From Archangium lipolyticum (GTDB taxonomy: Bacteria; Myxococcota; Myxococcia; Myxococcales; Myxococcaceae), in assembly GCF_024623785.1 (NCBI RefSeq), contig NZ_JANKBZ010000001.1:62001-126000 (forward strand): a stretch of 64,000 nt of DNA. Direction: 5' to 3'. The position numbers and the translations under genes were made by a program. Below are positions 1 to 64,000 of this stretch, piece after piece; within the stretch, counting starts at the first letter, position 1; every line of letters starts with the position of its first letter. The notes beneath the pieces were generated by a model, which worked only from the letters and a program-made list of their open reading frames with translations, was not told the origin of the DNA and made no database searches.

Positions 1-127
1 GCGCAGCCGCACGCTCCGCGGGGATACCCGCCTGCTCTGCCTGCTGGAGGAAGCCCTCCCGGTCCAACTCGCCGCTGCGCAGCCGGTGCATGAGCAGGCC
101 GATACCCGTGTCGTCACCGCGGTCCAT
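1..127 (-). CDS. Hypothetical protein, N-terminal fragment (runs off the window)
   Basis: An open frame on the minus strand starts with ATG at 127 and remains open to base 1. A strong GGAGGAG ribosome-binding site lies just upstream (around 131-138). The 42 visible residues begin MDRGDDTGIG and are charged and probably helical, with no recognisable motif. The gene follows the macro/TIR-like gene by 97 bp on the same strand, so co-transcription is possible. I do not recognise the family; the function is unknown because most of the protein lies outside the window. Confidence 0.6.
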   Translation of the reverse strand, partial: MDRGDDTGIGLLMHRLRSGELDREGFLQQAEQAGIPAERAAA

Positions 128-220
128 GATCTCCTCCCAGGAGTGTGGCTGTTACTCGCAGGGGGAGTTCAACGGTGCCGCTTGTGAGATGCCCGGGATG
201 TCTGCTCGCCTGGAGGCCGC

Positions 221-1219
221 TCAGGTCCCGAGGCGCTGCATCTCGCGCGTCAGCTGGGACTCCAGGTCCCGGATGTTCTTGTAGACGAGGCAGCGGTAGC
301 TCGCGACGTCGAACCGGAGCTCCTTGACGTCACGCACGAGCAGGATTGTCGGCCGCCCCCGGCCCCACGCGTAGCCGACCTCCAGGTACACGTTGGGATT
401 GGCCATGGAGAGATCGGCGATGACGACCTTCGCGCTGTCGATGCGCTCCTTGATGCGCTCGATGATCGCGCCCTCGAAGACGGCCTGATCCACGCGCTCG
501 CACAGGAGCCCCGCCCCCTTCACGGGCCCCTGGATGCCGTAATGGTAGACATCCTCCAGGTCGGGCTCGAAGGGCATCGCGACGAAGGCGTGGGGCTTGG
601 CCAGAGACTGCGCGCCGGCCGAGGCCAGCGACGGAGCCTGGACGACCTGGTTCATGCGCTTGACGCGGAAGCCCCATCCCACCGGGAGCTTCTCCACGCC
701 GGGACTCCCACCAAGTCCCCGCTCCACGGCCTTGCGGAGCCGCTCCGCGCGCCGGGCATTCACCTCCACCACGGTGATGCGCTCCAGGCTCTGCGGCCCG
801 GCACCTCGCAGGAAGGCCTCGACGAGCCCTCCGACGAGCGCGAGCGCCGCCTCGTCCTCATCGAGCCCGTAGTTGGGACCGTGGATCGTGCAGGCGACGT
901 GGCGGATGCCGGAGCGCGACTCGAGTGCCTTGAGCGCCCGGGCCGCGAACTGGCGGATCTCGTGGTAGCCGAAGTGCCCCAGGCGCACGGTGCCGAGGAA
1001 GAGGGCCAGGGGCGCGTCGATGCCGCCCCGCGTCTCGATGAAGCGCAGCTCTCCGGCGGGCACCTCGAGCTGGGCCTTCGGGATGCCCACCGAGTCGAGC
1101 CGCCGCGCCACCGCGCTGTCCGCGCCGTAGAAGCTCTGCGCGTGCTTGAGCAGCACCACGTCCGCGCGAGTGGTCGTGATGTCTCCAGCTTCCAGGACGA
1201 CGTCGAGGGCAGCGCTCAT
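221..1219 (-). CDS. Macro-like domain fused to nucleoside 2-deoxyribosyltransferase/TIR-like domain protein
   Basis: A 332-residue protein with two parts. Residues 1-170 look like a macro or M17-aminopeptidase-N-terminal-like fold: GDIT at 12-15, then a conserved HGPNYGLDE block at 113-121. Residues 209-330 match the nucleoside 2-deoxyribosyltransferase/TIR-like family: AFVAMPF at 211-217, VVIADLS at 265-271, and NPNVYLEVGYA at 274-284 with the expected catalytic Glu280. Enzymes of the second type cleave N-glycosidic bonds in nucleotides, and relatives serve as NAD-degrading or signal-making defence proteins. The macro part could bind an ADP-ribose-type ligand; this is inference. The Met at 1219 is preferred because residues encoded upstream show no family similarity, although its ribosome-binding site is weak. 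The gene starts 35 bp after the lipoprotein gene stop, on the same strand. Confidence 0.75.
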   Translation of the reverse strand: MSAALDVVLEAGDITTTRADVVLLKHAQSFYGADSAVARRLDSVGIPKAQLEVPAGELRFIETRGGIDAPLALFLGTVRLGHFGYHEIRQFAARALKALESRSGIRHVACTIHGPNYGLDEDEAALALVGGLVEAFLRGAGPQSLERITVVEVNARRAERLRKAVERGLGGSPGVEKLPVGWGFRVKRMNQVVQAPSLASAGAQSLAKPHAFVAMPFEPDLEDVYHYGIQGPVKGAGLLCERVDQAVFEGAIIERIKERIDSAKVVIADLSMANPNVYLEVGYAWGRGRPTILLVRDVKELRFDVASYRCLVYKNIRDLESQLTREMQRLGT

Positions 1220-1254
1220 GAAGGTGGAACTGTAGGAGGCGGAGCGCCCGGCGC

Positions 1255-2415
1255 TCAAGGCGTGGGCGAGCCCACCACCGGGGTCTTGGAACCCGTGCCG
1301 GAGCTGGAGGGCATCGGCCAGAAGGTGACGGCGCTCTTGCCGGACAGCGACGTGACGAGCTTCTTCGTCCTGGCGTTCCACAGCTTCGCCACGGGCTTGT
1401 CCGCGCCGTCGCTGGCGGAGAGGAGCACCCAGTCGCCACGCACGTACGCGGTGAGCGCGCCGCTCAGCGACAGGCCCTCCGGCTCGACGAGCCCCTTCTC
1501 CCCCTGGATGCGCACTGGCCCGGACAGGAACGCCAGCTCCATGCTCTCGTCCTGCCAGAGGTACAGCGGGCCTCCCGCGGTCTCGAGCTGGTACCAGCTT
1601 CCCGACTCAGACGGCGGAGGCAGCGCCTTCAACGCCGTGAGCACGGCGGACTCCTCGGGGACCGGGAAGACCTTGTCGCGGGACAGGGACTCGAGCTTCC
1701 CGGTGGTGGGAGACAGCGCGTCATACGCATCGAGGATGCGGTAGCCCGCGGCGTAGTCCCACTCGAAGGACGAGCTCTTCGTCTCGAAGCGCTTCCACGC
1801 GCCGCCCTCCTGGCGGAAGGCATGCGCCAGGCCCGGCATGCCATCCAGGGCGTGCTCGTACCGCTGGCCCTCGAAGACGAGCTCCTTCTTCGCGTCATCA
1901 CCCTCGCCGACCGTCTCCACCTTCAGGTGCGAGGGAGCGGGGTTCTCCTCGTCCGGATGATAGATGTCCTCCATGAGCGCCACCGTGCGGCCCTCGGCGT
2001 CGAAGCCGAGCGTGCCGAAGAGGCCCAGCGTGGGCAGCGTCAGGGACGTGCCCTTCGCCGTCGCGAGGTCCACCCGCCAGGCCTGAGCCCCCTTGTCGGC
2101 CGGCACGGAGACCAGCGCCTCCTTGCCATCCCCCTTCCACGCCACCTGTACCGAGTCGCAGGAGGAGGGAACGGTGAAGACGACCTTCGGCTCACCCGGC
2201 GGGGTGTGCTGCACCCAGTGGCACTTCTGGTCGGCCGAGGGCTCCAGGTACGAGAGCGTGGTGTCGGAAACAGACGCCGGAGTGGGAGCGGGAGCGGGCG
2301 CCGGCGCGGTGGCCTGGGCCGGCGGAGCGGCCTCCTTGTCCTTGCTGGACTTGCAACCGGCGAGCAGCAGCCCGGCGACGAGCGCGTGGCTCCAACGGTG
2401 GTGGGCGATACGCAT
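1255..2415 (-). CDS. Putative lipoprotein, beta-propeller-like
   Basis: A 386-residue predicted outer-membrane or periplasmic lipoprotein. The first ~20 residues form a signal peptide ending in a lipobox (LLLAGC), followed by a low-complexity Ala/Pro linker. The rest contains short beta-rich repeats, including a WNARTKKLV stretch near the C-terminus reminiscent of WD-type blades. This suggests a propeller, but no family is assignable. The start ATG at 2415 is chosen over an upstream in-frame ATG because it begins the signal peptide and has a GGGGGA site. The macro/TIR-like gene follows 35 bp downstream, so the two may be co-expressed. Function unknown. Confidence 0.7.
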   Translation of the reverse strand: MRIAHHRWSHALVAGLLLAGCKSSKDKEAAPPAQATAPAPAPAPTPASVSDTTLSYLEPSADQKCHWVQHTPPGEPKVVFTVPSSCDSVQVAWKGDGKEALVSVPADKGAQAWRVDLATAKGTSLTLPTLGLFGTLGFDAEGRTVALMEDIYHPDEENPAPSHLKVETVGEGDDAKKELVFEGQRYEHALDGMPGLAHAFRQEGGAWKRFETKSSSFEWDYAAGYRILDAYDALSPTTGKLESLSRDKVFPVPEESAVLTALKALPPPSESGSWYQLETAGGPLYLWQDESMELAFLSGPVRIQGEKGLVEPEGLSLSGALTAYVRGDWVLLSASDGADKPVAKLWNARTKKLVTSLSGKSAVTFWPMPSSSGTGSKTPVVGSPTP

Positions 2416-2483
2416 GATGGGGGTCCCCCTTTTCAGTGCCCCGAACCGGATGGGGCACGGGATGGGCGGACCATACCCCATCC

Positions 2484-2933
2484 TCAGAGCGCCGAGGGAC
2501 GGCGGCGGAACAGCGCGATGGCGATCTCGGTCATCACCAGCTCGCCCTTCTGGTTGCGCACCTCCATGCGCATCTTGATGGACCCCCGGTCCGGCTTGCT
2601 GCGCGAGGGCGTGGACTCGAGCACCACGAGGCGCGGGGAGATCGTGTCCCCGGGCCGCACCGGAAGCAACCAACGCAGCTCGTCCAGGCCCGGCGAGCCC
2701 AGACTGGAGGAGTCTCCGATCAGGGACTTCACCAGCAAGCCGTGGCAGATGGACGCGGTCTGCCAGCCGCTCGCGATGATGCTCCCGAAGATGGAACGGC
2801 GGCCAGCCTCCTCGTCCAGGTGGAAGGGCTGGGGATCGTACTTGCGTGCGAACTCGAGGATCTCCTCGCGCGACACCTCATACGACCCGAGCTCGAACGT
2901 CTGTCCCACCTGGAAGTCCTCGAAGTAACGCAT
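2484..2933 (-). CDS. MaoC-like (R)-hydratase family protein
   Basis: A 149-residue single hot-dog-fold protein. Near the N-terminus it has FEDFQVGQ and YEVSREEILEFARKYDPQPFHLDEE, where the D-P-x-P-x-H pattern supplies the Asp and His of the MaoC hydratase motif. It then has GSIIASGWQTAS, the usual helix-capping motif. Such enzymes hydrate enoyl-CoA or enoyl-acyl substrates in fatty-acid or polyhydroxyalkanoate metabolism, but the substrate here cannot be read from sequence. The start at 2933 has a GGAGGAG site; an in-frame ATG upstream (3056) adds residues unlike the family. It is transcribed divergently from the VOC gene, with 109 bp between starts. Confidence 0.88.
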   Translation of the reverse strand: MRYFEDFQVGQTFELGSYEVSREEILEFARKYDPQPFHLDEEAGRRSIFGSIIASGWQTASICHGLLVKSLIGDSSSLGSPGLDELRWLLPVRPGDTISPRLVVLESTPSRSKPDRGSIKMRMEVRNQKGELVMTEIAIALFRRRPSAL

Positions 2934-3042
2934 GCACTCCTCCGGATGTGTCCGGATCCAAGCATGCGCGCCCTCGAATGGCACGACCCGTGTGACCCGA
3001 AGTGCGAATACACTCCGGGTCCTCCCCCCCGAGGAACGCCCC

Positions 3043-3828
3043 ATGCCCCCCGCCACACCCGTCGTGAACCAGATCGATCACCTGATGATAGAGGCGGAGG
3101 ATCCTTCCTTCCTCTTCCGGCTGTTCAGCGAGACCCTGGGGATGACCGTCGCATGGCCGCTCGAGGACTTTGGCGATCTGGTGAGTGGCGGCATCTGTGC
3201 CGGGAACGTGAACCTCGAGTTCATCCGCTTCAAGCGCGAGCGCTTCGGGAGCGCGCCGCCCTCTCTCGCGAAGGGGGAGGCCGTGTTCAGCGGTCTTGCC
3301 TTCGAGCCGTATGACTCGACGGCGTCGGCCCTGGAGGCACTGGACCGGCGGGGCATTCCCCATGAAGAGCCACACGACACGCCCAACTGGACGGATGCCG
3401 GCTTCGATGGCCCGCTCGATGCGCCCTGCGTGACCTTCCTCGCCGAGTACCACTTCGACTTCCGGGGCTGGCGCCGCACCCTGCGCACGGATCTGGAGGG
3501 CAAACAGGGCGGGAAGCTCGGGGTCCGGGAAGCTCGGGAGATCCGGCTCGAGGCCGCCGAGCTGTCCCGGGCGGAGATCCTCTGGGACACGCTGCTGGAG
3601 CCCCACTCCCGCCCGTCACCCCACGCCTGGGCCTTCACGGGTGGACCGCTCCTCCGGCTCGTGCCGGGCCAGCGCGATGCCATCCGGGAGCTGGTGCTCG
3701 GGGTGGGCTCGTTGAAACACGCCCGGGAACAGTTGAGCCGGCTGGGGCTGCTCGGGGACAACTCCGCGCGGCACGTGGGCATCCTTCCGGCCGCGCTCCA
3801 GGGACTGAGCATCCGCCTGGAGGAGTGA
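3043..3828 (+). CDS. VOC (glyoxalase/bleomycin-resistance/dioxygenase) family protein
   Basis: A 261-residue protein that begins NQIDHLMIEAEDPSFLFRLFSETLGM, the usual first beta-alpha-beta of a vicinal-oxygen-chelate module, with a metal-ligand His in IDHL. A second weaker module follows; its conserved metal ligands are less obvious, so enzymatic activity is uncertain. Family members include lyases, dioxygenases and resistance proteins, and the substrate is unknown. The start at 3043 follows a GAGGA site; upstream in-frame residues overlap the divergent maoC-like gene and show no family character. It ends two bases before the converging rtcA stop, leaving no room for a terminator. Confidence 0.75.
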   Translation: MPPATPVVNQIDHLMIEAEDPSFLFRLFSETLGMTVAWPLEDFGDLVSGGICAGNVNLEFIRFKRERFGSAPPSLAKGEAVFSGLAFEPYDSTASALEALDRRGIPHEEPHDTPNWTDAGFDGPLDAPCVTFLAEYHFDFRGWRRTLRTDLEGKQGGKLGVREAREIRLEAAELSRAEILWDTLLEPHSRPSPHAWAFTGGPLLRLVPGQRDAIRELVLGVGSLKHAREQLSRLGLLGDNSARHVGILPAALQGLSIRLEE

Positions 3829-3830
3829 GC

Positions 3831-4904
3831 TCAGGCCGGAGCGACCTCGACTTCTCCGCCCGGCTCCACTGTCACCCGCACCGGGAGGAAGCGCTCAATG
3901 ACCCGCGCATGCGTGGTGAGGTGCTCCGTCACCCTGGCCGTCGTGTAGCGCGTCGTCCCCGGTGAGGCGGCGCCCAGTCTCCCCGCCGCCAGCAGCGCCG
4001 CGGGCAGGAGGATCTGATCCCCGAGGTGCTCGTCCAGCGCGCCCCCGCTCTCCATGAAGCGCGCCATCTCCTCGGCCGCCTGGCGCCCCACCTCCTCCGC
4101 CGGACGTCCCCGCTCCCCCAGCGCCGTGAAACCGGCGACGGTGTTCTCGAACTGCGCCAGGATGAACGTCACCGTCCCCACCGAGCGCGTCGTCGGCAGC
4201 GGCCGGTTCTCCGCGTGGCTGTAGAGGCCGCGCTCGCGCAACGCCGCCACCGCCGCCCGGGACTGCCGCTCCGCGATGCCGAAGGACAGTCCGCCCGCGA
4301 ACGAGCTCACCGAGAGATCCCTCGGCGTCCCTCGCGCCAGCAGCTCCACGCGGCCCGGAGGATCCCGGACCGGCTCCACCTGGGCAATGAACTCCCCCGC
4401 CCCCTCCGGGTAGAAGCCCGCGTGCACCAGGCGCAGCGAGGCGTTCAGCCCATACGCCCGAGCCACCGGCTGCCACACGCCCACGAGGTAGTGGTAGCTG
4501 GGGCTGTGCGGCAGGTGCGTCCCCCCGCGCAGGGTGAGCGAGCCGCCCCCCGCCAGCGCCAGCGGGTAGAAGAGACACTGGAAGAGCAGCGGCGTGCTGC
4601 CCGCGGTGCCCACCTCCAGCAGGTAGTCGCCCGCCCGCACCGGTCCCGGCTCGAAGCGCAGCTCCGAGGCGCCCACCGCCGCGCCCTCGCTGCGTCCTCC
4701 ACTCAGGGCCTCCGCGCCCCGGACACAGGCCAGATGCTGGGGCCGCAACCCCGAGGGCTGGCGGTTGGCGCGCACGCGCGTCATGTGGAAGGGCCGACCG
4801 GTGATGAGCGACAGCGACAGCGCCGAGCGGAGGATCTGCCCTCCCCCCTCGCCCTCGCTTCCATCGAGCTCCACCGGTCCCTCGTGCCGGTCAACGCCTG
4901 CCAT
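3831..4904 (-). CDS. rtcA: RNA 3'-terminal phosphate cyclase RtcA
   Basis: A 357-residue full-length RtcA. The enzyme converts an RNA 3'-phosphate end to a 2',3'-cyclic phosphate through adenylation of a histidine. Diagnostic blocks are GSEGEGGGQILR (15-26), the H-x-T-H-L/P-H-S segment near 130-134, and DEHLGDQILLPAAL, in which His293 is the expected nucleotidylated residue. In enterobacteria rtcA sits beside the ligase rtcB under RtcR/sigma-54 control. Here neither rtcB nor rtcR is adjacent, so it is an orphan copy in this window. It is divergent from the transporter gene, with 67 bp between starts. Confidence 0.95.
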   Translation of the reverse strand: MAGVDRHEGPVELDGSEGEGGGQILRSALSLSLITGRPFHMTRVRANRQPSGLRPQHLACVRGAEALSGGRSEGAAVGASELRFEPGPVRAGDYLLEVGTAGSTPLLFQCLFYPLALAGGGSLTLRGGTHLPHSPSYHYLVGVWQPVARAYGLNASLRLVHAGFYPEGAGEFIAQVEPVRDPPGRVELLARGTPRDLSVSSFAGGLSFGIAERQSRAAVAALRERGLYSHAENRPLPTTRSVGTVTFILAQFENTVAGFTALGERGRPAEEVGRQAAEEMARFMESGGALDEHLGDQILLPAALLAAGRLGAASPGTTRYTTARVTEHLTTHARVIERFLPVRVTVEPGGEVEVAPA

Positions 4905-4971
4905 GCCCCTCCCCGTCCGAAGAAAGATGGAAGCAGCGTAGCAGAAGGCTTTCGACTACTGTCCGCCCGCC

Positions 4972-6219
4972 GTGGCCCTCGCCATCTTCCTGTTCACCTA
5001 CGTCTTCATCGCGGGCATCCGCCTTCCTTATCCGAAGCTGGACCGTCCCGGAGGCGCGCTCGTGGGCGCGGTCCTCATGGTGGTGGCTGGCATCGTCGCC
5101 CCCGCCGAGGTCTTCAACTACAGCTCCGACCCCGCCCGGCACGCCGTGGACATGGACACGCTCGTGCTCCTGCTGGGGATGATGCTGCTCGCGGACTACC
5201 TCTCGCAGGCCGCCTTCTTCCGAGCGGCCGGCGCCTGGGCCCTGCGCAAGGCGCATACGCCCCGGTTGCTGCTGGTGGCCGTGGCCTGCATCAGCGCCTT
5301 CCTGTCCGCCTTCCTCGTCAACGACACCATCTGCCTGATGCTCACGCCGCTCGTGCTGGTGGTCGTCGAGCAGGCGCGGCTGCCGCCCATCCCGTACCTG
5401 CTGGCCGTGTGCATGGCCTCCAACTCGGGCTCGGTGGCCACCTTCACGGGCAACCCGCAGAACATGCTCATCCAGGGCGCCTCGCAGCTGCCCTATGCGC
5501 AGTTCGCCGCCTACATGGCGCTGCCGGCCGTGCTCTCCACCGCCGTGGTCGTCGTGTCGCTCCTCTACTTCTTCCGCAAGGAGCTGTCCCACGAGCGCTT
5601 CGAGCTGCACCCGCCCCCGCCACCGGTGGACCGGCCGCTGCTGGGGCTCACGCTCGTCACGCTCCTGGGGGTGGTCGCCGCCTTCTTCGCCGGCCTGCCC
5701 ATGAGCTGGAGCGCCCTCACGGGCGCGGCGGTGGTGATGACCCTGGCCCGCCGCCACCCGCGCCAGGCCATCGAGCGCGTGGACTACGTGCTGCTGCTCT
5801 TCTTCGCCTGCCTGTTCGTCGTGGTCTATGGCGTCAACAAGGCCGGCTGGGCCGATGACATCTACCGCGTCTTCTCGCCCTTCATGTCGGGGCCGCCCTG
5901 GCGCGAGACGCTCGGCTTCGCGGGGCTCACGCTGGTGGCCTCCAACCTCTTCAGCAACGTGCCCTTCGTCATGCTGGCGCGAGCCTGGGTGCCCACGCTG
6001 CATGATCCGGTGCTCGGCTGGCACGTGCTGGCGCTCGGCTCCACCCTGGCCGGCAACCTCACCCTGGTGGGCAGCGTCGCCAACCTCATCGTCTTCGAGG
6101 CCGCGCGCGGCAAGGCCGACATCAGCTTCTTCGGCTACCTGCGCGTCGGACTCCCTGTCACGCTCATCAGCTTCGTGCTGGGACTCGCGGTCCTGCTCGC
6201 CGAGCACGCGCTGTTCTAG
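4972..6219 (+). CDS. SLC13/ArsB/NhaD-type anion or Na+/H+ transporter
   Basis: A 415-residue inner-membrane protein with about eleven hydrophobic segments. The signature is SNSGSVATFTGNPQNMLI (around residue 151), the re-entrant loop motif of the ion-transporter superfamily that includes arsenite exporters, citrate/dicarboxylate carriers and NhaD. A second related loop, NLTLVGSVANLIV, lies near the end, as expected for the inverted-repeat architecture. The substrate is not assignable: there are no arsenic-resistance neighbours. The start is GTG at 4972. The TAG stop at 6217-6219 is overlapped by the left end of a small inverted-repeat element, so the last codons may have been altered by the insertion. 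Confidence 0.82.
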   Translation: MALAIFLFTYVFIAGIRLPYPKLDRPGGALVGAVLMVVAGIVAPAEVFNYSSDPARHAVDMDTLVLLLGMMLLADYLSQAAFFRAAGAWALRKAHTPRLLLVAVACISAFLSAFLVNDTICLMLTPLVLVVVEQARLPPIPYLLAVCMASNSGSVATFTGNPQNMLIQGASQLPYAQFAAYMALPAVLSTAVVVVSLLYFFRKELSHERFELHPPPPPVDRPLLGLTLVTLLGVVAAFFAGLPMSWSALTGAAVVMTLARRHPRQAIERVDYVLLLFFACLFVVVYGVNKAGWADDIYRVFSPFMSGPPWRETLGFAGLTLVASNLFSNVPFVMLARAWVPTLHDPVLGWHVLALGSTLAGNLTLVGSVANLIVFEAARGKADISFFGYLRVGLPVTLISFVLGLAVLLAEHALF

Positions 6220-6377
6220 TACTACTGTGTCATAAAGTTGAGGGATTGGCCGGTTTCAGAGGAGGCTCCGGCCATGTCAGTATAAGCAAGCACGCCCGAG
6301 GAGATGCCCGAGGCGTACGTTCCCTCGTGTGAGAGTCCGCTCCCAGCAACGCCTGACGTTTATGACACAGTAGTACT
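6218..6377. mobile_element. MITE-like element with 19-bp terminal inverted repeats
   Basis: A 160-bp segment whose ends are perfect inverted repeats. The left end 6218-6236 reads AGTACTACTGTGTCATAAA, and the right end 6359-6377 is its exact reverse complement. Partial pairing continues a few bases inward. The interior carries no credible gene. TA dinucleotides just inside the ends fit a TA target-site duplication of the IS630/Tc1-mariner type; this is inference, as no full-length relative lies in the window. The left end overlaps the stop codon of the transporter gene. Confidence 0.65.
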
Positions 6378-6420
6378 GGGGGAACGTAACGCCGTCGAGA
6401 GTCACGCCACCAGCTCCAGC

Positions 6421-6549
6421 TTATCCGGCCCACAGCTTGAGGGTGTAGGTTTCCCGGGCCTCGCTCTTCACCGCGTCCAGCTCCACCACGATGCGTTTCG
6501 ACTTCCCCGGCGGGATCGATGAAGACGCTGGAACCACGACACAGCCTTG
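6421..6549 (-). pseudogene. C-terminal remnant of an unidentified gene
   Basis: Directly downstream of the DUF499 stop, a different minus-strand frame reads like genuine coding sequence. It runs from about GCVVVPASSSIPPGKSKRI through VVELDAVKSEARETYTLKL to WAG and a TAA stop at 6421. It has sensible beta-strand periodicity and coding-like third positions, but no start. It could be the tail of a gene truncated when the defence operon was inserted, or the end of a longer DUF499-region product lost by frameshift. Family unknown. Confidence 0.35.
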
Positions 6550-6553
6550 GCCT

Positions 6554-9358
6554 TCATCCCCGGCCTCCGCCGCGGGGCTTCAGGTTGACACCCTCAGGCA
6601 GCCCCAGCTCACGCAGGGCCACCTTCGTCTCCTCGATCTTCGACATCGTGGTGCCACCGGGCGGCTCAACGTCGACCGTCACGGTGAGCTTCAGGCCTCC
6701 GGCCGTGGCGAAGCGCGAGAGGACCTTCGTGTAGAAGTTCATCCACTTCTGCGGCGAGATCTCGCCGGTCCACTGGAAGCCGGCGCTCTCGATTCCGGGC
6801 GGCGGCTCCGAGGCCCCAGCAGGCGTCGGCGTAGCGCCCTGGGACGCGCCCGTAGGCGTCGGGCTCGGCGTGCCGGGATTCGGCGCTGCCCCGCCCGAAA
6901 CGTGCTGTGTGGCGTCGGTAGGCGGTTGGGGCGCGGCCTTCTTCGCTACGTACTCCTCGGCGCGCTCGTGAACGATCAGGTAGACGTCGTCGGCGATCTC
7001 GATGTCGCCGGAGCCGAGGGAGCGCTTGTAGACGAACGGCTCGTAGCTCCCGTCGCTCGCCTTGCCGACGTACGCGACAGTGCCCGCGTCGAGGCCGCGC
7101 GAGATAGTGTCCTTCACGGCCTCCGGCTTCAGCAGCCTCGGGAACTTGGGCGACGCGTAGAACGCATCGCGCACGGACTTCGTGCTCCACTCGGGTAGCG
7201 CGGGCGGCCAGTACCGGGTGAGGAAGTTCGGGCTCACGCCCTCGACGACAATGTCCTCCTGCTTGAGGCGCGAGAGGATCAACTCGACCAGGGAGTTTGC
7301 AGCGCTAGAGTGAACAAGCCCGAGATCTATCTTGCGGAGCGAGTTGTCGTCGGCAAGCAGGAAAACGTTCTTGTACGCCCTCCACACGGCTTCGCGGAGG
7401 TCACGCTCTGCGCGCTTTGTGTTCTCTGCGAGCTGGCGCTGCTGAGTCTCGTCGAGCTTCAGCTCGCCGGCGTCAGCGTCGATGTCCTTCCATGCGAGGA
7501 GCTTGCGTGCCTCTTCGAGCAGCGTCGTCGCGTCCTCGGGCACCACCCAGATGAGCGCGCTCTTGAAGGTTCGCGAGGACGAGCCGCTCTCGGTCGTCAT
7601 CTGCGTGATGAGGTTCTTTGTCGCGGGCTCCGGCGCGGTGTTCTCCGGTGCGAGCACGACGAGCGAGAGCACCGGACGGTCGGGAACCTCGTTGCTCTTC
7701 TTCGGGAAGTAGACGCGCTCGATGCCGCTGCCCGCGCCGAAGACCTTCTGGATCTCCTTGCGCACGACATCGTCGATGGACGCCGTACTGACGCTCGCGC
7801 GACGGTCGGCGAGGAGCTTGTTGAGGTTCGGCTGAAAGCTGAAGCGGTAGCGGTTCTTCTCGGCCGCCAGGAAGTAGCAACTGTCGGTTAGCGCTTCGAG
7901 GCACTGCTCGACGCTGCCGATGTCGAGCGCGGGCTCGGCTACGGCGAGACGCACCTCAGGTAGCGTTGCCTCCCCCCGCTGCTGGCCGCCGTTAGACTCG
8001 AAGAGGATCGTGGTCGCGACCTTGCGGTGCAGGCGCGCCTTCTTCAGCTCGGGCGTCGCCTCCGTATCGAGCCGCAACGCGTGCGCGTGGTCCTTGCCCG
8101 CAATATCCGTGGTAACGGCGGGCTCAAGGCGAGCCTCGCCGAGCTGCTCGAAGAGCGCCGCGCGGAACAGCGGATCTTCGAGTGGCGCCGTTCCGAGCGA
8201 GATGAGCGGGTCCTTGTGCGCGCCTTTGTAGCCCTCGCTGTAGGCCTTCGAGACCCACAGAGCGAGGAGGCGCAGCACACCGCGCGTCTGCTGGAAGCGC
8301 GGGAGTCCCTGCCACTTGCGCTCGAACACCGAGAGCAGCGACGGGTGGAACGGATACGACGCCTTCAGCGCCTCGCGCGCGTTCTCGACCGGGAACCAGC
8401 TCGGGAGCTGCTGCTTGTTCGCGAGCAGCCACGCCTCGTACTCCTCGACCGTCGCGATGGCCTCCTTCGGAAGCCCCTGCCACTCGAAGAGACGCCGGCG
8501 GATGATCTCCGAGGTCTCGGCCTCGGCCGACATGATGACCGCCTTGCCGAGTCGATCGAGGAGCTTCTTGAAGCGCTCGAAGTCTGACTGGTCCTCGGCG
8601 GTCATCTCCAGCTCGGACGCCGGGATGGACACGGCCAGAACAACGTTGTCGCGTGCGCGGGCGACCTCGGAGAGGTTGTGCAGGAACGCGTAGAGCTGCG
8701 CGGCGAGCCCGATCTTGCGGCTGCGGCTCACGTAGTTCATCAGCTCATCGAACAGGATGAGGGTCGGCTTGCCTTTGGGCAGCATGCGCTCGATGACGTC
8801 GCCGCCCGGAGCGGTCAGCTCCTTCTCGTGCTGCTCGACGAGCTTGAATCCTTCCTCGCCGCCGAGCTGGAAGGCGATCTCGCCCCACGGCGTCTTGCGG
8901 AGCGGCGTGCCGTCGTTGCCACCACGACCGCTGATGGAGTCGAACTCGGTGCCGACGAAGATGGCCGTCGCGGCCTTCGGCACGCTGGTCACGCCCGCGT
9001 CCTGAAGGATGCCGCTTACGCCCTTCCACGACTTCGCCGCGTCACCGTTCTGCGCGAGGTGGAAGAGCAAGGTCAGCGAGTGGGTCTTACCGCCGCCGAA
9101 CTGCGTGGAGAGGTTGAAGATGGCCGACGTCTCAACCTTCACGCCGGAGAGGCGCCGCACGACCTGCGCGGAGAGCTCACGGAGGTTCTTCGTGAGGAAC
9201 GTGCGCTCGAAGAACTCGGCCGGGTTCTGGTACACGGCCGGCGCGCGCCCATCGCGAACGTGGTCGAGGTGGACCGCGAACTCCGACGCGTCGAGCGGCT
9301 TACCATCGCGGAGATCCTCGCGCGGGGTGACGATCTTGTACCAAGGCTTCATTGCCAT
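6554..9358 (-). CDS. DUF499-family ATPase of a defence operon
   Basis: A 934-residue P-loop protein and the last gene of the seven-gene operon. Walker A is FGGGKTHS (87-94) and Walker B is ILFDE (201-205), followed by a sensor-like stretch NVVLAVSIP. The remainder is helical. A Pro/Thr/Gly-rich spacer (about 825-870) precedes a C-terminal small domain (FQWTGEISPQKWMNFYTKV). The pattern matches DUF499 ATPases found beside DUF1156 methylases in defence islands; their mechanism is unknown, and a DNA-sensing or motor role is inference. The start ATG at 9358 lies 13 bp after the preceding gene's stop. Confidence 0.85.
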   Translation of the reverse strand: MAMKPWYKIVTPREDLRDGKPLDASEFAVHLDHVRDGRAPAVYQNPAEFFERTFLTKNLRELSAQVVRRLSGVKVETSAIFNLSTQFGGGKTHSLTLLFHLAQNGDAAKSWKGVSGILQDAGVTSVPKAATAIFVGTEFDSISGRGGNDGTPLRKTPWGEIAFQLGGEEGFKLVEQHEKELTAPGGDVIERMLPKGKPTLILFDELMNYVSRSRKIGLAAQLYAFLHNLSEVARARDNVVLAVSIPASELEMTAEDQSDFERFKKLLDRLGKAVIMSAEAETSEIIRRRLFEWQGLPKEAIATVEEYEAWLLANKQQLPSWFPVENAREALKASYPFHPSLLSVFERKWQGLPRFQQTRGVLRLLALWVSKAYSEGYKGAHKDPLISLGTAPLEDPLFRAALFEQLGEARLEPAVTTDIAGKDHAHALRLDTEATPELKKARLHRKVATTILFESNGGQQRGEATLPEVRLAVAEPALDIGSVEQCLEALTDSCYFLAAEKNRYRFSFQPNLNKLLADRRASVSTASIDDVVRKEIQKVFGAGSGIERVYFPKKSNEVPDRPVLSLVVLAPENTAPEPATKNLITQMTTESGSSSRTFKSALIWVVPEDATTLLEEARKLLAWKDIDADAGELKLDETQQRQLAENTKRAERDLREAVWRAYKNVFLLADDNSLRKIDLGLVHSSAANSLVELILSRLKQEDIVVEGVSPNFLTRYWPPALPEWSTKSVRDAFYASPKFPRLLKPEAVKDTISRGLDAGTVAYVGKASDGSYEPFVYKRSLGSGDIEIADDVYLIVHERAEEYVAKKAAPQPPTDATQHVSGGAAPNPGTPSPTPTGASQGATPTPAGASEPPPGIESAGFQWTGEISPQKWMNFYTKVLSRFATAGGLKLTVTVDVEPPGGTTMSKIEETKVALRELGLPEGVNLKPRGGGRG

Positions 9359-9371
9359 GTTCTTCTCACTT

Positions 9372-9965
9372 TCACTGCCGCGCGAAGCGCTCGAAACGCC
9401 CCGTGTTGGAGTTGAGCTTCCACGCCTGAAAGAACCCGTAGGGGAACGTACCCGCGTCGTTGCGTGAGCCGATGATCACCAGCGTCTCGCCTTCGAGAGC
9501 CGCTCGCTCGGCGATGGGCATCGCGTCGACTACGCCGCTGCCGAGCGACGCGATGAACGCGGGACCGTCTGCAAAGTCGGGTCGGTAGCAGAAGACGATG
9601 CGCAGGCCGCACCGCACGCACAGCACCTTCCAGAGCGAGTACGCGACAAGATCCGCGTCGGCCGAGTTCTCGAGCTCGCACACCGCAACCGGGAAGCGCC
9701 AGCCCGCGCCCGACGCCAAGAACGCCATCACGTCCTGCGAGAGGTACTCGTTGCGCTTTACCGGCAGCACCGTGCAGCGATGGCCCTTGCCGGCCGCCGC
9801 CCAGCCGAGCGCCTCGAACGAGCGCACGACGACGCCCGTCAGCGTCCCGGTCCACCGCGTGAGGTCGGAGCGCACGGACGCATCCCGGAGCTCGTAGGCG
9901 GCGAGCCGGTCGTCTCCGAGCGTCGCGAAGAACTGCGACATCCACTTGGTGGCCAGTGCGATCAT
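9372..9965 (-). CDS. Unknown 197-residue protein of the DUF499/DUF1156 operon
   Basis: The start codon overlaps the stop of methylase A (ATGA at 9962-9965), and DUF499 follows 13 bp downstream, so it is firmly embedded in the operon. The first ~60 residues are helical. The core RNEYLSQDVMAF (71-82) followed by VAVCELEN (93-100) and a helix AYSLWKVL resembles the order of a PD-(D/E)XK-type nuclease core: Asp78, Glu97, Glu99, beta-strand then helix. However, the usual lysine is replaced by Glu99, so catalysis is doubtful. It occupies the place that other small proteins, such as DUF3780, hold in comparable clusters. Function is not established; a nuclease-like or adaptor role is inference. Confidence 0.7.
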   Translation of the reverse strand: MIALATKWMSQFFATLGDDRLAAYELRDASVRSDLTRWTGTLTGVVVRSFEALGWAAAGKGHRCTVLPVKRNEYLSQDVMAFLASGAGWRFPVAVCELENSADADLVAYSLWKVLCVRCGLRIVFCYRPDFADGPAFIASLGSGVVDAMPIAERAALEGETLVIIGSRNDAGTFPYGFFQAWKLNSNTGRFERFARQ

Positions 9966-12841
9966 CCGAACCCAAGTCCCTTCTTGCGTGCGAGGACACC
10001 ATCAACCCAGCGCTTCTCGTCGGAGCCACTGGGGTAGAGGGCCGAGAACGACTGCACGAGCTTCCAGAAGAGCGGGCTCTGCCCGACACCCTCCTGCACC
10101 AAGAAGCGCTTGAGAGCTTCACCGCGCCCGGAGGCGAAGAGGAGCATGGCTTGGTGAACGCGGTCGATGGTCGTCGCGCCCGCTTTGGGAGCGCCGACGT
10201 CACTCCAGCCCTGCTCCTCGGCGGCGTGGTCCAGCTCTGCGAAGATCGTCATCTGCTTCTTCTTGCTCAAACGCTTGGGGGCAGGCGCCGCGTCGGCACC
10301 GCCGAAGAGGTGGTTCGTGCGCTCGGCTACAGCGAGCAGGCGTGCGGTCTCGCCCTTCACCTCAACGATGTGATCGAGCGCTTCGAGGCGCGCGCCCAGC
10401 CCCTGCGCGATCTTCTGGGCGGCGTCGTACTCGAGGCTAAAGCCTGCCAGCGCGTCGTCGCCTCCCCCGTCATCGTCAATCGGTTCGTCCTCAGCCCCCT
10501 CTGAGGTGGCCGACGAGCCCGGCCCGGCCAGGGTCCACAGCCACATCGCCGTGATGCGCGCGTCCTCTTCGAGACCGGCGGTCTCGGCTTCGTTGAAGAT
10601 CATCGCGAGGGCTTCGCGTGAGACCGTCGCCCAGACCTGCTCAAGGTACTCGTCGAGCGGAACAATGGCGCCGGAGACCTTCTCAACGCGGGCGTAGCGA
10701 GAGAACAGCTCCAGCGCCGGGCCGATGCACGCGAAGATGGCGTCGGCACCGACGATGCCCTCGCGCGCGAGTCGAGGCATCCACTCGGTGATGCGTTTCG
10801 GGAGGGCCGAGAGGATGTCGCGCCAGTCGCCGACGGTGTCCGTGATGAGGCGGCCGTCGCGGTGCTCGCGCGGGCGACACACGAGGTGGATCGACGAGCC
10901 AAGCACCGCCGAGTTACGCACGTGCAGCCGCGAGGCGTTCTCGGTGTCAATGGGCCACGAGGCCGTGATGATCCAGCCCGCGGCGATCATCGCGGCGAGA
11001 AGGTCCTCCCAGCCGCTCGTCGACTTGTGCGCGAAGATGATGACGCCGATGCCGTCGGGCCGCGTCACGCGTCGCGCCTCAGCGAGCGCGGCGGTCATGA
11101 TACGCCGATAGTAGTCGCGGTCCTTGCCGGCAATTGGGTTGACGATGGCCTCGTCCTCGCGAGGCACCAGCGCCGTCTTGAACAGCTCCGGGTGATCAGC
11201 GCCAAGCATGCGGCGCAGCCAGACATAGAAGAAGTCGGAGAGGTCCGCGTAGGGAATGGCGTCGTAGTAGGGCGGATCGGTGACCAGCAGGTGCGCGCAG
11301 TCGGTCGGCAGCGGGTGGTGGCTCGCCGAGGCCATGCCGACGTCGGCGCCGTGCGTGTCGACGTGCGCGTTGCGCAGGCCGCGAGCGACGTGCTCGACCG
11401 CGCCCGTCCACGAGCCCGACGACGACGCAAGCGGGTTCGCCTCACCGTAGTCCCAGATGATCGGCAGCGCCTGCCGCGTGAAGAGGTGCGGGAGCGCCGA
11501 GCCGCTCGGGTTCCAGGAACAGCCTGTATTCTGGTAGTCGCAGAGACGATCGACGGCGAGCGCCAGGCACGAGCGCACCGCAACGCCGAGGCCGTTCGGC
11601 GTGCGGTCGTCGGGCATCGATTCGCGCACGAGGCGCGCGAGCGTCGTGAGGGTTAGGAGCTGGCGCGGCGTGAAGAGGTCACGCCAACGGACCATGCCGT
11701 AGCGCTGGACGCGGAAGCCTAGCGTGCCGATGGGCGGCAAGGGCTCGCCCGGGAGATCGTCGCTGCGCGTGCGCTCCAGTTCGGCCACGGCGTTGGACGC
11801 AGCCGCGAGCGCCGCGCGGTCCTCGTCCGTCGGCGCACGGAACGAGCGCTCGCCCGAAGGACCGCCAAGTGCGACGGCCACGAGCAGCGCGGAGGGCGCG
11901 CCTCCCGAGCGAGTGGAGAGCTGCTCGCGCACACGCTCGACGGGGATCGTGTAGCCGCACTTCAGGCACGTCGCAGCGCCGCGCCGAACTGTCGGCCCGA
12001 GGAACGAGCGCAGGTTGCCTTCGGCGATCTCGAAGCGAGGCGTGGGACCATCCCAGCCCGCGAGGCGCAATCCGATGGAGCGCTCGCCGCGACGGGAGAG
12101 GTGGAACTTGCTCGTGAGCACCACGTCTGCCCCACACTTCGGCCCCTCGCACTGGATGCGGCGGAACGAGATGTAGGCGACGGGCATCTGGCCATCGACG
12201 ACGGGATAGAAGCGCTGCAGTTCCTGCTTCGCCTGCTGCGTAATCCGCGCGCCCCACTGCCCGACCGCCGCGAAGAGCTTGTCGCCGAAGCGCTGGACGT
12301 ACTCGAGCGTGACCTTGCTGATCAGCGTCGCGACCGGGTTCAGGTCCGACGCGTACGACGCGGCGCCGAGCCGGAGCCCCTCGAGCGGTATCGAGCCACC
12401 ACCGCAGAACGGATCGGCGAGAAACGACGGCCCGCTCTCGAAGAGCGAGGCGTGGGCCGACGATGCCAATGTGCGCGCGGCGTCGCGGTACGCCGGGTCG
12501 GTCGCGCGCTGCCAGGACGCGAAGTCCGAGACGAGCCGCAGGAGGCCGCGACGCAAGCCTTCGTCATCGCCGTCTACCCTCGTTCCGTAGAGCTGGCCGA
12601 GTACATCGCGCGCGCTCGTCTTGAATGCCTCCGGGCACGCGGGGTCGAGCGGGTCGATGAGCAAAGCTGCGAGTGCAGCAGCGCGGCATGAAGGGAGCGG
12701 CTTCCGCGCCCACCAGATGTGGATCGCGGTGATGTGGCCGTGATGCACCGAGCGGCCATCCCGCGCGTGCTCGGACACCGTGGCGATCGGAAGATCGACT
12801 TCGATGAGACGGCGCGGATATGTCTCGGTCGCGGCCATCAT
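9962..12841 (-). CDS. DUF1156 adenine-specific DNA methylase A
   Basis: A 959-residue amino-methyltransferase that would transfer a methyl group from S-adenosylmethionine to DNA adenine. The N-terminus (RRLIEVDLPIATVSEHA, then HIWWARKPL) is the DUF1156 hallmark. The SAM-binding motif is DPFCGGG at 143-149 and the catalytic motif is DPPYYD at 522-527. The ~370-residue insert between them holds a Cys231/Cys236/Cys292/Cys295 zinc-ribbon and probably the target-recognition part. Motif I before motif IV fits the alpha/gamma order. The last ~210 residues are nearly the same as in methylase B. The ATG directly abuts the stop of methylase B, and the stop overlaps the next start. Confidence 0.92.
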   Translation of the reverse strand: MMAATETYPRRLIEVDLPIATVSEHARDGRSVHHGHITAIHIWWARKPLPSCRAAALAALLIDPLDPACPEAFKTSARDVLGQLYGTRVDGDDEGLRRGLLRLVSDFASWQRATDPAYRDAARTLASSAHASLFESGPSFLADPFCGGGSIPLEGLRLGAASYASDLNPVATLISKVTLEYVQRFGDKLFAAVGQWGARITQQAKQELQRFYPVVDGQMPVAYISFRRIQCEGPKCGADVVLTSKFHLSRRGERSIGLRLAGWDGPTPRFEIAEGNLRSFLGPTVRRGAATCLKCGYTIPVERVREQLSTRSGGAPSALLVAVALGGPSGERSFRAPTDEDRAALAAASNAVAELERTRSDDLPGEPLPPIGTLGFRVQRYGMVRWRDLFTPRQLLTLTTLARLVRESMPDDRTPNGLGVAVRSCLALAVDRLCDYQNTGCSWNPSGSALPHLFTRQALPIIWDYGEANPLASSSGSWTGAVEHVARGLRNAHVDTHGADVGMASASHHPLPTDCAHLLVTDPPYYDAIPYADLSDFFYVWLRRMLGADHPELFKTALVPREDEAIVNPIAGKDRDYYRRIMTAALAEARRVTRPDGIGVIIFAHKSTSGWEDLLAAMIAAGWIITASWPIDTENASRLHVRNSAVLGSSIHLVCRPREHRDGRLITDTVGDWRDILSALPKRITEWMPRLAREGIVGADAIFACIGPALELFSRYARVEKVSGAIVPLDEYLEQVWATVSREALAMIFNEAETAGLEEDARITAMWLWTLAGPGSSATSEGAEDEPIDDDGGGDDALAGFSLEYDAAQKIAQGLGARLEALDHIVEVKGETARLLAVAERTNHLFGGADAAPAPKRLSKKKQMTIFAELDHAAEEQGWSDVGAPKAGATTIDRVHQAMLLFASGRGEALKRFLVQEGVGQSPLFWKLVQSFSALYPSGSDEKRWVDGVLARKKGLGFG

Positions 12842-15748
12842 TCAGAAGCCAAGCCCCTTCTTTCGTGCGAGCACGCCATCGACCCACCGCTTCTCGTCCG
12901 TGCCGCTTGGGTAGAGAGCGGAGAGCGACTGCGCGAGCTTCCAGAACTGGGACTGCTTGCCGACGCCTTCCTCGACAAGGAACCGCTTCAGCGCTTCGCC
13001 GCGTCCGGCACCGAAGAGAAGCATCGCTTGGTGAACGCGATCGAGCGTCGTGGTACCGGCCTTCGGCGCACCGACCTCGCCCCAACCCTGTGCCTCGGCG
13101 GCCGACTCAAGTTCGCCGAATAGGGTCATCTGTTTCTTCTTGGCGGCTTTCTTCACCCTGGGAACACCTTCAGCCTTGCCGAAGAGGTGCTTCGTTCGTT
13201 CGTGAACGGCTAGCAGACGAGCCTTGTCACCTTTCACCTCGACGACATGGGAAAGCTCCTCAAGTCGGGCTCCCAGTCCTTGCGCGATCTTCCGTGCAGC
13301 ATCGAAGTCGAGCACGAACCCTGACGAAGATGGGGAACCGCTCTTCTCCTCCTCGTCATCAGAGTCGTCCTCTTCCTCGTTGAGTCCCTCGTCGGCATCG
13401 GCTGATGAGGCTCCGGGCGCTGCGAGCGTCCAGAGCCACATCGCGGTGAGTCGCGCGTCTTCTTCGAGGCCCGCTGTCTCGGCAGCGTCGAAGATCATTG
13501 ACAGCGCCTCGCGGGAAACTGCTGCCCAGACGTGCTCAAGGTATTCGCGAAGCGGAACTACCTCACCCGATACCTTCTCGACGCGAGCGTATCGCGAGAA
13601 CACCTCCAATGCGGGCCCGAGGCACGCGAAGATGGCATCGGCGCCAACAATACCTTCCTCCGCGAGTCGCGGCAGCCACTCGTGAATTCGGCGAGGGAGT
13701 TCCTGAAGGATCGCCCGCCAATCCCCAACATCATCCGCTCGAACGCTACCGTCCTTGTCCTCCCGTGGTCTGCAAACGAGATGAACCGAAGAGGCCAGAG
13801 CGGCCGACTCGATGGCACGAAGTCGCCCCGCACGCTCCGTGTCGATCGGCCACGAAGCTGTGACAACCCATCCAGCGTCCAACATCGCCTGAAGTTGCGC
13901 CTCCCAACCTGCGGTCGATTTGTGCGCGAACACCACGACGCCCAATGATTGCGGATGCGCGACCCTACGGCCATCATGAAGGCAGTCGCCCATCTTGCGC
14001 TCAAAGAATGCCGCGTTCTTCCCGAGTCCTGGGTCGACTATGCACTCCTGACCACTCGTAGTCGCGCCGTCAAGCTCGTTCGGCAGCACGCCGATGGCCT
14101 CCAACCAAGTCGCGAAGTAACCGGACAGGTGAGCGTAAGGAATCGCGTCGTAGTACGGCGGATCCGTGAAAAAGAGTGACGCGGCATCATCGGGCAACGG
14201 AATTGAAGATGCATCGGCCTGCCTCGCCGACCCCTCATGACGAACGCCACTGAGCGTGTGAGCTATGAACCTGTCGAGATAGTCAAGACCTTCGCTGAAG
14301 TCTCCCGCACTGCCAGCGTACGGATTCATCTCGCCAAAGTCCCAGACCATCGACAGCGTCTGCGAACCGAAGGTGTTGCGGACGCAACTCCGAACATTTC
14401 GCCAAGCGCAGAGACTGCTGGTGAAGTTGGCCATCTTCGAAATCGTGAGTCCGAGGATGGCCCGTCCAGCGATGGTTAAATCGGGGTCATCGCTGATCTC
14501 AAGCTTCCGAATGATTGATGCGTACGTGGACAACATGAGCATCTGCCGGTGGGTGAAGACTTCGCGCCACCGCGTGATGCCGTACTTTTGAACACGAAAA
14601 CCGAGAGCACCGTCGGGAGGCAGTTCCTGTGCTCCGAAATCGACTCCCGAACGTCGCAAAGCGGCAAGTCGCTCCCGGCTCTCCTCAACAGCCCTGATAT
14701 CGCCTGGAGTCGGCGCTCGGTACTCGGTTGAGCCGGCAGGAGTCTTCACGACGGTACAGTAGAGCCGAGCGTCCTGCGTCCCTCCGTGCCGCTCGCGCAA
14801 CTGAAGGCGCACACGTTCAACTCTGGTAGTGTAATCACACAAAGGGCACGTGGCCGACCCCCGAGCGACGGTGCCACTGCCAACAGCACCCGCTCGCGCA
14901 CCTTCGACTACTTCGAAATCAACGCTATTGCCGAAGCGGCTCTTGACGAGCCGAATAGCGACCGAACGATTCCCCTTCCTAGCGAGCCAGAGGGACCTGA
15001 GTAGAGGAACATCTGCACCGCACGCTGGGCCTTCGCACTTGATGGTCCGCGCCCAGAGGTAGGCAATCGGTTTGGATCCATCGGGATGTGGCGGATACAG
15101 CGACGCCAGTTCCTTGGCCGCCGTCTCGTTCACCCACCGCCCCCACTTACGTACTGCCTCGGCGAGACGCTCGCGGTTCTTTGGGATGAATTCCAGGCTG
15201 ACCCGGTTCATGAGCACTGCGACAGGATTGAGGTCGGACGCAAACGCGTCCGCTCCAACACGAAGTGCTTCGAGTGGGATAGTTCCACCTCCAGCAAACG
15301 GATCAACGACTAGAGGACGTGCTCCAGGGCCACCGAGGGTCCTGTGCGCCACCTCCACCAGCGCCTGGCTGGTCTCAAGGTAGTCCTTTTCGTTCGACAG
15401 GTCCCAGTTAGCAAAGTCAGCGATGAAGTCGAGCAGGGCGCTTCTGAGCTCCGACGGGTCACTCCAGTCGCGGACCGGACCGCCTCTACGGTCTCGTAGC
15501 GACCTCATTCGTGAGGCGGCCTCGCGCAGAAACTCTGCCGGGCAATTAGGGTCCGCAGGATCGGGCCATAGTGCCGCCAAGATGACTGCGCGACATGCTG
15601 CAAGCGGACGCCGAGCCCACCAGATATGCAGCGTCGAGATGTGGCCGTGACGGATCGACTTCTCGCGCCGTGCGTGCTCCGAGATCTTGCGGATCGGCAG
15701 GTCGACCTCGATCAGCCGCTTCGGTCCATACAAAGATACGTTGTTCAT
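12842..15748 (-). CDS. DUF1156 adenine-specific DNA methylase B
   Basis: A 968-residue paralogue of methylase A. It has the same DUF1156 start (KRLIEVDLPIRKISEHA), motif I DPFAGGG at 149-155, motif IV DPPYYD at 529-534 and zinc-ribbon cysteines at 238, 243, 301 and 304. The C-terminal ~210 residues are close to identical with methylase A apart from an acidic Ser/Asp/Glu-rich spacer. The middle, where target recognition is expected, diverges clearly. The stretch from roughly 13.7 to 15.3 kb is visibly richer in A/T than the flanks, suggesting different ancestry. The start ATG overlaps the stop of the ATPase gene (ATGA, 15745-15748). Confidence 0.92.
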   Translation of the reverse strand: MNNVSLYGPKRLIEVDLPIRKISEHARREKSIRHGHISTLHIWWARRPLAACRAVILAALWPDPADPNCPAEFLREAASRMRSLRDRRGGPVRDWSDPSELRSALLDFIADFANWDLSNEKDYLETSQALVEVAHRTLGGPGARPLVVDPFAGGGTIPLEALRVGADAFASDLNPVAVLMNRVSLEFIPKNRERLAEAVRKWGRWVNETAAKELASLYPPHPDGSKPIAYLWARTIKCEGPACGADVPLLRSLWLARKGNRSVAIRLVKSRFGNSVDFEVVEGARAGAVGSGTVARGSATCPLCDYTTRVERVRLQLRERHGGTQDARLYCTVVKTPAGSTEYRAPTPGDIRAVEESRERLAALRRSGVDFGAQELPPDGALGFRVQKYGITRWREVFTHRQMLMLSTYASIIRKLEISDDPDLTIAGRAILGLTISKMANFTSSLCAWRNVRSCVRNTFGSQTLSMVWDFGEMNPYAGSAGDFSEGLDYLDRFIAHTLSGVRHEGSARQADASSIPLPDDAASLFFTDPPYYDAIPYAHLSGYFATWLEAIGVLPNELDGATTSGQECIVDPGLGKNAAFFERKMGDCLHDGRRVAHPQSLGVVVFAHKSTAGWEAQLQAMLDAGWVVTASWPIDTERAGRLRAIESAALASSVHLVCRPREDKDGSVRADDVGDWRAILQELPRRIHEWLPRLAEEGIVGADAIFACLGPALEVFSRYARVEKVSGEVVPLREYLEHVWAAVSREALSMIFDAAETAGLEEDARLTAMWLWTLAAPGASSADADEGLNEEEDDSDDEEEKSGSPSSSGFVLDFDAARKIAQGLGARLEELSHVVEVKGDKARLLAVHERTKHLFGKAEGVPRVKKAAKKKQMTLFGELESAAEAQGWGEVGAPKAGTTTLDRVHQAMLLFGAGRGEALKRFLVEEGVGKQSQFWKLAQSLSALYPSGTDEKRWVDGVLARKKGLGF

Positions 15749-17214
15749 TTCTTCGACGCCGCCTCTCGGAGTAGTTCAACGAGGGGACCGAACGAGACGC
15801 TCGCGGCGTACGCGCGACATGCTTCCCCCACGAGGAACGCACGATCACGGCCGAGTCGTTCTGCCAAACGGTCGAACCACCCGTGGTGGTCACCGCCCGC
15901 GAGCTCAGCGAGGAAAGAATCCACGTCCAAGCCGTAAGTGGTCGACCAGAGCTGCTTGACCGCCGCGTTGCCGAAGACTTCTTTCTCCGGCGGCATCGTG
16001 CCCGGGAGCTTGAACACGAAGTTTGTCGGCTCCTCTTTGGAGTCGGCATCGAGTACTGCGGCGATTCGGAGACCGGCCTCCCGCAGCGTCCGCATCGCAG
16101 CCGCGATGGCGTCCTTGCCACCACCCACGCTCTGGTCCTTGTCGTCACGGTAGCCGCCAATGACGATGGCGGTGGTCTTCAACAGCTCCGGTTCCGCCTT
16201 TGCCAGCATCTCGGTGAGAATGGCTGCGGCGACATCGTCTTCGACGAGAACCCGCAGAGCCTTGTCGTGACCATCAGTTAGGACGCTTGCGACCTGCGCC
16301 GAGGCCAAGCCCGGAAGCACTCGGACGCCCGTGCCACCATCTCGCACAATCAACATACGTGACACCTGAGGCAGCGCACGAAGCAGGTGCTCGCTATGCG
16401 TGCTGAGAAGGATCTGGTGGCCCTTTCTGATCGCGAGGTCGACGAGGTACTCGCCAAAACGGAACTGCGCAGACTGGTGCAGCGAAATCTCCGGCTCCTC
16501 AAGGAGGATGAGTGACTTCGGAGGTTGCGCCTCCAACCTGTCGATCAGGTTGTGAACGCGACATTCGCCGAAACCCATGTGATTTTCGGAATAGACGACG
16601 TGCCCGCGACCGGCGGCCAGGATTGAGCCCGACCGAGTCTTGAGCGACACATCGGCGCGCTCGACACGATCATAGTGCGTGCCGAGAACCTTACCTACCG
16701 CCTTCGATACATCGACCGCACACGGGGTCCGGGTCCCCACAACCAATCGACCGGCTTGACGGAAGTAGAACCCCTGCTCCTCAGCACGGGGCGGGAATTC
16801 GGCGGCGCCGAGAAAGAGCACTTCCCGCTCATCACGCTTCCTGTAGTCAGACCAGCGGTTGGTGCGTCGCGACAACGAAAGTGCGCGCTCTTTAGCGTCG
16901 GACTGCCACGTGCTGATATTCAGACGCGCGGTCGTAGCGAACGGCGACGGGTCGAGCTGTCCAACCGCGAAGAAGTCGCGGAGCTGGTAGCCTCTCTTCC
17001 CCTGCCGGTAGCTGCACGCAGCCAACTGGAGCAAGGTCGTTTTGCCAGTTCCGTTCGGGCCGCAGAACGCCGTAACAGGGCTGCGAAACTCAAGAATCGA
17101 GTTGGCGTGGAGTCGGAAGCCACGCACCTCAAGCCGCGTGATGACGTTGCCAAAGTTCGCGTGGCGATGGTTCGACTCAAACTTCTTTTGAAGCGTGTTT
17201 CTCGGGTCAGCCAC
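15745..17214 (-). CDS. OLD-family ATPase with TOPRIM-like nuclease domain
   Basis: A 489-residue ABC/SMC-like ATPase. Walker A is GPNGTGKTT (52-60), Walker B is LILLEEPE (235-242) with the ABC-type double Glu, and the H-loop is STHSEH (271-276). The C-terminal third has the OLD TOPRIM pattern, LVEDDVAA (Glu325) and VLDADSK (Asp389, Asp391). This is the same domain order as phage P2 OLD and Gabija GajA, nucleases that act in phage defence. In this operon it is the clearest effector candidate; that is inference. The start is GTG at 17214, overlapping the helicase stop by eight bases (GTGGCTGA), a typical translational coupling. Confidence 0.88.
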   Translation of the reverse strand: MADPRNTLQKKFESNHRHANFGNVITRLEVRGFRLHANSILEFRSPVTAFCGPNGTGKTTLLQLAACSYRQGKRGYQLRDFFAVGQLDPSPFATTARLNISTWQSDAKERALSLSRRTNRWSDYRKRDEREVLFLGAAEFPPRAEEQGFYFRQAGRLVVGTRTPCAVDVSKAVGKVLGTHYDRVERADVSLKTRSGSILAAGRGHVVYSENHMGFGECRVHNLIDRLEAQPPKSLILLEEPEISLHQSAQFRFGEYLVDLAIRKGHQILLSTHSEHLLRALPQVSRMLIVRDGGTGVRVLPGLASAQVASVLTDGHDKALRVLVEDDVAAAILTEMLAKAEPELLKTTAIVIGGYRDDKDQSVGGGKDAIAAAMRTLREAGLRIAAVLDADSKEEPTNFVFKLPGTMPPEKEVFGNAAVKQLWSTTYGLDVDSFLAELAGGDHHGWFDRLAERLGRDRAFLVGEACRAYAASVSFGPLVELLREAASKK

Positions 17215-20200
17215 GTGCAGCCTCCAGGATCGCCTTTGCCGGCACGTGGTAGTGCTCGACCTTCACGACGGGCTCCCATCCGAGCGTCGCCGGGTTCTGA
17301 ATTGTGTTGAGCTTCGGCGTGGTCGCACAGTCGAAGACGACGTAGAGCCAGAAGTCCTCGCCGAGCCGTTGCGCGGTCCGGTACTCGTTCGCGGTGAGCG
17401 CGACCTCGCCGGTGCCCGAGCGACCCTTCACCTCGATGAAGCGGGCCTGCACGAAGACGCCCGGCTCGGTCGGGTGCGGTCGCTTCGAGAGCAGATCGTA
17501 GCCTCGGTTTTCGTTCTCGACGCTCTCGACGATCCAGCCGCGAGCGCGCTCGTGTTCCATCGCGACCTGCACGGCGATCTTCTCGATCTCTGGGTCGCTC
17601 ACCATCGGCGCGATGCTCGGCGCCTCGCGCTCGGGATGCGGCAGCACCCAGGCACGCCCGAGGTGCTGAACGTCGCCGATGGAGCAGTGGCGCTCCATCT
17701 CGAGCTCCTGGCGGCGGCGTTCGAGGCGCGCGTTCAACTCGTCGAGATGGTCCTCGGCCTGCTTGATGTTGCCTTCGAGGCCCGGGATGTTCGCGCCCTC
17801 GATGCGCCGGCCCTCCAGTTCGGCGAAAGTGAGCTGCTGCCGGTCGATGAGCGCGTTGAGGGAGATCTCGATGTGCTCGCGCACGATGGTGTTTTCCTTC
17901 GTGCGCTGGTCAGCAACCTCGGCGAGAAACGGGTTGAGCGCGTGCTGGACGAGGTGGACCTCGACGAGGTCGCGTTCGGGCAGCCCCGACAGGCTCGGTG
18001 CGTGCGTTCCCTTCGCGGCTGGGATGAGGTCGAGGAAGAGCGTGGGTTGGCGCAGCGTCAGCGTGCCGTCGGGATCGGCGCGCACCACGAAGAGCTTCTT
18101 GTGCAGCGTGTTGCCCCGGCCGTCCTTGATGGACGCGGCGAAGACGTCGAGTCGGTACGGCGCCTTCGCGTGCAGGTCCCAGAGCACCGCGCCCCTGCGA
18201 AGGTCGTCGCCCACACGGTCCGCGACGTCGCTCCGCACCACCTCGAAGAGCGGGTGGCCAGGCGTCACCCACTCCAGCGTCGCGTCGTCGCCCAGCAGGC
18301 GCTTGTCGAACACGACGCGCTGGTACTCGCGACCGAGCTTGCCGAAGCGGGGCTCGAGGCGCTCGCCGATGGCGTTGAGCGTCTTCGGCACCTTGCCGAC
18401 GCGGTACACATGGTCCTTACCGCGCACAGGCGACGGGTGGACACCCGCGATGGGGCCCGCCGAGGTGAAGAAGTCCTCGACCACTTCGGGGACGAGGCGC
18501 CGCTCCTTGGCCTCCACCGACTTGCCGACGAGGGCCGATAGGTTCAGCTCCTTCTTCGCGAGTCCCTCGAGCGTCGCTCCCGTAATGCGCTTGAAGCGCT
18601 CCGGGTCGATGTCCTTCACGATGCGGTCGGCGATGCTGCTCTCACTGAGCCGCTTCGCGTACATCTCGCGGAACATCTTCTCGAGCGAGTTGGACGGCAG
18701 CATCTCGCCGACGACGTCGAACACCTTGTCGGTGCCGAGCTCGTCTTTGATCTCGGCGAGACGCATCAGCAGCTTCTCGAGCACGCGCCCCTCGCGCGTG
18801 TTGACCGCCGCGAAGTTGAAGATGAGGCAATCCTTCTGCTGGCCGTAGCGGTGGATGCGGCCCATGCGCTGCTCAAGGCGAACGGGATTCCACGGGATGT
18901 CGTAGTTGATCATCAACCAACAGAACTGGAGGTTGATGCCTTCTCCGGCGGCCTCGGTAGCAACGAGCACCTGGCAGTCCTCGCGGAACTCGCGCTCGGC
19001 GTAGATGCGCGTGTTCGGCGTGTCGCGGTCGCCGATCGGCATGCCGCCGTGGATCTGAGTGCAGGAGAGGCCCCACTCCCGCAGCTTGCCGAGCGGGCGT
19101 CCGTCGCGGCCGTCGCCTGCGAGGTAGTCGAGCGTGTCCTTGTGCTCGGTGAACACGAGGAGCTTCATCCTCGGGTCCTTGAAGATCTGCTGCTCGTTCA
19201 GGACCTGCTTCAGCTTGTTGAGCTTCGACTCGACCTCGCGTTTTTCGAGCGCGCGCGCCTGATCAACGAGCTTGTCGAGGCGTTGGATCTCCTCGCGAAG
19301 CGCGATGGGGTCGACGGCGAGGACCGTCTCCTCCGCGCCCTGCATGATCTTCGCCTGCTCATCCTCAGGCAGGTCGTCGAAGTCGTCGGGCAGCTTCCGG
19401 TCGATCTGCTCCTGGCGATGGCGCTCGGGGTCGTCGAGGATCTTGCGGCGCTTGTCGCGCATGCGCTCAAGGCTGCGGCGTACGGCGTAGATGCTGGAGG
19501 CGAAGCGGCGTTGCAGCATCGCCATCTGGAACGAGAGGATGTTCGCCTGCACGTTCTCGGCAGCGGCGGCCTGAATCGACTGGTCTTCGACGTAGCGCGT
19601 GAGCGCGTCATAGAAGTCGAACTCGTCGCCATCGAGCTCGAACCTGGTCGTGCGCACGTCGCGGTTGGTGAAAAGCTTTTTCACCTCGCCGGTCTCGGGA
19701 TCAGGGAAGGCGACCAGAGCCTCCTTCAAGCGGCGTAGGTAGAACGGCGCCTCATGCCGGCGCATCGCCTCTTCGAGGCTCTTCACGTCGCCGTACACGT
19801 CACGGTCGAGGAGGCTCAGGAAGAGGCGGAAGTTCTCCGGGTCACCCTTGTGCGGCGTCGCCGTCATCAAGAGGAAGTGGTCGGTGCGCTGCGACAGCGC
19901 CTCGCCGATCTGGAAGGCGAGCGTCTTCTTGTCGGCGCTGTAGGCACTCATCTTGTGCGCCTCGTCGACGATGACAAGGTCCCACTGGGAGCGCAGCAGG
20001 CTCTCCTTGGCGTCCTCGACACGGGAGATCCACGAGACCGAGGTGACGACCTGGTTGTGTTCCTGCCAGGGGTTCTGGCCATATTGCGTGCGCAGCACCT
20101 CGCCGCGCATCACGTCGAACTGCTCGCGGAACTTGTCCTTCAGCTCGCGCTGCCACTGGAACGTAAGGTTCGCGGGCGCGACGATGAGCGTGCGCTTCAC

Positions 20201-20644
20201 GAGGCCACGGATCTTCAGTTCCTTGAGGAGCAGGCCCGCCATGATCGTCTTGCCGGCGCCGGGGTCGTCGGCGAGCAGGAAGCGGATGCGCGGAAGCTTC
20301 AGGAAGTAGTCGTAGACGGCCTCGAGCTGGTGGGGCAGCGGATCGACACGCGCGATGGAGAGGGAGAAGTACGGGTCATGCTCGTAGGCAAGCCCGAGAC
20401 GCGCGGCCTCGACGCCCAGCTTGAAGTGGAGCGGATTGCCGTCGAAGGGCTCGGTCTCCGGCGTTGCTTCGAGGAGCTTGAGCTGATCGGAGTGCAGGAC
20501 TCGCTGGTGGACATGCCCCGTCTTTTGCCCGGCGCCCGTGAGCTTCACGACATCGCCAAGAGGCGTGACGACCAGAACCTCGACGGGTTCGGGCAGCATT
20601 GGGCCGCGGACGATGATGCCGGGCTTCAGGTCAGCGGCGTTCAT
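17207..20644 (-). CDS. SNF2-type superfamily 2 helicase with DUF3883-like C-terminus
   Basis: A 1145-residue ATP-driven DNA translocase/helicase. Motif I is DDPGAGKT (126-133), motif II is DEAH (227-230), motif III is TATPHKG, and motif VI is GRIHRYGQ near 620, the SNF2 signature. A long charged helical region follows the second lobe. The last ~130 residues (GYDLLSKRP, FIEVKGRSGTGEVALTANEY) match DUF3883, a PD-(D/E)XK-like fold whose E-V-K triad residues are present. It resembles DrmD and other defence-island SNF2 proteins, but no DrmA/B/C partners are present. The start ATG overlaps the preceding stop (ATGA, 20641-20644). Confidence 0.92.
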   Translation of the reverse strand: MNAADLKPGIIVRGPMLPEPVEVLVVTPLGDVVKLTGAGQKTGHVHQRVLHSDQLKLLEATPETEPFDGNPLHFKLGVEAARLGLAYEHDPYFSLSIARVDPLPHQLEAVYDYFLKLPRIRFLLADDPGAGKTIMAGLLLKELKIRGLVKRTLIVAPANLTFQWQRELKDKFREQFDVMRGEVLRTQYGQNPWQEHNQVVTSVSWISRVEDAKESLLRSQWDLVIVDEAHKMSAYSADKKTLAFQIGEALSQRTDHFLLMTATPHKGDPENFRLFLSLLDRDVYGDVKSLEEAMRRHEAPFYLRRLKEALVAFPDPETGEVKKLFTNRDVRTTRFELDGDEFDFYDALTRYVEDQSIQAAAAENVQANILSFQMAMLQRRFASSIYAVRRSLERMRDKRRKILDDPERHRQEQIDRKLPDDFDDLPEDEQAKIMQGAEETVLAVDPIALREEIQRLDKLVDQARALEKREVESKLNKLKQVLNEQQIFKDPRMKLLVFTEHKDTLDYLAGDGRDGRPLGKLREWGLSCTQIHGGMPIGDRDTPNTRIYAEREFREDCQVLVATEAAGEGINLQFCWLMINYDIPWNPVRLEQRMGRIHRYGQQKDCLIFNFAAVNTREGRVLEKLLMRLAEIKDELGTDKVFDVVGEMLPSNSLEKMFREMYAKRLSESSIADRIVKDIDPERFKRITGATLEGLAKKELNLSALVGKSVEAKERRLVPEVVEDFFTSAGPIAGVHPSPVRGKDHVYRVGKVPKTLNAIGERLEPRFGKLGREYQRVVFDKRLLGDDATLEWVTPGHPLFEVVRSDVADRVGDDLRRGAVLWDLHAKAPYRLDVFAASIKDGRGNTLHKKLFVVRADPDGTLTLRQPTLFLDLIPAAKGTHAPSLSGLPERDLVEVHLVQHALNPFLAEVADQRTKENTIVREHIEISLNALIDRQQLTFAELEGRRIEGANIPGLEGNIKQAEDHLDELNARLERRRQELEMERHCSIGDVQHLGRAWVLPHPEREAPSIAPMVSDPEIEKIAVQVAMEHERARGWIVESVENENRGYDLLSKRPHPTEPGVFVQARFIEVKGRSGTGEVALTANEYRTAQRLGEDFWLYVVFDCATTPKLNTIQNPATLGWEPVVKVEHYHVPAKAILEAARG

Positions 20645-20841
20645 TCGTTGTCCCCATCGGCGTCACGGGACGCGCCCTTCTGTTGCTCGATCCACTGGTC
20701 GAGGTCGGCGCGCTTGAACCGCCACTGCCCGCGCACCTTGAACGCCGGCAGCTCGCCCTTCTGGGCCATCGTGTAGACGGTTTTTTCGGCAACCTTCAGC
20801 AACTGGGCGATCTCGGGCAGTGTGAGAATCTCGTCCTGCAT
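20641..20841 (-). CDS. Excisionase/MerR-like helix-turn-helix protein, first gene of the defence operon
   Basis: A 66-residue DNA-binding protein of the HTH_17 (excisionase-like, winged-helix) type. It reads LTLPEIAQLLKVAEKTVYTMAQKGELPAFKVRGQWRFKRADLDQWI, the usual helix-turn-helix, wing and final helix. Longer in-frame starts upstream add low-complexity Arg/Pro/Ser sequence, so ATG 20841 is preferred. The stop overlaps the helicase start, so it is co-translated with the whole operon. It is likely an autoregulator that binds near the promoter; the inverted repeat at 20867-20887 is a candidate site. An accessory role in target recognition cannot be excluded. Confidence 0.85.
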   Translation of the reverse strand: MQDEILTLPEIAQLLKVAEKTVYTMAQKGELPAFKVRGQWRFKRADLDQWIEQQKGASRDADGDNE

Positions 20842-20866
20842 CGGGACCAGGCTCCACCTGGGTAGC

Positions 20867-20887
20867 GGTTGGCAGATGTTGCCAGCC
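20867..20887 (-). promoter_or_regulatory. Candidate operator (8-bp inverted repeat) upstream of the defence operon
   Basis: GGTTGGCA (20867-20874) and TGCCAGCC (20880-20887) form an inverted repeat with one mismatch and a 5-bp spacer, 26-46 bp upstream of the HTH start. On the minus strand a weak promoter-like pair, TTGCTG (20923-20918) and TACCTT (20899-20894) with an 18-bp gap, lies just upstream, which would place the repeat around the transcription start. That is where a repressor would bind. Both elements are short, so this is a suggestion only. Confidence 0.35.
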
Positions 20888-21548
20888 GACGCCAAGGTAC
20901 ACCACGTGCGCTTGAGCCAGCAACGCCTCTGGCGGGGAGCTTCGTCGCCAGCTGGTGGCGAATCAGCCCAGATGCTCCGCCCTGTTCCTCCACATGTGCC
21001 GCCATCCGCAGTGCTCGCTACACTGCTCCGCCCCATCCACCACATCACGGGTCGAACTTCCGCTGCTGTAGGTCCCGTGCGCGCAACTGAAGGACCATGC
21101 GCTGCGCCCTTCGAAGCTCCACCCCTATCTGGAGTCCAGGCTGGCGGAGGGCAACTTCGATGCGCCGCCGGTTCCGCCCGCTCCACCGCAGATGCTGGAG
21201 TCGTTCACTTCAGCGGGTGACAGGCCGAGGCGTCGTTTCCGCAACGCGCGCGGGCAGACGAACGACCGGCAGCTCGTGGACGTTGGAGATTGCTGGGATG
21301 GACTCCACGGTCTTCGGTTTCATCCCAGAAATTTAGGACAAATTGCGTGGAAGCCATGCGCGGTGCTCATCCCTTCGGAAACTGCCACCCCGCCGCCCGC
21401 TCAAGCCGGAAGGGCCCACGCGCGCACGAGAGGGGATGACGTGTCACGCGGGGAAGACGCGTGCCCGCCAGAGGTAACCCAGCTATTTCCTACGAATGCT
21501 GGGGACCCGTAGGAATGCCTCGCGCGGCTCGCCGTAACGGGCTGCCCC
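20888..21548. other. Gene-poor region with a possible decayed transposase fragment
   Basis: No intact gene is visible. On the plus strand, about 21087-21200 reads LRPSKLHPYLESRLAEGNF in one frame. This loosely resembles the K-x-x-P-Y-L-x-x-R-L-x-E-G-x-x-N/D segment of IS21-type transposases, then degenerates. A hairpin with 8-bp arms (21293-21300 and 21321-21328) and a 20-base loop has no T-run and is not a convincing terminator. The stretch looks like debris at the edge of the defence operon. Confidence 0.3.
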
Positions 21549-21672
21549 CTACTCCTCCCCAAAGTCCTCAAGCGTGATGATGCCCCTCTGGAGCCCGTCA
21601 AGCACGACCTCGAGTTCGGATTGAAGGCGGTCGAGCTTGGCGTGGAGGTGGACGAACAATGAGCCTGCCCCG
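21549..21672 (-). pseudogene. 3' fragment of an unidentified coiled-coil gene
   Basis: The minus strand encodes a plausible C-terminus, SLFVHLHAKLDRLQSELEVV then LDGLQRGIITLEDFGEE and a stop. It has heptad-like hydrophobic spacing, and its upstream continuation runs into the duplicated repeat at 21692. No start codon or ribosome-binding site belongs to it. It appears to be the tail of a gene cut off by the rearrangement that produced the direct repeats. Family unknown. Confidence 0.3.
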
Positions 21673-21691
21673 AAATGGAGTGCCGATGGCC

Positions 21692-21817
21692 GGACTGACC
21701 CCAGGATGATGGAGGGGGCTGACAGGCACTTACGGATCCGGATCCGGCAGCTCGCCGGGCGCCAGCTCGGGCTCGGGGGCTTCACGGGAGGCGGCGGCTC
21801 ACGGACAGTCGTGTGCA
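21692..21817. repeat. Direct repeat copy 1, duplicated 3' end of the lipoprotein gene at 23608
   Basis: About 120 bp match 23570-23689 in the same orientation with only a few differences: scattered substitutions, a GGATCC hexamer doubled in this copy, and one G missing in a G-run. In the other copy the sequence is the genuine stop codon and C-terminal coding end of the lipoprotein gene. Here it is out of frame and not attached to a gene. The two copies bracket the SitA-like gene pair. Confidence 0.85.
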
Positions 21818-21849
21818 CGCGGGGCGCCCTCTAGAATGGGGTCACCCAT

Positions 21850-23058
21850 ATGCGCGCTGACTCGCCCCGGCCCCGGCAGGTGAACCTGCTGCTCGCTCTG
21901 GCCCTGCTGTCCACTGGATGTGTGTCGCTGACGCCACCACCCGGCCAGGGAGCGAACCTGCGTTACACGCCACGCGAGCCTGTCCCGACCGTGTCGGCGA
22001 CGGGGCCCGGCTTCGAGGCTCCGGACGCCCTCCCCTCTCCGCCTGATCCCGAGGCACCGCAGCGGCTGAACCGGCGCCGGACCCTCCTTGAAAGGGTAAC
22101 GGCGGCGGGCCCTGACAGCGCGGAGAGAGATGCGCGGCAGAGCGCCCTCGCAGCCCAACTGGCGCTCCGCGGTGCTCTCGGAGACGTGTCCGGTTCCACC
22201 CACCGCATCTCCGGCGAGCTCTCCAGACTCAAGGCCAGTGGGCGGGGGATCGCCAGCGGATCGGGTGTCTTCGTCCGCTTTGTCGATTATGGCGAAGGTC
22301 AACTGCGGTGGATTGACGCCCAGCTCGCCGCCGCCACCCGGCTGGCCAACACTGCCTCGAAGGTGGAGGACCCGAACATGCAGCACGCCCTGCTGCGCCT
22401 CGCCGGCCCACGGCTCGAGGCAGCCATGATGGGCTCGCTCCTGCTCGCCGTCTGGTTCGACTTCATCCACCTCACCGACGTCATGCTCAAACAGGCCCTC
22501 CACAGCGTGGAGAAGGTGTTCGTGGACATGGACCGCTGGCAGGGGATGATCGAGCCCTCCATGACGGCGCTCTCCTCGCTGGAACCCGGGCAGGTGGAGG
22601 CCACGGCGCAAGACGTTCCCGCGCTCGTAGGCCACCTCACGGGCGAGCTCGCCGCGACCCTCGGGACCGTGCGCAAAGGGGCGAAGAACGTCGAGAAGGT
22701 GCTGGTGCTCAAGGAGGCCCTCGAGGCGCTCACCCTGCTCTCGGCGTTGAAGTTCTCGCTGCCCCCGGTGTCTCCGTCCGCTCCCGCCCTGCTCGGCATT
22801 GGACTCTCAGTGGGAGGCGACGGCGTGATGATGGGCACGCGGATTGTCGTGTCCGCCGAGTGGGTGGAGATGATGCGCCAACTGGTGCTGGGCCGCACAT
22901 GGCCCGGCGAATGGAACCGGATGATCATGGAGGTGTTGCAAAAAGCCGAGACCAGGGCCGGCCGGATGTTGACGCGCAACGAAGCCCTGGACATCGTCGC
23001 AAGGTACATGAAGGAGTACAAAATCCCGATGAACTTCACCCCCTGGAGAGGAAGATGA
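21850..23058 (+). CDS. SitA/DUF2380-like polymorphic lipoprotein (candidate kin-discrimination toxin)
   Basis: A 402-residue lipoprotein. A signal peptide with lipobox LLSTGC (about 18-23) is followed by a Pro-rich segment, an Arg/Ala-rich helical region and a central hydrophobic region (SLLLAVWFDFIHLTDVML). The C-terminal ~60 residues end RNEALDIVARYMKEYKIPMN then FTPWRGR. This plan, and that ending, match the paralogous myxobacterial lipoprotein family DUF2380/TIGR02269, as I remember it. SitA toxins of Myxococcus are lipoproteins passed between kin by TraAB-dependent outer-membrane exchange; assigning this protein to them is inference. The next gene overlaps by four bases, as toxin and immunity genes often do. 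Both sit between direct repeats. Confidence 0.65.
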   Translation: MRADSPRPRQVNLLLALALLSTGCVSLTPPPGQGANLRYTPREPVPTVSATGPGFEAPDALPSPPDPEAPQRLNRRRTLLERVTAAGPDSAERDARQSALAAQLALRGALGDVSGSTHRISGELSRLKASGRGIASGSGVFVRFVDYGEGQLRWIDAQLAAATRLANTASKVEDPNMQHALLRLAGPRLEAAMMGSLLLAVWFDFIHLTDVMLKQALHSVEKVFVDMDRWQGMIEPSMTALSSLEPGQVEATAQDVPALVGHLTGELAATLGTVRKGAKNVEKVLVLKEALEALTLLSALKFSLPPVSPSAPALLGIGLSVGGDGVMMGTRIVVSAEWVEMMRQLVLGRTWPGEWNRMIMEVLQKAETRAGRMLTRNEALDIVARYMKEYKIPMNFTPWRGR

Positions 23059-23525
23059 GCGGGGACCGTTCCTGGGAGGGCAACTGGAAGGTGCGCCTGT
23101 ACGATCGGGTCCGCGAGCGTGGCTATGATTCACTGACCGCCTTCGCAGAAGCGCGCCCCACCGCCTCGCTGCTGGCACTGGCCGAAGAGCTTGGCAAGGA
23201 TGACCTCGCTGCGGTCCAGGTGTTCAGCGGGTTGGTTGCCGAGGCGGAGCGGGGGCGTCGGGTCACACGTTTGGTGCGTGGCCAGCTCGTACGCGAGTTG
23301 GCCGAGGCACTTCCAGACGGCTGGCCAGCCATGCTGGACGATGCAAACCGCTTCAAGGTTGCCGTGGCGCTCGCGCGTTGGGGTACCTACACCCCAGAAA
23401 CCCATAAGGAGCGCGTCGACCGGGCCAGTGATGTGCTCCTCGCCACGCCCCCTCCCCCCGGCTGGTGCCCGCTCGGCCCCGATGACGAAGTACTGCGCTC
23501 GCTCCTGCCCGACGAGGAAGTCTGA
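23055..23525 (+). CDS. Small soluble partner of the SitA-like lipoprotein (candidate immunity protein)
   Basis: A 156-residue cytoplasmic protein without a signal peptide. Its ATG overlaps the lipoprotein stop (ATGA at 23055-23058), so the two are translationally coupled. It is rich in helices (LTAFAEARPTASLLALAEEL), with a conserved-looking C-terminus (PPPGWCPLGPDDEVLRSLLP). No catalytic motif is visible. Position, size and coupling fit an immunity protein for the preceding toxin candidate, but I do not recognise the fold. The alternative is an uncharacterised helper gene. Confidence 0.6.
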   Translation: MSGDRSWEGNWKVRLYDRVRERGYDSLTAFAEARPTASLLALAEELGKDDLAAVQVFSGLVAEAERGRRVTRLVRGQLVRELAEALPDGWPAMLDDANRFKVAVALARWGTYTPETHKERVDRASDVLLATPPPPGWCPLGPDDEVLRSLLPDEEV

Positions 23526-23569
23526 CCCCAACAAGCATGGGTCGAGCCGAGCCACTGCACTGGCAGCGG

Positions 23570-23689
23570 GGACTGGCCCCAGGATGACGGAGGGGGCTGA
23601 CAGGCACTTACGGATCCGGCAGCTCGCCGGGCGCCAGCTCGGGCTCGGGGGGCTTCGCGGGTGGCGGCGGCTCACGGCCCGTCGTGTGC
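23570..23689. repeat. Direct repeat copy 2, native 3' end of the lipoprotein gene
   Basis: This is the intact counterpart of 21692-21817, 1878 bp away. It contains the TAA stop (23608-23610) and the coding end of the lipoprotein gene (C-terminus EPELAPGELPDP). The remaining ~40 bp are downstream flank. Because this copy is in frame and functional, it is the likely source, and the first copy is the duplicate made when the SitA-like cassette arrived. Confidence 0.85.
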
Positions 23690-24429
23690 GTGCTGTCCGG
23701 ACCTTCGCCCTCGACCAGCGGTGCGCTTCCCTTGCGATCCTTCGGGCTCAGATCCTGGGCGAACTGCCCCGCGAGCACGTCCAGCATCTCCGTGATCTGC
23801 TGCCGGAACAGCGTGGGCTCCTTGCCCACCTTGAAGGGATCCAGCGGCTCCGCTCCCTCCGCCACCCGGTCCACCCGGAACGGACGGCGCCAGAACTCCG
23901 CTCTCCCCTCGAGCTTGAACATCCGCGCATAGCCCTGGATGTACGGGCCCGCCCGCCCCTTCTCGCTCCGCATCCCGTAGTCCTGGATGACGAACTCCAC
24001 CACCGTGTCCACGCCCAGCCGTGACAGCAAGTCGTAGTCCGGGGCGTTCGCCGGCACCTCCTCCACCAGGAAGCTCTCCAGCACCGTCGCCACCCGCGCC
24101 GGATCCACCGTGTTCATCCACGGCCTCTCCTCCAGCGGCAGCTGCCGGAACGTGTTCACCCGCAGCCGCTCGGAGACCTCGAAGCGTGTCACCGCCGCGG
24201 CCAGCTTCGCCTGCAGCCGGCGATCCGCCTCCTTCGGCTCCAGCTTCTTCAGCTTCTGCTTGTACGCGTCGTCCTCCTGGAACACGAGGCTCCGCGGGCC
24301 GGCCTCGATCTCGATGCGTGAGATGAAGGCGGGCCTCCTCACCTGATCCAGGTCCGCGCCGGCCAGACGCTGCGAGGCGCAACCCGCCGTCAACAGCGCC
24401 AGGAATACGAGGAATGAGTTTCGCGCCAT
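23608..24429 (-). CDS. Putative lipoprotein, unknown function
   Basis: A 273-residue protein. A signal peptide with lipobox LLTAGC (12-17) implies a periplasmic or outer-membrane lipoprotein. The mature part is mixed alpha/beta with a charged segment (DDAYKQKLKKLEPKEADRRL), then VDTVVEFVIQDYGMRS, and ends with a Pro-rich tail. No family recognised. It is the last gene of the string that begins with trpS, 82 bp after the cNMP-binding gene. The start at 24429 is fixed by the signal peptide and a GTGGGGA site. Its 3' end is duplicated at 21692-21817. Confidence 0.75.
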   Translation of the reverse strand: MARNSFLVFLALLTAGCASQRLAGADLDQVRRPAFISRIEIEAGPRSLVFQEDDAYKQKLKKLEPKEADRRLQAKLAAAVTRFEVSERLRVNTFRQLPLEERPWMNTVDPARVATVLESFLVEEVPANAPDYDLLSRLGVDTVVEFVIQDYGMRSEKGRAGPYIQGYARMFKLEGRAEFWRRPFRVDRVAEGAEPLDPFKVGKEPTLFRQQITEMLDVLAGQFAQDLSPKDRKGSAPLVEGEGPDSTHTTGREPPPPAKPPEPELAPGELPDP

Positions 24430-24511
24430 TCCCCACACATACAGCAGTTTTCCGCTTCCACCCAACGGATGGAGTCTCCTGGAGCACACTCTCTTCCTGG
24501 GGGAGCAGGCT

Positions 24512-26251
24512 TCAGAACAGCACGAGCTCCTCGTGCGGCTCCACCGTCTCCCCGGCGACTTTCCGCGCCCCTCCACCCAACAGCGCCTCCGTGCTGCGTT
24601 GCCGCGCATCCGACAGATCCGACACCAGGGCGAGGATCTGCGGATGGGTGAGGATGAGCGTGTCGAAGTCCTCGCGAGGCAGCCGCAGCAGCGACGTGTT
24701 CCGCGCCGCCGTCACGGTGGCGGTGGCGGGCGTCTTCTGCAGCAGGGACATCTCGCCGAACAGCTCGCCCTCGCGCAGCTGCGCCAGGGGCTTGCCGCCC
24801 TTGCTCACGCCCACCTCCCCCGAGAGCACCACGTACAGGCCGTCCACCTGGTGGCCCTCGTGGATGATGACGTCGCCCCGGCGCACCTCGCGGGCCCGGA
24901 AGCGCTCCACCAGCTCGCGCCGATCCTTCCGGCCGAAGGGCTGGAAGAGCGCCGAGGTGTTCACCACGTCCGACAGCAGCCGCTGCCGGCAGAACCGCCT
25001 CAGCGCCTTCGCCACCGGCGGGAAGCGGCGGGCCAGGTCCGCGAGCACTGGCGCCGACAGCTCCAGCACCTGCGTCTCCTCCGACGCGCTCACCACCGAG
25101 GCCGAGCGGGGCGAGCCGGACAGCAGCGCCATCTCGCCGAAGAAGGCCCCCTCGCCCAGCGTGGCCAGCTCCCGCTGCTCCGCGCCGATCCGGCGCAGGA
25201 CGCGCACCCGGCCCGCGCAGAGGACGTAGAAGGCATCGCCCCGGGTGCCCTGCTCGATGATCGTCGCGCCCTCGGGGACGCGGCGCAGCGGGCAGCGCTC
25301 GAACAGCGCGATGAAGGCGTCCCTCGGCAGGTCCGAGAAGAGCGGGATTTGCGGCAGTGTCCCCTCGGTCGCGGGCGGCTCGGTGACGTGCTCCTCGGCC
25401 GAGGCCGGCTCCGCGTGCTGCTCGGCTCCCGCGAGCGCCGCCAGCTCCACGGCGTGCAGGAGTGAATGGGCCTCGATCGTGAGCTCCGTGAAGGGCGTGC
25501 TGCCCGGCACGGGAGGCTGGAAGTCCACCCCCTCCCGGGGCGTGAAACGCTCGACGCGCGGGGGGCCGGCGGGTCTCACCGGGGCGGGTTGGGGCTTGGG
25601 CTCAGGCGCGGAGGGCGTGGGCTCCGCCGGTGTCGCGGGCTGGACCGCCCGGAATTCGCCCGTACGGCGGGGGCGCAGGCCCGGAGGAGCGGCTTGCGCC
25701 ACCGTGGGCGGTGGGGACGGCGCTGTCGCCTCGGCGCCCTTCTCCGCGTCGCTGAGATCCAGCTCCACCTCGATGGAGGCGTCGGAGGCCTCCTCCCGAG
25801 CCAGCGTCTCGTCAATCTCCGGAGGCAGCTCGATGTGCAGCGCGGCCCGGGGAGCCGGCGCCTCGGCGGCCACGGCCTGCTTCACGGGCACGGGGGCCGG
25901 TTTCGGCGTCAGCGCGCGAGACGCTCCTCCTGGCCCACTCCGGCGGGCGTAGAGGTTGGCCAGCATCTGCTGGACGCCCTGGTGCGACGGGTCCAGCTCC
26001 AGGACCAGCTTGCTAGCGGCGATGGCGCGCGGAAGGAACCCCTCGCGCGCGAAGCCCTCGGCGGCGGCCTGGTAGGCGACGACGGCCCGGGCGCCGTTGC
26101 CCGCCTTCGCCCACGCATCCCCCAGCCGCAGCCGCGACTGGAAGTCCTTCGGGTCCAGCTGACAGTACTCCTCGAAGAGTTCGGCGGCTCGGGAGAAGCG
26201 GCCCTTGAGGAGGGCTTCGTTGGCTTTGTCCCTGAGCTGCCGTGGCTCCAT
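24512..26251 (-). CDS. TPR protein with two cyclic-nucleotide-binding domains
   Basis: A 579-residue cytoplasmic protein. Residues 1-100 form TPR-like helices (NEALLKGRFSRAAELFEEYC and a second unit). A ~200-residue Pro/Ala-rich linker follows, then two tandem CRP-type cNMP-binding domains. Their phosphate-binding cassettes are visible as GEGAFFGEMALLSGSPRSASV and GELFGEMSLLQKTPATATV, but the second lacks the classical Arg, so ligand binding may be lost in one of them. There is no DNA-binding domain, so it is probably a scaffold or sensor rather than a transcription factor. It starts one base after the HEAT gene stop. Confidence 0.85.
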   Translation of the reverse strand: MEPRQLRDKANEALLKGRFSRAAELFEEYCQLDPKDFQSRLRLGDAWAKAGNGARAVVAYQAAAEGFAREGFLPRAIAASKLVLELDPSHQGVQQMLANLYARRSGPGGASRALTPKPAPVPVKQAVAAEAPAPRAALHIELPPEIDETLAREEASDASIEVELDLSDAEKGAEATAPSPPPTVAQAAPPGLRPRRTGEFRAVQPATPAEPTPSAPEPKPQPAPVRPAGPPRVERFTPREGVDFQPPVPGSTPFTELTIEAHSLLHAVELAALAGAEQHAEPASAEEHVTEPPATEGTLPQIPLFSDLPRDAFIALFERCPLRRVPEGATIIEQGTRGDAFYVLCAGRVRVLRRIGAEQRELATLGEGAFFGEMALLSGSPRSASVVSASEETQVLELSAPVLADLARRFPPVAKALRRFCRQRLLSDVVNTSALFQPFGRKDRRELVERFRAREVRRGDVIIHEGHQVDGLYVVLSGEVGVSKGGKPLAQLREGELFGEMSLLQKTPATATVTAARNTSLLRLPREDFDTLILTHPQILALVSDLSDARQRSTEALLGGGARKVAGETVEPHEELVLF

Positions 26252-26252
26252 G

Positions 26253-28361
26253 TCAGCGTGCCCCCTCCGCTGCTGTCGTCGTCTTCGCCAACGCCGACAC
26301 GGCGGCTTCCCGGACACGACGGTAATAGTCACTCTTGAGCGCGTCCAGTGCGTCGGCCTGGGAACCCGCGCCGATCCTCGCCAGCGCCCCCGCCGCCGCC
26401 GCCCGGATCTCCGGGAGATCATGGTACAGGTCGCGCGCCACCACCTCCGCCGCCGAGCTGTCGCCAATCTCCGCCAGGGCGTTGAGCAGCTCGCGCCGGC
26501 CCAGGCTCGAGGAGTCCTCCAGCGCCTTCACCAGCGTGGGCACCGCCTCCTTCGCCTTCATCCGGCCCAGCAGGGAAATGGCCAGTACCGACTCGGGGCC
26601 GCCCTCGGACACCACCTTGCGCAGCGGCTCCACCGCGGAGGCCGGCGCGCCCGTCCGGCTCAGCGCATCCAGCAGCACCAGCTTCTCGCTGCTGATCTGT
26701 GGCAGCACCTCCATCAACGCGGACTGTCCGGCCTCGCCCTGCTCGGCGAGCGCCTGCGCCAGGGCCTTGACCAGATCCCTCTCGGCCTCGAACAGGCCCG
26801 CCTTGGCGATGGCCACTCCCTCGGGCCCCAGCCGCGTCAGGCCCACCAGGGCGGCCGTGCGCAGCGTCACGCTGGAGTCCCCGGCGAACCCCTTGAGCAA
26901 CTCCAGCGCTCCGGGCGCCTTCACCGCCGCGAGCGCGCGCAGCAGCCCGGCCAGCGGCTCGAACTGGGCGGAGTCCACGTCGTCGAAGAGCTCGGTGGGC
27001 ACGCGCTGCTGCACCACGGGCCGGCCCAGGCCGCGCGCCTTGGCCGCGTTGAGCGCCTTCACGCGCGCCAGGAGGCTGGTGTGCTTCTCGCCCTTCTGCC
27101 GCTCCTTCTCCACGTCCGGCTTGGAGGGATCGAACCCCGGCCCGTAGCGCTCGGGCAGCGCCTGGGCGACCCAGTCCTGGCGGAGCGACTTCACGGTGGC
27201 CAGCTCCTGCTCGAAGGCCTTCTGCAGCACCGGGGCCGCGGAGACATCCCCGATGGCCGCCGCCGCGTCCACCGCGAGCGCGCGCAGCGTGGCGTCGCCC
27301 TGGGTGATGTAGGGCAGCACCTTGGGCAGTGTATCCTTGGCCGCCGGGCCGAGGCCGATCACCGCCTGCAGCCCACCCGCGGCGGTGGCGGGCCGCGACA
27401 GACGATCGACGATGGGCTCGAGCGGGCAGCCGCCGCGCTCGCGCATCGCCCGGGCCACGGGGATGGCCTCAGAGCTCACGGCATCGAGCACGATGGCGCA
27501 CAGCACGGCATCCGTCTGCGGCTGGCGCGGCATGTCGAGGAGGGCGTCGATGGCCAGGGGGCTCACGGAGCTCTTCTCCACGGCCACGGCCTGCAGCCGG
27601 GGAATGGCCTGCGGCTCCTGCAGCCGGACGAGCGCGGTGATGGCGGACTCGCGCAGCTCGGGGAAGCTCTCGTCCAGCAGCGGGAGGATGGCGGGCACGG
27701 CGCGCTTGTCGCCCAGGTCTCCCAGACCCCGCACCGCCGCGGCGGCGAGGATGACCTGGCTGTCACGCACCAGCGGCAGCAGCCGGTTGAAGGCCTCGGG
27801 CCGGCCGCTCTTGCCCAGCTCCTCGGCGGCGCCCACGCGCTCGGGCAGCGCGCCCTCGGTGAGCGCCAGCAGGTTGCGATCCCAGATGCCCTTGGACTCG
27901 GCGGCGACGACCTCGGCCATGGCGCCCGGCACGTTGGCCTGCTTGAGCGCCTGGACGATGACCTGCCGCGTCTGGCGGCCCCTCCGGCCGTACTGGAGGG
28001 TCAGGTAGGCCTTGGCCTTGTCGTTCTTCACCTGCGACAGGGCCATGGCGGCCTTGCCCTGGACGTCCACGTCGGAGTCCTCGAGCAGCTCGCCGAGCAG
28101 GTCCACGATACGGGCATCCTGACTCTTGCCGAGCGCCACGGCGGCCTCGCCGCGGACGATGGCGGCCATGTCCTTGGCCGCGCGGGTGAAGAGGGCGAGA
28201 TCGTCGGGGCGGGCCTCTTCGGCCAGCTTCTTCACGGCGAGAGCCCTCACCTCCGGGCGAGGGCTCTGCAGATCCGCGAGGAGCTGATCCCGACTGCCAC
28301 TGCACCCGGCATTGACGAGGAGGGCCAGGACGACGAGGAATTTACGCGCGCCGGTTCGCAT
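26253..28361 (-). CDS. HEAT-repeat lipoprotein
   Basis: A 702-residue protein. A signal peptide ending in LLVNAGC marks it as a lipoprotein. The mature protein is almost entirely HEAT/PBS-lyase-type repeats of about 30 residues (for example VRALAVKKLAEEA, VRGEAAVALGKSQDARIVDL, VQGKAAMALSQVKND). These form an alpha-solenoid used for protein-protein contacts, not catalysis. It lies between the pseudouridine synthase gene (69 bp gap) and the cNMP gene (one-base gap) in what appears to be a conserved myxobacterial operon. The partner is unknown. The start has a GGAGA site. Confidence 0.85.
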   Translation of the reverse strand: MRTGARKFLVVLALLVNAGCSGSRDQLLADLQSPRPEVRALAVKKLAEEARPDDLALFTRAAKDMAAIVRGEAAVALGKSQDARIVDLLGELLEDSDVDVQGKAAMALSQVKNDKAKAYLTLQYGRRGRQTRQVIVQALKQANVPGAMAEVVAAESKGIWDRNLLALTEGALPERVGAAEELGKSGRPEAFNRLLPLVRDSQVILAAAAVRGLGDLGDKRAVPAILPLLDESFPELRESAITALVRLQEPQAIPRLQAVAVEKSSVSPLAIDALLDMPRQPQTDAVLCAIVLDAVSSEAIPVARAMRERGGCPLEPIVDRLSRPATAAGGLQAVIGLGPAAKDTLPKVLPYITQGDATLRALAVDAAAAIGDVSAAPVLQKAFEQELATVKSLRQDWVAQALPERYGPGFDPSKPDVEKERQKGEKHTSLLARVKALNAAKARGLGRPVVQQRVPTELFDDVDSAQFEPLAGLLRALAAVKAPGALELLKGFAGDSSVTLRTAALVGLTRLGPEGVAIAKAGLFEAERDLVKALAQALAEQGEAGQSALMEVLPQISSEKLVLLDALSRTGAPASAVEPLRKVVSEGGPESVLAISLLGRMKAKEAVPTLVKALEDSSSLGRRELLNALAEIGDSSAAEVVARDLYHDLPEIRAAAAGALARIGAGSQADALDALKSDYYRRVREAAVSALAKTTTAAEGAR

Positions 28362-28430
28362 CGTTCTCCGGGGAAGAGAAAGCGTGAGACGCGGGCGGTT
28401 ATATCAGCGGCGCGCGTGACCGCCCACGAC

Positions 28431-30449
28431 TCAGCGGCCCTTACGGGGCCCTCGTCCCCTCGGCGGCCCACCAGCGCCCCGAGGACCACCCGCACCGCGA
28501 GGCCCACCCGCGCCACGGGGTCCACCGGCGCCACGAGGCCCACCCGCCCCACGAGGAGGACGCGCGGTCCACTCGGGCTTGGGCTCCTGGCGCTTCCTGG
28601 AGCGCCAGTCCACGAAGGAGCCGGACTCCTTGCCCGCCTCCTCGCCCGCCGGCCGTGCCGCGCCGCGGCGTGCCGGGCGTCCCTCGTCTCCGCCCCACGT
28701 CTTGCGCGCCGGACGGCCCTCGGCACCACCGGCCGCGCCCCACGTCTTGCGCGCCGGACGAGCACCCGCCTCGCCCCGAGGCCCGGGACGAGCACCGCGC
28801 TCGCCGCGCTCCTCACCGCGCGGAGCCCACTCGCGACGCTCCGGACGAGGACTCCTCGCGGGAACACGACGCTCGGCGCTCCCGCCCGCGAACGGCGTGC
28901 GCTCGGCACGGTCACCGCCACGCGCCTCACCGCGCGGGGCCCACTCGCGACGCTCCGGGCGAGCACCGCGCTCGCCGCGCTCCTCACCCCGAGGCTTCCA
29001 CTCGCGACGCTCAGGACCCGCACCACGCGCGGGACCACGACGCTCGGGACGCGCACCAGCGCCGAACGGCTTGCGCTCGGGACGCGCACCAGCGCCGAAC
29101 GGCTTGCGCTCGGGACGGTCACCGCCACGCGCCTCACCGCGCGGGGCCCACTCGCGACGCTCCGGGCGAGCACCGCGCTCGCCGCGCTCCTCACCCCGAG
29201 GCTTCCACTCGCGACGCTCGGGACCCGCACCACGCGCCGGTGCACGACGCTCGGCACCCGCGCCAGCGCCAAACGGCTTGCGCTCGGGACGACCACCGCG
29301 CGCCGGCGCACGACGCTCGGCGCTCGCGCCGAAGGGCTTGCGCTCGGGACGGCTGCTCCGCTCCTCACGCTCCTCACCGCCGGACAGGCTCTCCTCCTGC
29401 TCGTCCTCGCGAGGCGTCCACGTGCGGCGCTCGGCACGGCCACCCGCGGCCCCACGGAACGCGGGCCTCGAGCCACCCTCCCCGCGCGGCGCCGACTCCC
29501 TGCGCTCGGGCCGGGCAGCGGCGCGTGCCGGACGCTCCGCCTTCGCGCCCTTGCGCTCGGGACGCTCCGTCCGGGCGGCCCGCTCGGGCTTCGCCGCCGC
29601 ACGCGACTTCACGGGCTCGGGAGCCTCCTCGCCGAAATCCTCGTCGTCCATGTCCGACTCGAAGCCCGGTGCCGCGCGCCCATGGCGCCGAGGCGGCAGC
29701 TTCAGCTCGCGCTCCGGCGGCGTGGCCTTCCCGTCGGCCACTTCCTGCAGCATGCGCACCTGGTTCTCGCTGAGCGGCCGCAGTTCACCCGGGCGCAGGC
29801 CCTCGACGGTGATTCCCGCGTAGGACGGCCGGTACAGACGCACCACCGGGTAGCCCACCGCGGCGCACAGCCGCTTGATGAGGTGCGGGCGGCCCTCGGC
29901 CACCACCAGCTTCAGCCAGGTGTTGCGCTCGGCCTGCTCGAAGACGTCCACGGACAGCGGCGTGGCCATGCCGTCCTCCAGCCGCACGCCGCCGCGCAGC
30001 TTCTCCAGCGAGGCCGCGTCCGGGGTGCCCTTCACCTTCGCCAGGTACGTGCGCGGCACCTGGAAGCTGGGGTGCGTCAGCTTGTGCGCCAGCGCCCCGT
30101 CGTCCGTGACGAGCAGCGCCCCTTCCGCGTCGTAGTCCAGCCGGCCCACCGGGAAGAGCCGCTTGCCGGTCTCCTCGAGGTAGTTGGCCACCGTGGGGCG
30201 GCCCTGCGGATCCGACAGCGTCGTCACCACGCCCACCGGCTTGTAGAGGAGGTAGTAGGAGGACTCCTCCGGGGGCGAGACCAGCTCGCCGTCCACCGTC
30301 ACGAGGTCCCCCGGCTCCACCTTGCTGCCGAGCTCCGTGACCTTCTGGTTGTTCACCGTCACGCGGCCCCCGGTGATGAGGTCCTCCGCGTGCCTGCGCG
30401 AGGCCACGCCTGCGCGGGCCAGGTACTTCTGTAAACGTTCAGCCGCCAT
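28431..30449 (-). CDS. rluB: RluB/RsuA-family pseudouridine synthase with very long basic repeat tail
   Basis: A 672-residue protein. Residues 1-60 are an S4 RNA-binding domain (RLQKYLARAGVASRRHAEDL). Residues 65-240 are the RsuA/RluB catalytic domain with GRLDYDAEGALLVTDD, in which the Asp of RLD is the nucleophile. It isomerises a uridine in 23S rRNA. RluB proteins are normally 240-300 residues; here about 400 extra residues of Arg/Pro/Gly/Glu-rich repeats (units such as ARPERKPFGAG and RGEERGERGARPERREWAPR) follow. These resemble disordered RNA-binding tails. ATG 30449 is preferred over GTG 30458 because it has an AAGGTGG site at proper distance. Confidence 0.88.
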   Translation of the reverse strand: MAAERLQKYLARAGVASRRHAEDLITGGRVTVNNQKVTELGSKVEPGDLVTVDGELVSPPEESSYYLLYKPVGVVTTLSDPQGRPTVANYLEETGKRLFPVGRLDYDAEGALLVTDDGALAHKLTHPSFQVPRTYLAKVKGTPDAASLEKLRGGVRLEDGMATPLSVDVFEQAERNTWLKLVVAEGRPHLIKRLCAAVGYPVVRLYRPSYAGITVEGLRPGELRPLSENQVRMLQEVADGKATPPERELKLPPRRHGRAAPGFESDMDDEDFGEEAPEPVKSRAAAKPERAARTERPERKGAKAERPARAAARPERRESAPRGEGGSRPAFRGAAGGRAERRTWTPREDEQEESLSGGEEREERSSRPERKPFGASAERRAPARGGRPERKPFGAGAGAERRAPARGAGPERREWKPRGEERGERGARPERREWAPRGEARGGDRPERKPFGAGARPERKPFGAGARPERRGPARGAGPERREWKPRGEERGERGARPERREWAPRGEARGGDRAERTPFAGGSAERRVPARSPRPERREWAPRGEERGERGARPGPRGEAGARPARKTWGAAGGAEGRPARKTWGGDEGRPARRGAARPAGEEAGKESGSFVDWRSRKRQEPKPEWTARPPRGAGGPRGAGGPRGAGGPRGAGGPRGAGGPPRGRGPRKGR
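28909..29237. repeat. Long tandem duplication inside the pseudouridine synthase tail
   Basis: The ~120 bp at 28909-29030 recur almost perfectly at 29116-29237, a 207-bp period. Between them are shorter units encoding the FGAGARPERK decamer. The period is a multiple of three, so the frame is kept and the tail can expand or contract by recombination without breaking the gene. The reading frame is continuous through it. Confidence 0.85.
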
Positions 30450-30480
30450 TTCCGCCACCTTCCACTTCTTCGCCCACCCG

Positions 30481-31458
30481 TCAAGCAGGCTCTGGTCCCT
30501 TTTCGCCCTCTTCGGAGGGCGGCGGGGTCGGGTTCAGGACACTGGAAGCGGCCTTCTGGGTCTTGTCCGCCTCGGACATGGCCGCCTCCAGCTCCTCGAG
30601 CGCGGCCTCGGACGCCGCCACGCTCTTCTCCATGCGTTTCTGGAATTCCGGATCCGCCAGCGTCTCCACGGTGCCACTGGCACCCGGCGCCGACGGCCGT
30701 TCCTTCTCGACGATCTCCTGGTGCTCCTGTGTCAGCTCGTGGAACTCCCGCAGCGTGGGCAGGGCGGAGAGATCCTTCAGGGCGAAGAACTCGAGGAACT
30801 CGCGGGTCGTCCCGTACAGCATGGGCCGGCCCACCTCCTCCTTCTTGCCGAGGATCTTGATGAGCTTGCGATCCAACAAGGCCTTGATGACGGCACCGCA
30901 GTCCACGCCGCGGATGTCCTCGACCTCCGGGCGGGTGACGGGCTGCCGGTAGGCGATGATGGCCAGCGTCTCCACGGCGGCGCGGGTGAGGCGCTGGGGC
31001 TTCACGCGCAGGTAGCGCCGCACGTACTCGCCCGAGTGCGGATCCGTGCGGAACTGCCAGCCGCCGGCCACCTCGTACAGGACGATGCCGCTGATGCCGT
31101 CGCGGTGGAGGCCGGAGATCTGGTTGAGCGCCTCCTGGATCTTCTCGCGATCGATGCCCGTGGCCTCGAAGAGCTGATCCAGATCCAACGGCTTCTCCGC
31201 CACGAAGAGCACGCTCTCCACCACGGTGCGGACGCGCTCCGGGGAGAGGTTGCGGCTCTTCTGGACGAGCTTCTCGAAGGACGACTGGAGATCGGGGACC
31301 TCGTCGGACTCGATGGTGGCGACGTCCGAGTCCTCCAGCTCGTCCTCGTCACCGGGGCCGGTGACGGCGGCGATCTCCTCCTCGGTGAAGGGGCTGGGGC
31401 CGCCGGAGCCGCGCGGCGGCCTGCCGCCGGGGTTCTCGGGGCCTTCGTTACCGGTACT
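30481..31458 (-). CDS. scpB: Segregation and condensation protein ScpB
   Basis: A 325-residue protein. The core has two winged-helix domains (VRTVVESVLFVAEKPLDLDQ, then LTRAAVETLAIIAYRQPVTRPEVEDIRGV and GRPMLYGTTREFLEFFAL), the classic ScpB pattern. ScpB binds the ScpA kleisin and the SMC heads to form bacterial condensin. The N-terminal acidic leader and C-terminal Ala/Glu-rich tail are longer than usual. GTG at 31458 is chosen because GGAGGTG lies upstream and it overlaps the scpA stop by 11 bases; an upstream ATG (31500) would sit deep within scpA. Confidence 0.95.
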   Translation of the reverse strand, partial: STGNEGPENPGGRPPRGSGGPSPFTEEEIAAVTGPGDEDELEDSDVATIESDEVPDLQSSFEKLVQKSRNLSPERVRTVVESVLFVAEKPLDLDQLFEATGIDREKIQEALNQISGLHRDGISGIVLYEVAGGWQFRTDPHSGEYVRRYLRVKPQRLTRAAVETLAIIAYRQPVTRPEVEDIRGVDCGAVIKALLDRKLIKILGKKEEVGRPMLYGTTREFLEFFALKDLSALPTLREFHELTQEHQEIVEKERPSAPGASGTVETLADPEFQKRMEKSVAASEAALEELEAAMSEADKTQKAASSVLNPTPPPSEEGEKGPEPA

Positions 31459-32317
31459 CACTCTCGTCCACCTCCGTGGGGACCAGCCGCTCCAGGGCAT
31501 CCCCGTTGGGCGTGAGCAGGATGTCCGCCAGGGGGGCCTCCTGGCTGACCTTGATGAGCCGCCGCTTCACCATCTCCAGGATGGCCAGGAAGGTGATGAC
31601 CACCTCCTGACGGGTACGTTGCTCATCGAAGAGGCTCTCGAACGTACACGGCGCCTGGGCGCGCAGGCGCTCGGCGATGCGCAGGATGGCCTCCGAGAGG
31701 CTCACCTTCTCGCGCACCACCTCGTGTTGCAGCTTGGGGGCCAGGCGCTCCAACACCCGATCGAGCGCCTCGATCAACTTGAGGACGGAGAACTCCTGCA
31801 GGCCCACCTCCTCCTCGGGGATGGGCACGGCCTCCACGGGCACCCGGCGCGGGAAGACGTCGCGGTCCAGGATGTCCTGCATGGCCAGCTGCTCGGCGGC
31901 GTCCTTGTACTTCTGGTACTCGAGCAGGCGGCGCACCAGCTCGGCGCGCGGGTCGCCCGCGTCCTCCTGCTGCAGCTCCGTCACCGCGTCCGTCGTGGCC
32001 TGCTCCGCGGTGTCCTGGCGCGGCAGCAACATGCGGCTCTTGAGGTGCGCCAGGGTGGCGGCCATCACCAGGAACTCGCCGGCGATGTCGAGGTTGATCT
32101 CCCGCATGCGCTCGAGGTGCTCGAGGTACTTCTCGGTGACGAGCGCGAGCGGGATGTCGAAGATGTCGAGCCGGTGCTCCTTGATGAGGTGGAGCAGCAG
32201 GTCGAGCGGGCCCTCGAAATTGGGCAAGGCGACCCTGAAGGCGTCGCCCGGACTCCGGGGGACGTCCGCCTCGAGGGTCTCCTCGGTGGGAGGGGCGCTG
32301 CGACGGCCTGCGCTCAC
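31448..32317 (-). CDS. scpA: Segregation and condensation protein ScpA (kleisin)
   Basis: A 289-residue kleisin. The N-terminal signature FEGPLDLLLHLIKEHRLDIF DIPLALVTEKYL is the SMC-neck-binding part, and LAHLKSRMLLP follows. The C-terminal winged helix (VVITFLAILEMVKRRLIKVSQE) binds the SMC cap. With SMC and ScpB it builds condensin for chromosome segregation. The gene starts with GTG, 18 bp after trpS, and overlaps scpB. The order trpS-scpA-scpB is a familiar arrangement in the group. Confidence 0.96.
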   Translation of the reverse strand: MSAGRRSAPPTEETLEADVPRSPGDAFRVALPNFEGPLDLLLHLIKEHRLDIFDIPLALVTEKYLEHLERMREINLDIAGEFLVMAATLAHLKSRMLLPRQDTAEQATTDAVTELQQEDAGDPRAELVRRLLEYQKYKDAAEQLAMQDILDRDVFPRRVPVEAVPIPEEEVGLQEFSVLKLIEALDRVLERLAPKLQHEVVREKVSLSEAILRIAERLRAQAPCTFESLFDEQRTRQEVVITFLAILEMVKRRLIKVSQEAPLADILLTPNGDALERLVPTEVDESEYR

Positions 32318-32335
32318 CAGACGTCCTTCACGGGC

Positions 32336-33349
32336 TCAGGGAATGCCCACGGCGCGGCGCACCCGCTGCATGAGCCGGGACGCCTCGGCACGGGCCCGCT
32401 CGGCGCCATCCTGGAGGATGCGCTCGAGTTCGGCCGGGTCGCTCAACAGTTCCTGGCGGCGCTGGCGCGCTGGCCCGAACGTCTCGTGGAACGCCTCGAG
32501 GAGCTGCTTCTTGTAGTCGCCGTACCCCTTGCCACCCGCGCGCCAGGAGGCATCGACCTCCTTGAAGCGGGACTCGGGCAGCATGACCTTGAGCAGGTCG
32601 TACAGGGGGGCATTCTCGGTGGGCTTGGGCGCCTCGACGGGGGTGGAGTCCGTCTTGACGCTCATGATGCGCTTCTTGATCTCCTTCTCGTCGCCGAAGA
32701 GCTCGATGGTGTTGCCGTAGGACTTGGACATCTTCTGTCCGTCCACGCCGGGCACCACGGCGGTGCTCTCCTGGATGCGCGCGGCCGGCAGCTTGAGGAT
32801 GCCGGGGGCGTGCCCCTTCTCCTTGCCCTCGGGATCCTGCGGATCGTACCCGGGCACGTAGGTGACGTTGAACTTCACCGCCCAGTCGCGGGCGAACTCG
32901 ATGTGCTGGATCTGATCCTTGCCCACCGGCACGGCATCCGCGCTGTAGAGCAGGATGTCGGCGGCCATGAGCACCGGGTAGGCGAAGAGGCCGAAGTCGG
33001 GGCTGATGCCCTTGGCCACCTTGTCCTTGTAGCTGTGGGCGCGCTCCAGGTGGGCGTGGGGCACCACGGTGCCGAGGATCCAGTTGAGCTCGAGCACCTC
33101 CTTCACGTCGCTCTGCCGGAAGAGGACGGCCTTCTTGGGATCCAACCCGAGCGACAGGTAGGCGACGGCGGCCTCGCGCGTGAGCTCCTCGGCCTGCTTG
33201 GGATCGCGCACGGTGGTGAGCGCGTGCAGGTTGGCGATGAAGAAGTAGGCCTCGCCCTCATCCTGGAGCTGAACGAACTGACGCAGGGCACCGTAGTAGT
33301 TGCCGATGTGCAACCGGCCCGACGATTGAACTCCCGAGAGAATCCGCAT
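32336..33349 (-). CDS. trpS: Tryptophanyl-tRNA synthetase
   Basis: A 337-residue class I aminoacyl-tRNA synthetase that charges tRNA-Trp. The HIGH-type motif is HIGN (14-17) and the KMSKS loop is intact (206-210). YPVLMAADILLY and GKDQIQHIE are the tryptophan-pocket and dimer segments. The length is standard. The ATG at 33349 begins the canonical RILSGVQSSGRLHIGNY; the longer frame upstream adds 32 unrelated residues. It is the first gene of a minus-strand string that reaches the lipoprotein gene at 23608. Confidence 0.97.
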   Translation of the reverse strand: MRILSGVQSSGRLHIGNYYGALRQFVQLQDEGEAYFFIANLHALTTVRDPKQAEELTREAAVAYLSLGLDPKKAVLFRQSDVKEVLELNWILGTVVPHAHLERAHSYKDKVAKGISPDFGLFAYPVLMAADILLYSADAVPVGKDQIQHIEFARDWAVKFNVTYVPGYDPQDPEGKEKGHAPGILKLPAARIQESTAVVPGVDGQKMSKSYGNTIELFGDEKEIKKRIMSVKTDSTPVEAPKPTENAPLYDLLKVMLPESRFKEVDASWRAGGKGYGDYKKQLLEAFHETFGPARQRRQELLSDPAELERILQDGAERARAEASRLMQRVRRAVGIP

Positions 33350-33485
33350 GACTCCGACGCCTATACACGAAGGGGGTGACAGCCCTGGTTCGCACACCCA
33401 GCGCTGCCCTGCAACTTTCCTGCGACCCCACCCCACCTTTCGCAACCGCCCGCCTGCTCCCCGGTCAGCCTGATTACTGGGAAGT

Positions 33486-33500
33486 TCTCGCGACGCGAGA
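33486..33500. promoter_or_regulatory. 15-bp palindrome in the trpS/DUF4388 divergent intergenic region
   Basis: TCTCGCGACGCGAGA is a palindrome with 7-bp arms around a single central base, inside the 234-bp space between the divergent trpS and DUF4388 genes. It is 84 bp upstream of the DUF4388 start, where a regulator could act. No other match was noticed in the window, and no clear sigma-70 promoter is visible around it. The rest of the 33350-33583 gap shows no gene. Confidence 0.35.
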
Positions 33501-33583
33501 CAAAGGTGTGTGAAATCAAAGGGTTGCGGTGCGATATGGGGTCCGGTACCGTGTGCTTCCCCCCGCGAGAAGGAAGTCGTCGA

Positions 33584-34777
33584 ATGGAGCGCTTCAAGGG
33601 CAACCTGGCCACGTACCGGCTGCAGTTACTGATGCCCGCGTTCTTCGAGGCTCCAGCGCTGGACGGGATGCTGAAGGTGGAGCGGGCGGCGGTGCGCAGA
33701 CACTTCTTCCTCCGGCACGGACGGCTGGTGGGAGAGAGCTCGAGCGAGCCGATGGAGCACCTGGGGCAGGTGCTGGTGCGGCTGGGCATCCTGGACGCGA
33801 CGCGGGCGGCGGCGGCTTTCGGCGCGGCGGAGACGGCGGGCAAGCCCTTCGGCACCCTGCTGGTGGAGCGGGGATGGGTGTCGAAGGCGCGGCTGGTGGA
33901 GGCGCTGGAGCACAAGACGCGCGAGGCGCTCTTCGACTGCTACGGCTGGGAGTCGGGCGAAGTGGAGTTCCGCCCGGGGTTGCCGCCCCTGGGGCCCGCG
34001 GTGGAGCTGCAACTGGGCCTGAAGGAGCTGCACCGGGACGCGCTGGCGCGGCTGCGCGAGTGGAAGGTGTTCTGGGAGCTGTTTCCGGGGCCGGACACCA
34101 CGTTCCAGGTGTACCGGGAGTTCGCGGTGGAGATGGTGTCGGCGGTGGAGGAGCACCTGCTGAACCTGGCGGCGAAGGGCGCGACGCTGAGCGAGCTGCT
34201 GGCGGCGGCGCCGGAAGGTCCGCTGCACGGGGCGCGGTGGGTGCTGCGCCTGTACCGGCGCGGGGCGCTGACGCCGCGGAGGCCCGAGGGGCCGAAGGTG
34301 GGCGAGGCGACGCGGCTGGCGGATCTGCTGGCGCTGGCGAGGGGGCTGGTGGAAGCGGGCCGGTACGAGGAGGCGGTGGGAGTCGCGGCGCAGGTGCTGG
34401 AGCGGGCGCCGGTGCCGGAGGCCCACGCGCTGTACCGGGAGGCGGAGGTACGGCTGACGGTGGCGCTGGCGGACGAAGTGCTGGAGCTGGACGGGCGGCT
34501 GTACTTCGAGCCGTTGCCGCGTCCCACGCCGGCGTCACTGACAGCGGACGATCTGTACCTGTACGCGAAGCTACGAGGCAGCCGGAGCGTGCGCGAGGTG
34601 CTGCACAACGCGGCGATGGGAGAGCTGGCGGCGTACCGGTCGCTGAGAAGACTGATGGACGCGGGGATCGCGCGGGTGTTGCCAGACAACAGCGGGACCC
34701 CCCGGAAGAGAACGAAAACAGACCCCTACGGCATCCCCGTGTACATCCCCTCTCCCTCTGGGAGAGGGCTAGGGTGA
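33584..34777 (+). CDS. DUF4388 (PATAN-type) domain protein
   Basis: A 397-residue protein. The start MERFKGNLATYRLQLLMPA opens a DUF4388 module, which in myxobacteria and other bacteria sits in gliding, signalling and regulatory proteins. It continues with GRLVGESSSEPMEHLGQVLV and WVSKARLVEALEHKTREALFDCYGWESGEVEF. The C-terminal half has TPR-like helices (ARGLVEAGRYEEAVGVAAQVL) and a winged-helix-like end. Exact role unknown; scaffold or signalling is likely. ATG 33584 has an AGGAAG site. The last residues (PSPSGRGLG) come from a repeat that overlaps the stop. Confidence 0.8.
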   Translation: MERFKGNLATYRLQLLMPAFFEAPALDGMLKVERAAVRRHFFLRHGRLVGESSSEPMEHLGQVLVRLGILDATRAAAAFGAAETAGKPFGTLLVERGWVSKARLVEALEHKTREALFDCYGWESGEVEFRPGLPPLGPAVELQLGLKELHRDALARLREWKVFWELFPGPDTTFQVYREFAVEMVSAVEEHLLNLAAKGATLSELLAAAPEGPLHGARWVLRLYRRGALTPRRPEGPKVGEATRLADLLALARGLVEAGRYEEAVGVAAQVLERAPVPEAHALYREAEVRLTVALADEVLELDGRLYFEPLPRPTPASLTADDLYLYAKLRGSRSVREVLHNAAMGELAAYRSLRRLMDAGIARVLPDNSGTPRKRTKTDPYGIPVYIPSPSGRGLG

Positions 34778-34780
34778 GGG
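34748..34780. repeat. REP-like dyad repeat, copy 1
   Basis: The core CCTCTCCCTCTGGGAGAGG is a stem-loop-forming dyad, followed by GCTAGGGTGAGGG. The same core and flank appear in opposite orientation at 41081-41117. Short repeats of this type are scattered widely in GC-rich proteobacterial genomes. This copy lies across the end of the DUF4388 gene, provides its last codons and stop, and also overlaps the Uma2 gene end from the other strand. Confidence 0.75.
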
Positions 34781-35371
34781 TATAGGAGCCCGTGTGGCTC
34801 CAGCCCGTGGCAACCACAGCGAGCCCAGATTCAACGGAACCGCGTCGAACGGCTCCGCGCGTACCTCTCCATCGCCGCTATAGCAGTCAACGAGCAACCA
34901 ATCCCGATCCCGTCGACGGCGGATCTCCAGGGTGCGAGTCAGCGGATCGATGAACCAGACATGGCCTACGCCCTCGCGGTGGTAGAGCGGTAGCTTGCGC
35001 TCCCTGTCGACGTGGACGGTGGAGGGCGAGAGGATCTCGCACACCCAATCCGGAGCCACCGTCGCGAAGGGCTCGTCCATGAAGGAGGGGTCAGGCATCC
35101 GCTCGCGGCGCCACCCCGCGAGGTCTGGCACCAGAACATTCCTCCCGAAATGCAGCTCGGGCTCATAGAGCAACCACCATCCCCTGCCCGGCTCTTGCTG
35201 ACCCAGATCGAAGGTCGTGGCCAACAGAGCGCTGAGAGCCACTCCCACCCGCGCATGAGGCATGGCCGGTCGCGGCGAGGCCACCAGCTCATCGCCCAGG
35301 AGCTCCCCCACCCACCCGACCGGCAGTGCCTCGATGTCCTCGTAGGTCGCCGGCTTCTTCCCCTTCCCCAT
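34769..35371 (-). CDS. Uma2-family (DUF820) restriction-endonuclease-like protein
   Basis: A 200-residue protein with a PD-(D/E)XK-type core. The pattern reads ELLGDELVASPRPAMPHARV, then VLVPDLAGWRRERMP and DWVCEILSPSTVHVDRERKLPLYHREGVGHVWFIDP. The Asp of VPDLAG, the Glu of CEILSPST and the K-L-P-L-Y helix are the family hallmarks. Uma2 genes are often multicopy and their biological role is unclear. The start at 35371 has GGAGG; a further upstream ATG (35431) lacks one. It is convergent with the DUF4388 gene, overlapping its end by nine bases. Confidence 0.85.
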   Translation of the reverse strand: MGKGKKPATYEDIEALPVGWVGELLGDELVASPRPAMPHARVGVALSALLATTFDLGQQEPGRGWWLLYEPELHFGRNVLVPDLAGWRRERMPDPSFMDEPFATVAPDWVCEILSPSTVHVDRERKLPLYHREGVGHVWFIDPLTRTLEIRRRRDRDWLLVDCYSGDGEVRAEPFDAVPLNLGSLWLPRAGATRAPIPSP

Positions 35372-35604
35372 CTTGGCCTCCTGACTTCCGTGGTCAGAAC
35401 CCGCGAAGCGGCCCTCCGCTTCCGCGTCCACTCCGATACTATACCGGATTCTGACTTCTCCGGTAGGATCGGCCCCTGGCTCCCATATCTTTCAAATTGT
35501 TTCAGGACCCTGTTGGTCCTTGGGGTTGGCATGGATTCGTGACACAGAAGGGCCCTTGGAGGCCGGGGAGAGCCGGACCCGGTGCGCTCCACCTGCGAGG
35601 GCCC

Positions 35605-38085
35605 GTGCGCGTTCATCTGGATCCCACTCGAGGAATCGAGCGTTTCGCATCGTTGTCGTACCGGCGACCTGGCGTGGTGCTCACGTGTGTACTGGCCGTG
35701 GCGCTCGTGGCGGGGCTGCTCGCCTCACGGCTCGTCTTTCACGGCTCGTTCGTGGAGTTGCTCCCGGCGCACACCCAGGAAGTGCGCGAGCTGGAGGCGG
35801 TGTCGCACAAGGCCGGAGGTGACGGCTACCTGGTCCTGCGGGCCCGGGGAGCGAGCCAGGAGACCCTGCGCCGCTTCGCCCACGTGCTGGCCCCCCGCCT
35901 GGAGGCGCTGGAGGAGGTCCGCTACGTCGAGTTCCGCTACGACACGCGCTTCTTCGAGGATCGCGCCCTGCTGCTCCTGTCCGCGCAGCAACTGCGGGCC
36001 CTGCGCGAGGATCTCGAGGCGGCGGTCCAGCAGCAGAAGCTCGCGGCCAACCCGCTCTTCGTACCGCTCGACGAGGAGCCCACCCCGCCGCTCTCGCTCG
36101 AGGAGATCGCCCGCCGCCATGCGCCTCGCGCGATGGTGCGCGAGTACCTGAGCCCGGAGGACGGCAGCGAGCTGTACCTGTTCGTGAAGCCCTCGGGGCT
36201 GGCGGGAGACCTCGTCTTTGCCCAGCGCCTGTTGACGCGGGTGCAGGCCACGAGCACCGAGGTGGCACGGGACTTCCCGGGCGTGGAGACGGACGCCACG
36301 GGCGCGCACGCGCTGCGGCTCGAGGAGGACCGGAGGATGAGAGCGGATCTCACGCGCTCCTCGGTGCTCTCCTGTGCCATCGCCGCGCTCATCGTCGTGC
36401 TGTCCTGCCGGCGCCCCACCGCGCTCCTCGTGGTGGGAGCCCCCGTGGGCGTGGGCCTGCTCGTCACCTTCGCGGTGGCACAGCAGACCATCGGCTACCT
36501 CAACATCATCACCGGCTTCCTCGTCGCCATCCTCATCGGACTGGGCATCGAGTACGGCCTGCACCTGGTGATGCGCTACGCCGAGGAGCGGCGCCAGCTG
36601 GCCGCCGGCGAGGCGCTGCGCGAGGCCGTGCTGGGCACCTGGAAGGGCGCGCTGACGTCCGCCTGCACCAACGCCGCGGCCTTCGCCACGCTCATGCTCG
36701 CCCAGTTCCAGGCCTTCGCCCAGTTCGGGTGGATCGCCGCCGCGGGCGTGCTGTTCACCGTGCTGGCCACGTACCTGATCGGCCCCGCGCTCATCGCCCT
36801 GACCGAGCGGCTCCGGCCGGCCCGCGCGGAGGCCCCGCTGCCGGCCCGGCCGCCCCGCGGCCCCAGGTGGTCCCTGCCCCGGGGCGCGCTGGTGGGCATC
36901 GTCGTGGGAGTCGGCGCGCTGGTCGCCTACTCCGCCACGGTGATGAACGCGGTCGGCTTCGAGCCCGACATGCGCAAGCTGCGCGGGGAGTTCGCCGCCA
37001 CCCGGCTCGACGATCGCATCATCGCCCAGCTGGGCCGGCGCCACTCGCCCACCGTCTTCCTCACCCAGGACGCGTCACAGGCGGGCCAGCTCGCCGCCAC
37101 GTTGCGTGAGCTCGAGGCCCGCCACGGTGAGAAGCGCGCCTTCGCGGAGGTGGTCTCCCTCAGCGACTTCCTGCCGCGCACCGGCGCCGACGTCGAGGCG
37201 GAGCGCGCCGCGTTGCGCGCGTTCGCCGAGCGCCTGCCCGAGAGCGTCCGGAGCTCGGAGCGCTCGGGCCCCGCGGTGCGCCGCCTGGAGGCCCTGCTGG
37301 ATGCACGGCCCTTCGGCGTGGAGGAGCTGCCCGCCGAGGTGCGCCGCCGCTTCACCGCGCTGGATGGCGAGGGCAGCTTCGTGCTCGCCTTCAAGCGCGA
37401 GTCGCTCTCCGACACGGACGCGCTGCACCGCTTCGGCGAGCAGATGGGCGAGCTGCGGGTGGCTGCCGCGGCCCGGGGCCTCCAGTTCCAGGTGCTCGAC
37501 TCCAACCTCATCGCCTACCGCATCTTCGATCTGGTGCGGCAGGATGGACCCTGGCTGCTGCTCGCCGCCGGGCTCGCGGTGTTCGCGATGATGGTGGTGA
37601 GCCTGCGCGGCATCCGCCGGGCGGCGCTGGTGACGGGTCCCCTCTACATCGGGCTCGCCTGCCTGCCGGCGGCGATGCACCTGTACGGCCTCAAGCTCAA
37701 CTTCATCAACGCGGTGGTGCTGCCCAACCTGCTGGCGATCGCCGTGGACAACGCGGTGCACCTCTACCACCGCTACCGCGAGGAGGGGCCGGGCTCGCTC
37801 CCCCACGTGGTGCGCACCACGGGTGTCGCGGCGGTGGTGGCCACGCTGTCCAATGCCGCGGGCTACGGCGCGCTGCTCACGGCGCGCCACCCGGGGTTGC
37901 GCTCCATCGGGGAGCTCGCGCTGCTGGGGGTCCTCTGCGCGTTCCTCGGTACGACAGTGCTGTTCCCGGCCGTGCTCGCGCTGCTCGAGCGCCGCGATTC
38001 CCGCTTCCAGGAGCCGGACGGAGACGACCTCATGCCCCTGCCGGCCGAAGTGGAGACCGACGAGGAGATCCGTCCCTCCGTGTGA
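35605..38085 (+). CDS. RND/MMPL-superfamily exporter
   Basis: An 826-residue inner-membrane protein. It has the two-fold RND layout: one N-terminal transmembrane helix, a periplasmic loop, five helices with GFLVAILIGLGIEYGLHLVMRY, then a second helix-loop-five-helix unit with NLLAIAVDNAVHLYHRY. This matches hopanoid/lipid-type MMPL transporters that use the proton gradient. The substrate is unknown; its DUF3943 neighbour is convergent and need not be related. GTG 35605 with a GAGG site is preferred over TTG 35497, because sequence before it is not family-like. It ends 26 bp before the DUF3943 stop. Confidence 0.85.
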   Translation: MRVHLDPTRGIERFASLSYRRPGVVLTCVLAVALVAGLLASRLVFHGSFVELLPAHTQEVRELEAVSHKAGGDGYLVLRARGASQETLRRFAHVLAPRLEALEEVRYVEFRYDTRFFEDRALLLLSAQQLRALREDLEAAVQQQKLAANPLFVPLDEEPTPPLSLEEIARRHAPRAMVREYLSPEDGSELYLFVKPSGLAGDLVFAQRLLTRVQATSTEVARDFPGVETDATGAHALRLEEDRRMRADLTRSSVLSCAIAALIVVLSCRRPTALLVVGAPVGVGLLVTFAVAQQTIGYLNIITGFLVAILIGLGIEYGLHLVMRYAEERRQLAAGEALREAVLGTWKGALTSACTNAAAFATLMLAQFQAFAQFGWIAAAGVLFTVLATYLIGPALIALTERLRPARAEAPLPARPPRGPRWSLPRGALVGIVVGVGALVAYSATVMNAVGFEPDMRKLRGEFAATRLDDRIIAQLGRRHSPTVFLTQDASQAGQLAATLRELEARHGEKRAFAEVVSLSDFLPRTGADVEAERAALRAFAERLPESVRSSERSGPAVRRLEALLDARPFGVEELPAEVRRRFTALDGEGSFVLAFKRESLSDTDALHRFGEQMGELRVAAAARGLQFQVLDSNLIAYRIFDLVRQDGPWLLLAAGLAVFAMMVVSLRGIRRAALVTGPLYIGLACLPAAMHLYGLKLNFINAVVLPNLLAIAVDNAVHLYHRYREEGPGSLPHVVRTTGVAAVVATLSNAAGYGALLTARHPGLRSIGELALLGVLCAFLGTTVLFPAVLALLERRDSRFQEPDGDDLMPLPAEVETDEEIRPSV

Positions 38086-38111
38086 CGGTGGCACCCCAGC
38101 CCCGAGGCGGC

Positions 38112-39557
38112 TCAGGGGCTCCCGGTGCCAAAGCCGTCGTCGGACATGTAGCTCAGGTTCAGGTGCAGGCCGCTTCCACCGATGGCATGGCGGCTGTCCG
38201 GGCCGAAGTCCGAGACCCGCAGGGCCATGGGCAGCTCGAGCCCCACCGCGAGCCGGGGCGCGACCCGGAGACGGCCCTCCCAGGTGATGTAGGTGATGGA
38301 CTCGAAGCCCTGCCTGGGCTCCGTGTACGCACCGCTCACCCACCAGCTCCTGGCCTGGACCCGGAGCAGGCCCAGGCCCCGGCGCACGAGCTTCGCCTCC
38401 AGGAGGGACTGCACGCCCGGACCGATGTGGTAGTCACGGACGAGCTCCGACTGCGACTCCAGGTCGAGGCTTCCCGCCGCGGCGAAGCCCAGCCCCGCCA
38501 GGATGGCCGTCCCCTGCAGCGACGTGTTCTGGCCGAGGCGCGCCTGAAGGGTCGTCCCGAGCCCCACTCCCACGGACGACACCCGCATGATGTCGTTCGC
38601 TCCGAAGTCGTAGAGGCCGTACATACCCCAGAGCCCGCGCGCCGAGCTCGTCTCCCCCCCGTACTGGGAGCCCACCACCAGTCCCCGGATGTAGAGATTG
38701 CCCATCGAGACCCCGGGGAAGGTCACCCCCGCACGCGCCTCGAAGTAGGAGAAGGGATGGCGGTAACGCCATTGGGGATCACCCGGTGCGCCGTAGACGA
38801 GCTCCCCCGCCAGGGAGACCTGGGGCCCCTGGCTCAGCAGGAGCCGGGGTGTGTCTCCCGCCCTCTCCAGGAAACGGGTCCTCAGGCTCACGCCCGGGTT
38901 GAGCTCGGCGTACAGGGGCGGAGACCGATCGATGTCCCCCGGGGACATCTCGCCCCCGAAGATCCAGTCGTTCAAGGAGGACGCCGGGCTGACGAGCACT
39001 CCCGCGAGCCTCCGGGGGATACTCACCTGCCCTCCGGCATCATCCATCAGGAAGCGGTACGTCCGGTGGAGGACCTCGCCCAGGAAGACGCCGCCCAGGG
39101 TCGTGGTGATCTGATCGTTGATGGAGGGCGGCTCGTTCTCCGCGAAGTACTCCCACGAGAGACTGGCGAGGAAGGTGTAGAGGCTCGCCTGCCAGAAGGG
39201 CACTCCCGACGACCGCGCCCCGGCGAAGGTGAAGGAGCCATGGTACGGGTGCCCGAACTGGTTCGTGACGAAGTGATCGACATCGAAGGTCCAACCATCC
39301 GAGCCATTGAGATGGTTGCGCACCGAGTCCCAGGAGATGAGCGCGAACTGCTCACCCGAGATGAGGTTGTGGAAGGCGAAGATGCCGAGGTTCAACGCCG
39401 TCGCCTCGAGGGCCGGAACGACGTAGTTCCTGCGCACGGGCGCATCCGCGGGCAGCCCGGTCCTCGGTGATTCCGGCTCGGGGGCCGGAGGGGCGGCCTC
39501 GGCGTGCGCGAGCGTTCCACAGAGGCACAGCACCCCCAGCAGCCCGCCCCCTCTCAC
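38112..39557 (-). CDS. DUF3943 outer-membrane/periplasmic protein
   Basis: A 481-residue protein with a signal peptide (LLGVLCLCGTLAHAEA). The region YVVPALEATALNLGIFAFHN with WTFDVDHFVTNQFGHPYHGS and SLSWEYFAENEPPSINDQI TTTLGGVFLGE is the DUF3943 hallmark. The C-terminal half has alternating aromatic strands (VSLAGELVYG, YFEARAGVTF) typical of an outer-membrane barrel. Function unknown. GTG 39557 is chosen because it starts the signal peptide and overlaps the upstream stop (GTGA); the much longer open frame upstream is not coding-like. Confidence 0.8.
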   Translation of the reverse strand: MRGGGLLGVLCLCGTLAHAEAAPPAPEPESPRTGLPADAPVRRNYVVPALEATALNLGIFAFHNLISGEQFALISWDSVRNHLNGSDGWTFDVDHFVTNQFGHPYHGSFTFAGARSSGVPFWQASLYTFLASLSWEYFAENEPPSINDQITTTLGGVFLGEVLHRTYRFLMDDAGGQVSIPRRLAGVLVSPASSLNDWIFGGEMSPGDIDRSPPLYAELNPGVSLRTRFLERAGDTPRLLLSQGPQVSLAGELVYGAPGDPQWRYRHPFSYFEARAGVTFPGVSMGNLYIRGLVVGSQYGGETSSARGLWGMYGLYDFGANDIMRVSSVGVGLGTTLQARLGQNTSLQGTAILAGLGFAAAGSLDLESQSELVRDYHIGPGVQSLLEAKLVRRGLGLLRVQARSWWVSGAYTEPRQGFESITYITWEGRLRVAPRLAVGLELPMALRVSDFGPDSRHAIGGSGLHLNLSYMSDDGFGTGSP

Positions 39558-39979
39558 GGGAACGTCCCCGTCAGGGAGACTCCGCCGCCGTGCGGAGCGA
39601 CCATGACGGACGCGGACACCGCGCCCGGACGCTCCGGAGTCCAGCTCCACATGACCGCCGCGACCCCCACGGCGCACGCCCCGACGAGCGTCAACGCCAT
39701 CCCGCCCAACTGGTACTGCTGGGCAGCCCGCATCGACGGATGGATCTCGGCGGGGATCTGGCTGGTCGGGGCGGCGGTTCCCTGCTGAACGTTGCCGATG
39801 ATCCAGAACACCGTGCCGGTCAGCGCCATGGAGGCGCCGATACCGGCCATGAGCGGGGCTCGGGCCCGCATGGGAGAGGCCGACGCAATCTGGACAGTGG
39901 GAGCGGACCCGGTCTCTTGCGAGGAAGTGGACACCGGGGCCGTGCCCAACAGGGTGGCGTACAGGAGGGTGGTGAGCAT
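39554..39979 (-). CDS. Small predicted membrane protein
   Basis: A 141-residue protein. It begins with a signal-like hydrophobic stretch (MLTTLLYATLLGTAPV), followed by two probable membrane helices (LMAGIGASMALTGTVFWIIG and LGGMALTLVGACAVGVAAVM). The C-terminal segment is extended and Gly/Val-rich. No family recognised. Its stop overlaps the DUF3943 GTG, so the two genes are translationally coupled and probably act together at the cell envelope. A 98-bp gap separates it from the Xer gene upstream. Confidence 0.7.
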   Translation of the reverse strand: MLTTLLYATLLGTAPVSTSSQETGSAPTVQIASASPMRARAPLMAGIGASMALTGTVFWIIGNVQQGTAAPTSQIPAEIHPSMRAAQQYQLGGMALTLVGACAVGVAAVMWSWTPERPGAVSASVMVAPHGGGVSLTGTFP

Positions 39980-40077
39980 GTACTTCGATCCGAGGTGATG
40001 AAAACGCCACGGATGTATGTACCCTCGGGTGGCATTGCCACTGGATCGCCCACTCCAGGACCCTTTTTCGACAGTTC

Positions 40078-41031
<954 letters not shown>

Positions 41032-41080
41032 CGTACGTGCAGGGTAGCCCAGAGACGGGATCCGGCAATCTTCCGGAAGA

Positions 41081-41117
41081 CCCTCACCCCCCGCCCTCTC
41101 CCAGAGGGAGAGGGAGC
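41081..41117. repeat. REP-like dyad repeat, copy 2
   Basis: CCCTCACC at 41081 followed by CCTCTCCCAGAGGGAGAGG (41096-41114) is the same dyad as at 34748-34780, in the opposite orientation. It lies in the 96-bp gap between the Sua5 gene and the Xer gene on the minus strand. The hairpin could act in RNA stability or as a weak terminator between them, but it lacks a U-run. Confidence 0.75.
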
Positions 41118-41127
41118 ATGCGAAACC

Positions 41128-41739
41128 TCAGTCCAGCTGGCCCTTGCCCTGCCGCAGCACCTCGATCTGATCGCCGATCAGCGACACCACCGTCGAGGGC
41201 TCCATCAGCCTCACCCCTCCATCCAGGATGAGATCCAACCCGTGCCCCAGGACGTCCTTGATGTCCCTGGCGTCGATGAGCGGCTCGCCCTCTTCGTTCG
41301 TGGCCGAGGTCGTCACGATGGGCCGCCCCAGGGCCGCCGCCAGCGCCCTCGCCAGCCCCGAGTCCGGCACGCGGATGCCCACCTGCTTCTGCTTCGACAT
41401 CATCACCTCGGGCACCAGCCGCGTGGCCTCGAGCACGAACGTGAAGGCCCCAGGCGTCAGGCTCTTCATCGTCCGGTATGCGAAGTTGCTCACGTGCGCG
41501 TACTTCGCCACGTCCGACAGGTCCGGGCACAGGAAGGACAGCGGCTTCTTCCGGTCCCGCCCCTTGAGCTGGTACAGCCGCTCGACACCCTTCTTCGACC
41601 CCAGGTCGCACCCCAGGCCGTAGTAGGTGTCCGTCGGGTAGGCGATCACCCCTCCGCTGGAGAGCACCTCCACCGCGCGCTGCAGGTGCCTCGGCTGCGG
41701 GTGATCCGCGTTCACCTCGATGATGGGCGCTGCCGCCAT
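41128..41739 (-). CDS. Sua5/YciO/YrdC-family threonylcarbamoyl-AMP synthase-like protein
   Basis: A 203-residue YrdC-domain protein. GGVIAYPTDTYYGLGCD is the family signature; KGRDRKKPLSFLC and TPGAFTFVLEAT follow. The K-x-R substrate loop and S/T-T-S-A-N (TTSATNEEGE) are present. Members make threonylcarbamoyl-AMP for the tRNA t6A modification. Those of this size that lack the Sua5 C-terminal domain may be TsaC or the less defined YciO group, and the KGRDRKKPLSF pattern leans to YciO. Starts at ATG 41739, 12 bp after the exchanger gene. Confidence 0.9.
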   Translation of the reverse strand: MAAAPIIEVNADHPQPRHLQRAVEVLSSGGVIAYPTDTYYGLGCDLGSKKGVERLYQLKGRDRKKPLSFLCPDLSDVAKYAHVSNFAYRTMKSLTPGAFTFVLEATRLVPEVMMSKQKQVGIRVPDSGLARALAAALGRPIVTTSATNEEGEPLIDARDIKDVLGHGLDLILDGGVRLMEPSTVVSLIGDQIEVLRQGKGQLD

Positions 41740-41751
41740 GGTGTGACTCCG

Positions 41752-43050
41752 TCAGGCCGTTCCCTGCGCCTCATCGGAGTGTATCTCCCCACTCCGCTGG
41801 AGGGCACGCCGGGTGAGGACGGGGCCGATCAGCTCGTGGGCGGTGATCATCGCCACGATGAGCACCTCCACCTGCGGCCCGAAGTCCGGGAAGGTTCGAG
41901 AGATGAGCGCCGCCAGCCCGAAGGTGACGCCCGCCTGCGAGATGAGCCCCATCCACAGGTAGCGGCGCAAACGGGGATCCTCTGGAGGGGCGAAGCGCCG
42001 GCACGAGCCGTAGATGGCCAGCGCGCGCAGCGCCACCAGCAGCAGGGCCGCCGGCCCCACCGTCACGAGCGCGTCCAGCTTGAGCCCCGCCCCCGCCGCG
42101 GCGAAGAAGAGCGCGAAGACGGGCAGCCCCGCGCGCTGGATGGCGTGGTGGATGCGCTCGCCCTCGCGCTCGTCCAGGTTGGCGATCAGCGCCCCGGCCG
42201 CCAGCGACACCAGCAGCGGTGACAGGTGCAGGTGCGCGCCGGCCTCGGCCGACACGAAGCCCAGCGCCACCAGGAAGAGCGGCAGCTCGTGCTTCACCCG
42301 CCGCATGTACAGCAGCATCACCAGCGCCAGCACGCTCCCCACCAGCACCGAGCCGAACAGCTCCCACACCACCCCGCCCAGCAGCCCTCCCACGTCCAGC
42401 CCACCACCGAAGCTCGCCCGCGTGAAGCCCGCCGCCACGGCGAAGCCCACCATCACGAGCAGATCCCCGATGATGACCAGGGCCATGAGGAACTCGGTGA
42501 AGCTGCCGCGCGCGCTCGTCTCCTGCACGATGGCGATCGTCACCGTGGGCGAGAAGGACACCACCACCGTGGACACCAGCGCGCTGACCGCCAGGGCCTG
42601 TGACACCGTCATGGGCGTGAGGAAGGGCAGCAGCGGCTTGAGCGCGAAGAGCACCCCGAAGATGGCCAGGAAGGTCACCCCGCACACCGCGGTGCACAGG
42701 GCCGCCACCCGGGTCCCCACCCGGCGGATGAGCCCCAGTTGCAGCTCCGTGCCCGCCACCAGCGCGATGAGGCTCACCGCCAGCCCCTTCACCAGCTCCA
42801 ACCCCTTCACGCCCGCGCCGGGGATGAAGCCCAACGCGTAGGGCCCCACCGCCACGCCCACCAGCAGGTACCCCGTGAGGCGGGGCAGCCCCAGCCCCTT
42901 GGCCACCTTCCCCGCGAACAGGCCGCACAACAGCAGTGCCCCCGCGGCGAGCGTCACCGACGTGCCCGTGTCCACGCGCCACGTCTGGGCCCGGCCGATG
43001 GCCGCCAGCACCACCACCAGCAGCAACAGCCGCAGGAGCGCGCCCTTCAT
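41752..43050 (-). CDS. Na+/H+-exchanger-like membrane protein (CPA2 type), second of a pair
   Basis: A 432-residue integral membrane protein with about 12-13 helices. GLPRLTGYLLVGVAVGPYALGFIP is the CPA2 exchanger start. A Thr/Ser-rich central helix (VVVSFSPTVTIAI) and a later GAGLKLDALVTVGPAALL follow. Its ATG overlaps the stop of the preceding exchanger-like gene (43047-43050), so both are co-translated. It may transport Na+ or K+ against H+; the paired genes may form a heterodimer, which is inference. An upstream in-frame extension read from 43629 lies inside the neighbour gene and is not real. Confidence 0.85.
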   Translation of the reverse strand: MKGALLRLLLLVVVLAAIGRAQTWRVDTGTSVTLAAGALLLCGLFAGKVAKGLGLPRLTGYLLVGVAVGPYALGFIPGAGVKGLELVKGLAVSLIALVAGTELQLGLIRRVGTRVAALCTAVCGVTFLAIFGVLFALKPLLPFLTPMTVSQALAVSALVSTVVVSFSPTVTIAIVQETSARGSFTEFLMALVIIGDLLVMVGFAVAAGFTRASFGGGLDVGGLLGGVVWELFGSVLVGSVLALVMLLYMRRVKHELPLFLVALGFVSAEAGAHLHLSPLLVSLAAGALIANLDEREGERIHHAIQRAGLPVFALFFAAAGAGLKLDALVTVGPAALLLVALRALAIYGSCRRFAPPEDPRLRRYLWMGLISQAGVTFGLAALISRTFPDFGPQVEVLIVAMITAHELIGPVLTRRALQRSGEIHSDEAQGTA

Positions 43051-44252
43051 GGCCCGCCTCCCCGCGTCGACACTGCCGCTGGCTCCAGCACGTAGCGGAA
43101 CGCACGGCTGCCGAGCAGCTCGTTGAAGACGGCCCCCGCCACCACCACGTCGAAGACGCGCTGGGACAGCGGTCCAGGCACCAGCGACAGGTACTCCACC
43201 ACCAGGCACAGCGCGAGCCCTCCCTGGGCGATGAGGGCGTAGCCGAGCCGCGGCGGCAGCGCCAGCGTGCCCCCGGCGATGCGCTGCGCGAACGAACCGC
43301 CCAGCACCTTGCCCAGGAAGCGCAGGCCCAGGAAGCCCGGCAACAGCGCCCAGGCCATCATGTCGCGCGCCTGGACGTGGGCCCCCACCAGGAAGACCAG
43401 GAGCAGGTACGACGGACGCTCGAAGCGGCCCAGCACGCGCGCCGCCCGCTCCACGGACCGGCCGCCCACCAGCGCCAGCGTCGCCCCGCAGGCCACGCCC
43501 GCCAGCAGCGCCGACACGCGCAGGTACGCCGCCGCCCCGGACACCAGCGCCACCCCGCCCAGCAGCACCGCCATCAGCTCGCCCTGGTCGTTCAGCCCGT
43601 GCATGAGGAAGGACAACAGGCCCCCACACGCCATGCCCAGCAGCAGCGCGAGCGCCACCAGGCCCAACCCCTCCAGCGGGTGGGCCGCCGCGCCGAAGAC
43701 GAGCGCCAGCGCGAGCACCCCCAGGCCCACCACGTCATCCAGCATGGTGAGCAGCGCCACGGACAGCCCTCGCCGCCGCTCCATGCGTCCGCTGCGGTAG
43801 CCCAGCACCGCGAAGTGGCCCGAGGACAGGCTCGCCGCCGCTCCCAACAGCGCCGCCGCCCCCACCGCCGCCTCGGGGGCCAGGTTCATGGTGAAGAGCA
43901 GCGGACCCGCCAGGGGCAGCGCCACCCACAGGAAGGCCGTCCCGGCGTGGGCCAGTGCCGCCGCGTACACCTCCCGGGGCAGCAGCCGCAGCAGCCGGGG
44001 CTCCAGGTTGAGCCCGATGATGACGCCCGCCACGCCGACCCCCAGGGCGAGCACCGGCCGCAAGGCCGTCAGGTCGCCCGAGGACAGCACGCCCAGCGAG
44101 CCAGGCCCCAACACCGCGCCACAGGCGAGGAAGAGCAAGCCGCTGGCGGCCAGCTGGGCGAAGGCCGGAAAACGGCCCGGATCCAGCACCGTCCGGCTCG
44201 AGGCCAGCAGCGAGAGCGCCGCGATGGAGAGAAAGACGAACAGCGCCTGCAC
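43047..44252 (-). CDS. Na+/H+-exchanger-like membrane protein, first of a pair
   Basis: A 401-residue integral membrane protein with about 12 helices. FPAFAQLAASGLLFLACGAVLGP is the exchanger-like first core helix pair. LTMLDDVVGLGVLAL carries the two adjacent Asp residues that bind the cation in CPA2 antiporters, an active-site feature not seen in the partner encoded downstream. It starts with GTG, after a 33-bp gap from the small gene at 44286-44624, and overlaps its partner by four bases. Confidence 0.82.
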   Translation of the reverse strand: MQALFVFLSIAALSLLASSRTVLDPGRFPAFAQLAASGLLFLACGAVLGPGSLGVLSSGDLTALRPVLALGVGVAGVIIGLNLEPRLLRLLPREVYAAALAHAGTAFLWVALPLAGPLLFTMNLAPEAAVGAAALLGAAASLSSGHFAVLGYRSGRMERRRGLSVALLTMLDDVVGLGVLALALVFGAAAHPLEGLGLVALALLLGMACGGLLSFLMHGLNDQGELMAVLLGGVALVSGAAAYLRVSALLAGVACGATLALVGGRSVERAARVLGRFERPSYLLLVFLVGAHVQARDMMAWALLPGFLGLRFLGKVLGGSFAQRIAGGTLALPPRLGYALIAQGGLALCLVVEYLSLVPGPLSQRVFDVVVAGAVFNELLGSRAFRYVLEPAAVSTRGGGP

Positions 44253-44285
44253 GGATACGGTGCTTACACCGCTCCGCGAGCGCCG

Positions 44286-44624
44286 TCACTCCCGGCGATG
44301 CATGGGGGCGCCGATCACCGGCAGGGCCACCAACCGGCCCATCGGAGGGTCGTCCGCATCCATCTCCAGTTGGACGCGCTGGACGAGCCGCTCCACCTCC
44401 TCGGCGGGGAGGGTAGGCATCAGGCTCACCAGGATGAGCCGGTCCTCATCCGCCCCGAGCGCGAGACCGCGCAGGCCGGCGAAGATGGGCACCTCGGCCG
44501 ACAGGGTGGCCATGGCGCTGCGAGCCCGTAAGACCAGCGGCTCCGGGATACCGAACTCCCGAAGCCGCCGGATGGCCCGTTCTGGTTGGTCCGCGTGGTC
44601 GAGGAACGCGAGGAAGAGGTACAC
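44286..44624 (-). CDS. Small protein, possibly PII-like
   Basis: A 112-residue cytoplasmic protein. MYLFLAFLDHADQPERAIRR and LREFGIPEPLVLRARSAM are followed by beta-alpha-beta-like segments ending LILVSLMP. This beta-alpha-beta start, with a hydrophobic L-x-x-F-G-I-x-x, resembles small PII-like/ferredoxin-fold proteins that accompany ion transporters. It lies 33 bp ahead of the exchanger pair on the same strand, so a regulatory role on them is plausible inference. The GTG start is weakly supported. The gene is real by coding bias, but the function is unconfirmed. Confidence 0.6.
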   Translation of the reverse strand: MYLFLAFLDHADQPERAIRRLREFGIPEPLVLRARSAMATLSAEVPIFAGLRGLALGADEDRLILVSLMPTLPAEEVERLVQRVQLEMDADDPPMGRLVALPVIGAPMHRRE

Positions 44625-44661
44625 GACCCGTGTCTATCCGGTCCGCGGCCCTTTCGTCACG

Positions 44662-45117
44662 TTACTCGCTACGGCCTGGGCTCGACGACTCATCTGGAGG
44701 CGCCGCCGAAGATGACGCCGGCTCCTCCTGCTGCGCGCCCGCGCCTTCCTGCTGCTTCTCCATGGCCGCGCGAGCCGCCCGCTTGCCCTCCTCGATGAGC
44801 TTCTTGACCTTCTGACCGCCCTTGCGGCCGATCTCCTCGTAGAAGTTCGGACCCCGGGTGGCCTTCACCCGGTCTCCCCCCTTCTTGCCGATCTCCTCGT
44901 AGAACTTCGCGCCGCGCTCGGCCTTCACGGTCTCGCCGCCCTTGCGGCCGATCTCCTCGTAGAAGGAGCGGCCCCGTTCGGCTTTCACCGTCGCACCACC
45001 CTTGCGGCCGATCGTCTCGTAGAACTCCCGGCCGCGCTCGTTGCGCACGGTCTCTCCGCCTTTTCGGCCCGCCTCGGCCACCGTCATGCTGCCCTTGTTG
45101 TCCTTGTCCTGCTGCAT
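44662..45117 (-). CDS. KGG-repeat (stress-induced, Con-10-like) protein
   Basis: A 151-residue, highly charged protein. It contains five repeats of about 20 residues with the core GRKGG/GKKGG and FYEEIG (GREFYETIGRKGG, GRSFYEEIGRKGG, AKFYEEIGKKGG, PNFYEEIGRKGG). The DNA has an exact 60-bp periodicity over 44820-45060. KGG proteins are small, disordered, stress- or sporulation-induced proteins related to fungal Con-10 and E. coli YciG; in myxobacteria a spore or stress role is plausible. ATG 45117 has an AGGAGG site. The C-terminus is Gln/Ser-rich. Confidence 0.9.
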   Translation of the reverse strand: MQQDKDNKGSMTVAEAGRKGGETVRNERGREFYETIGRKGGATVKAERGRSFYEEIGRKGGETVKAERGAKFYEEIGKKGGDRVKATRGPNFYEEIGRKGGQKVKKLIEEGKRAARAAMEKQQEGAGAQQEEPASSSAAPPDESSSPGRSE

Positions 45118-45410
45118 GTCTTGCCTCCTCCTACTGACTCCCCCTTCCCCGCGAGGGTGCCCCTTGCCTGAAAACTTGGGACGGAAGCGCCCCGATGCAA
45201 GCAAGCTCCGTACACCGCCAGCCGTTCACGCCGGACAGAGCACATCCAAAACCCCAATGGTTTCAGGGGGTTGGGGGTACACGCTGTCCCGGCGGGCGTG
45301 ACTACGGCCTGCCCGCCCGGACGCTTCAGTGTCAAGAACACACCAGTTCGCATTGCCGATTCCCGTTAGCTGTCCCACCTTTCCCGCCGATCCAGCCAGG
45401 GAGGCATGGC

Positions 45411-46217
45411 GTGACGGGTGGTGGTAGCGGTCTGAAAATGTGGCTCCGGATGCTGGCACCCGTGCTGGCCTCGATCGCGGGGCTCACGATGCTGCGGCTG
45501 CTGGGCCCGGACTTCATCAACCAGAAGGATTTGCACGCCTTCCTCGCGCCGATGGGGAAATGGGCGCCGGTGGCGTTCATCCTCTTCCTGGCCGTGAGGC
45601 CGGTGACACTGCTGCCCGGGCAGGTGTTCACCGCCGTGGGTGGGATGATTTTCGGCACCCGGGCGGCCACGCTCTATTCACTTGCGGGCAGTTTCCTCGC
45701 CACGTTGCTGATCTTCGCGTTGTCTCGCTGGTTGGGAACGCGGTTGATGAAGCGCATGGCGGGCAGCCGTTATCCGGTCATCACCCGGGTGGCGAAGCGG
45801 CACGGCTTCAAGTTCGCGCTGCTCTCGTGCATCAACCCGCTGCTGCCCACGGACGTGATGATCGCGGCGGCGGCATCGGCCAGGGCGCGCTTCTGGCCGC
45901 TGACGCTGGGTGTGCTGCTGGGAACCGTCCCCGGCACCCTCCTCACCGCGCAGTTCGGCAGCGGCCTGGCGCAGGGCCATACGCTGGCGACGGTGGTATC
46001 CGGCGTGGGGATGGTGGTGTCGCTGGTGCTGGGCGCGTTGCTCGGCCGCCGCATCTTCCGCGAGCTCAACGAGGAGGCGCCACCGGAGGGCCAGGACGAG
46101 AAGTCCCGGCCCCAGGCGCCCCAGGAGCCTCAGCACCACCCGCCGCTCGCGGTGAAGGGGCGGATCGGCCGGCCGGCGTTATCGACCTTCCAGGAGCTCC
46201 CGCCCGCCGGTCCGTGA
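45411..46217 (+). CDS. TVP38/TMEM64 (VTT-domain) membrane protein
   Basis: A 268-residue DedA-superfamily membrane protein. AFILFLAVRPVTLLPGQVFTAVGGMIFGT, the F/S-L-A-T helix and FKFALLSCINPLLPTDVM IAAAAS form the two re-entrant segments of a VTT domain, linked to lipid scrambling or envelope integrity. The C-terminal ~50 residues are Gln/Pro-rich and cytoplasmic. GTG 45411 with a GGGAGG site six bases upstream is chosen; ATG 45441 is an alternative. The 293-bp gap before it (45118-45410), shared with the divergent KGG gene, shows no gene or clear promoter. Confidence 0.85.
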   Translation: MTGGGSGLKMWLRMLAPVLASIAGLTMLRLLGPDFINQKDLHAFLAPMGKWAPVAFILFLAVRPVTLLPGQVFTAVGGMIFGTRAATLYSLAGSFLATLLIFALSRWLGTRLMKRMAGSRYPVITRVAKRHGFKFALLSCINPLLPTDVMIAAAASARARFWPLTLGVLLGTVPGTLLTAQFGSGLAQGHTLATVVSGVGMVVSLVLGALLGRRIFRELNEEAPPEGQDEKSRPQAPQEPQHHPPLAVKGRIGRPALSTFQELPPAGP

Positions 46218-46233
46218 CGGCCCCGGGGGCGTC

Positions 46234-48930
46234 TCACGCCCGGGTCTCCGCGCCCTCGCGCTCCAGGGACTCCAGGGCCTCGGTGATCGCCGCCACCAGC
46301 GCGGCCTCGCCCGGAGCGCCCTCGACCTTGGCGCCCTGGCGGGTGACGTAGAACGAGTCCATCGCGCGATGGGCCTCGGTGGCCACCTTGGCGACGGCGA
46401 TCTGCGCGCCCGTGCGGGTGAGGGCCGAGGAGATGGCGTGCAGCAGGCCCACCCGGTCCTGCGTCACCACGTCCACCACGGTGAAGTCCCGGGAGGCGCG
46501 GTTGTCCACCGTCACCTTGGGAGCCACGGGTGGCAGGGGCCGCTGCAGGAGCGAGCCCGAGCGGCGCCGCCGCAGCACGTCCTCGATGGAGGCCTGGCCC
46601 GTGAGGACACGGAGGAGGTCCGTCCGGGCCATGCGCCAGCGCGAGCGCTCGAGCAGGAGCCCATGGGGAGGCCGCACGTCGAAGACGTCCAGCGCGAGCC
46701 CGTCGGAGGTGGAGACGATGCGCGCGGAGAGGATGTCGATGCGGTGGGCGGACAGCACACCCGCGAGCAACGAGAGCAGACCGGGCCTGTCGCGGGCCGC
46801 GAGGGACAGCTCGCTGTAGCCGGCCTCGGGGTGGTGGCGCAGGGCGGCGGCCAGGGGACGCCTCCGGGCACACGCGAGCAGCCGCTCGTGGAGCGTGGCG
46901 CGCGCTGGATCCGTCCCGAGGAAGTACCGCTCGGGGAGCACCTGCCCGAGCTCGCGCGCCCGCGGCTCGCCGGACACGCGGGCCCAGCGCGCATGGAAGT
47001 GCTCGCGGACACGCTCGGAGGGAGACGAGCCCGAGAGCGCCGCCGTACCGACGAGGTGGGCCCGGGCCTTGTCGTACAGCTCGCGCAGGAGCTGGGCCTT
47101 CCAGCCCGTCCACATGCGAGGCCCCACCGAGCTGATGTCCGCCCAGGTGAGGAGGTAGAGACAGGTGAGCTTCTCCACGTCGCCCACCTGGCGCGCGAAG
47201 TCGGCGATGAGGGCCGGGTCGCTCAAGTCCCGGCGCTGGGCGGTGTGGCTCATCGCGAGATGGTCCTTCACGAGGAACTCGGCCACCTCGCGCTGGCGGG
47301 GCGAGAGGCCCAGGCGCTCGCCGAGGGCCACCATCAACAGCCGGCCCTTCTCCGAGTGGTTGCCACCCATCCCCTTCCCCGCGTCGTGCAGGAGCATGCC
47401 GAGGTAGAGCGGGAGTGGATCCTTCAGGTCGCGCATCTCGCGGGACAGCTCGGGCTCCTGCTCCACCAGGTCTCCGGCGCGCAGGGCGTAGAGGCGGCGC
47501 ACGGCGAAGAGCGTGTGAACGTCGACGGTGTACACGTGGTACAGGTCGTGCTGGTGGTGGGCGGTGACGCGGCCGAACTCGGGCACCACGGCGCCGAGCA
47601 CCCCCGCGTCATGCAGCTCGAAGAGGAGCTCGCCGCGGGTACCTGGCCGCGAGAAGAGGGCCTTGAAGGCGGCGGACACGGCGGGCGTGGCGCGAGCGGC
47701 CTCCAGCGCCGGGAGGGCCTGCGCCACCTGCGCGCGGGCCCACGAGTAGAGCGGCAGTCCGTGCTCCTCGGCGGTGCGGAAGAAGTCGAGGATGGAGGCG
47801 GGCTCGCGGGTGAAGAGGCTCGGGTCCGAGAGGGTGAGCTTGCCGCGGAACACCTTGAAGGCGCCGATCCGGCGCTCGGACGGGAGGGAGAGCTTCCGGC
47901 CGGTGCTGAGCTCCTCGCAGCGGGAGATGAGCGCATCGGCTGTCTGCCGGATGGCGTTGGCGGCCAGGTAGTAGTCGCGCATGAAGGCCTCGACGGGCAG
48001 CACGGGGCCCTGCTGGTAGCCGAGGAAGCGCGCCACCTCCTCCTGGAGGTCGAAGGTGAGCCGGTCCTCCTTGCGTGCGCGGAGGAAGTGGAGGTGGTGA
48101 CGGATGCGCAGGAGGAAGTCGCGGGCGGCCTTGAGGCGCGTCACCTGCGAGCCGGGGAGGATGGATTGCTGCAGGAGCCCGGTGAGGCCCCGGGTGCGGA
48201 AGCGCACGCGGGCGATCCACAGGGCCGTCTCGAGATCGCGCAGGCCGCCGTCGCCCTGCTTGAGGTTGGGCTCGAGGAGGAAGACGGAGTCGCCATAGCG
48301 CTCGCGGCGGGAGCGCAGCTCCTGGACCTTGTCCTGGATGTAGGCGTCGGCGTGGAGGGTGAGTATTTCGGGGAGGACGTCCTCGGAGAAGAGCGAGAAG
48401 ACGGTGGCGTCGCCGGTGAGGAAGCGCGAGTCGAGCAGCGCGGTGCGGACGGTGTGGTCGGCCTCGGCGGCGCGGAGACACTCCTCGGGGGCGCGGGCGC
48501 TCCAGCCGACGGCGCGCTTGAGATCCCACAAGAGCGTGGGGAACGCACGGGCCAGCGGAGCCACGGCCTCCTCGGAGACGCCGGGCCCGCGCAGGAGGAG
48601 CAGGTCCAGATCCGAGTGGGGAGACAGCTCGCGGCGCCCGTAGGAGCCGAGCGCGACGAGGGCGAGATCGGGAGGCGCGTGGAGCTCGGCGGCGATCTCG
48701 GTGAAGAGGCCGTGGATGAGCCGGTCGGTGGCGGCGGAGAGGAGCCGGCAGGTGGACAGGCCGGCGGCGCCGTCGCGGTGGAAGGCCTCGACGCGGACGA
48801 GGGCGTCGCGGAAGTAGTCGCGGGCACGAGCCAGACGGTCCTCGGGACCGCCGTGGGGGAGCTCGGGGAGCGAGCCGAGGGCCTCGCGATGGTTCTGCGG
48901 CGGCGGCGACGGGATGGACGGGACGCTCAT
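46234..48930 (-). CDS. glnD: [Protein-PII] uridylyltransferase/uridylyl-removing enzyme GlnD
   Basis: An 898-residue full-length GlnD. The nucleotidyltransferase motif is GSYGRRELSPHSDLDLLLL (near 94-112), and the HD domain is LHDAGKGMGGNHSEKG. Two C-terminal ACT domains are recognisable (ELSLAARDRPGLLSLLAGVL and VDVVTQDRVGLLHAISSAL). The enzyme uridylylates PII when glutamine is low and removes UMP when glutamine is high, thus setting nitrogen metabolism. The central NTase-associated helical domain is normal. Neither glnB nor glnA lies nearby. Confidence 0.96.
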   Translation of the reverse strand: MSVPSIPSPPPQNHREALGSLPELPHGGPEDRLARARDYFRDALVRVEAFHRDGAAGLSTCRLLSAATDRLIHGLFTEIAAELHAPPDLALVALGSYGRRELSPHSDLDLLLLRGPGVSEEAVAPLARAFPTLLWDLKRAVGWSARAPEECLRAAEADHTVRTALLDSRFLTGDATVFSLFSEDVLPEILTLHADAYIQDKVQELRSRRERYGDSVFLLEPNLKQGDGGLRDLETALWIARVRFRTRGLTGLLQQSILPGSQVTRLKAARDFLLRIRHHLHFLRARKEDRLTFDLQEEVARFLGYQQGPVLPVEAFMRDYYLAANAIRQTADALISRCEELSTGRKLSLPSERRIGAFKVFRGKLTLSDPSLFTREPASILDFFRTAEEHGLPLYSWARAQVAQALPALEAARATPAVSAAFKALFSRPGTRGELLFELHDAGVLGAVVPEFGRVTAHHQHDLYHVYTVDVHTLFAVRRLYALRAGDLVEQEPELSREMRDLKDPLPLYLGMLLHDAGKGMGGNHSEKGRLLMVALGERLGLSPRQREVAEFLVKDHLAMSHTAQRRDLSDPALIADFARQVGDVEKLTCLYLLTWADISSVGPRMWTGWKAQLLRELYDKARAHLVGTAALSGSSPSERVREHFHARWARVSGEPRARELGQVLPERYFLGTDPARATLHERLLACARRRPLAAALRHHPEAGYSELSLAARDRPGLLSLLAGVLSAHRIDILSARIVSTSDGLALDVFDVRPPHGLLLERSRWRMARTDLLRVLTGQASIEDVLRRRRSGSLLQRPLPPVAPKVTVDNRASRDFTVVDVVTQDRVGLLHAISSALTRTGAQIAVAKVATEAHRAMDSFYVTRQGAKVEGAPGEAALVAAITEALESLEREGAETRA

Positions 48931-49030
48931 GACGGAAGTTCTAGCGCAGTGGCGGCGGAGGGGCCGTCACGAGTTGTCCCCGGGTGTGAGCTTGACCGCA
49001 TCGGGACCGCCACATAAGGAGGCCACCGCC

Positions 49031-50113
49031 GTGACGTCTCCCCTCCGCATCCAGCTCACCGATTCCGCGGATGAACACTGGGCCCAGGTGCGCCGGCTGC
49101 AGGCGGAGACCGCCATGGGTGGCCCGCTGCCGCTCGTCATCCAGCGTGGCGAACGACGCGCCAGCGCCTGGCTCTCACTGGGCGGGAGCGGCTTCGACGT
49201 GCTCGCCTGGCGGGGAGAGCGGCTGGTGGGCTTCGCACACGCGCGCATCGAGCGGCGCATGGTGGAGGACGGAGGACGGCTGCGGCCCGCCGAGCTGTTC
49301 CATGGCGGAGACCTGCGCGTGGCCACCGAGGCGAGGGGAACCGGCGTGGTGCGGGCCCTGTTCGACGCCGTACGCGAGCACTGTGCCTCACGCGGCGTGC
49401 ACCAGGGGTGGGGCCTCATCAACCAGGGCAACGACAAGTCACTGTCCGTCATGATGGCGGGCCAGCACGGGCAGCGCGCCGCCGTGCAGCGCACCTTCGT
49501 CACCGCGAGCCGGCTGCTCCTGGCACGCCCCTCGGCCCCCAGGGTGCCCGTGCTCGAGGCCTGGGAGCCCACGGACGCGGAGCTGGAGACGCTGCCCGGG
49601 GAGTGGAGCCACCGCTTCCTCGCGCCCGTGCCTCCACCGGGTGCCGTGGCCGCCGCGCGCGCCATGTTCCCCGAGCTGCGCTTCTTCCGCCGCCGCGCCG
49701 ACGGCCGCTTCGTCGCCGCCCTGTGGAACCCCTCCCGAGCCCGCCAGTTGCGGTTGGGCGGAACGACTCCCGCCCTGCGAGCCCTGGCCGCCGCCTGGAC
49801 GCTGCTGCGGCCCCTCACCCGGGCCAACCCCTTCCCCTACCCGGGCCAGCCCATCGAGACGGTGGAGCTGGCCTTCGCCGTCCGCGAGCGGCTCGACGCC
49901 CCCGCCCTCCAGCAGCTGCTCCACGAGGCGCACCGGCTGGGAGGGCACATCGTCAACGTCATCGAGGACGGGCTGGAGAACCAGGGCTCACCGCGCGTGC
50001 GAGGCCCGGCGAACCGGATGCGCACGCACGTCCTGACCTTCGCCATCGGCGGCGCCCCGGTGCCCACCTGTCCGCCCGAGGTACCGGTGTACGTCGACCT
50101 CGCCTTCCTCTGA
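49031..50113 (+). CDS. GNAT-type N-acetyltransferase-like protein
   Basis: A 360-residue protein. The first ~190 residues resemble a GNAT fold: VLAWRGERLVGFAHARIERR (strands), then LRVATEARGTGVVRALFDAV, a weak form of the R/Q-x-x-G-x-G/A acetyl-CoA loop. The C-terminal half (LRALAAAWTLL, PVYVDLAFL) has no clear match. The substrate is unknown. GTG 49031 is supported by AAGGAGG. It points at the Rieske gene tail-to-tail with 11 bp between stops. A mutated copy of its end recurs at 56399-56585. Confidence 0.7.
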   Translation: MTSPLRIQLTDSADEHWAQVRRLQAETAMGGPLPLVIQRGERRASAWLSLGGSGFDVLAWRGERLVGFAHARIERRMVEDGGRLRPAELFHGGDLRVATEARGTGVVRALFDAVREHCASRGVHQGWGLINQGNDKSLSVMMAGQHGQRAAVQRTFVTASRLLLARPSAPRVPVLEAWEPTDAELETLPGEWSHRFLAPVPPPGAVAAARAMFPELRFFRRRADGRFVAALWNPSRARQLRLGGTTPALRALAAAWTLLRPLTRANPFPYPGQPIETVELAFAVRERLDAPALQQLLHEAHRLGGHIVNVIEDGLENQGSPRVRGPANRMRTHVLTFAIGGAPVPTCPPEVPVYVDLAFL

Positions 50114-50124
50114 GGGCTCCGGGA

Positions 50125-51147
50125 CTACAGCCGGTAGGCGACGCGGCGCCGACGCTCCACCTGCTGGGACGAGCGCTCGCCGGTGAGCTGCCGGTGGACC
50201 TCGTGCACCCAGAGACAGGGGAGATCCGCGGGAGTGGAGGCCAGCGGGCGATCCGGGTAGCGCTCCAACTGGCGCGCCTGGTCCTCGAGGATGAGCACGT
50301 CCTGGGCCAGAATGCGCGCGGTGAGGGGCCGCAGGGCCGCCAGCACCACGCGGTTGAGGAGACCGAAGCGCACACCCAGCCGTGTGTAGATGCGGGTCCT
50401 CCGCTCGTCGAGCGGCGTGCACACCGAGGTGGTGACGAAGTGCTGCTCGCCCCACCAGTAGTTCACCTCCACGGTGTGCGGAGCCCGGTAGGTGTCCGTG
50501 TGGCGGATGGCCCCGGAGCCCCGGGAGAGCAGCCAGGCGCCCAGTGAACCGGGGTTCGTCTCTCCGAGGTTCTCCACGTGGACACCGTCCGGCCGGCGCT
50601 CGACGAGGGCCTCGATGTCGCGCGAGGGCTCACCCCGGAAGAGACCGCGATGGAGGATGCCCGTGTGCGCGCAGTCGACGAAGTTCTGGACGACCCATGG
50701 CAGCGGACACTCCACGTCCGTCACCAGCGCATCGAAGGAGTACCCCCGCTCGCCCCAGAGAGGCCAGCGCGGAGGAGCGGCCTCGCCCTCCTGGGCCAGC
50801 CGGACCCAGACCACGCCGTCCTGCTCCACCGTGGCGAAGGATGGGACACGGCACCGGGCGGGAGGCGTGGAGGCGGTGGCACTGGGGACATGGACACAGG
50901 CGCCATCGGAGGCGAAGCGCCAGCCGTGGTAGGCGCACGCCAGCGTGCCGTCGCGAACCGTTCCCAGGGACAACGACACACCCCGGTGGGGACAGAAATC
51001 CTCCAACGCCGCCGCCCTGCCCTGCCGATCCCTGAAGAGGACGAGCCGCCTGCCGAGAAGGCTCACTCCCATCGGGCTCCGGCCCAGCTCGCCACTCCAC
51101 GCGAGCGGAAACCAGTGCGCCTCCAGTCCCGTCGAAACCAACTTCAC
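50125..51147 (-). CDS. Rieske non-haem iron oxygenase
   Basis: A 340-residue oxygenase. The Rieske [2Fe-2S] site is C-x-H (Cys52, His54 in CPHRGVSLSLG) and C-x2-H (Cys71, His74 in CAYHGW). The mononuclear iron site is NFVDCAHTGILH with Asp158, His161 and His166. The domain order is that of PaO/VanA-type oxygenases, which need a separate reductase. None is nearby, so electrons must come from elsewhere. The start is uncertain: GTG 51147 is given, with TTG 51141 better spaced from GGAGG. It is divergent from the methyltransferase gene. Confidence 0.88.
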   Translation of the reverse strand: MKLVSTGLEAHWFPLAWSGELGRSPMGVSLLGRRLVLFRDRQGRAAALEDFCPHRGVSLSLGTVRDGTLACAYHGWRFASDGACVHVPSATASTPPARCRVPSFATVEQDGVVWVRLAQEGEAAPPRWPLWGERGYSFDALVTDVECPLPWVVQNFVDCAHTGILHRGLFRGEPSRDIEALVERRPDGVHVENLGETNPGSLGAWLLSRGSGAIRHTDTYRAPHTVEVNYWWGEQHFVTTSVCTPLDERRTRIYTRLGVRFGLLNRVVLAALRPLTARILAQDVLILEDQARQLERYPDRPLASTPADLPCLWVHEVHRQLTGERSSQQVERRRRVAYRL

Positions 51148-51242
51148 GTACCTCCATGCTCCGAGCCAGCGGAAGGGCACGGACGGCGCGGAGTGTGGAC
51201 TACAGTGTCCGCATCGTCCATCGCCGCTTCTGGGCCGACTCC

Positions 51243-51932
51243 ATGCACGCTCCTGACAGCTATCACGCGCGCACGGCCTTCTGGGCCGCGCAATCCTGGC
51301 ACTCGGGTTACCTGCGACGCTGCTACCGCTGGGCCCTGGCCCGGGTGCTCGCCGATCCGAAGGCCCCCCTGCATGCCCCGGGTGCGAGGGTGCTCCTGTG
51401 CGGCACCGGCTCGGCGAGGACGACGCGCACCTTCCTGGACACACTGGCGGAGCATGGCCTGCGACCCGAGGTGTACGTGGTGGACATCGCCGAGGAGGCG
51501 CTGGCGCGCTCACGCGAGGTGGTCCGGGAAGACGAGCGCGTGCGCTTCCTCCAGGCGGACGCGCGCCAGTTGCCCCTGCCCGACGCCTCCTTCGCGCTGG
51601 TGGAGACGGACTTCTTGCTGCAACTCATTCCGCCTCGTGACCGGGCCGCGGTGGTGGGAGGCTGGGCGCGAGTGCTCACTCCCGGCGGCGCCGTGACGAC
51701 GCGGGACTGGGTCCACGAGGACATGAGCCCCACCGCGCTGGAGCGTGGCATGGACACGCTGCGGCTGGCGCTGCTGCGGCGCTCACTCGGAGTGCCCGTC
51801 CACGCACTGGCGCGCACGGAGGTGGAGACGCTCTTCTCGGAGGCGGGGCTGCGGATGGAGCTGCACCCGCTGCGGCTGCCCGGCACTCCGGTGCATCTGC
51901 CGCTACTCAACGCCATCCTCGGCTGGCGATGA
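51243..51932 (+). CDS. Class I SAM-dependent methyltransferase
   Basis: A 229-residue enzyme. VLLCGTGSART is motif I, EVYVVDIAEEAL the acidic loop binding the SAM ribose, and VRFLQADARQLPLPDASF motif II-III. The remainder (MDTLRLALLRRSLGV) suggests a small-molecule methyltransferase. ATG 51243 is chosen because GTG/ATG starts upstream to 51156 would leave only eight bases to the divergent Rieske gene; none has a good ribosome-binding site. With the Rieske oxygenase it may form a small tailoring pathway. A copy of its end recurs at 56665-56744. Confidence 0.78.
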   Translation: MHAPDSYHARTAFWAAQSWHSGYLRRCYRWALARVLADPKAPLHAPGARVLLCGTGSARTTRTFLDTLAEHGLRPEVYVVDIAEEALARSREVVREDERVRFLQADARQLPLPDASFALVETDFLLQLIPPRDRAAVVGGWARVLTPGGAVTTRDWVHEDMSPTALERGMDTLRLALLRRSLGVPVHALARTEVETLFSEAGLRMELHPLRLPGTPVHLPLLNAILGWR

Positions 51933-52033
51933 GGTCCTGGGGGAACACCAGCCCGCTCTCGTGCTTTGCCCACGTCTGGCTCTGACTCCCCTGGTGCATG
52001 TCTCGAGCCAGTCGTCACGAATACGGTGGGCTA

Positions 52034-52369
52034 CTAAAGAACGTGCAGATCATCCACTTCGACTGTGTAGGTTTCGCCCTGCTTGATCGCCGTCAACGAA
52101 AGAGTCAGATCACTGCGGCCTTCCTCCTGGGTCCACAGAGGTACATCGAGGGTGACCGCATCTGGGTGAGACGGTTGCTCATAGACATCTACAATCATGT
52201 CGACGTCATCTGGCAAGGGAACAAGAGTCCGCCCATACTCCTCGACAGCAGCTCTCAACTCTGCTTCGCTCAAGCGTCCTGCGCGACCATCTGCTGCGAT
52301 CTCCGCATACCGTCCCGCCGCCAGATCCTTTATCAGGCGCCGAACTTGAGCCATCAGTTTCATGTCCAC
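52034..52369 (-). CDS. Candidate SitI immunity protein for the SitA5-like toxin
   Basis: A 111-residue soluble, acidic protein (VPLPDDVDMIVDVYEQPSHP, ending TYTVEVDDLHVL). It lies 11 bp downstream of the SitA5-like toxin gene on the same strand, the normal place for an immunity gene. GTG 52369 follows GGAGG by seven bases. It remains intact although the toxin is broken, as expected if protection against kin carrying the toxin is still useful. Immunity function is inferred from position; the family itself is not recognised with certainty. Confidence 0.65.
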   Translation of the reverse strand: MDMKLMAQVRRLIKDLAAGRYAEIAADGRAGRLSEAELRAAVEEYGRTLVPLPDDVDMIVDVYEQPSHPDAVTLDVPLWTQEEGRSDLTLSLTAIKQGETYTVEVDDLHVL

Positions 52370-52380
52370 AGTGCGGCCTC

Positions 52381-53486
52381 CTATCGATTGCCGGGGATTC
52401 TGGTCGGTGTCGATGGCGTGACGCCGATCGATTTGAAGTAGTCATCCGCGCGGCCAATCAGCGATTGCGTCTCTTCATGAGACAGCCCTGCGCGTCGCAA
52501 GGCCTCATAGGCGATCCTGCGCTCGTCAGCATAGGTCCCCCCTCCGGCCTGACGCTGAACCTGAGTCGCCTCATAGTGTGCAGTGCCAACGCGTGTCGCT
52601 GGGCCCTTCAGTTCAACAGCAGGGGCTGCACGACTATCATATCCAGGCAGATCTCGAACGGCGGCATCTTGAATCACATGGTGAGCGTCCTTGATGCCAG
52701 CATTCTTGAGTTCACCGTAAGTCCCGGCTCTGAATCTTTCTATGGCGCCGCTGCTTGAGCTGTCGCGAGCCGCCATGGCCACGGCGTTGGGAGCCAGCAC
52801 GAAGGTGACGCCCTCGGCGCCAAGAGCAACCGACTCCACCTGAGCCAGTGCAGGGGCTGTCAAGCGAATGTTCAATTGCGCCTCTGCCACCACCGCCGCC
52901 TGTCCAGCTCCAGGCAACTTCGGCAGCGTCGCTACCATGCCCGTCGCCGTGTTCCCCATGGCCACCGTGGCCAGCATCACGAACGCTCGAGCAGCCTTCT
53001 CCCCCATGGTGCCTCCGAACTTCTCTCCAGACACGTGGAGTTCGTCGAAGGTCGTGGCTCGATCCACTTCCTTCATCAGCACCAGCCAGCCATCAATCGC
53101 TCGCACCACAGCAGGTAGCAGCGCTTCAGTTCCTCGTCCTCGGGCAACAGGCGCAGGTCCTGGGCGTTCCCCGGCTCCGAGGGAATGAGTCGCCGGCTCC
53201 TCCCTTCGTACCGCAACCAGCCGCTGCGCTCGGGCACTCCAAACAGCTGCCGGGCGTACACCAGGGGACGCTCCACAACTGGCACGAAGGGGGCGTGCTC
53301 CGCCACAGCCTCCTTGAACCCCTCTTGGCTCAGTTCCATCGGCTTCACGTCTCGGCGAGGGATGTAGACGCCAGGCTCGCCTGATCCTGTGTCCAGGCGG
53401 ACGACCTTCGTTGGCGTACTGCACCCCACGAAGAAGGAGAACAGCAGGAGAACCGCCCAGCGTGCCATGGAGAGCCTCTTGGCCAT
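52381..53486 (-). pseudogene. SitA5-like polymorphic toxin lipoprotein, broken by internal deletion and frameshift
   Basis: Two frames carry one gene. The first (53486 to about 53080) gives a signal peptide with lipobox FFVGC, then VVRLDTGSGEPGVYIPRR and CYLLWCER, and stops at 53076-53078. The second, from about 53105, continues GWLVLMKEVDRATTFDEL, EKAARAFVMLATVAMGNTATG and a C-terminal domain with KDAHHVIQDAAV and AHYEATQVQ, which looks nuclease-like. From memory, intact SitA5 proteins have roughly 90 residues of hydrophobic core between WCER and VDRATTF; that part is missing and the joint is out of frame. The toxin should be inactive. Confidence 0.78.
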
Positions 53487-53570
53487 GCTTCCCGTTCTCA
53501 GGAGCACCCCAAGATTAACAGGTAATATCCTGAGATGAGGTCGCTGAAAAGCACGGCGTGCTGACCCTCC

Positions 53571-54467
53571 CTATGGGAACATCATGCGTGGAAAGGTAAC
53601 GACGCGCAGGCCCTCATCCCAGAGCTTCAGCTTCAAATAGCCTCGCGCCTGGGTCCTCTTGGCATTGGCTTCCACGATGACCACGCTGGCCCGGTCGGAC
53701 ACAATCGCCTCCTCCTGACGAATCTTCAAACCCGTCAGTTCCTCTCCATCGGAGTCAATCAGGGTTCCCCCCACCGTCGTCCAAGGCTCCGAGCCGGAAT
53801 TTCTCAGCCAGATCTCCGCGGCGATCGTCGACTCGCCGCGATAGCTGAGGCCCCTGTCGAAGTAAAGAATCCCCCCCAACTCCGAGAACGCTTTCGGGTC
53901 GAGTTCCTTGGCTTGGATTCCATGGATCCCCACCGCCTCGTTGGCAACGAGGCTCCCGAGCTCCCTTATCCGCTCGAACCGAGCCCGCAGCCGCCGGTTA
54001 TCCTCGCGGAGTTGCCGATTCTTCGCACGCTCCTGCTCCACCTCTTGCTGAAAGGATTCCCGGGTGCGCTTGTCCCGAAAGACCTCCACCTGATGGGTGG
54101 CCCTCCCTGAGTGAGCCACCAATGTGAAAGCGATGGACCCCTGGGCCACTCCGCCCCCGAAATGAACGACGAACCGCAGCCGCTCCCCAGACACCATATC
54201 TTGGGGTGGTAACAGCGTGAGAAGCTGGCGTCCACGCACCACCTCCTCGAAACGGACTTCGTCCTGCAGTTCCACGACGACAGGAGCATCGAAGAGGAAT
54301 CCCGTCATGAGCCCTGGGCTGATGCATACCTCGCGTGTCGCCTCGGACGAAAGTGATAGCTCGATACGCTGCACCTCCGCACATGAGCCAACAGTGGATG
54401 GCTCCACGACGGGCGAGCCCCGAAGAAGCACCAGAGCCAGCATGGCAGTAAAGGATGTAGGGAGCAC
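53571..54467 (-). CDS. DUF2381-family myxobacterial protein
   Basis: A 298-residue exported protein with an N-terminal hydrophobic stretch (TSFTAMLALVLLRGS). Strand-rich EVQRIELSLSSEATREVCIS leads into a coiled-coil (SFQQEVEQERAKNRQLREDN) and a C-terminal beta domain (GTLIDSDGEELTGLKIRQEEAIV). These are the marks of DUF2381/TIGR02268, a family nearly restricted to myxobacteria and usually found next to Ser/Thr kinases. Here the kinase gene follows 22 bp downstream. Its function is unknown; a role as envelope ligand or partner of the kinase is inference. GTG start at 54467. Confidence 0.85.
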   Translation of the reverse strand: MLPTSFTAMLALVLLRGSPVVEPSTVGSCAEVQRIELSLSSEATREVCISPGLMTGFLFDAPVVVELQDEVRFEEVVRGRQLLTLLPPQDMVSGERLRFVVHFGGGVAQGSIAFTLVAHSGRATHQVEVFRDKRTRESFQQEVEQERAKNRQLREDNRRLRARFERIRELGSLVANEAVGIHGIQAKELDPKAFSELGGILYFDRGLSYRGESTIAAEIWLRNSGSEPWTTVGGTLIDSDGEELTGLKIRQEEAIVSDRASVVIVEANAKRTQARGYLKLKLWDEGLRVVTFPRMMFP

Positions 54468-54489
54468 GGCTGCGGTCTCCGGTGCGTGG

Positions 54490-56157
54490 CTACTCGAAGC
54501 GCCTCACCGACATGACATGGAGGTTGTTGATGACGCGGACCTTCCTACCCATGCGCTCGGGCTGCATCGCGATACCCGTTCCGCTGGACGAGGTCACCTC
54601 CAAGCAGACCGGAGCAACCTCCCCACCCGGCAGGCGAATCCGCGTAAAGCGGCCATAGACACGACCGTTCCCGAAAAGCACCTTGCCATACATGGGGGTC
54701 CCCTCCGGGAGTCCCTTCCAGCCCCTGTCGACAATGGCGGTGACGTCGCCCTCCGCCAGATACAAATCAACAGGAGGACGGAAGAACTCGATGAACACGG
54801 GACCATAATCCCCCTCTTCGATACCGAATGGCTCGAGGGTATCCGCGGAGCCAGCCGGGCACGCCTCGGGCGGAGGGGGCGGACGCTGCTGCGGGCTGCT
54901 CACGCAGGCGGAGGTGGAGACGCAGAAGGAAACAGCCAGGGAACGGACCGTCTTGGACTTGAGCACCGGGTCTTCCTCGCTTGACGTCGCACTGGCGACG
55001 GGCGCGGGGGTGAATGACTTCGGAAGTTCCGCGCCGTGCTCAACCTCTCCCGTCATGCCGGTGGGCGCCAATTCCTGGCAGGAGTTGGCCTCTGACGTCG
55101 GCTGAGAGGGGGTCGACTCCTCGCGTGGGGTAGGCTCGGGGGAGTCGTGCCACGGGACGAGCGCGGAGAGAGCGAGACCGACAGCCCAGGGCCATCTCAT
55201 CGAACGAGAACGAGCCGCCGTTGACGGACGAGGAACGAGGCGCTTCTCTCGTTTGCCTCCAGGGAAGAGCGGCGCGTGCCATGCACCATCCGCGCGGGCC
55301 AGTACCTCCTCCAGCGCCTGCCCGAGCGCTGTGGCGTCCGCATACCGGGACTCGGGCTGTTTCTCCAGCATCCGCAGGCACAGCTCGCCCAGCGCCGGGG
55401 GAACGCGCGGGTTGAGCACATGAGGCGCCACCGGATTCTCATGGAGGATGGCGTGCATCATCCGCGCGTCGTTCCGATCACCGAAGGGCAGCTCGCGCGT
55501 GAGGAGGAAGTAGAGCGTAACGCCCAGCGCCCACAGGTCGTCCCGTGGCCCGGACGGGTACCACTCGCCCTCCCACTCCCGGGCGAAGCGCCATGCCTCG
55601 GGGCTGCGGTACTCCCGGGTACCTGGCGGCAGCCGCATCGTCAGGCGTTGCGCGCCCTCGTATGCGGCAGCGCCGAAGTCCACCAGCACCGGCTGCCCGT
55701 CCGACTCGCGCATGACGATGTTGGCTTCCTTCACATCCCGGTGCACCACGCCCTCGGCATGCACCGCCGCGAGAGTGCGCGCGAGCGGCAACAACACCTG
55801 ACGCACCAGCTCGAGCGCGGAGGGGTTCTCGTTCCTGGCCCACACGTCCAGCGGGTCACCCTTGACCAGCTCCAGCACCAGCACGAGGAAGTGCGGCTCG
55901 TCTTCCGGCCAGAGGCAGTACCCGCGGAAGCCGACGACATTGGGGAGCCGCGCGCGGCGCAACGCATCCACCTCGCGGTCCCCCCGTTCCCCCATGGGCA
56001 CCAGCTTGAGGGCGAAGGGCTTCCCGTCCCGGGTGGCCTCGTAGACGATGCCGAAGCTACCGCTGGCGATCTTCCCCTCGATGGTAAAGCCCGCCACGCG
56101 CTCGCCAGGGGCGAATTCCAGCCAGGGCCCCTCGCCCGCGCCAATCGAATCCTTCAT
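54490..56157 (-). CDS. Membrane-anchored Ser/Thr protein kinase
   Basis: A 555-residue Hanks-type kinase. The glycine loop is GKIASGSFGIVYEA, the ATP lysine is Lys51 (FALKLV), the catalytic loop is HRD at 139-141 (VVHRDVKEANIV), DFG is at 160-162 and REYRSPE is the activation-segment anchor. A transmembrane helix (321-336, RWPWAVGLALSALVPW) follows. The extracytoplasmic part is Pro-rich with a beta domain seen in many myxobacterial kinases. ATG 56157 has GGAGGTG seven bases upstream. The gene is transcribed first, before DUF2381 or with it; the intergenic space is 22 bp. Confidence 0.93.
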   Translation of the reverse strand: MKDSIGAGEGPWLEFAPGERVAGFTIEGKIASGSFGIVYEATRDGKPFALKLVPMGERGDREVDALRRARLPNVVGFRGYCLWPEDEPHFLVLVLELVKGDPLDVWARNENPSALELVRQVLLPLARTLAAVHAEGVVHRDVKEANIVMRESDGQPVLVDFGAAAYEGAQRLTMRLPPGTREYRSPEAWRFAREWEGEWYPSGPRDDLWALGVTLYFLLTRELPFGDRNDARMMHAILHENPVAPHVLNPRVPPALGELCLRMLEKQPESRYADATALGQALEEVLARADGAWHAPLFPGGKREKRLVPRPSTAARSRSMRWPWAVGLALSALVPWHDSPEPTPREESTPSQPTSEANSCQELAPTGMTGEVEHGAELPKSFTPAPVASATSSEEDPVLKSKTVRSLAVSFCVSTSACVSSPQQRPPPPPEACPAGSADTLEPFGIEEGDYGPVFIEFFRPPVDLYLAEGDVTAIVDRGWKGLPEGTPMYGKVLFGNGRVYGRFTRIRLPGGEVAPVCLEVTSSSGTGIAMQPERMGRKVRVINNLHVMSVRRFE

Positions 56158-56303
56158 CCAGCCCACCTCCATCCGAAATCCGTGGAGGAGACCGCTCCGG
56201 TGAGGCGCCCGTCCAGAACCTGTGGGAGAGGGCCAGGGCACACGCCCTACCCTACATCCTGTCCGCCTGGTGCTCATGTCCGCCTGGCGTCAAACCCACG
56301 ACG

Positions 56304-56396
56304 CGGGAGCCTGATGGAGACGGGGGCGCCCCCTCGCATTCGTGGTAGGAGGAGCGAGTCCCCCTGGAGGTGCACTCTGTCGGAGCCCCGCAACCG
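56304..56396. repeat. Direct repeat copy 1, duplicated 5' end of the helicase gene
   Basis: About 93 bp match 58024-58116 in the same orientation at an offset of exactly 1720 bp, with scattered mismatches and no net length change. The shared GGAGCGAGTCCCCCTGGAGG is the region around the helicase ribosome-binding site. Here it joins directly to a fragment of the GNAT gene. With its partner it brackets the trio relic and the Imm52-like/lipoprotein pair. Confidence 0.85.
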
Positions 56397-56398
56397 CT

Positions 56399-56585
56399 CT
56401 CCCGCCCTGCGAGCCCTGGCCGCCGCTTGGACGCTGAGGACGGGCTGGAGAACCAGGGCTCACCGCGCGTGCGAGGCCCGGCGAACCGGATGTGCACGCA
56501 CGTGCTGGCCTTCGCCATCGGCGGCGCCCCGGTGCCCACCTGCCCGCCCGAGGTACCGGTGTACGTCGACCTCGCCTTCCTCTGA
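56399..56585 (+). pseudogene. GNAT gene relic (3' end with internal deletion)
   Basis: 56399-56436 matches 49769-49806, then jumps to a match of 49964-50113, so ~157 bp are deleted. The resulting C-terminus (GGAPVPTCPPEVPVYVDLAF L) and stop are retained. There is no start and no N-terminal GNAT part. It is a leftover of a second copy of the GNAT/Rieske/methyltransferase trio. Confidence 0.85.
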
Positions 56586-56596
56586 GGGCCCCGCGA

Positions 56597-56664
56597 CTAC
56601 AACCGGTAGGCGACGCGGCGCCGCCGCTCCACCTGCTGGGGAGAGCGCTCTCCGGTGAGCCGCC
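56597..56664 (-). pseudogene. Rieske oxygenase gene relic (last ~22 codons)
   Basis: The segment matches the 3' end of the Rieske gene (50125 to about 50193) with a few substitutions, including the TAG stop (56597-56599). It keeps the RRRVAYRL-type C-terminus. No catalytic part is present. The break with the next block lies within 56663-56668, where the two parental sequences share GCCG/GCGG-ATGG. Confidence 0.8.
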
Positions 56665-56744
56665 GATGGGAACTGCACTCGCTGCGGCTGCCTGGCACTG
56701 AGGTGCGCCTGTCGCTGCTCAACGCCATCCTCGGCTGGCGATGA
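56665..56744 (+). pseudogene. Methyltransferase gene relic (last ~26 codons)
   Basis: The segment matches 51853-51932, the 3' end of the methyltransferase gene, with several substitutions. It ends with the same LLNAILGWR C-terminus and TGA stop. The SAM-binding part is gone. About 1.65 kb of the parental trio between the Rieske tail and this point is missing. Confidence 0.8.
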
Positions 56745-56759
56745 AATCCGCCCGTGAAA

Positions 56760-57332
56760 TCAAGGCAAGGATGCAGGCTCGCTCGTGAAAAATGCATGGA
56801 ACAAAGTGGTATTGGGCGGCTCGATCGGCTCGACATAGAGCGGGATGGGGGTATCGGCGATCTCACGAGGAAGCGCACTCACCCCGAAAGTTGCTTCGAT
56901 TTTCCTGGAAACAACATCCGCGGGGTGGCGCATTTCGGCTGGGAGAGGCTCGAAAAATGCTCTGGGATTGTGTCGCTTCTTTTCAATCCGTGAGTACTCC
57001 ACCCCGTAAACAGTGTAAACGGGCGCGAGAATGCTGACACAGCCAACGACAGCGAAGCGGCGCGTGTTGGACAGGTCGCCCACGGGCGAGTATGCGGCGC
57101 AACGAAAGCAGGCATCGGGAGTCGCGGTCGCATCGCCAATCGTGAACCCGGGAAGCTCCTTCTTGAGCTCATCCAGGAACGCCCACCACCGCTCAATCTT
57201 CTTCAGCTCTTCTTCCCAGAGGCCGCAGAGCCGCTCATGCTCTGGGCTGCTGTCGGATCTGAAATGATAAATCTTGTCAGCGCGCCAGTAGTTCCGTGCA
57301 ATAGCCAGCAGCTGCTCTGATGTGAAGGACAT
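56760..57332 (-). CDS. Imm52-like immunity protein (candidate)
   Basis: A 190-residue soluble protein. It opens TSEQLLAIARNYWRADKIYHF RSD and SPEHERLCGLWEEELKKIERWWAFLDELKKELPGFTIGDATATPDACFRC. As remembered, this start, the W-rich helix and the F-T-x-G-D-A-T-A-T-x-D-A-C-F-R-C block characterise Imm52, an immunity family of polymorphic toxin systems common in myxobacteria. It lies five bases after the stop of a small lipoprotein gene on the same strand, so the two form an operon. The cognate toxin domain is not seen here. The immunity role is inference. Confidence 0.65.
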   Translation of the reverse strand: MSFTSEQLLAIARNYWRADKIYHFRSDSSPEHERLCGLWEEELKKIERWWAFLDELKKELPGFTIGDATATPDACFRCAAYSPVGDLSNTRRFAVVGCVSILAPVYTVYGVEYSRIEKKRHNPRAFFEPLPAEMRHPADVVSRKIEATFGVSALPREIADTPIPLYVEPIEPPNTTLFHAFFTSEPASLP

Positions 57333-57337
57333 GGAGA

Positions 57338-57802
57338 TTAGCGGCCGGTCCTCGCGGATTCAGCCTTGGGATGGCATGCCGTCTTCACGCGCGATCCAGC
57401 GATTGCGGCATTTAGCATCAAATGGAATGAGTTCTTGAAGCTTTCGCACGCGACACCAAGAGGCGTCTCAAGGGTTGTGGCCGTCAAGGCATGTTGCGCT
57501 GCACTGTTTGCGCAGTTCGCGGCGATGCGCTGGGCCAGTGAGAGGGAAATGAACCCATCCTCCTCGGTCTTTATCGGCATATCGACCCCCATCCGGCAGA
57601 TGATTGCGTCCCCCGTATCGCTCTGGATTGGCAAGTGGAGACAGGCGGCACGCCACCCACCCGGGTCATTGCCGCGCTGCTCAACGATCGTGACAAACCG
57701 AAAGTGCCTCGGCTCGAGTTGCCCCTCGACCAGGGTAACGGACCTCGGTGCCGCACACCCCGACAGAAGCAAGAGCAACAAGGGGAGATTGCAAATAGAC
57801 AT
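57338..57802 (-). CDS. Small lipoprotein upstream of the Imm52-like gene
   Basis: A 154-residue protein. A signal peptide with lipobox LLLSGC (about 9-14) is followed by a short mature domain with conserved-looking Cys residues (AACLHL, IICRMG, ANCANS, VACES, TACHP). It could be a small toxin or helper lipoprotein for the Imm52-like neighbour, or an unrelated envelope protein; no family is recognised. ATG 57802 is chosen over GTG 57808 because a GAGG site lies seven bases upstream of it. A good sigma-70 promoter precedes it (57852-57880). Confidence 0.65.
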   Translation of the reverse strand: MSICNLPLLLLLLSGCAAPRSVTLVEGQLEPRHFRFVTIVEQRGNDPGGWRAACLHLPIQSDTGDAIICRMGVDMPIKTEEDGFISLSLAQRIAANCANSAAQHALTATTLETPLGVACESFKNSFHLMLNAAIAGSRVKTACHPKAESARTGR

Positions 57803-57851
57803 TGGCACGCCTCACCATGCGAGCAGCCCGAGCCTGAAACCCCTCCCGTCG

Positions 57852-57880
57852 ATTACAAAAACTGCTTACAACCATGTCAA
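57852..57880 (-). promoter_or_regulatory. Sigma-70-type promoter of the lipoprotein/Imm52-like operon
   Basis: On the minus strand TTGACA (57880-57875) is a perfect -35 box. TGTAAT (57857-57852) is a -10 box with one mismatch, and the spacing is exactly 17 bp. Transcription would begin near 57845, about 40 bases before the ATG at 57802. It stands out because most gaps in this window lack a consensus promoter. Confidence 0.65.
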
Positions 57881-58023
57881 GCCGTCGAGCCCAGCAAGGT
57901 GCTGGAAACGAATGGAAAGGTTGGGTTCCCTTTCAAGGCCGATTGCAAGGCGGGCGCTATCGTTCATGATCCGACGAAACTCCCGCTCCCAGTACGTCGG
58001 GCACGGGGGTTCAACACGAGGCT

Positions 58024-58116
58024 CGGGAGCCTGACGAAGGCGAGGGCGCTCCCTCTCATTCGTGATAGGAGGAGCGAGTCCCCCTGGAGGTGCGCCCTGT
58101 CGGAGTCCCACAACCG
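58024..58116. repeat. Direct repeat copy 2, native 5' end of the helicase gene
   Basis: This is the counterpart of 56304-56396. It contains the GGAGG ribosome-binding site (58086-58090) and the first possible codons of the helicase gene, so it is the likely source copy. The 1720-bp segment between the starts of the two repeats holds the trio relic and the Imm52-like/lipoprotein operon. Confidence 0.85.
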
Positions 58117-58129
58117 CTTCCTCGAGAAG

Positions 58130-61100
58130 ATGCTCGATCGGCTGTACGCCTCGCTCGCCTCGGGCCCGAGCATCAACTGCCGTCCCCACAACAGCCGCCA
58201 GCGCGTGGACCTCACGCTGCTGAGCCGCCTGGATGGAACCTCGCCCCAGGCCGTGCTGGCCGGACTCCTCGGAGAAAAGGGCGCGGCGAAGCTCTCCGTG
58301 CGCGCCACGCCTCCCGCGAAGGATGCCGCGGACGCTCCCTCCAAGCGTGAGGACGACGAGCGGCAGGCACTGCTGCGCAAGCTGTCCACCATCGCCGAGG
58401 ATGCCCGCACCTTCGAGCAGGACACCGGCGCCCAGGTGCTGCACGTGGGCTATCCCCTGCTCCACCTGCCTCCCGACGCCAAGGACAAGCGGGGCTTCGC
58501 CAACACCCGGCGCATCCTCGCCCCCATCGCCTTCATCCCCGTGCGTCTCACCCTCAAGAAGGGCCGCACGCCGGGCGTGGAGCTGGAGGCCGCCGCCGAC
58601 GGCGTGGAGCGCGTCATGCCCAACACCGCCCTCATCGCCTGGGTGGAACGGCAGACGGGCAAATCCCTCGGGGCGCTCTTCGCCGATGAGCAGGGCGTCG
58701 AGCCCTGGCGCGAGATCAACGAACTGGCCGCCGCCGTGGCCAGGGCCCTGGAGCTGCCCGCTCCCGCTCCCTTCACACCGGAGACGCCCCTCTCCCCCAC
58801 CCCGCGCTCCGAGGACGAGTCCACCACTGGAGCCTCCATCCTCCCGTGCGCCGTGCTCGGCCTCTACCCGCTGTCCAACCAGAGCCTCGTGGACGACATG
58901 CGGGCCCTCGTGGACGGCGAGCCCGTCCAGGGTCCCATCGAGAGCTTCCTGCGCGTGGGCGTCTCCCTCGGGGGCACGGGCACTCCCAGGCCGGAAGCGG
59001 CGTCCCAGGGCACCTGGCGCGCGGGGGAGGACCGGCTCGTCTCCCATGCGGATCCCTGCCAGGCGCGAGCGGTGCGGCTCGCGCGCAGCACCCGGGGCCT
59101 CGTGGTCCACGGGCCTCCGGGCACGGGCAAGTCCCAGACGATCGCCAATGCCATCGGAGACCACCTGGCGCGCGGCGAGCGCGTCCTGCTCGTCTGTGAC
59201 AAGCGCACCGCGCTGGACGTGGTGAAGCACCGGCTGGAGCACCTCGGCCTGGGCTCCCTCTGCGCGGTGGTGCACGACGCGCAGCGCGACCAGCGCGAGC
59301 TCTACCTCGGCATCCGCGAGCAACTCGACAACCTGCCCGAGACCCGGGGCAACCCCGCCGCCCAGGCCGAGCTCTCGCGCGTGGACACCGAGCTGCAGAC
59401 GCTCCACGACGAGCTGTCCTCGGCCGAGCGCGCCCTCTCCGAGCGTCCCGCCGGAGGCACCGAGCCCTCCTTCCACGAGCTGGTGGGCCAGTGGCTCGGC
59501 CAGGAGGCGCCCGAGTCCCTGGCGCGTGCGACGGAGAGCCTCGGCACCTTCCGCCTCGCCGATGCGCGCCCGCACGAGCGCGAGGTGCGCGAGGTGCTGG
59601 ATCGCGCCGTGAAGGAGGGCTACCCGGACAACCCCTGGCGCACCGCGCTGGGCGCCGAGCTGAAGGACTACCTCTCCACGCCGCTCGCCACGTACCGCGA
59701 GCGGATGGCGTCCACCGTGGAGGCCGCGCGCGAGGCGGATGCGCGGTCCTCACCGGACGTACCGGCCTTCTCTCCCTCGGGAGACGTGGTGGCCGAGGGC
59801 CGGGCCCGCGCCGCGCTCGCCGACAAGCTGGAGCCGGTGCTGAAGGACGCGGCCCCCGAGACGCTGGCGCGGTGGATCTCCGCCACGCCCGAGGCCGTGC
59901 AGGCGGCGAAGACCCAGCTGGAGGGACTGGCGCCGCAGGTGCGGGTGTTGAGCGAGGGGCCGCTGGACGCGGAGCTGGCGCTCGTGCACCGCTCGGAGCC
60001 GCAGGGCCTGGGTGTGCTGGGACAGTGGATGGCGTTCCTCGCGGCCTGGATGGAGGTAGCGCGCAAGTGGTACCGCTTCCTCTTCTTCTTCACCCGGAGA
60101 TCGAAGGCCGTTGAGGTGCTGCGGCGCTTCGGGCTCACCCTGGGGATCGAGGCCGTCGAGCGCGTCTCCCGCTTCCTCAACGGCGTGCGCGCGCGAGCCC
60201 TGCTCACCGACTATCACCAATCGGTCCTCTCTCCGGGCGCCACCGGGACGCTCGCGGACGACGCGCTGGCCCGTGGCCTGCGGACCCATGCCGCGCTGTT
60301 CGAGGTGTTGCTGACATTGGAGAGCGAGCCGACGCTCGCCTCCTGCCGGCAGATGGTGCGCGAGTCCCTGCGCGGCGATGAAGCGGCACGGGCACGCCTG
60401 CTCGCGGGCCTGCGCCAGTCGGCCGCGCGCGCCGAGGACGTGGCCGGGCTGGAGACGCGGCTGGCCGAGGTGGGCCTCTTCTCGTCCGCCTGGTGCGTGG
60501 CACAGGGCCGGGCGTTGCGAGCGGGCGCGCAGGCGCAGCCGCTGCTCTCGTCGCTCGCGGCGCGGCTGTCCAGCGTGGAGGGACTGCTGAGGATCCAGTC
60601 GGTGGTGGCCGGCCTGCCCGCGTCGCTCGGCGCGGCGGCCGAGAAGCTGGCCCTGGCTGGCGCGGACCCCGAGGACGGCTGGCGCGCGGTGCGCAAGACG
60701 GTGCTGGCCTCGGAGATCTCCGCGCGGGTGCGGGAGAATCCAGTGCTGCAGCACATCGACGCGGATCGCCACCACGCGAGCCAGACGCGCCACCGCGCCC
60801 TGGAGGCGAGGAAGCGCGAGCTGGTGCGCGACGTCATCCTGCACCGCTGGACGGAGCGCCAGCGCGAGCGCCTGCTGGCCTCCACGGGCGGGCGGCTCAA
60901 CGGGCTCGGGGCGGAGCTGCGCCGCCGCCTGCTGCTGCGGGGCGAGCGCGCGTTGCGGGTGCGTCAGGTCATCGCCGCGGGCGCGGGAGCCGAGGGAGGC
61001 GATCCGCTCTTCGACATGCGGCCGGTGTGGATGGCGAGCCCGCAGACGGTGGCGCAGATCTTCTCCCGCCGCGAGCTCTTCGACGTGGTCATCTTCGACG

Positions 61101-62470
61101 AGTCCTCGCAGTGCCGTCTGGAGGAGGCGCTGCCGGTGCTGACGCGGGCGAAGCGGGTGGTGATCGCTGGAGACCCCAAGCAGCTGCCGCCCACGCGCTT
61201 CTTCGAGTCCGCCGTGGTCCAGAGCCAGGAGGAGCTGGACGCCGAGGACGAGCAGGGCCTCTTCGAGGATCAGCAGTCCGAGGTGGAGGATCTGCTCGGC
61301 GCGGCGCTGAACCTGGAGATCGACCAGTGCTACCTGGACGTGCACTACCGCTCGCGCAACGCGGATCTCATCGGGTTCAGCAACGAGCACTTCTATGACT
61401 CGCGGCTGCAGGCGATTCCGGGGCACCCGTCCAACCGGGTGGAGCACGCGCCGCTGCGGCTCGTCCATGCGGGAGGCCTGTACGAGAAGCGGGTGAACGT
61501 CGTGGAGGCGCGCGCCGTGGGAGCGCTGGTGAAGGAGCTGCTCTCGCGGCCGGAGCCGCCGTCCATCGGCGTGGCGTGCTTCAACCTGTCGCAGCGCGAC
61601 GCCATCACCGAGGTGCTGGAGGAGCTGGCGGCGGCGGACGCGGACTTCGCGGCGAAGCTGGCGGCGGCGCGGACGCGGCGTGGCGAGGGCTCGTTCGAGG
61701 GCCTCTTCGTGAAGAACCTGGAGAACGTCCAGGGAGACGAGAGGGATCACATCATCATCAGCACCACGTATGGCCCGGACGCGAAGGGGCGCTTCTACCG
61801 GCGCTTCGGTCCGTTGGGGAGCGCGGGCGGAGGGCGGAGGCTCAACGTGCTGGTGACGCGGGCGCGGCAGATGGTGCACCTGGTCACGTCGATTCCTCGC
61901 GAGGTGTACACGGCGCTGCCTCCCGTGGAGAGCGGCCGGAAGCCGAACGGAGGCTGGCTGCTCTTCGCCTACCTCCAGTACGCCGAGCGGCTCGCGGAGG
62001 AGTACGCGCGCGAGTCCGGACAACCCGAGGAGGCCACCCAGGAGCGGCCGGAGCCGGTGGTGCGCGAGCGGGAGACGGAGGCGGGCTCGGTGTTCGCGCG
62101 GGCGCTGGCGGAGGGCCTGGCGCGCACGCACGGCGTGTCCTCGGACGTGCACTGGGGCAACGACGGCTTCTGCGTGGACGTGGCGCTGCACCACCCCCGC
62201 CGGGCCGGGGACGTGACGGTGGGCGTGCTGTGCGACGGCGCGCGCTACCCGAAGGCGGCGGATCCGGTGGAGTGGGATCTGTTCCGCACGGCCATGCTGG
62301 AGGGCCAGGGCTGGAAGCTGGTGCGGCTGTGGTCGCCGCACTTCTTCCGCGATCCCGAGGGCGCGACGGCCAGGGTGCTCCAGGCGGCCAGCGAGCAGAT
62401 CGCCCGCCAGCCTCCGGTGACGGCGTCCGCCGCGAGCCAGGGAGAGCCGGCCCGCCGCGTCATCAACTGA
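58130..62470 (+). CDS. DUF4011-helicase-nuclease protein (Hhe-like defence candidate)
   Basis: A 1446-residue protein. The N-terminal ~250 residues (INCRPHNSRQRVDLTLLSRL, ILAPIAFIPVRLTLKKG) fit DUF4011. Superfamily 1 helicase motifs follow: Walker A VVHGPPGTGKSQ near 325, DESSQC near 985, GDPKQLPPT, and NVQGDERDHIIIS near 1200. A C-terminal Vsr/REase-like domain (FCVDVALHH, GVLCDGARY, WKLVRLWSPHFF) ends it. This layout matches the single-gene Hhe defence type (DUF4011-helicase-Vsr), to my knowledge. The start is uncertain: ATG 58130 is conventional, but CTG 58097 lies six bases after GGAGG and extends the protein by 11 residues. Confidence 0.85.
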   Translation: MLDRLYASLASGPSINCRPHNSRQRVDLTLLSRLDGTSPQAVLAGLLGEKGAAKLSVRATPPAKDAADAPSKREDDERQALLRKLSTIAEDARTFEQDTGAQVLHVGYPLLHLPPDAKDKRGFANTRRILAPIAFIPVRLTLKKGRTPGVELEAAADGVERVMPNTALIAWVERQTGKSLGALFADEQGVEPWREINELAAAVARALELPAPAPFTPETPLSPTPRSEDESTTGASILPCAVLGLYPLSNQSLVDDMRALVDGEPVQGPIESFLRVGVSLGGTGTPRPEAASQGTWRAGEDRLVSHADPCQARAVRLARSTRGLVVHGPPGTGKSQTIANAIGDHLARGERVLLVCDKRTALDVVKHRLEHLGLGSLCAVVHDAQRDQRELYLGIREQLDNLPETRGNPAAQAELSRVDTELQTLHDELSSAERALSERPAGGTEPSFHELVGQWLGQEAPESLARATESLGTFRLADARPHEREVREVLDRAVKEGYPDNPWRTALGAELKDYLSTPLATYRERMASTVEAAREADARSSPDVPAFSPSGDVVAEGRARAALADKLEPVLKDAAPETLARWISATPEAVQAAKTQLEGLAPQVRVLSEGPLDAELALVHRSEPQGLGVLGQWMAFLAAWMEVARKWYRFLFFFTRRSKAVEVLRRFGLTLGIEAVERVSRFLNGVRARALLTDYHQSVLSPGATGTLADDALARGLRTHAALFEVLLTLESEPTLASCRQMVRESLRGDEAARARLLAGLRQSAARAEDVAGLETRLAEVGLFSSAWCVAQGRALRAGAQAQPLLSSLAARLSSVEGLLRIQSVVAGLPASLGAAAEKLALAGADPEDGWRAVRKTVLASEISARVRENPVLQHIDADRHHASQTRHRALEARKRELVRDVILHRWTERQRERLLASTGGRLNGLGAELRRRLLLRGERALRVRQVIAAGAGAEGGDPLFDMRPVWMASPQTVAQIFSRRELFDVVIFDESSQCRLEEALPVLTRAKRVVIAGDPKQLPPTRFFESAVVQSQEELDAEDEQGLFEDQQSEVEDLLGAALNLEIDQCYLDVHYRSRNADLIGFSNEHFYDSRLQAIPGHPSNRVEHAPLRLVHAGGLYEKRVNVVEARAVGALVKELLSRPEPPSIGVACFNLSQRDAITEVLEELAAADADFAAKLAAARTRRGEGSFEGLFVKNLENVQGDERDHIIISTTYGPDAKGRFYRRFGPLGSAGGGRRLNVLVTRARQMVHLVTSIPREVYTALPPVESGRKPNGGWLLFAYLQYAERLAEEYARESGQPEEATQERPEPVVRERETEAGSVFARALAEGLARTHGVSSDVHWGNDGFCVDVALHHPRRAGDVTVGVLCDGARYPKAADPVEWDLFRTAMLEGQGWKLVRLWSPHFFRDPEGATARVLQAASEQIARQPPVTASAASQGEPARRVIN

Positions 62471-62473
62471 GGC

Positions 62474-64000
62474 TCAATTCACCTGCACCTTGGCGACCTG
62501 ACGGCCGCCGAGGAAGTCCTCCACGCCGTGGGCGATGGCCTGGGCCACGTCGTCCTGGTACTTCTCCGAGGCCAGCCGCTGCTCCTCCTCGGAGTTGGAC
62601 AGGAAGGAGGCCTCCACGAGGATGGCCGGCATCTTCGCGCCGAGCAGCACGTAGAAGAGCGCCTCCTTGGTGCCCAGATCCTTCACGCCGGAGTAGCTGC
62701 TGGACAGGTGGCTCACGAGGTTCTTCTGCACCCGGGTGGCCAGCCGCGTGGACTCCTCGGTGTTGGCCTTGGTGGCCAGGTCCGCGAGGATGAACTGCAG
62801 GTCGCTGATGCCCTTCTCCGAGGAGGCGTTCTCGCGCGCCGCCAGGCGGATGGAGTAGCGGTCCGCCGAGGTGTTGAGCGTGTACGTCTCGATGCCCCGC
62901 AGCTTCGAGGTGTGCGCCGAGTTGCAGTGGATGGAGATGAACAGGTCGCCCTTCATCTCGTTGGCCATGCGCGCGCGCTCCTCCAGCTTCAGGTAGTGGT
63001 CGTCCTCGCGGGTGAGCATCACCTCCAGGCCCCGGTTGCGCAGCTCGTTCGCCAGCTTGCGCGCGATGGCCAGCGTCACGTCCTTCTCCCGGGTGCCCTT
63101 GCGGCCGATGGCGCCGGTGTCGTGTCCGCCGTGGCCCGCGTCGATGACCACCCGGCGCACCTTCAGCCCGAGCTGCTCCGCCAGCGTCAGCTCGGTGCCG
63201 TTGGACGCCTTCGCCACGGCCTTGAGGCGGGCCTGCGCCATCTTCTCGTCCACCGGGGCCGTCACCGGCTTCGCGGGCTCCACCACCGGCTTCGACTCCG
63301 GAACGGGAGCCGGCTGCGGAGCCTGGGCCACCTTGGTGGGCTCCGGCTCGGCTGGCTTGGACAGCTCGACGTGGATCACCGGCACCTGCTCCGCGGGGGC
63401 CTGCTTGTCGACCGGCTGCTTCTCGACCGGGGGCTGCTTCTCGGCCGGGGCCGGCTTGGGGGGCTCGGCCGAGGCGACGGCGGGCCTGGGCTCGGGAGCG
63501 GGCGGCGGCTCCGGAGCGCGAGCCGGTGCCTTGCGCACGGGCGCGGGAGTCTTCGGCGCGGGCAGCAGGGCCAGCAGCGCCTTCAAGTCCTTGGCGCGAT
63601 CTCCCTTCGGGTTGGCCGCGAGGATGCCGTTGAGGACGCGGCGCGCGGACTCGGGCTGATCCAACTGCTCGAAGTAGATGCGCGCGAGCATGTAGGCCGC
63701 GTCGTCCGCGAGCCGGTGCCTCGGGTGGGACTCCACCACGCGCGAGTAGTCGGCGATCGCCGCCTGCTGATCCTCGGGGACGAAGGAGATGCGGCTCAGA
63801 TCGTTGAGCAGCTCCGCGGCCGTGTAGAGGGCCTCCGGAGCCCGCTGGCTCTTGGGAAAGCGGCTGTACACGGACTCGAACTGGTGCGCCACCTTGAGCC
63901 AGTGGTGGCGCAGCTTGCGCCGGGCCGCGTCGTCCTTGAGGGTGTAGTAGGATCGACGCGCCTCCTGGTAGGCGGCCTCGGCCGGATCGCGCTTCGCCTG
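62474..64000 (-). CDS. amiC: N-acetylmuramoyl-L-alanine amidase AmiC-type (5' end beyond the window)
   Basis: At least 508 residues are visible and the gene continues past base 64000. The N-terminal region has TPR-like helices (AHQFESVYSRFPKSQRAPEALYTAAELL), then a long Pro/Lys/Glu-rich linker. The Amidase_3 domain follows: VVIDAGHGGHDTGAIG, the Glu of TREKD, ISIHCNSAH and VEASFLSN, which provide the zinc ligands and catalytic Glu. The enzyme cleaves peptide side chains from peptidoglycan during division. It is convergent with the helicase gene, three bases between stops. Confidence 0.93.
   Translation of the reverse strand, partial: QAKRDPAEAAYQEARRSYYTLKDDAARRKLRHHWLKVAHQFESVYSRFPKSQRAPEALYTAAELLNDLSRISFVPEDQQAAIADYSRVVESHPRHRLADDAAYMLARIYFEQLDQPESARRVLNGILAANPKGDRAKDLKALLALLPAPKTPAPVRKAPARAPEPPPAPEPRPAVASAEPPKPAPAEKQPPVEKQPVDKQAPAEQVPVIHVELSKPAEPEPTKVAQAPQPAPVPESKPVVEPAKPVTAPVDEKMAQARLKAVAKASNGTELTLAEQLGLKVRRVVIDAGHGGHDTGAIGRKGTREKDVTLAIARKLANELRNRGLEVMLTREDDHYLKLEERARMANEMKGDLFISIHCNSAHTSKLRGIETYTLNTSADRYSIRLAARENASSEKGISDLQFILADLATKANTEESTRLATRVQKNLVSHLSSSYSGVKDLGTKEALFYVLLGAKMPAILVEASFLSNSEEEQRLASEKYQDDVAQAIAHGVEDFLGGRQVAKVQVN

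What the first reader, a model, noticed from the sequence alone, without database searches (positions are those of the whole stretch)
58097..62470. Hhe-like single-gene defence candidate with a possible CTG start
The domain order DUF4011, SF1 helicase, Vsr-like nuclease matches a known single-gene anti-phage type. At the 5' end the best ribosome-binding site (GGAGG, 58086-58090) fits CTG 58097, not the first ATG at 58130, and the codons after that CTG are also kept in the duplicated copy at 56376-56396.
Basis: partly seen in the sequence, partly recalled or inferred. Interest (0 to 1): 0.6.

Follow-up and report, generated by a model that had tools for sequence, protein, structure and literature searches.

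The report
CTG-started helicase with an altered nuclease
A large myxobacterial helicase gene related to known anti-phage proteins really does appear to start at the rare codon CTG, and the whole branch it belongs to has replaced key cutting residues of its nuclease end, so it is a relative of the defence protein Hhe rather than a copy of it.

Summary
At 58097-62470 (+), an Archangium-like genome encodes a 1457-aa protein: DUF4011, SF1 (Upf1-like) helicase, Vsr-fold domain.

The CTG start is well supported. At the homologous position 32 Myxococcaceae sequences carry GTG (12), TTG (10) or CTG (10), never ATG, a few bases behind a GAGAGG/GGAGG site. The codons between it and the internal ATG vary mainly synonymously. 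In one relative CTG is the only in-frame NTG codon between a stop and the ATG. The duplicated copy is no independent evidence: it looks like the scar of a tandem duplication.

The Hhe label is only partly right. NCBI's Hhe and ProA models match far below cut-off; PADLOC's best hit is the candidate family PDC-S37. Genuine Hhe has E...D...ECDG..YH...ARDRDR in its nuclease; the window has A...D...LCDG..YP...PVEWD, and the ECD-to-LCD change marks the whole clade (Myxococcota, Planctomycetota, Verrucomicrobiota). Helicase motifs are intact.

The gene is near-fixed in Myxococcus (25/27 genomes) and Archangium (5/6), but absent from most other sampled genera and not found on plasmids or viral contigs.

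Most likely it is a chromosomally settled, weakly translated helicase whose Vsr-fold domain binds, or cuts unconventionally. Defence is plausible but untested.

The parts
58097..62470 (+). CDS, 1457 aa: DUF4011 + SF1B (Upf1-like) helicase + C-terminal Vsr-fold (MTES_1575) domain, starting at CTG
   Evidence: Pfam; start evidence; family alignment
58086..58090 (+). Shine-Dalgarno GGAGG, 6 nt before CTG; matching GAGAGG/GGAGG in the aligned orthologues
58097..58099 (+). CTG start codon (GTG/TTG/CTG in relatives)
58130..58132 (+). Internal ATG (Met12), conserved in Myxococcaceae but CTG in three distant homologues (L047, L052, L058); unlikely to be the start
59111..59134 (+). Walker A GPPGTGKS
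   Evidence: conserved in the family
61097..61111 (+). Motif II DESSQ
62087..62392 (+). Vsr-fold domain with altered active site (WGNDGFCVDVA...GVLCDGARYPK...VEWDLFR)
56286..56398 (+). Diverged copy of the gene's leader and first codons; junction scar of a tandem duplication
62474..63892 (-). Convergent downstream gene, probably an N-acetylmuramoyl-L-alanine amidase (name from the sequence, not searched); downstream of the helicase gene in the four Archangium genomes compared (two genes lie between in L033)

Best explanation
The gene encodes a DUF4011-type SF1 helicase of a distinct clade, translated from CTG 58097. The helicase motor is intact and should move on or unwind nucleic acid with ATP (inferred from motifs). 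The C-terminal domain keeps the Vsr/PD-(D/E)XK fold and three aspartates. It has lost the alpha-A Glu, the Glu of the ECD motif and the His of the YH motif that true Hhe has, so it most likely binds or senses DNA or RNA rather than cutting by the usual mechanism (inferred). It probably serves defence against invading DNA, as its relatives do, but as a settled chromosomal gene rather than a roaming island gene. The use of only weak start codons (GTG, TTG, CTG) suggests that a low protein level is tolerated or selected (inferred).
For: Start: 32/32 NTG with no ATG, conserved ribosome-binding site, synonymous variation between CTG and ATG, no alternative start in L005. The start column has 4 first-base and 0 third-base changes; no other of 197 Leu/Val columns has 3 or more first-base changes and no third-base change. 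Motor: Walker A, DESSQ, GDPKQLPPT, VQGDERD and RRLNVLVTRAR conserved. Active site: LCD against ECD in the clade, direct comparison with annotated Hhe, fold Z 9.3 to I-Bth0305I and 9.1 to an endonuclease-like protein NGO0050. Distribution. Clade monophyletic, 100/100. Variable region on the 5' side, with defence genes in sister species G006 and an empty site in G002.
Against: No experiment shows translation from CTG, helicase activity or defence. D77, D96 and (mostly) D110 of the modelled segment survive and a new acid (WGN[DE]G) has appeared, so an altered but active nuclease is possible. E. coli Vsr itself lacks the ECD glutamate (own knowledge). The start-column test is modest (P about 0.003) and rests on 4 inferred changes.
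Confidence: 0.5

Rival explanations
1. An ordinary Hhe/PDC-S37-type anti-phage nuclease-helicase: the Vsr domain still cuts invading DNA with a rearranged PD-(D/E)XK centre (D77, D96, D110 plus new D/E72).
For: Invariant D77 and D96 and strongly conserved surrounding residues W69, G70, N71, C75, R99, W109; PD-(D/E)XK enzymes often move their catalytic Glu (general knowledge); best PADLOC match is a defence candidate.
Against: Three positions that annotated Hhe and its plasmid relatives keep (alpha-A E, ECD E, YH H) are changed in the window protein, and the ECD glutamate is gone in every clade member with that region.
Confidence: 0.25
2. A housekeeping or genome-maintenance helicase of Myxococcus and Archangium, not defence.
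For: Near-fixed in two genera, fixed synteny within Myxococcus (10 loci compared), chromosomal only, no plasmid or viral copies with full coverage.
Against: Absent from most sampled genera of the family and phylum (4 of 78 genera in the phylum sample), located next to a variable region with defence genes in Archangium G006, and in different places in the two genera. A DUF4011 gene present in every isolate and flanking a defence hotspot is also known in P. aeruginosa (PMC10250203).
Confidence: 0.2
3. The gene starts at ATG 58130, and CTG plus the codons after it are untranslated.
For: ATG 58130 is present in the Myxococcaceae orthologues; standard gene finders do not call CTG starts (general knowledge).
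Against: Synonymous variation and conserved amino acids across the 11-12 codons upstream of the ATG, a ribosome-binding site at the NTG codon, relatives lacking the ATG, and an AF2 model whose first helix (4-21) runs across Met12, at low confidence.
Confidence: 0.07

Closest known systems
PDC-S37 (PADLOC phage-defence candidate)
   Same: Best profile match, 547 bits, best stretch 311-1443 against 287-1350 of 1550
   Different: PDC-S37 is only a candidate; no publication was found in the held library; the nuclease centre of its members was not inspected
ProA anti-phage protein (NCBIfam NF058533)
   Same: Helicase plus Vsr region matches at 576 bits
   Different: Cut-off 1500 not met; model length 1903; window protein 1457 aa
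Hhe (NF042953; e.g. WP_099751964.1)
   Same: DUF4011, SF1 helicase, Vsr domain order; 31% identity over 886-1443
   Different: 415 bits against cut-off 2000; Hhe 1911 aa; Hhe has E, ECD, YH, ARDRDR where the window has A, LCD, YP, PVEWD
DUF4011 gene flanking core defence hotspot 1 of P. aeruginosa (PMC10250203)
   Same: DUF4011 gene present in every isolate, next to a variable defence region
   Different: Sequence not compared here; gamma-proteobacterial
I-Bth0305I catalytic domain (Vsr-like) and NGO0050 endonuclease-like protein
   Same: Fold of the C-terminal domain, Z 9.3 and 9.1
   Different: Single-domain structures; the catalytic set differs (residue comparison from sequence, not coordinates)

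Membership tests
Hhe | DUF4011, SF1 helicase and Vsr-like domain in one protein | tested here: met
Hhe | NCBIfam equivalog NF042953 cut-off (2000 bits) | tested here: not met
   415 bits
Hhe | Nuclease residues of annotated Hhe (alpha-A E, D, ExD, YH, RDRDR) | tested here: not met
   D and D kept; E, E, H and RDRDR replaced; LxD instead of ExD throughout the clade
Hhe | Anti-phage activity | not testable with these tools
   no experiment
ProA (NF058533) | equivalog cut-off 1500 bits | tested here: not met
   576 bits
PDC-S37 | PADLOC profile match | tested here: inconclusive
   Best match, 547 bits, two stretches; PADLOC's own coverage rules not shown
MTES_1575 REase (PF18741) | Pfam gathering score | tested here: met
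   60.7 against 38.2 bits; fold supported
MTES_1575 REase (PF18741) | Glu of the ExD motif seen in canonical members | tested here: not met
   Leu in the clade members aligned
DUF4011 (PF13195) | Pfam gathering score | tested here: met
   38.7 against 22.2 bits
SF1B Upf1-like helicase | Walker A, DExxQ, motif V (QGDE) and motif VI Arg | tested here: met
   IGHMBP2 (SMUBP-2) and Upf1 chains in PDB

The most novel reading that the evidence does not exclude
A clade-wide DUF4011 helicase in which the Vsr-like nuclease was rebuilt (WGN[DE]GFC.D...LCD...W[DE]..R) into a non-cutting or differently cutting nucleic-acid sensor, near-fixed in Myxococcus and Archangium chromosomes and held at low level by a start codon that drifts among GTG, TTG and CTG but is never ATG in the sequences seen.
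Probability: 0.3. Interest if true: 0.6.

Novelty: new variant of a known kind. Interest (0 to 1): 0.45.

Why it matters
It gives a clean comparative case for natural CTG initiation in a long bacterial gene: CTG, TTG and GTG swap at one site among close species, and gene finders that do not consider CTG would miss the first 11 residues. It also warns that a DUF4011-helicase-Vsr hit by domain order need not be an active Hhe-type nuclease, because a whole clade has lost a residue that marks the enzyme.

Tried and rejected
Filing it as Hhe or ProA: rejected on NCBI cut-offs and nuclease residues. Treating the repeat copy at 56377 as support for selection on the CTG: rejected, because gene order in G006 shows it sits at a rearrangement junction; the 91 nt upstream of the CTG are 74/91 identical and the 22 nt from it on 20/22, too short to separate. 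A repeat family: only two copies in the genome. Fold of the DUF4011 part: AF2 model pLDDT 76, no PDB match with E below 0.001; this says little. Viral contigs: no relative found. A wider phylum search failed once and was rerun smaller. Papers: no PDC-S37 paper and no bacterial CTG-start survey found in the held library.

Full report
Observation. The frame is open upstream to GTG 57635, but similarity to sister species G006 (93.8% DNA identity) begins only at 58061. The genome is of the same genus as the Archangium violaceum and A. lansinium records (L033, L040).

Start codon. I aligned 32 Myxococcaceae sequences, including a few duplicate records of the same genome, on the invariant internal ATG. 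Twelve codons upstream (eleven in the window and G006, which lack one codon) stands GTG in 12, TTG in 10 and CTG in 10, never ATG, with GAGAGG or GGAGG a few bases upstream. In L005 a stop lies nine codons upstream and CTG is the only in-frame NTG codon before the ATG; in L010, L013 and L036 a stop lies three codons upstream of GTG. The codons in between vary mainly silently (CTC/CTG/CTT, CGC/CGG/CGA, CCC/CCT, GAG/GAA), as translated DNA does. On a tree of 30 sequences the start column needs four first-base and no third-base changes, whereas Leu/Val codons elsewhere show 451 third-base and 134 first-base changes in 197 columns. By that ratio the chance is about 0.003, and no other Leu/Val column with three or more first-base changes is free of third-base change. 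TTG is only 3.8% of Leu codons in the gene. Several Planctomycetota and Verrucomicrobiota homologues have ATG at or beside the same place, and three have CTG where the window has ATG 58130. The CTG start is therefore shown by comparison, not by experiment; I put it at about 0.9.

The repeat. In G006 the order is [window 47.0-51.9 kb] - [56759-57346] - [57873-58005] - [kinase block 53569-56251] - 24 kb - leader and helicase. In the window the order is kinase block - leader copy - pieces of the 47-52 kb region - [56759-57346] - helicase. A tandem duplication that joined the helicase leader to the upstream block, followed by deletions, explains this. The copy keeps SEPRNR, the form of most orthologues, while the gene itself now reads SESHNR.

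What the protein is. Pfam gives DUF4011, AAA_11/AAA_12 and MTES_1575. The family models for proven systems score far below cut-off: Hhe 415 of 2000 and ProA 576 of 1500. PADLOC's best is PDC-S37, 547 bits, over Hhe, 289. A tree with relatives from the same bacterial family separates the clade with 100/100 support; it holds Myxococcota, Planctomycetota and Verrucomicrobiota.

The nuclease. An annotated Hhe from a Klebsiella plasmid and relatives from Vibrio, Azospirillum and Halalkalicoccus share SxFE...G[FY].IDLA...ECDG..YHS...ARDRDR. The window reads SVFA...GFCVDVA...LCDGARYPK...PVEWD. Every clade member in which this region is present has Leu for the Glu of ECD, and D77, D96, W69, G70, N71, C75, R99, D105 and W109 of the modelled segment (residue 1 = window 61949) are invariant in the 32-row alignment. 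The neighbouring clade (L072, L074, L075) still has ECD. The AF2 model (pLDDT 85) has the PD-(D/E)XK order of elements and matches I-Bth0305I (Z 9.3) and the endonuclease-like protein NGO0050 (Z 9.1). So the fold is kept, part of the catalytic set is lost, and the replacement is conserved. That argues for a retuned domain rather than decay. Non-cutting is my preferred reading but is inferred; Vsr itself lacks the ECD Glu (own knowledge).

Distribution and setting. Orthologues are in 5 of 6 genomes of the window's genus and 25 of 27 of genus g19 (Myxococcus by its named records), plus G080 and G044, and none in most other genera of the family. In a sample of 146 genomes of the phylum, 27 genomes from 4 of 78 genera have it. 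No viral contig was found, and no plasmid record covers 80% of the protein, while Hhe itself is common on Klebsiella plasmids. In Myxococcus the neighbourhood is the same in ten loci; in Archangium the downstream amidase-like gene is constant and the upstream side varies. G002 has the flanks without the gene. In G006 the 24 kb next to it include an MkoB-like PLD protein, a STAND-type ATPase and a WD40-SIR2 protein. This resembles P. aeruginosa, where a DUF4011 gene present in every isolate flanks a defence hotspot (PMC10250203).

Mechanism, shown and inferred. Shown by sequence: motor motifs, fold (predicted), residue replacements, start codon pattern, near-fixation. Inferred: ATP-driven movement on nucleic acid, binding rather than cutting by the C-terminal domain, a defence role, and low expression through weak start codons (CUG complexes are less stable than AUG, GUG or UUG ones in E. 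coli, PMC11497404).

Noticed in passing
window 6554-20644 (-): HMA-type anti-phage operon: HmaC-like ATPase, two tandem HmaB-like methylases, an OLD/HEC-04-like ATPase between, and HmaA-like helicase. The second methylase and the OLD-like gene have lower GC3 (0.67, 0.73) than neighbours near 0.9, suggesting an inserted cassette.
   Followed up: partly
L113:188-9264 (sister species G006, upstream of the orthologue): Three adjacent genes: MkoB-like PLD protein, STAND-type ATPase with weak NACHT match, WD40 protein with C-terminal SIR2 domain; looks like a defence cluster.
   Followed up: partly
L118:14965-15483: A small gene with a weak HIT-domain match sits directly upstream of the helicase in the Myxococcus loci compared (75-94% identity) but was not seen in Archangium; a possible partner.
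   Followed up: no
L156 (Acinetobacter seifertii plasmid NZ_CP061552.1): A DUF4011 protein outside the clade also lacks the ECD Glu (GIIVDGENY) while keeping ARDRDQLR: the Glu may have been lost more than once.
   Followed up: no
L037 (BNCN01000008.1): Record titled Comamonas sp. KCTC 72670 carries Myxococcus-type sequence and gene order; the title is probably wrong.
   Followed up: no
window 56436-56749: Fragments duplicated from the 49-52 kb part of the window, remains of the tandem duplication.
   Followed up: yes
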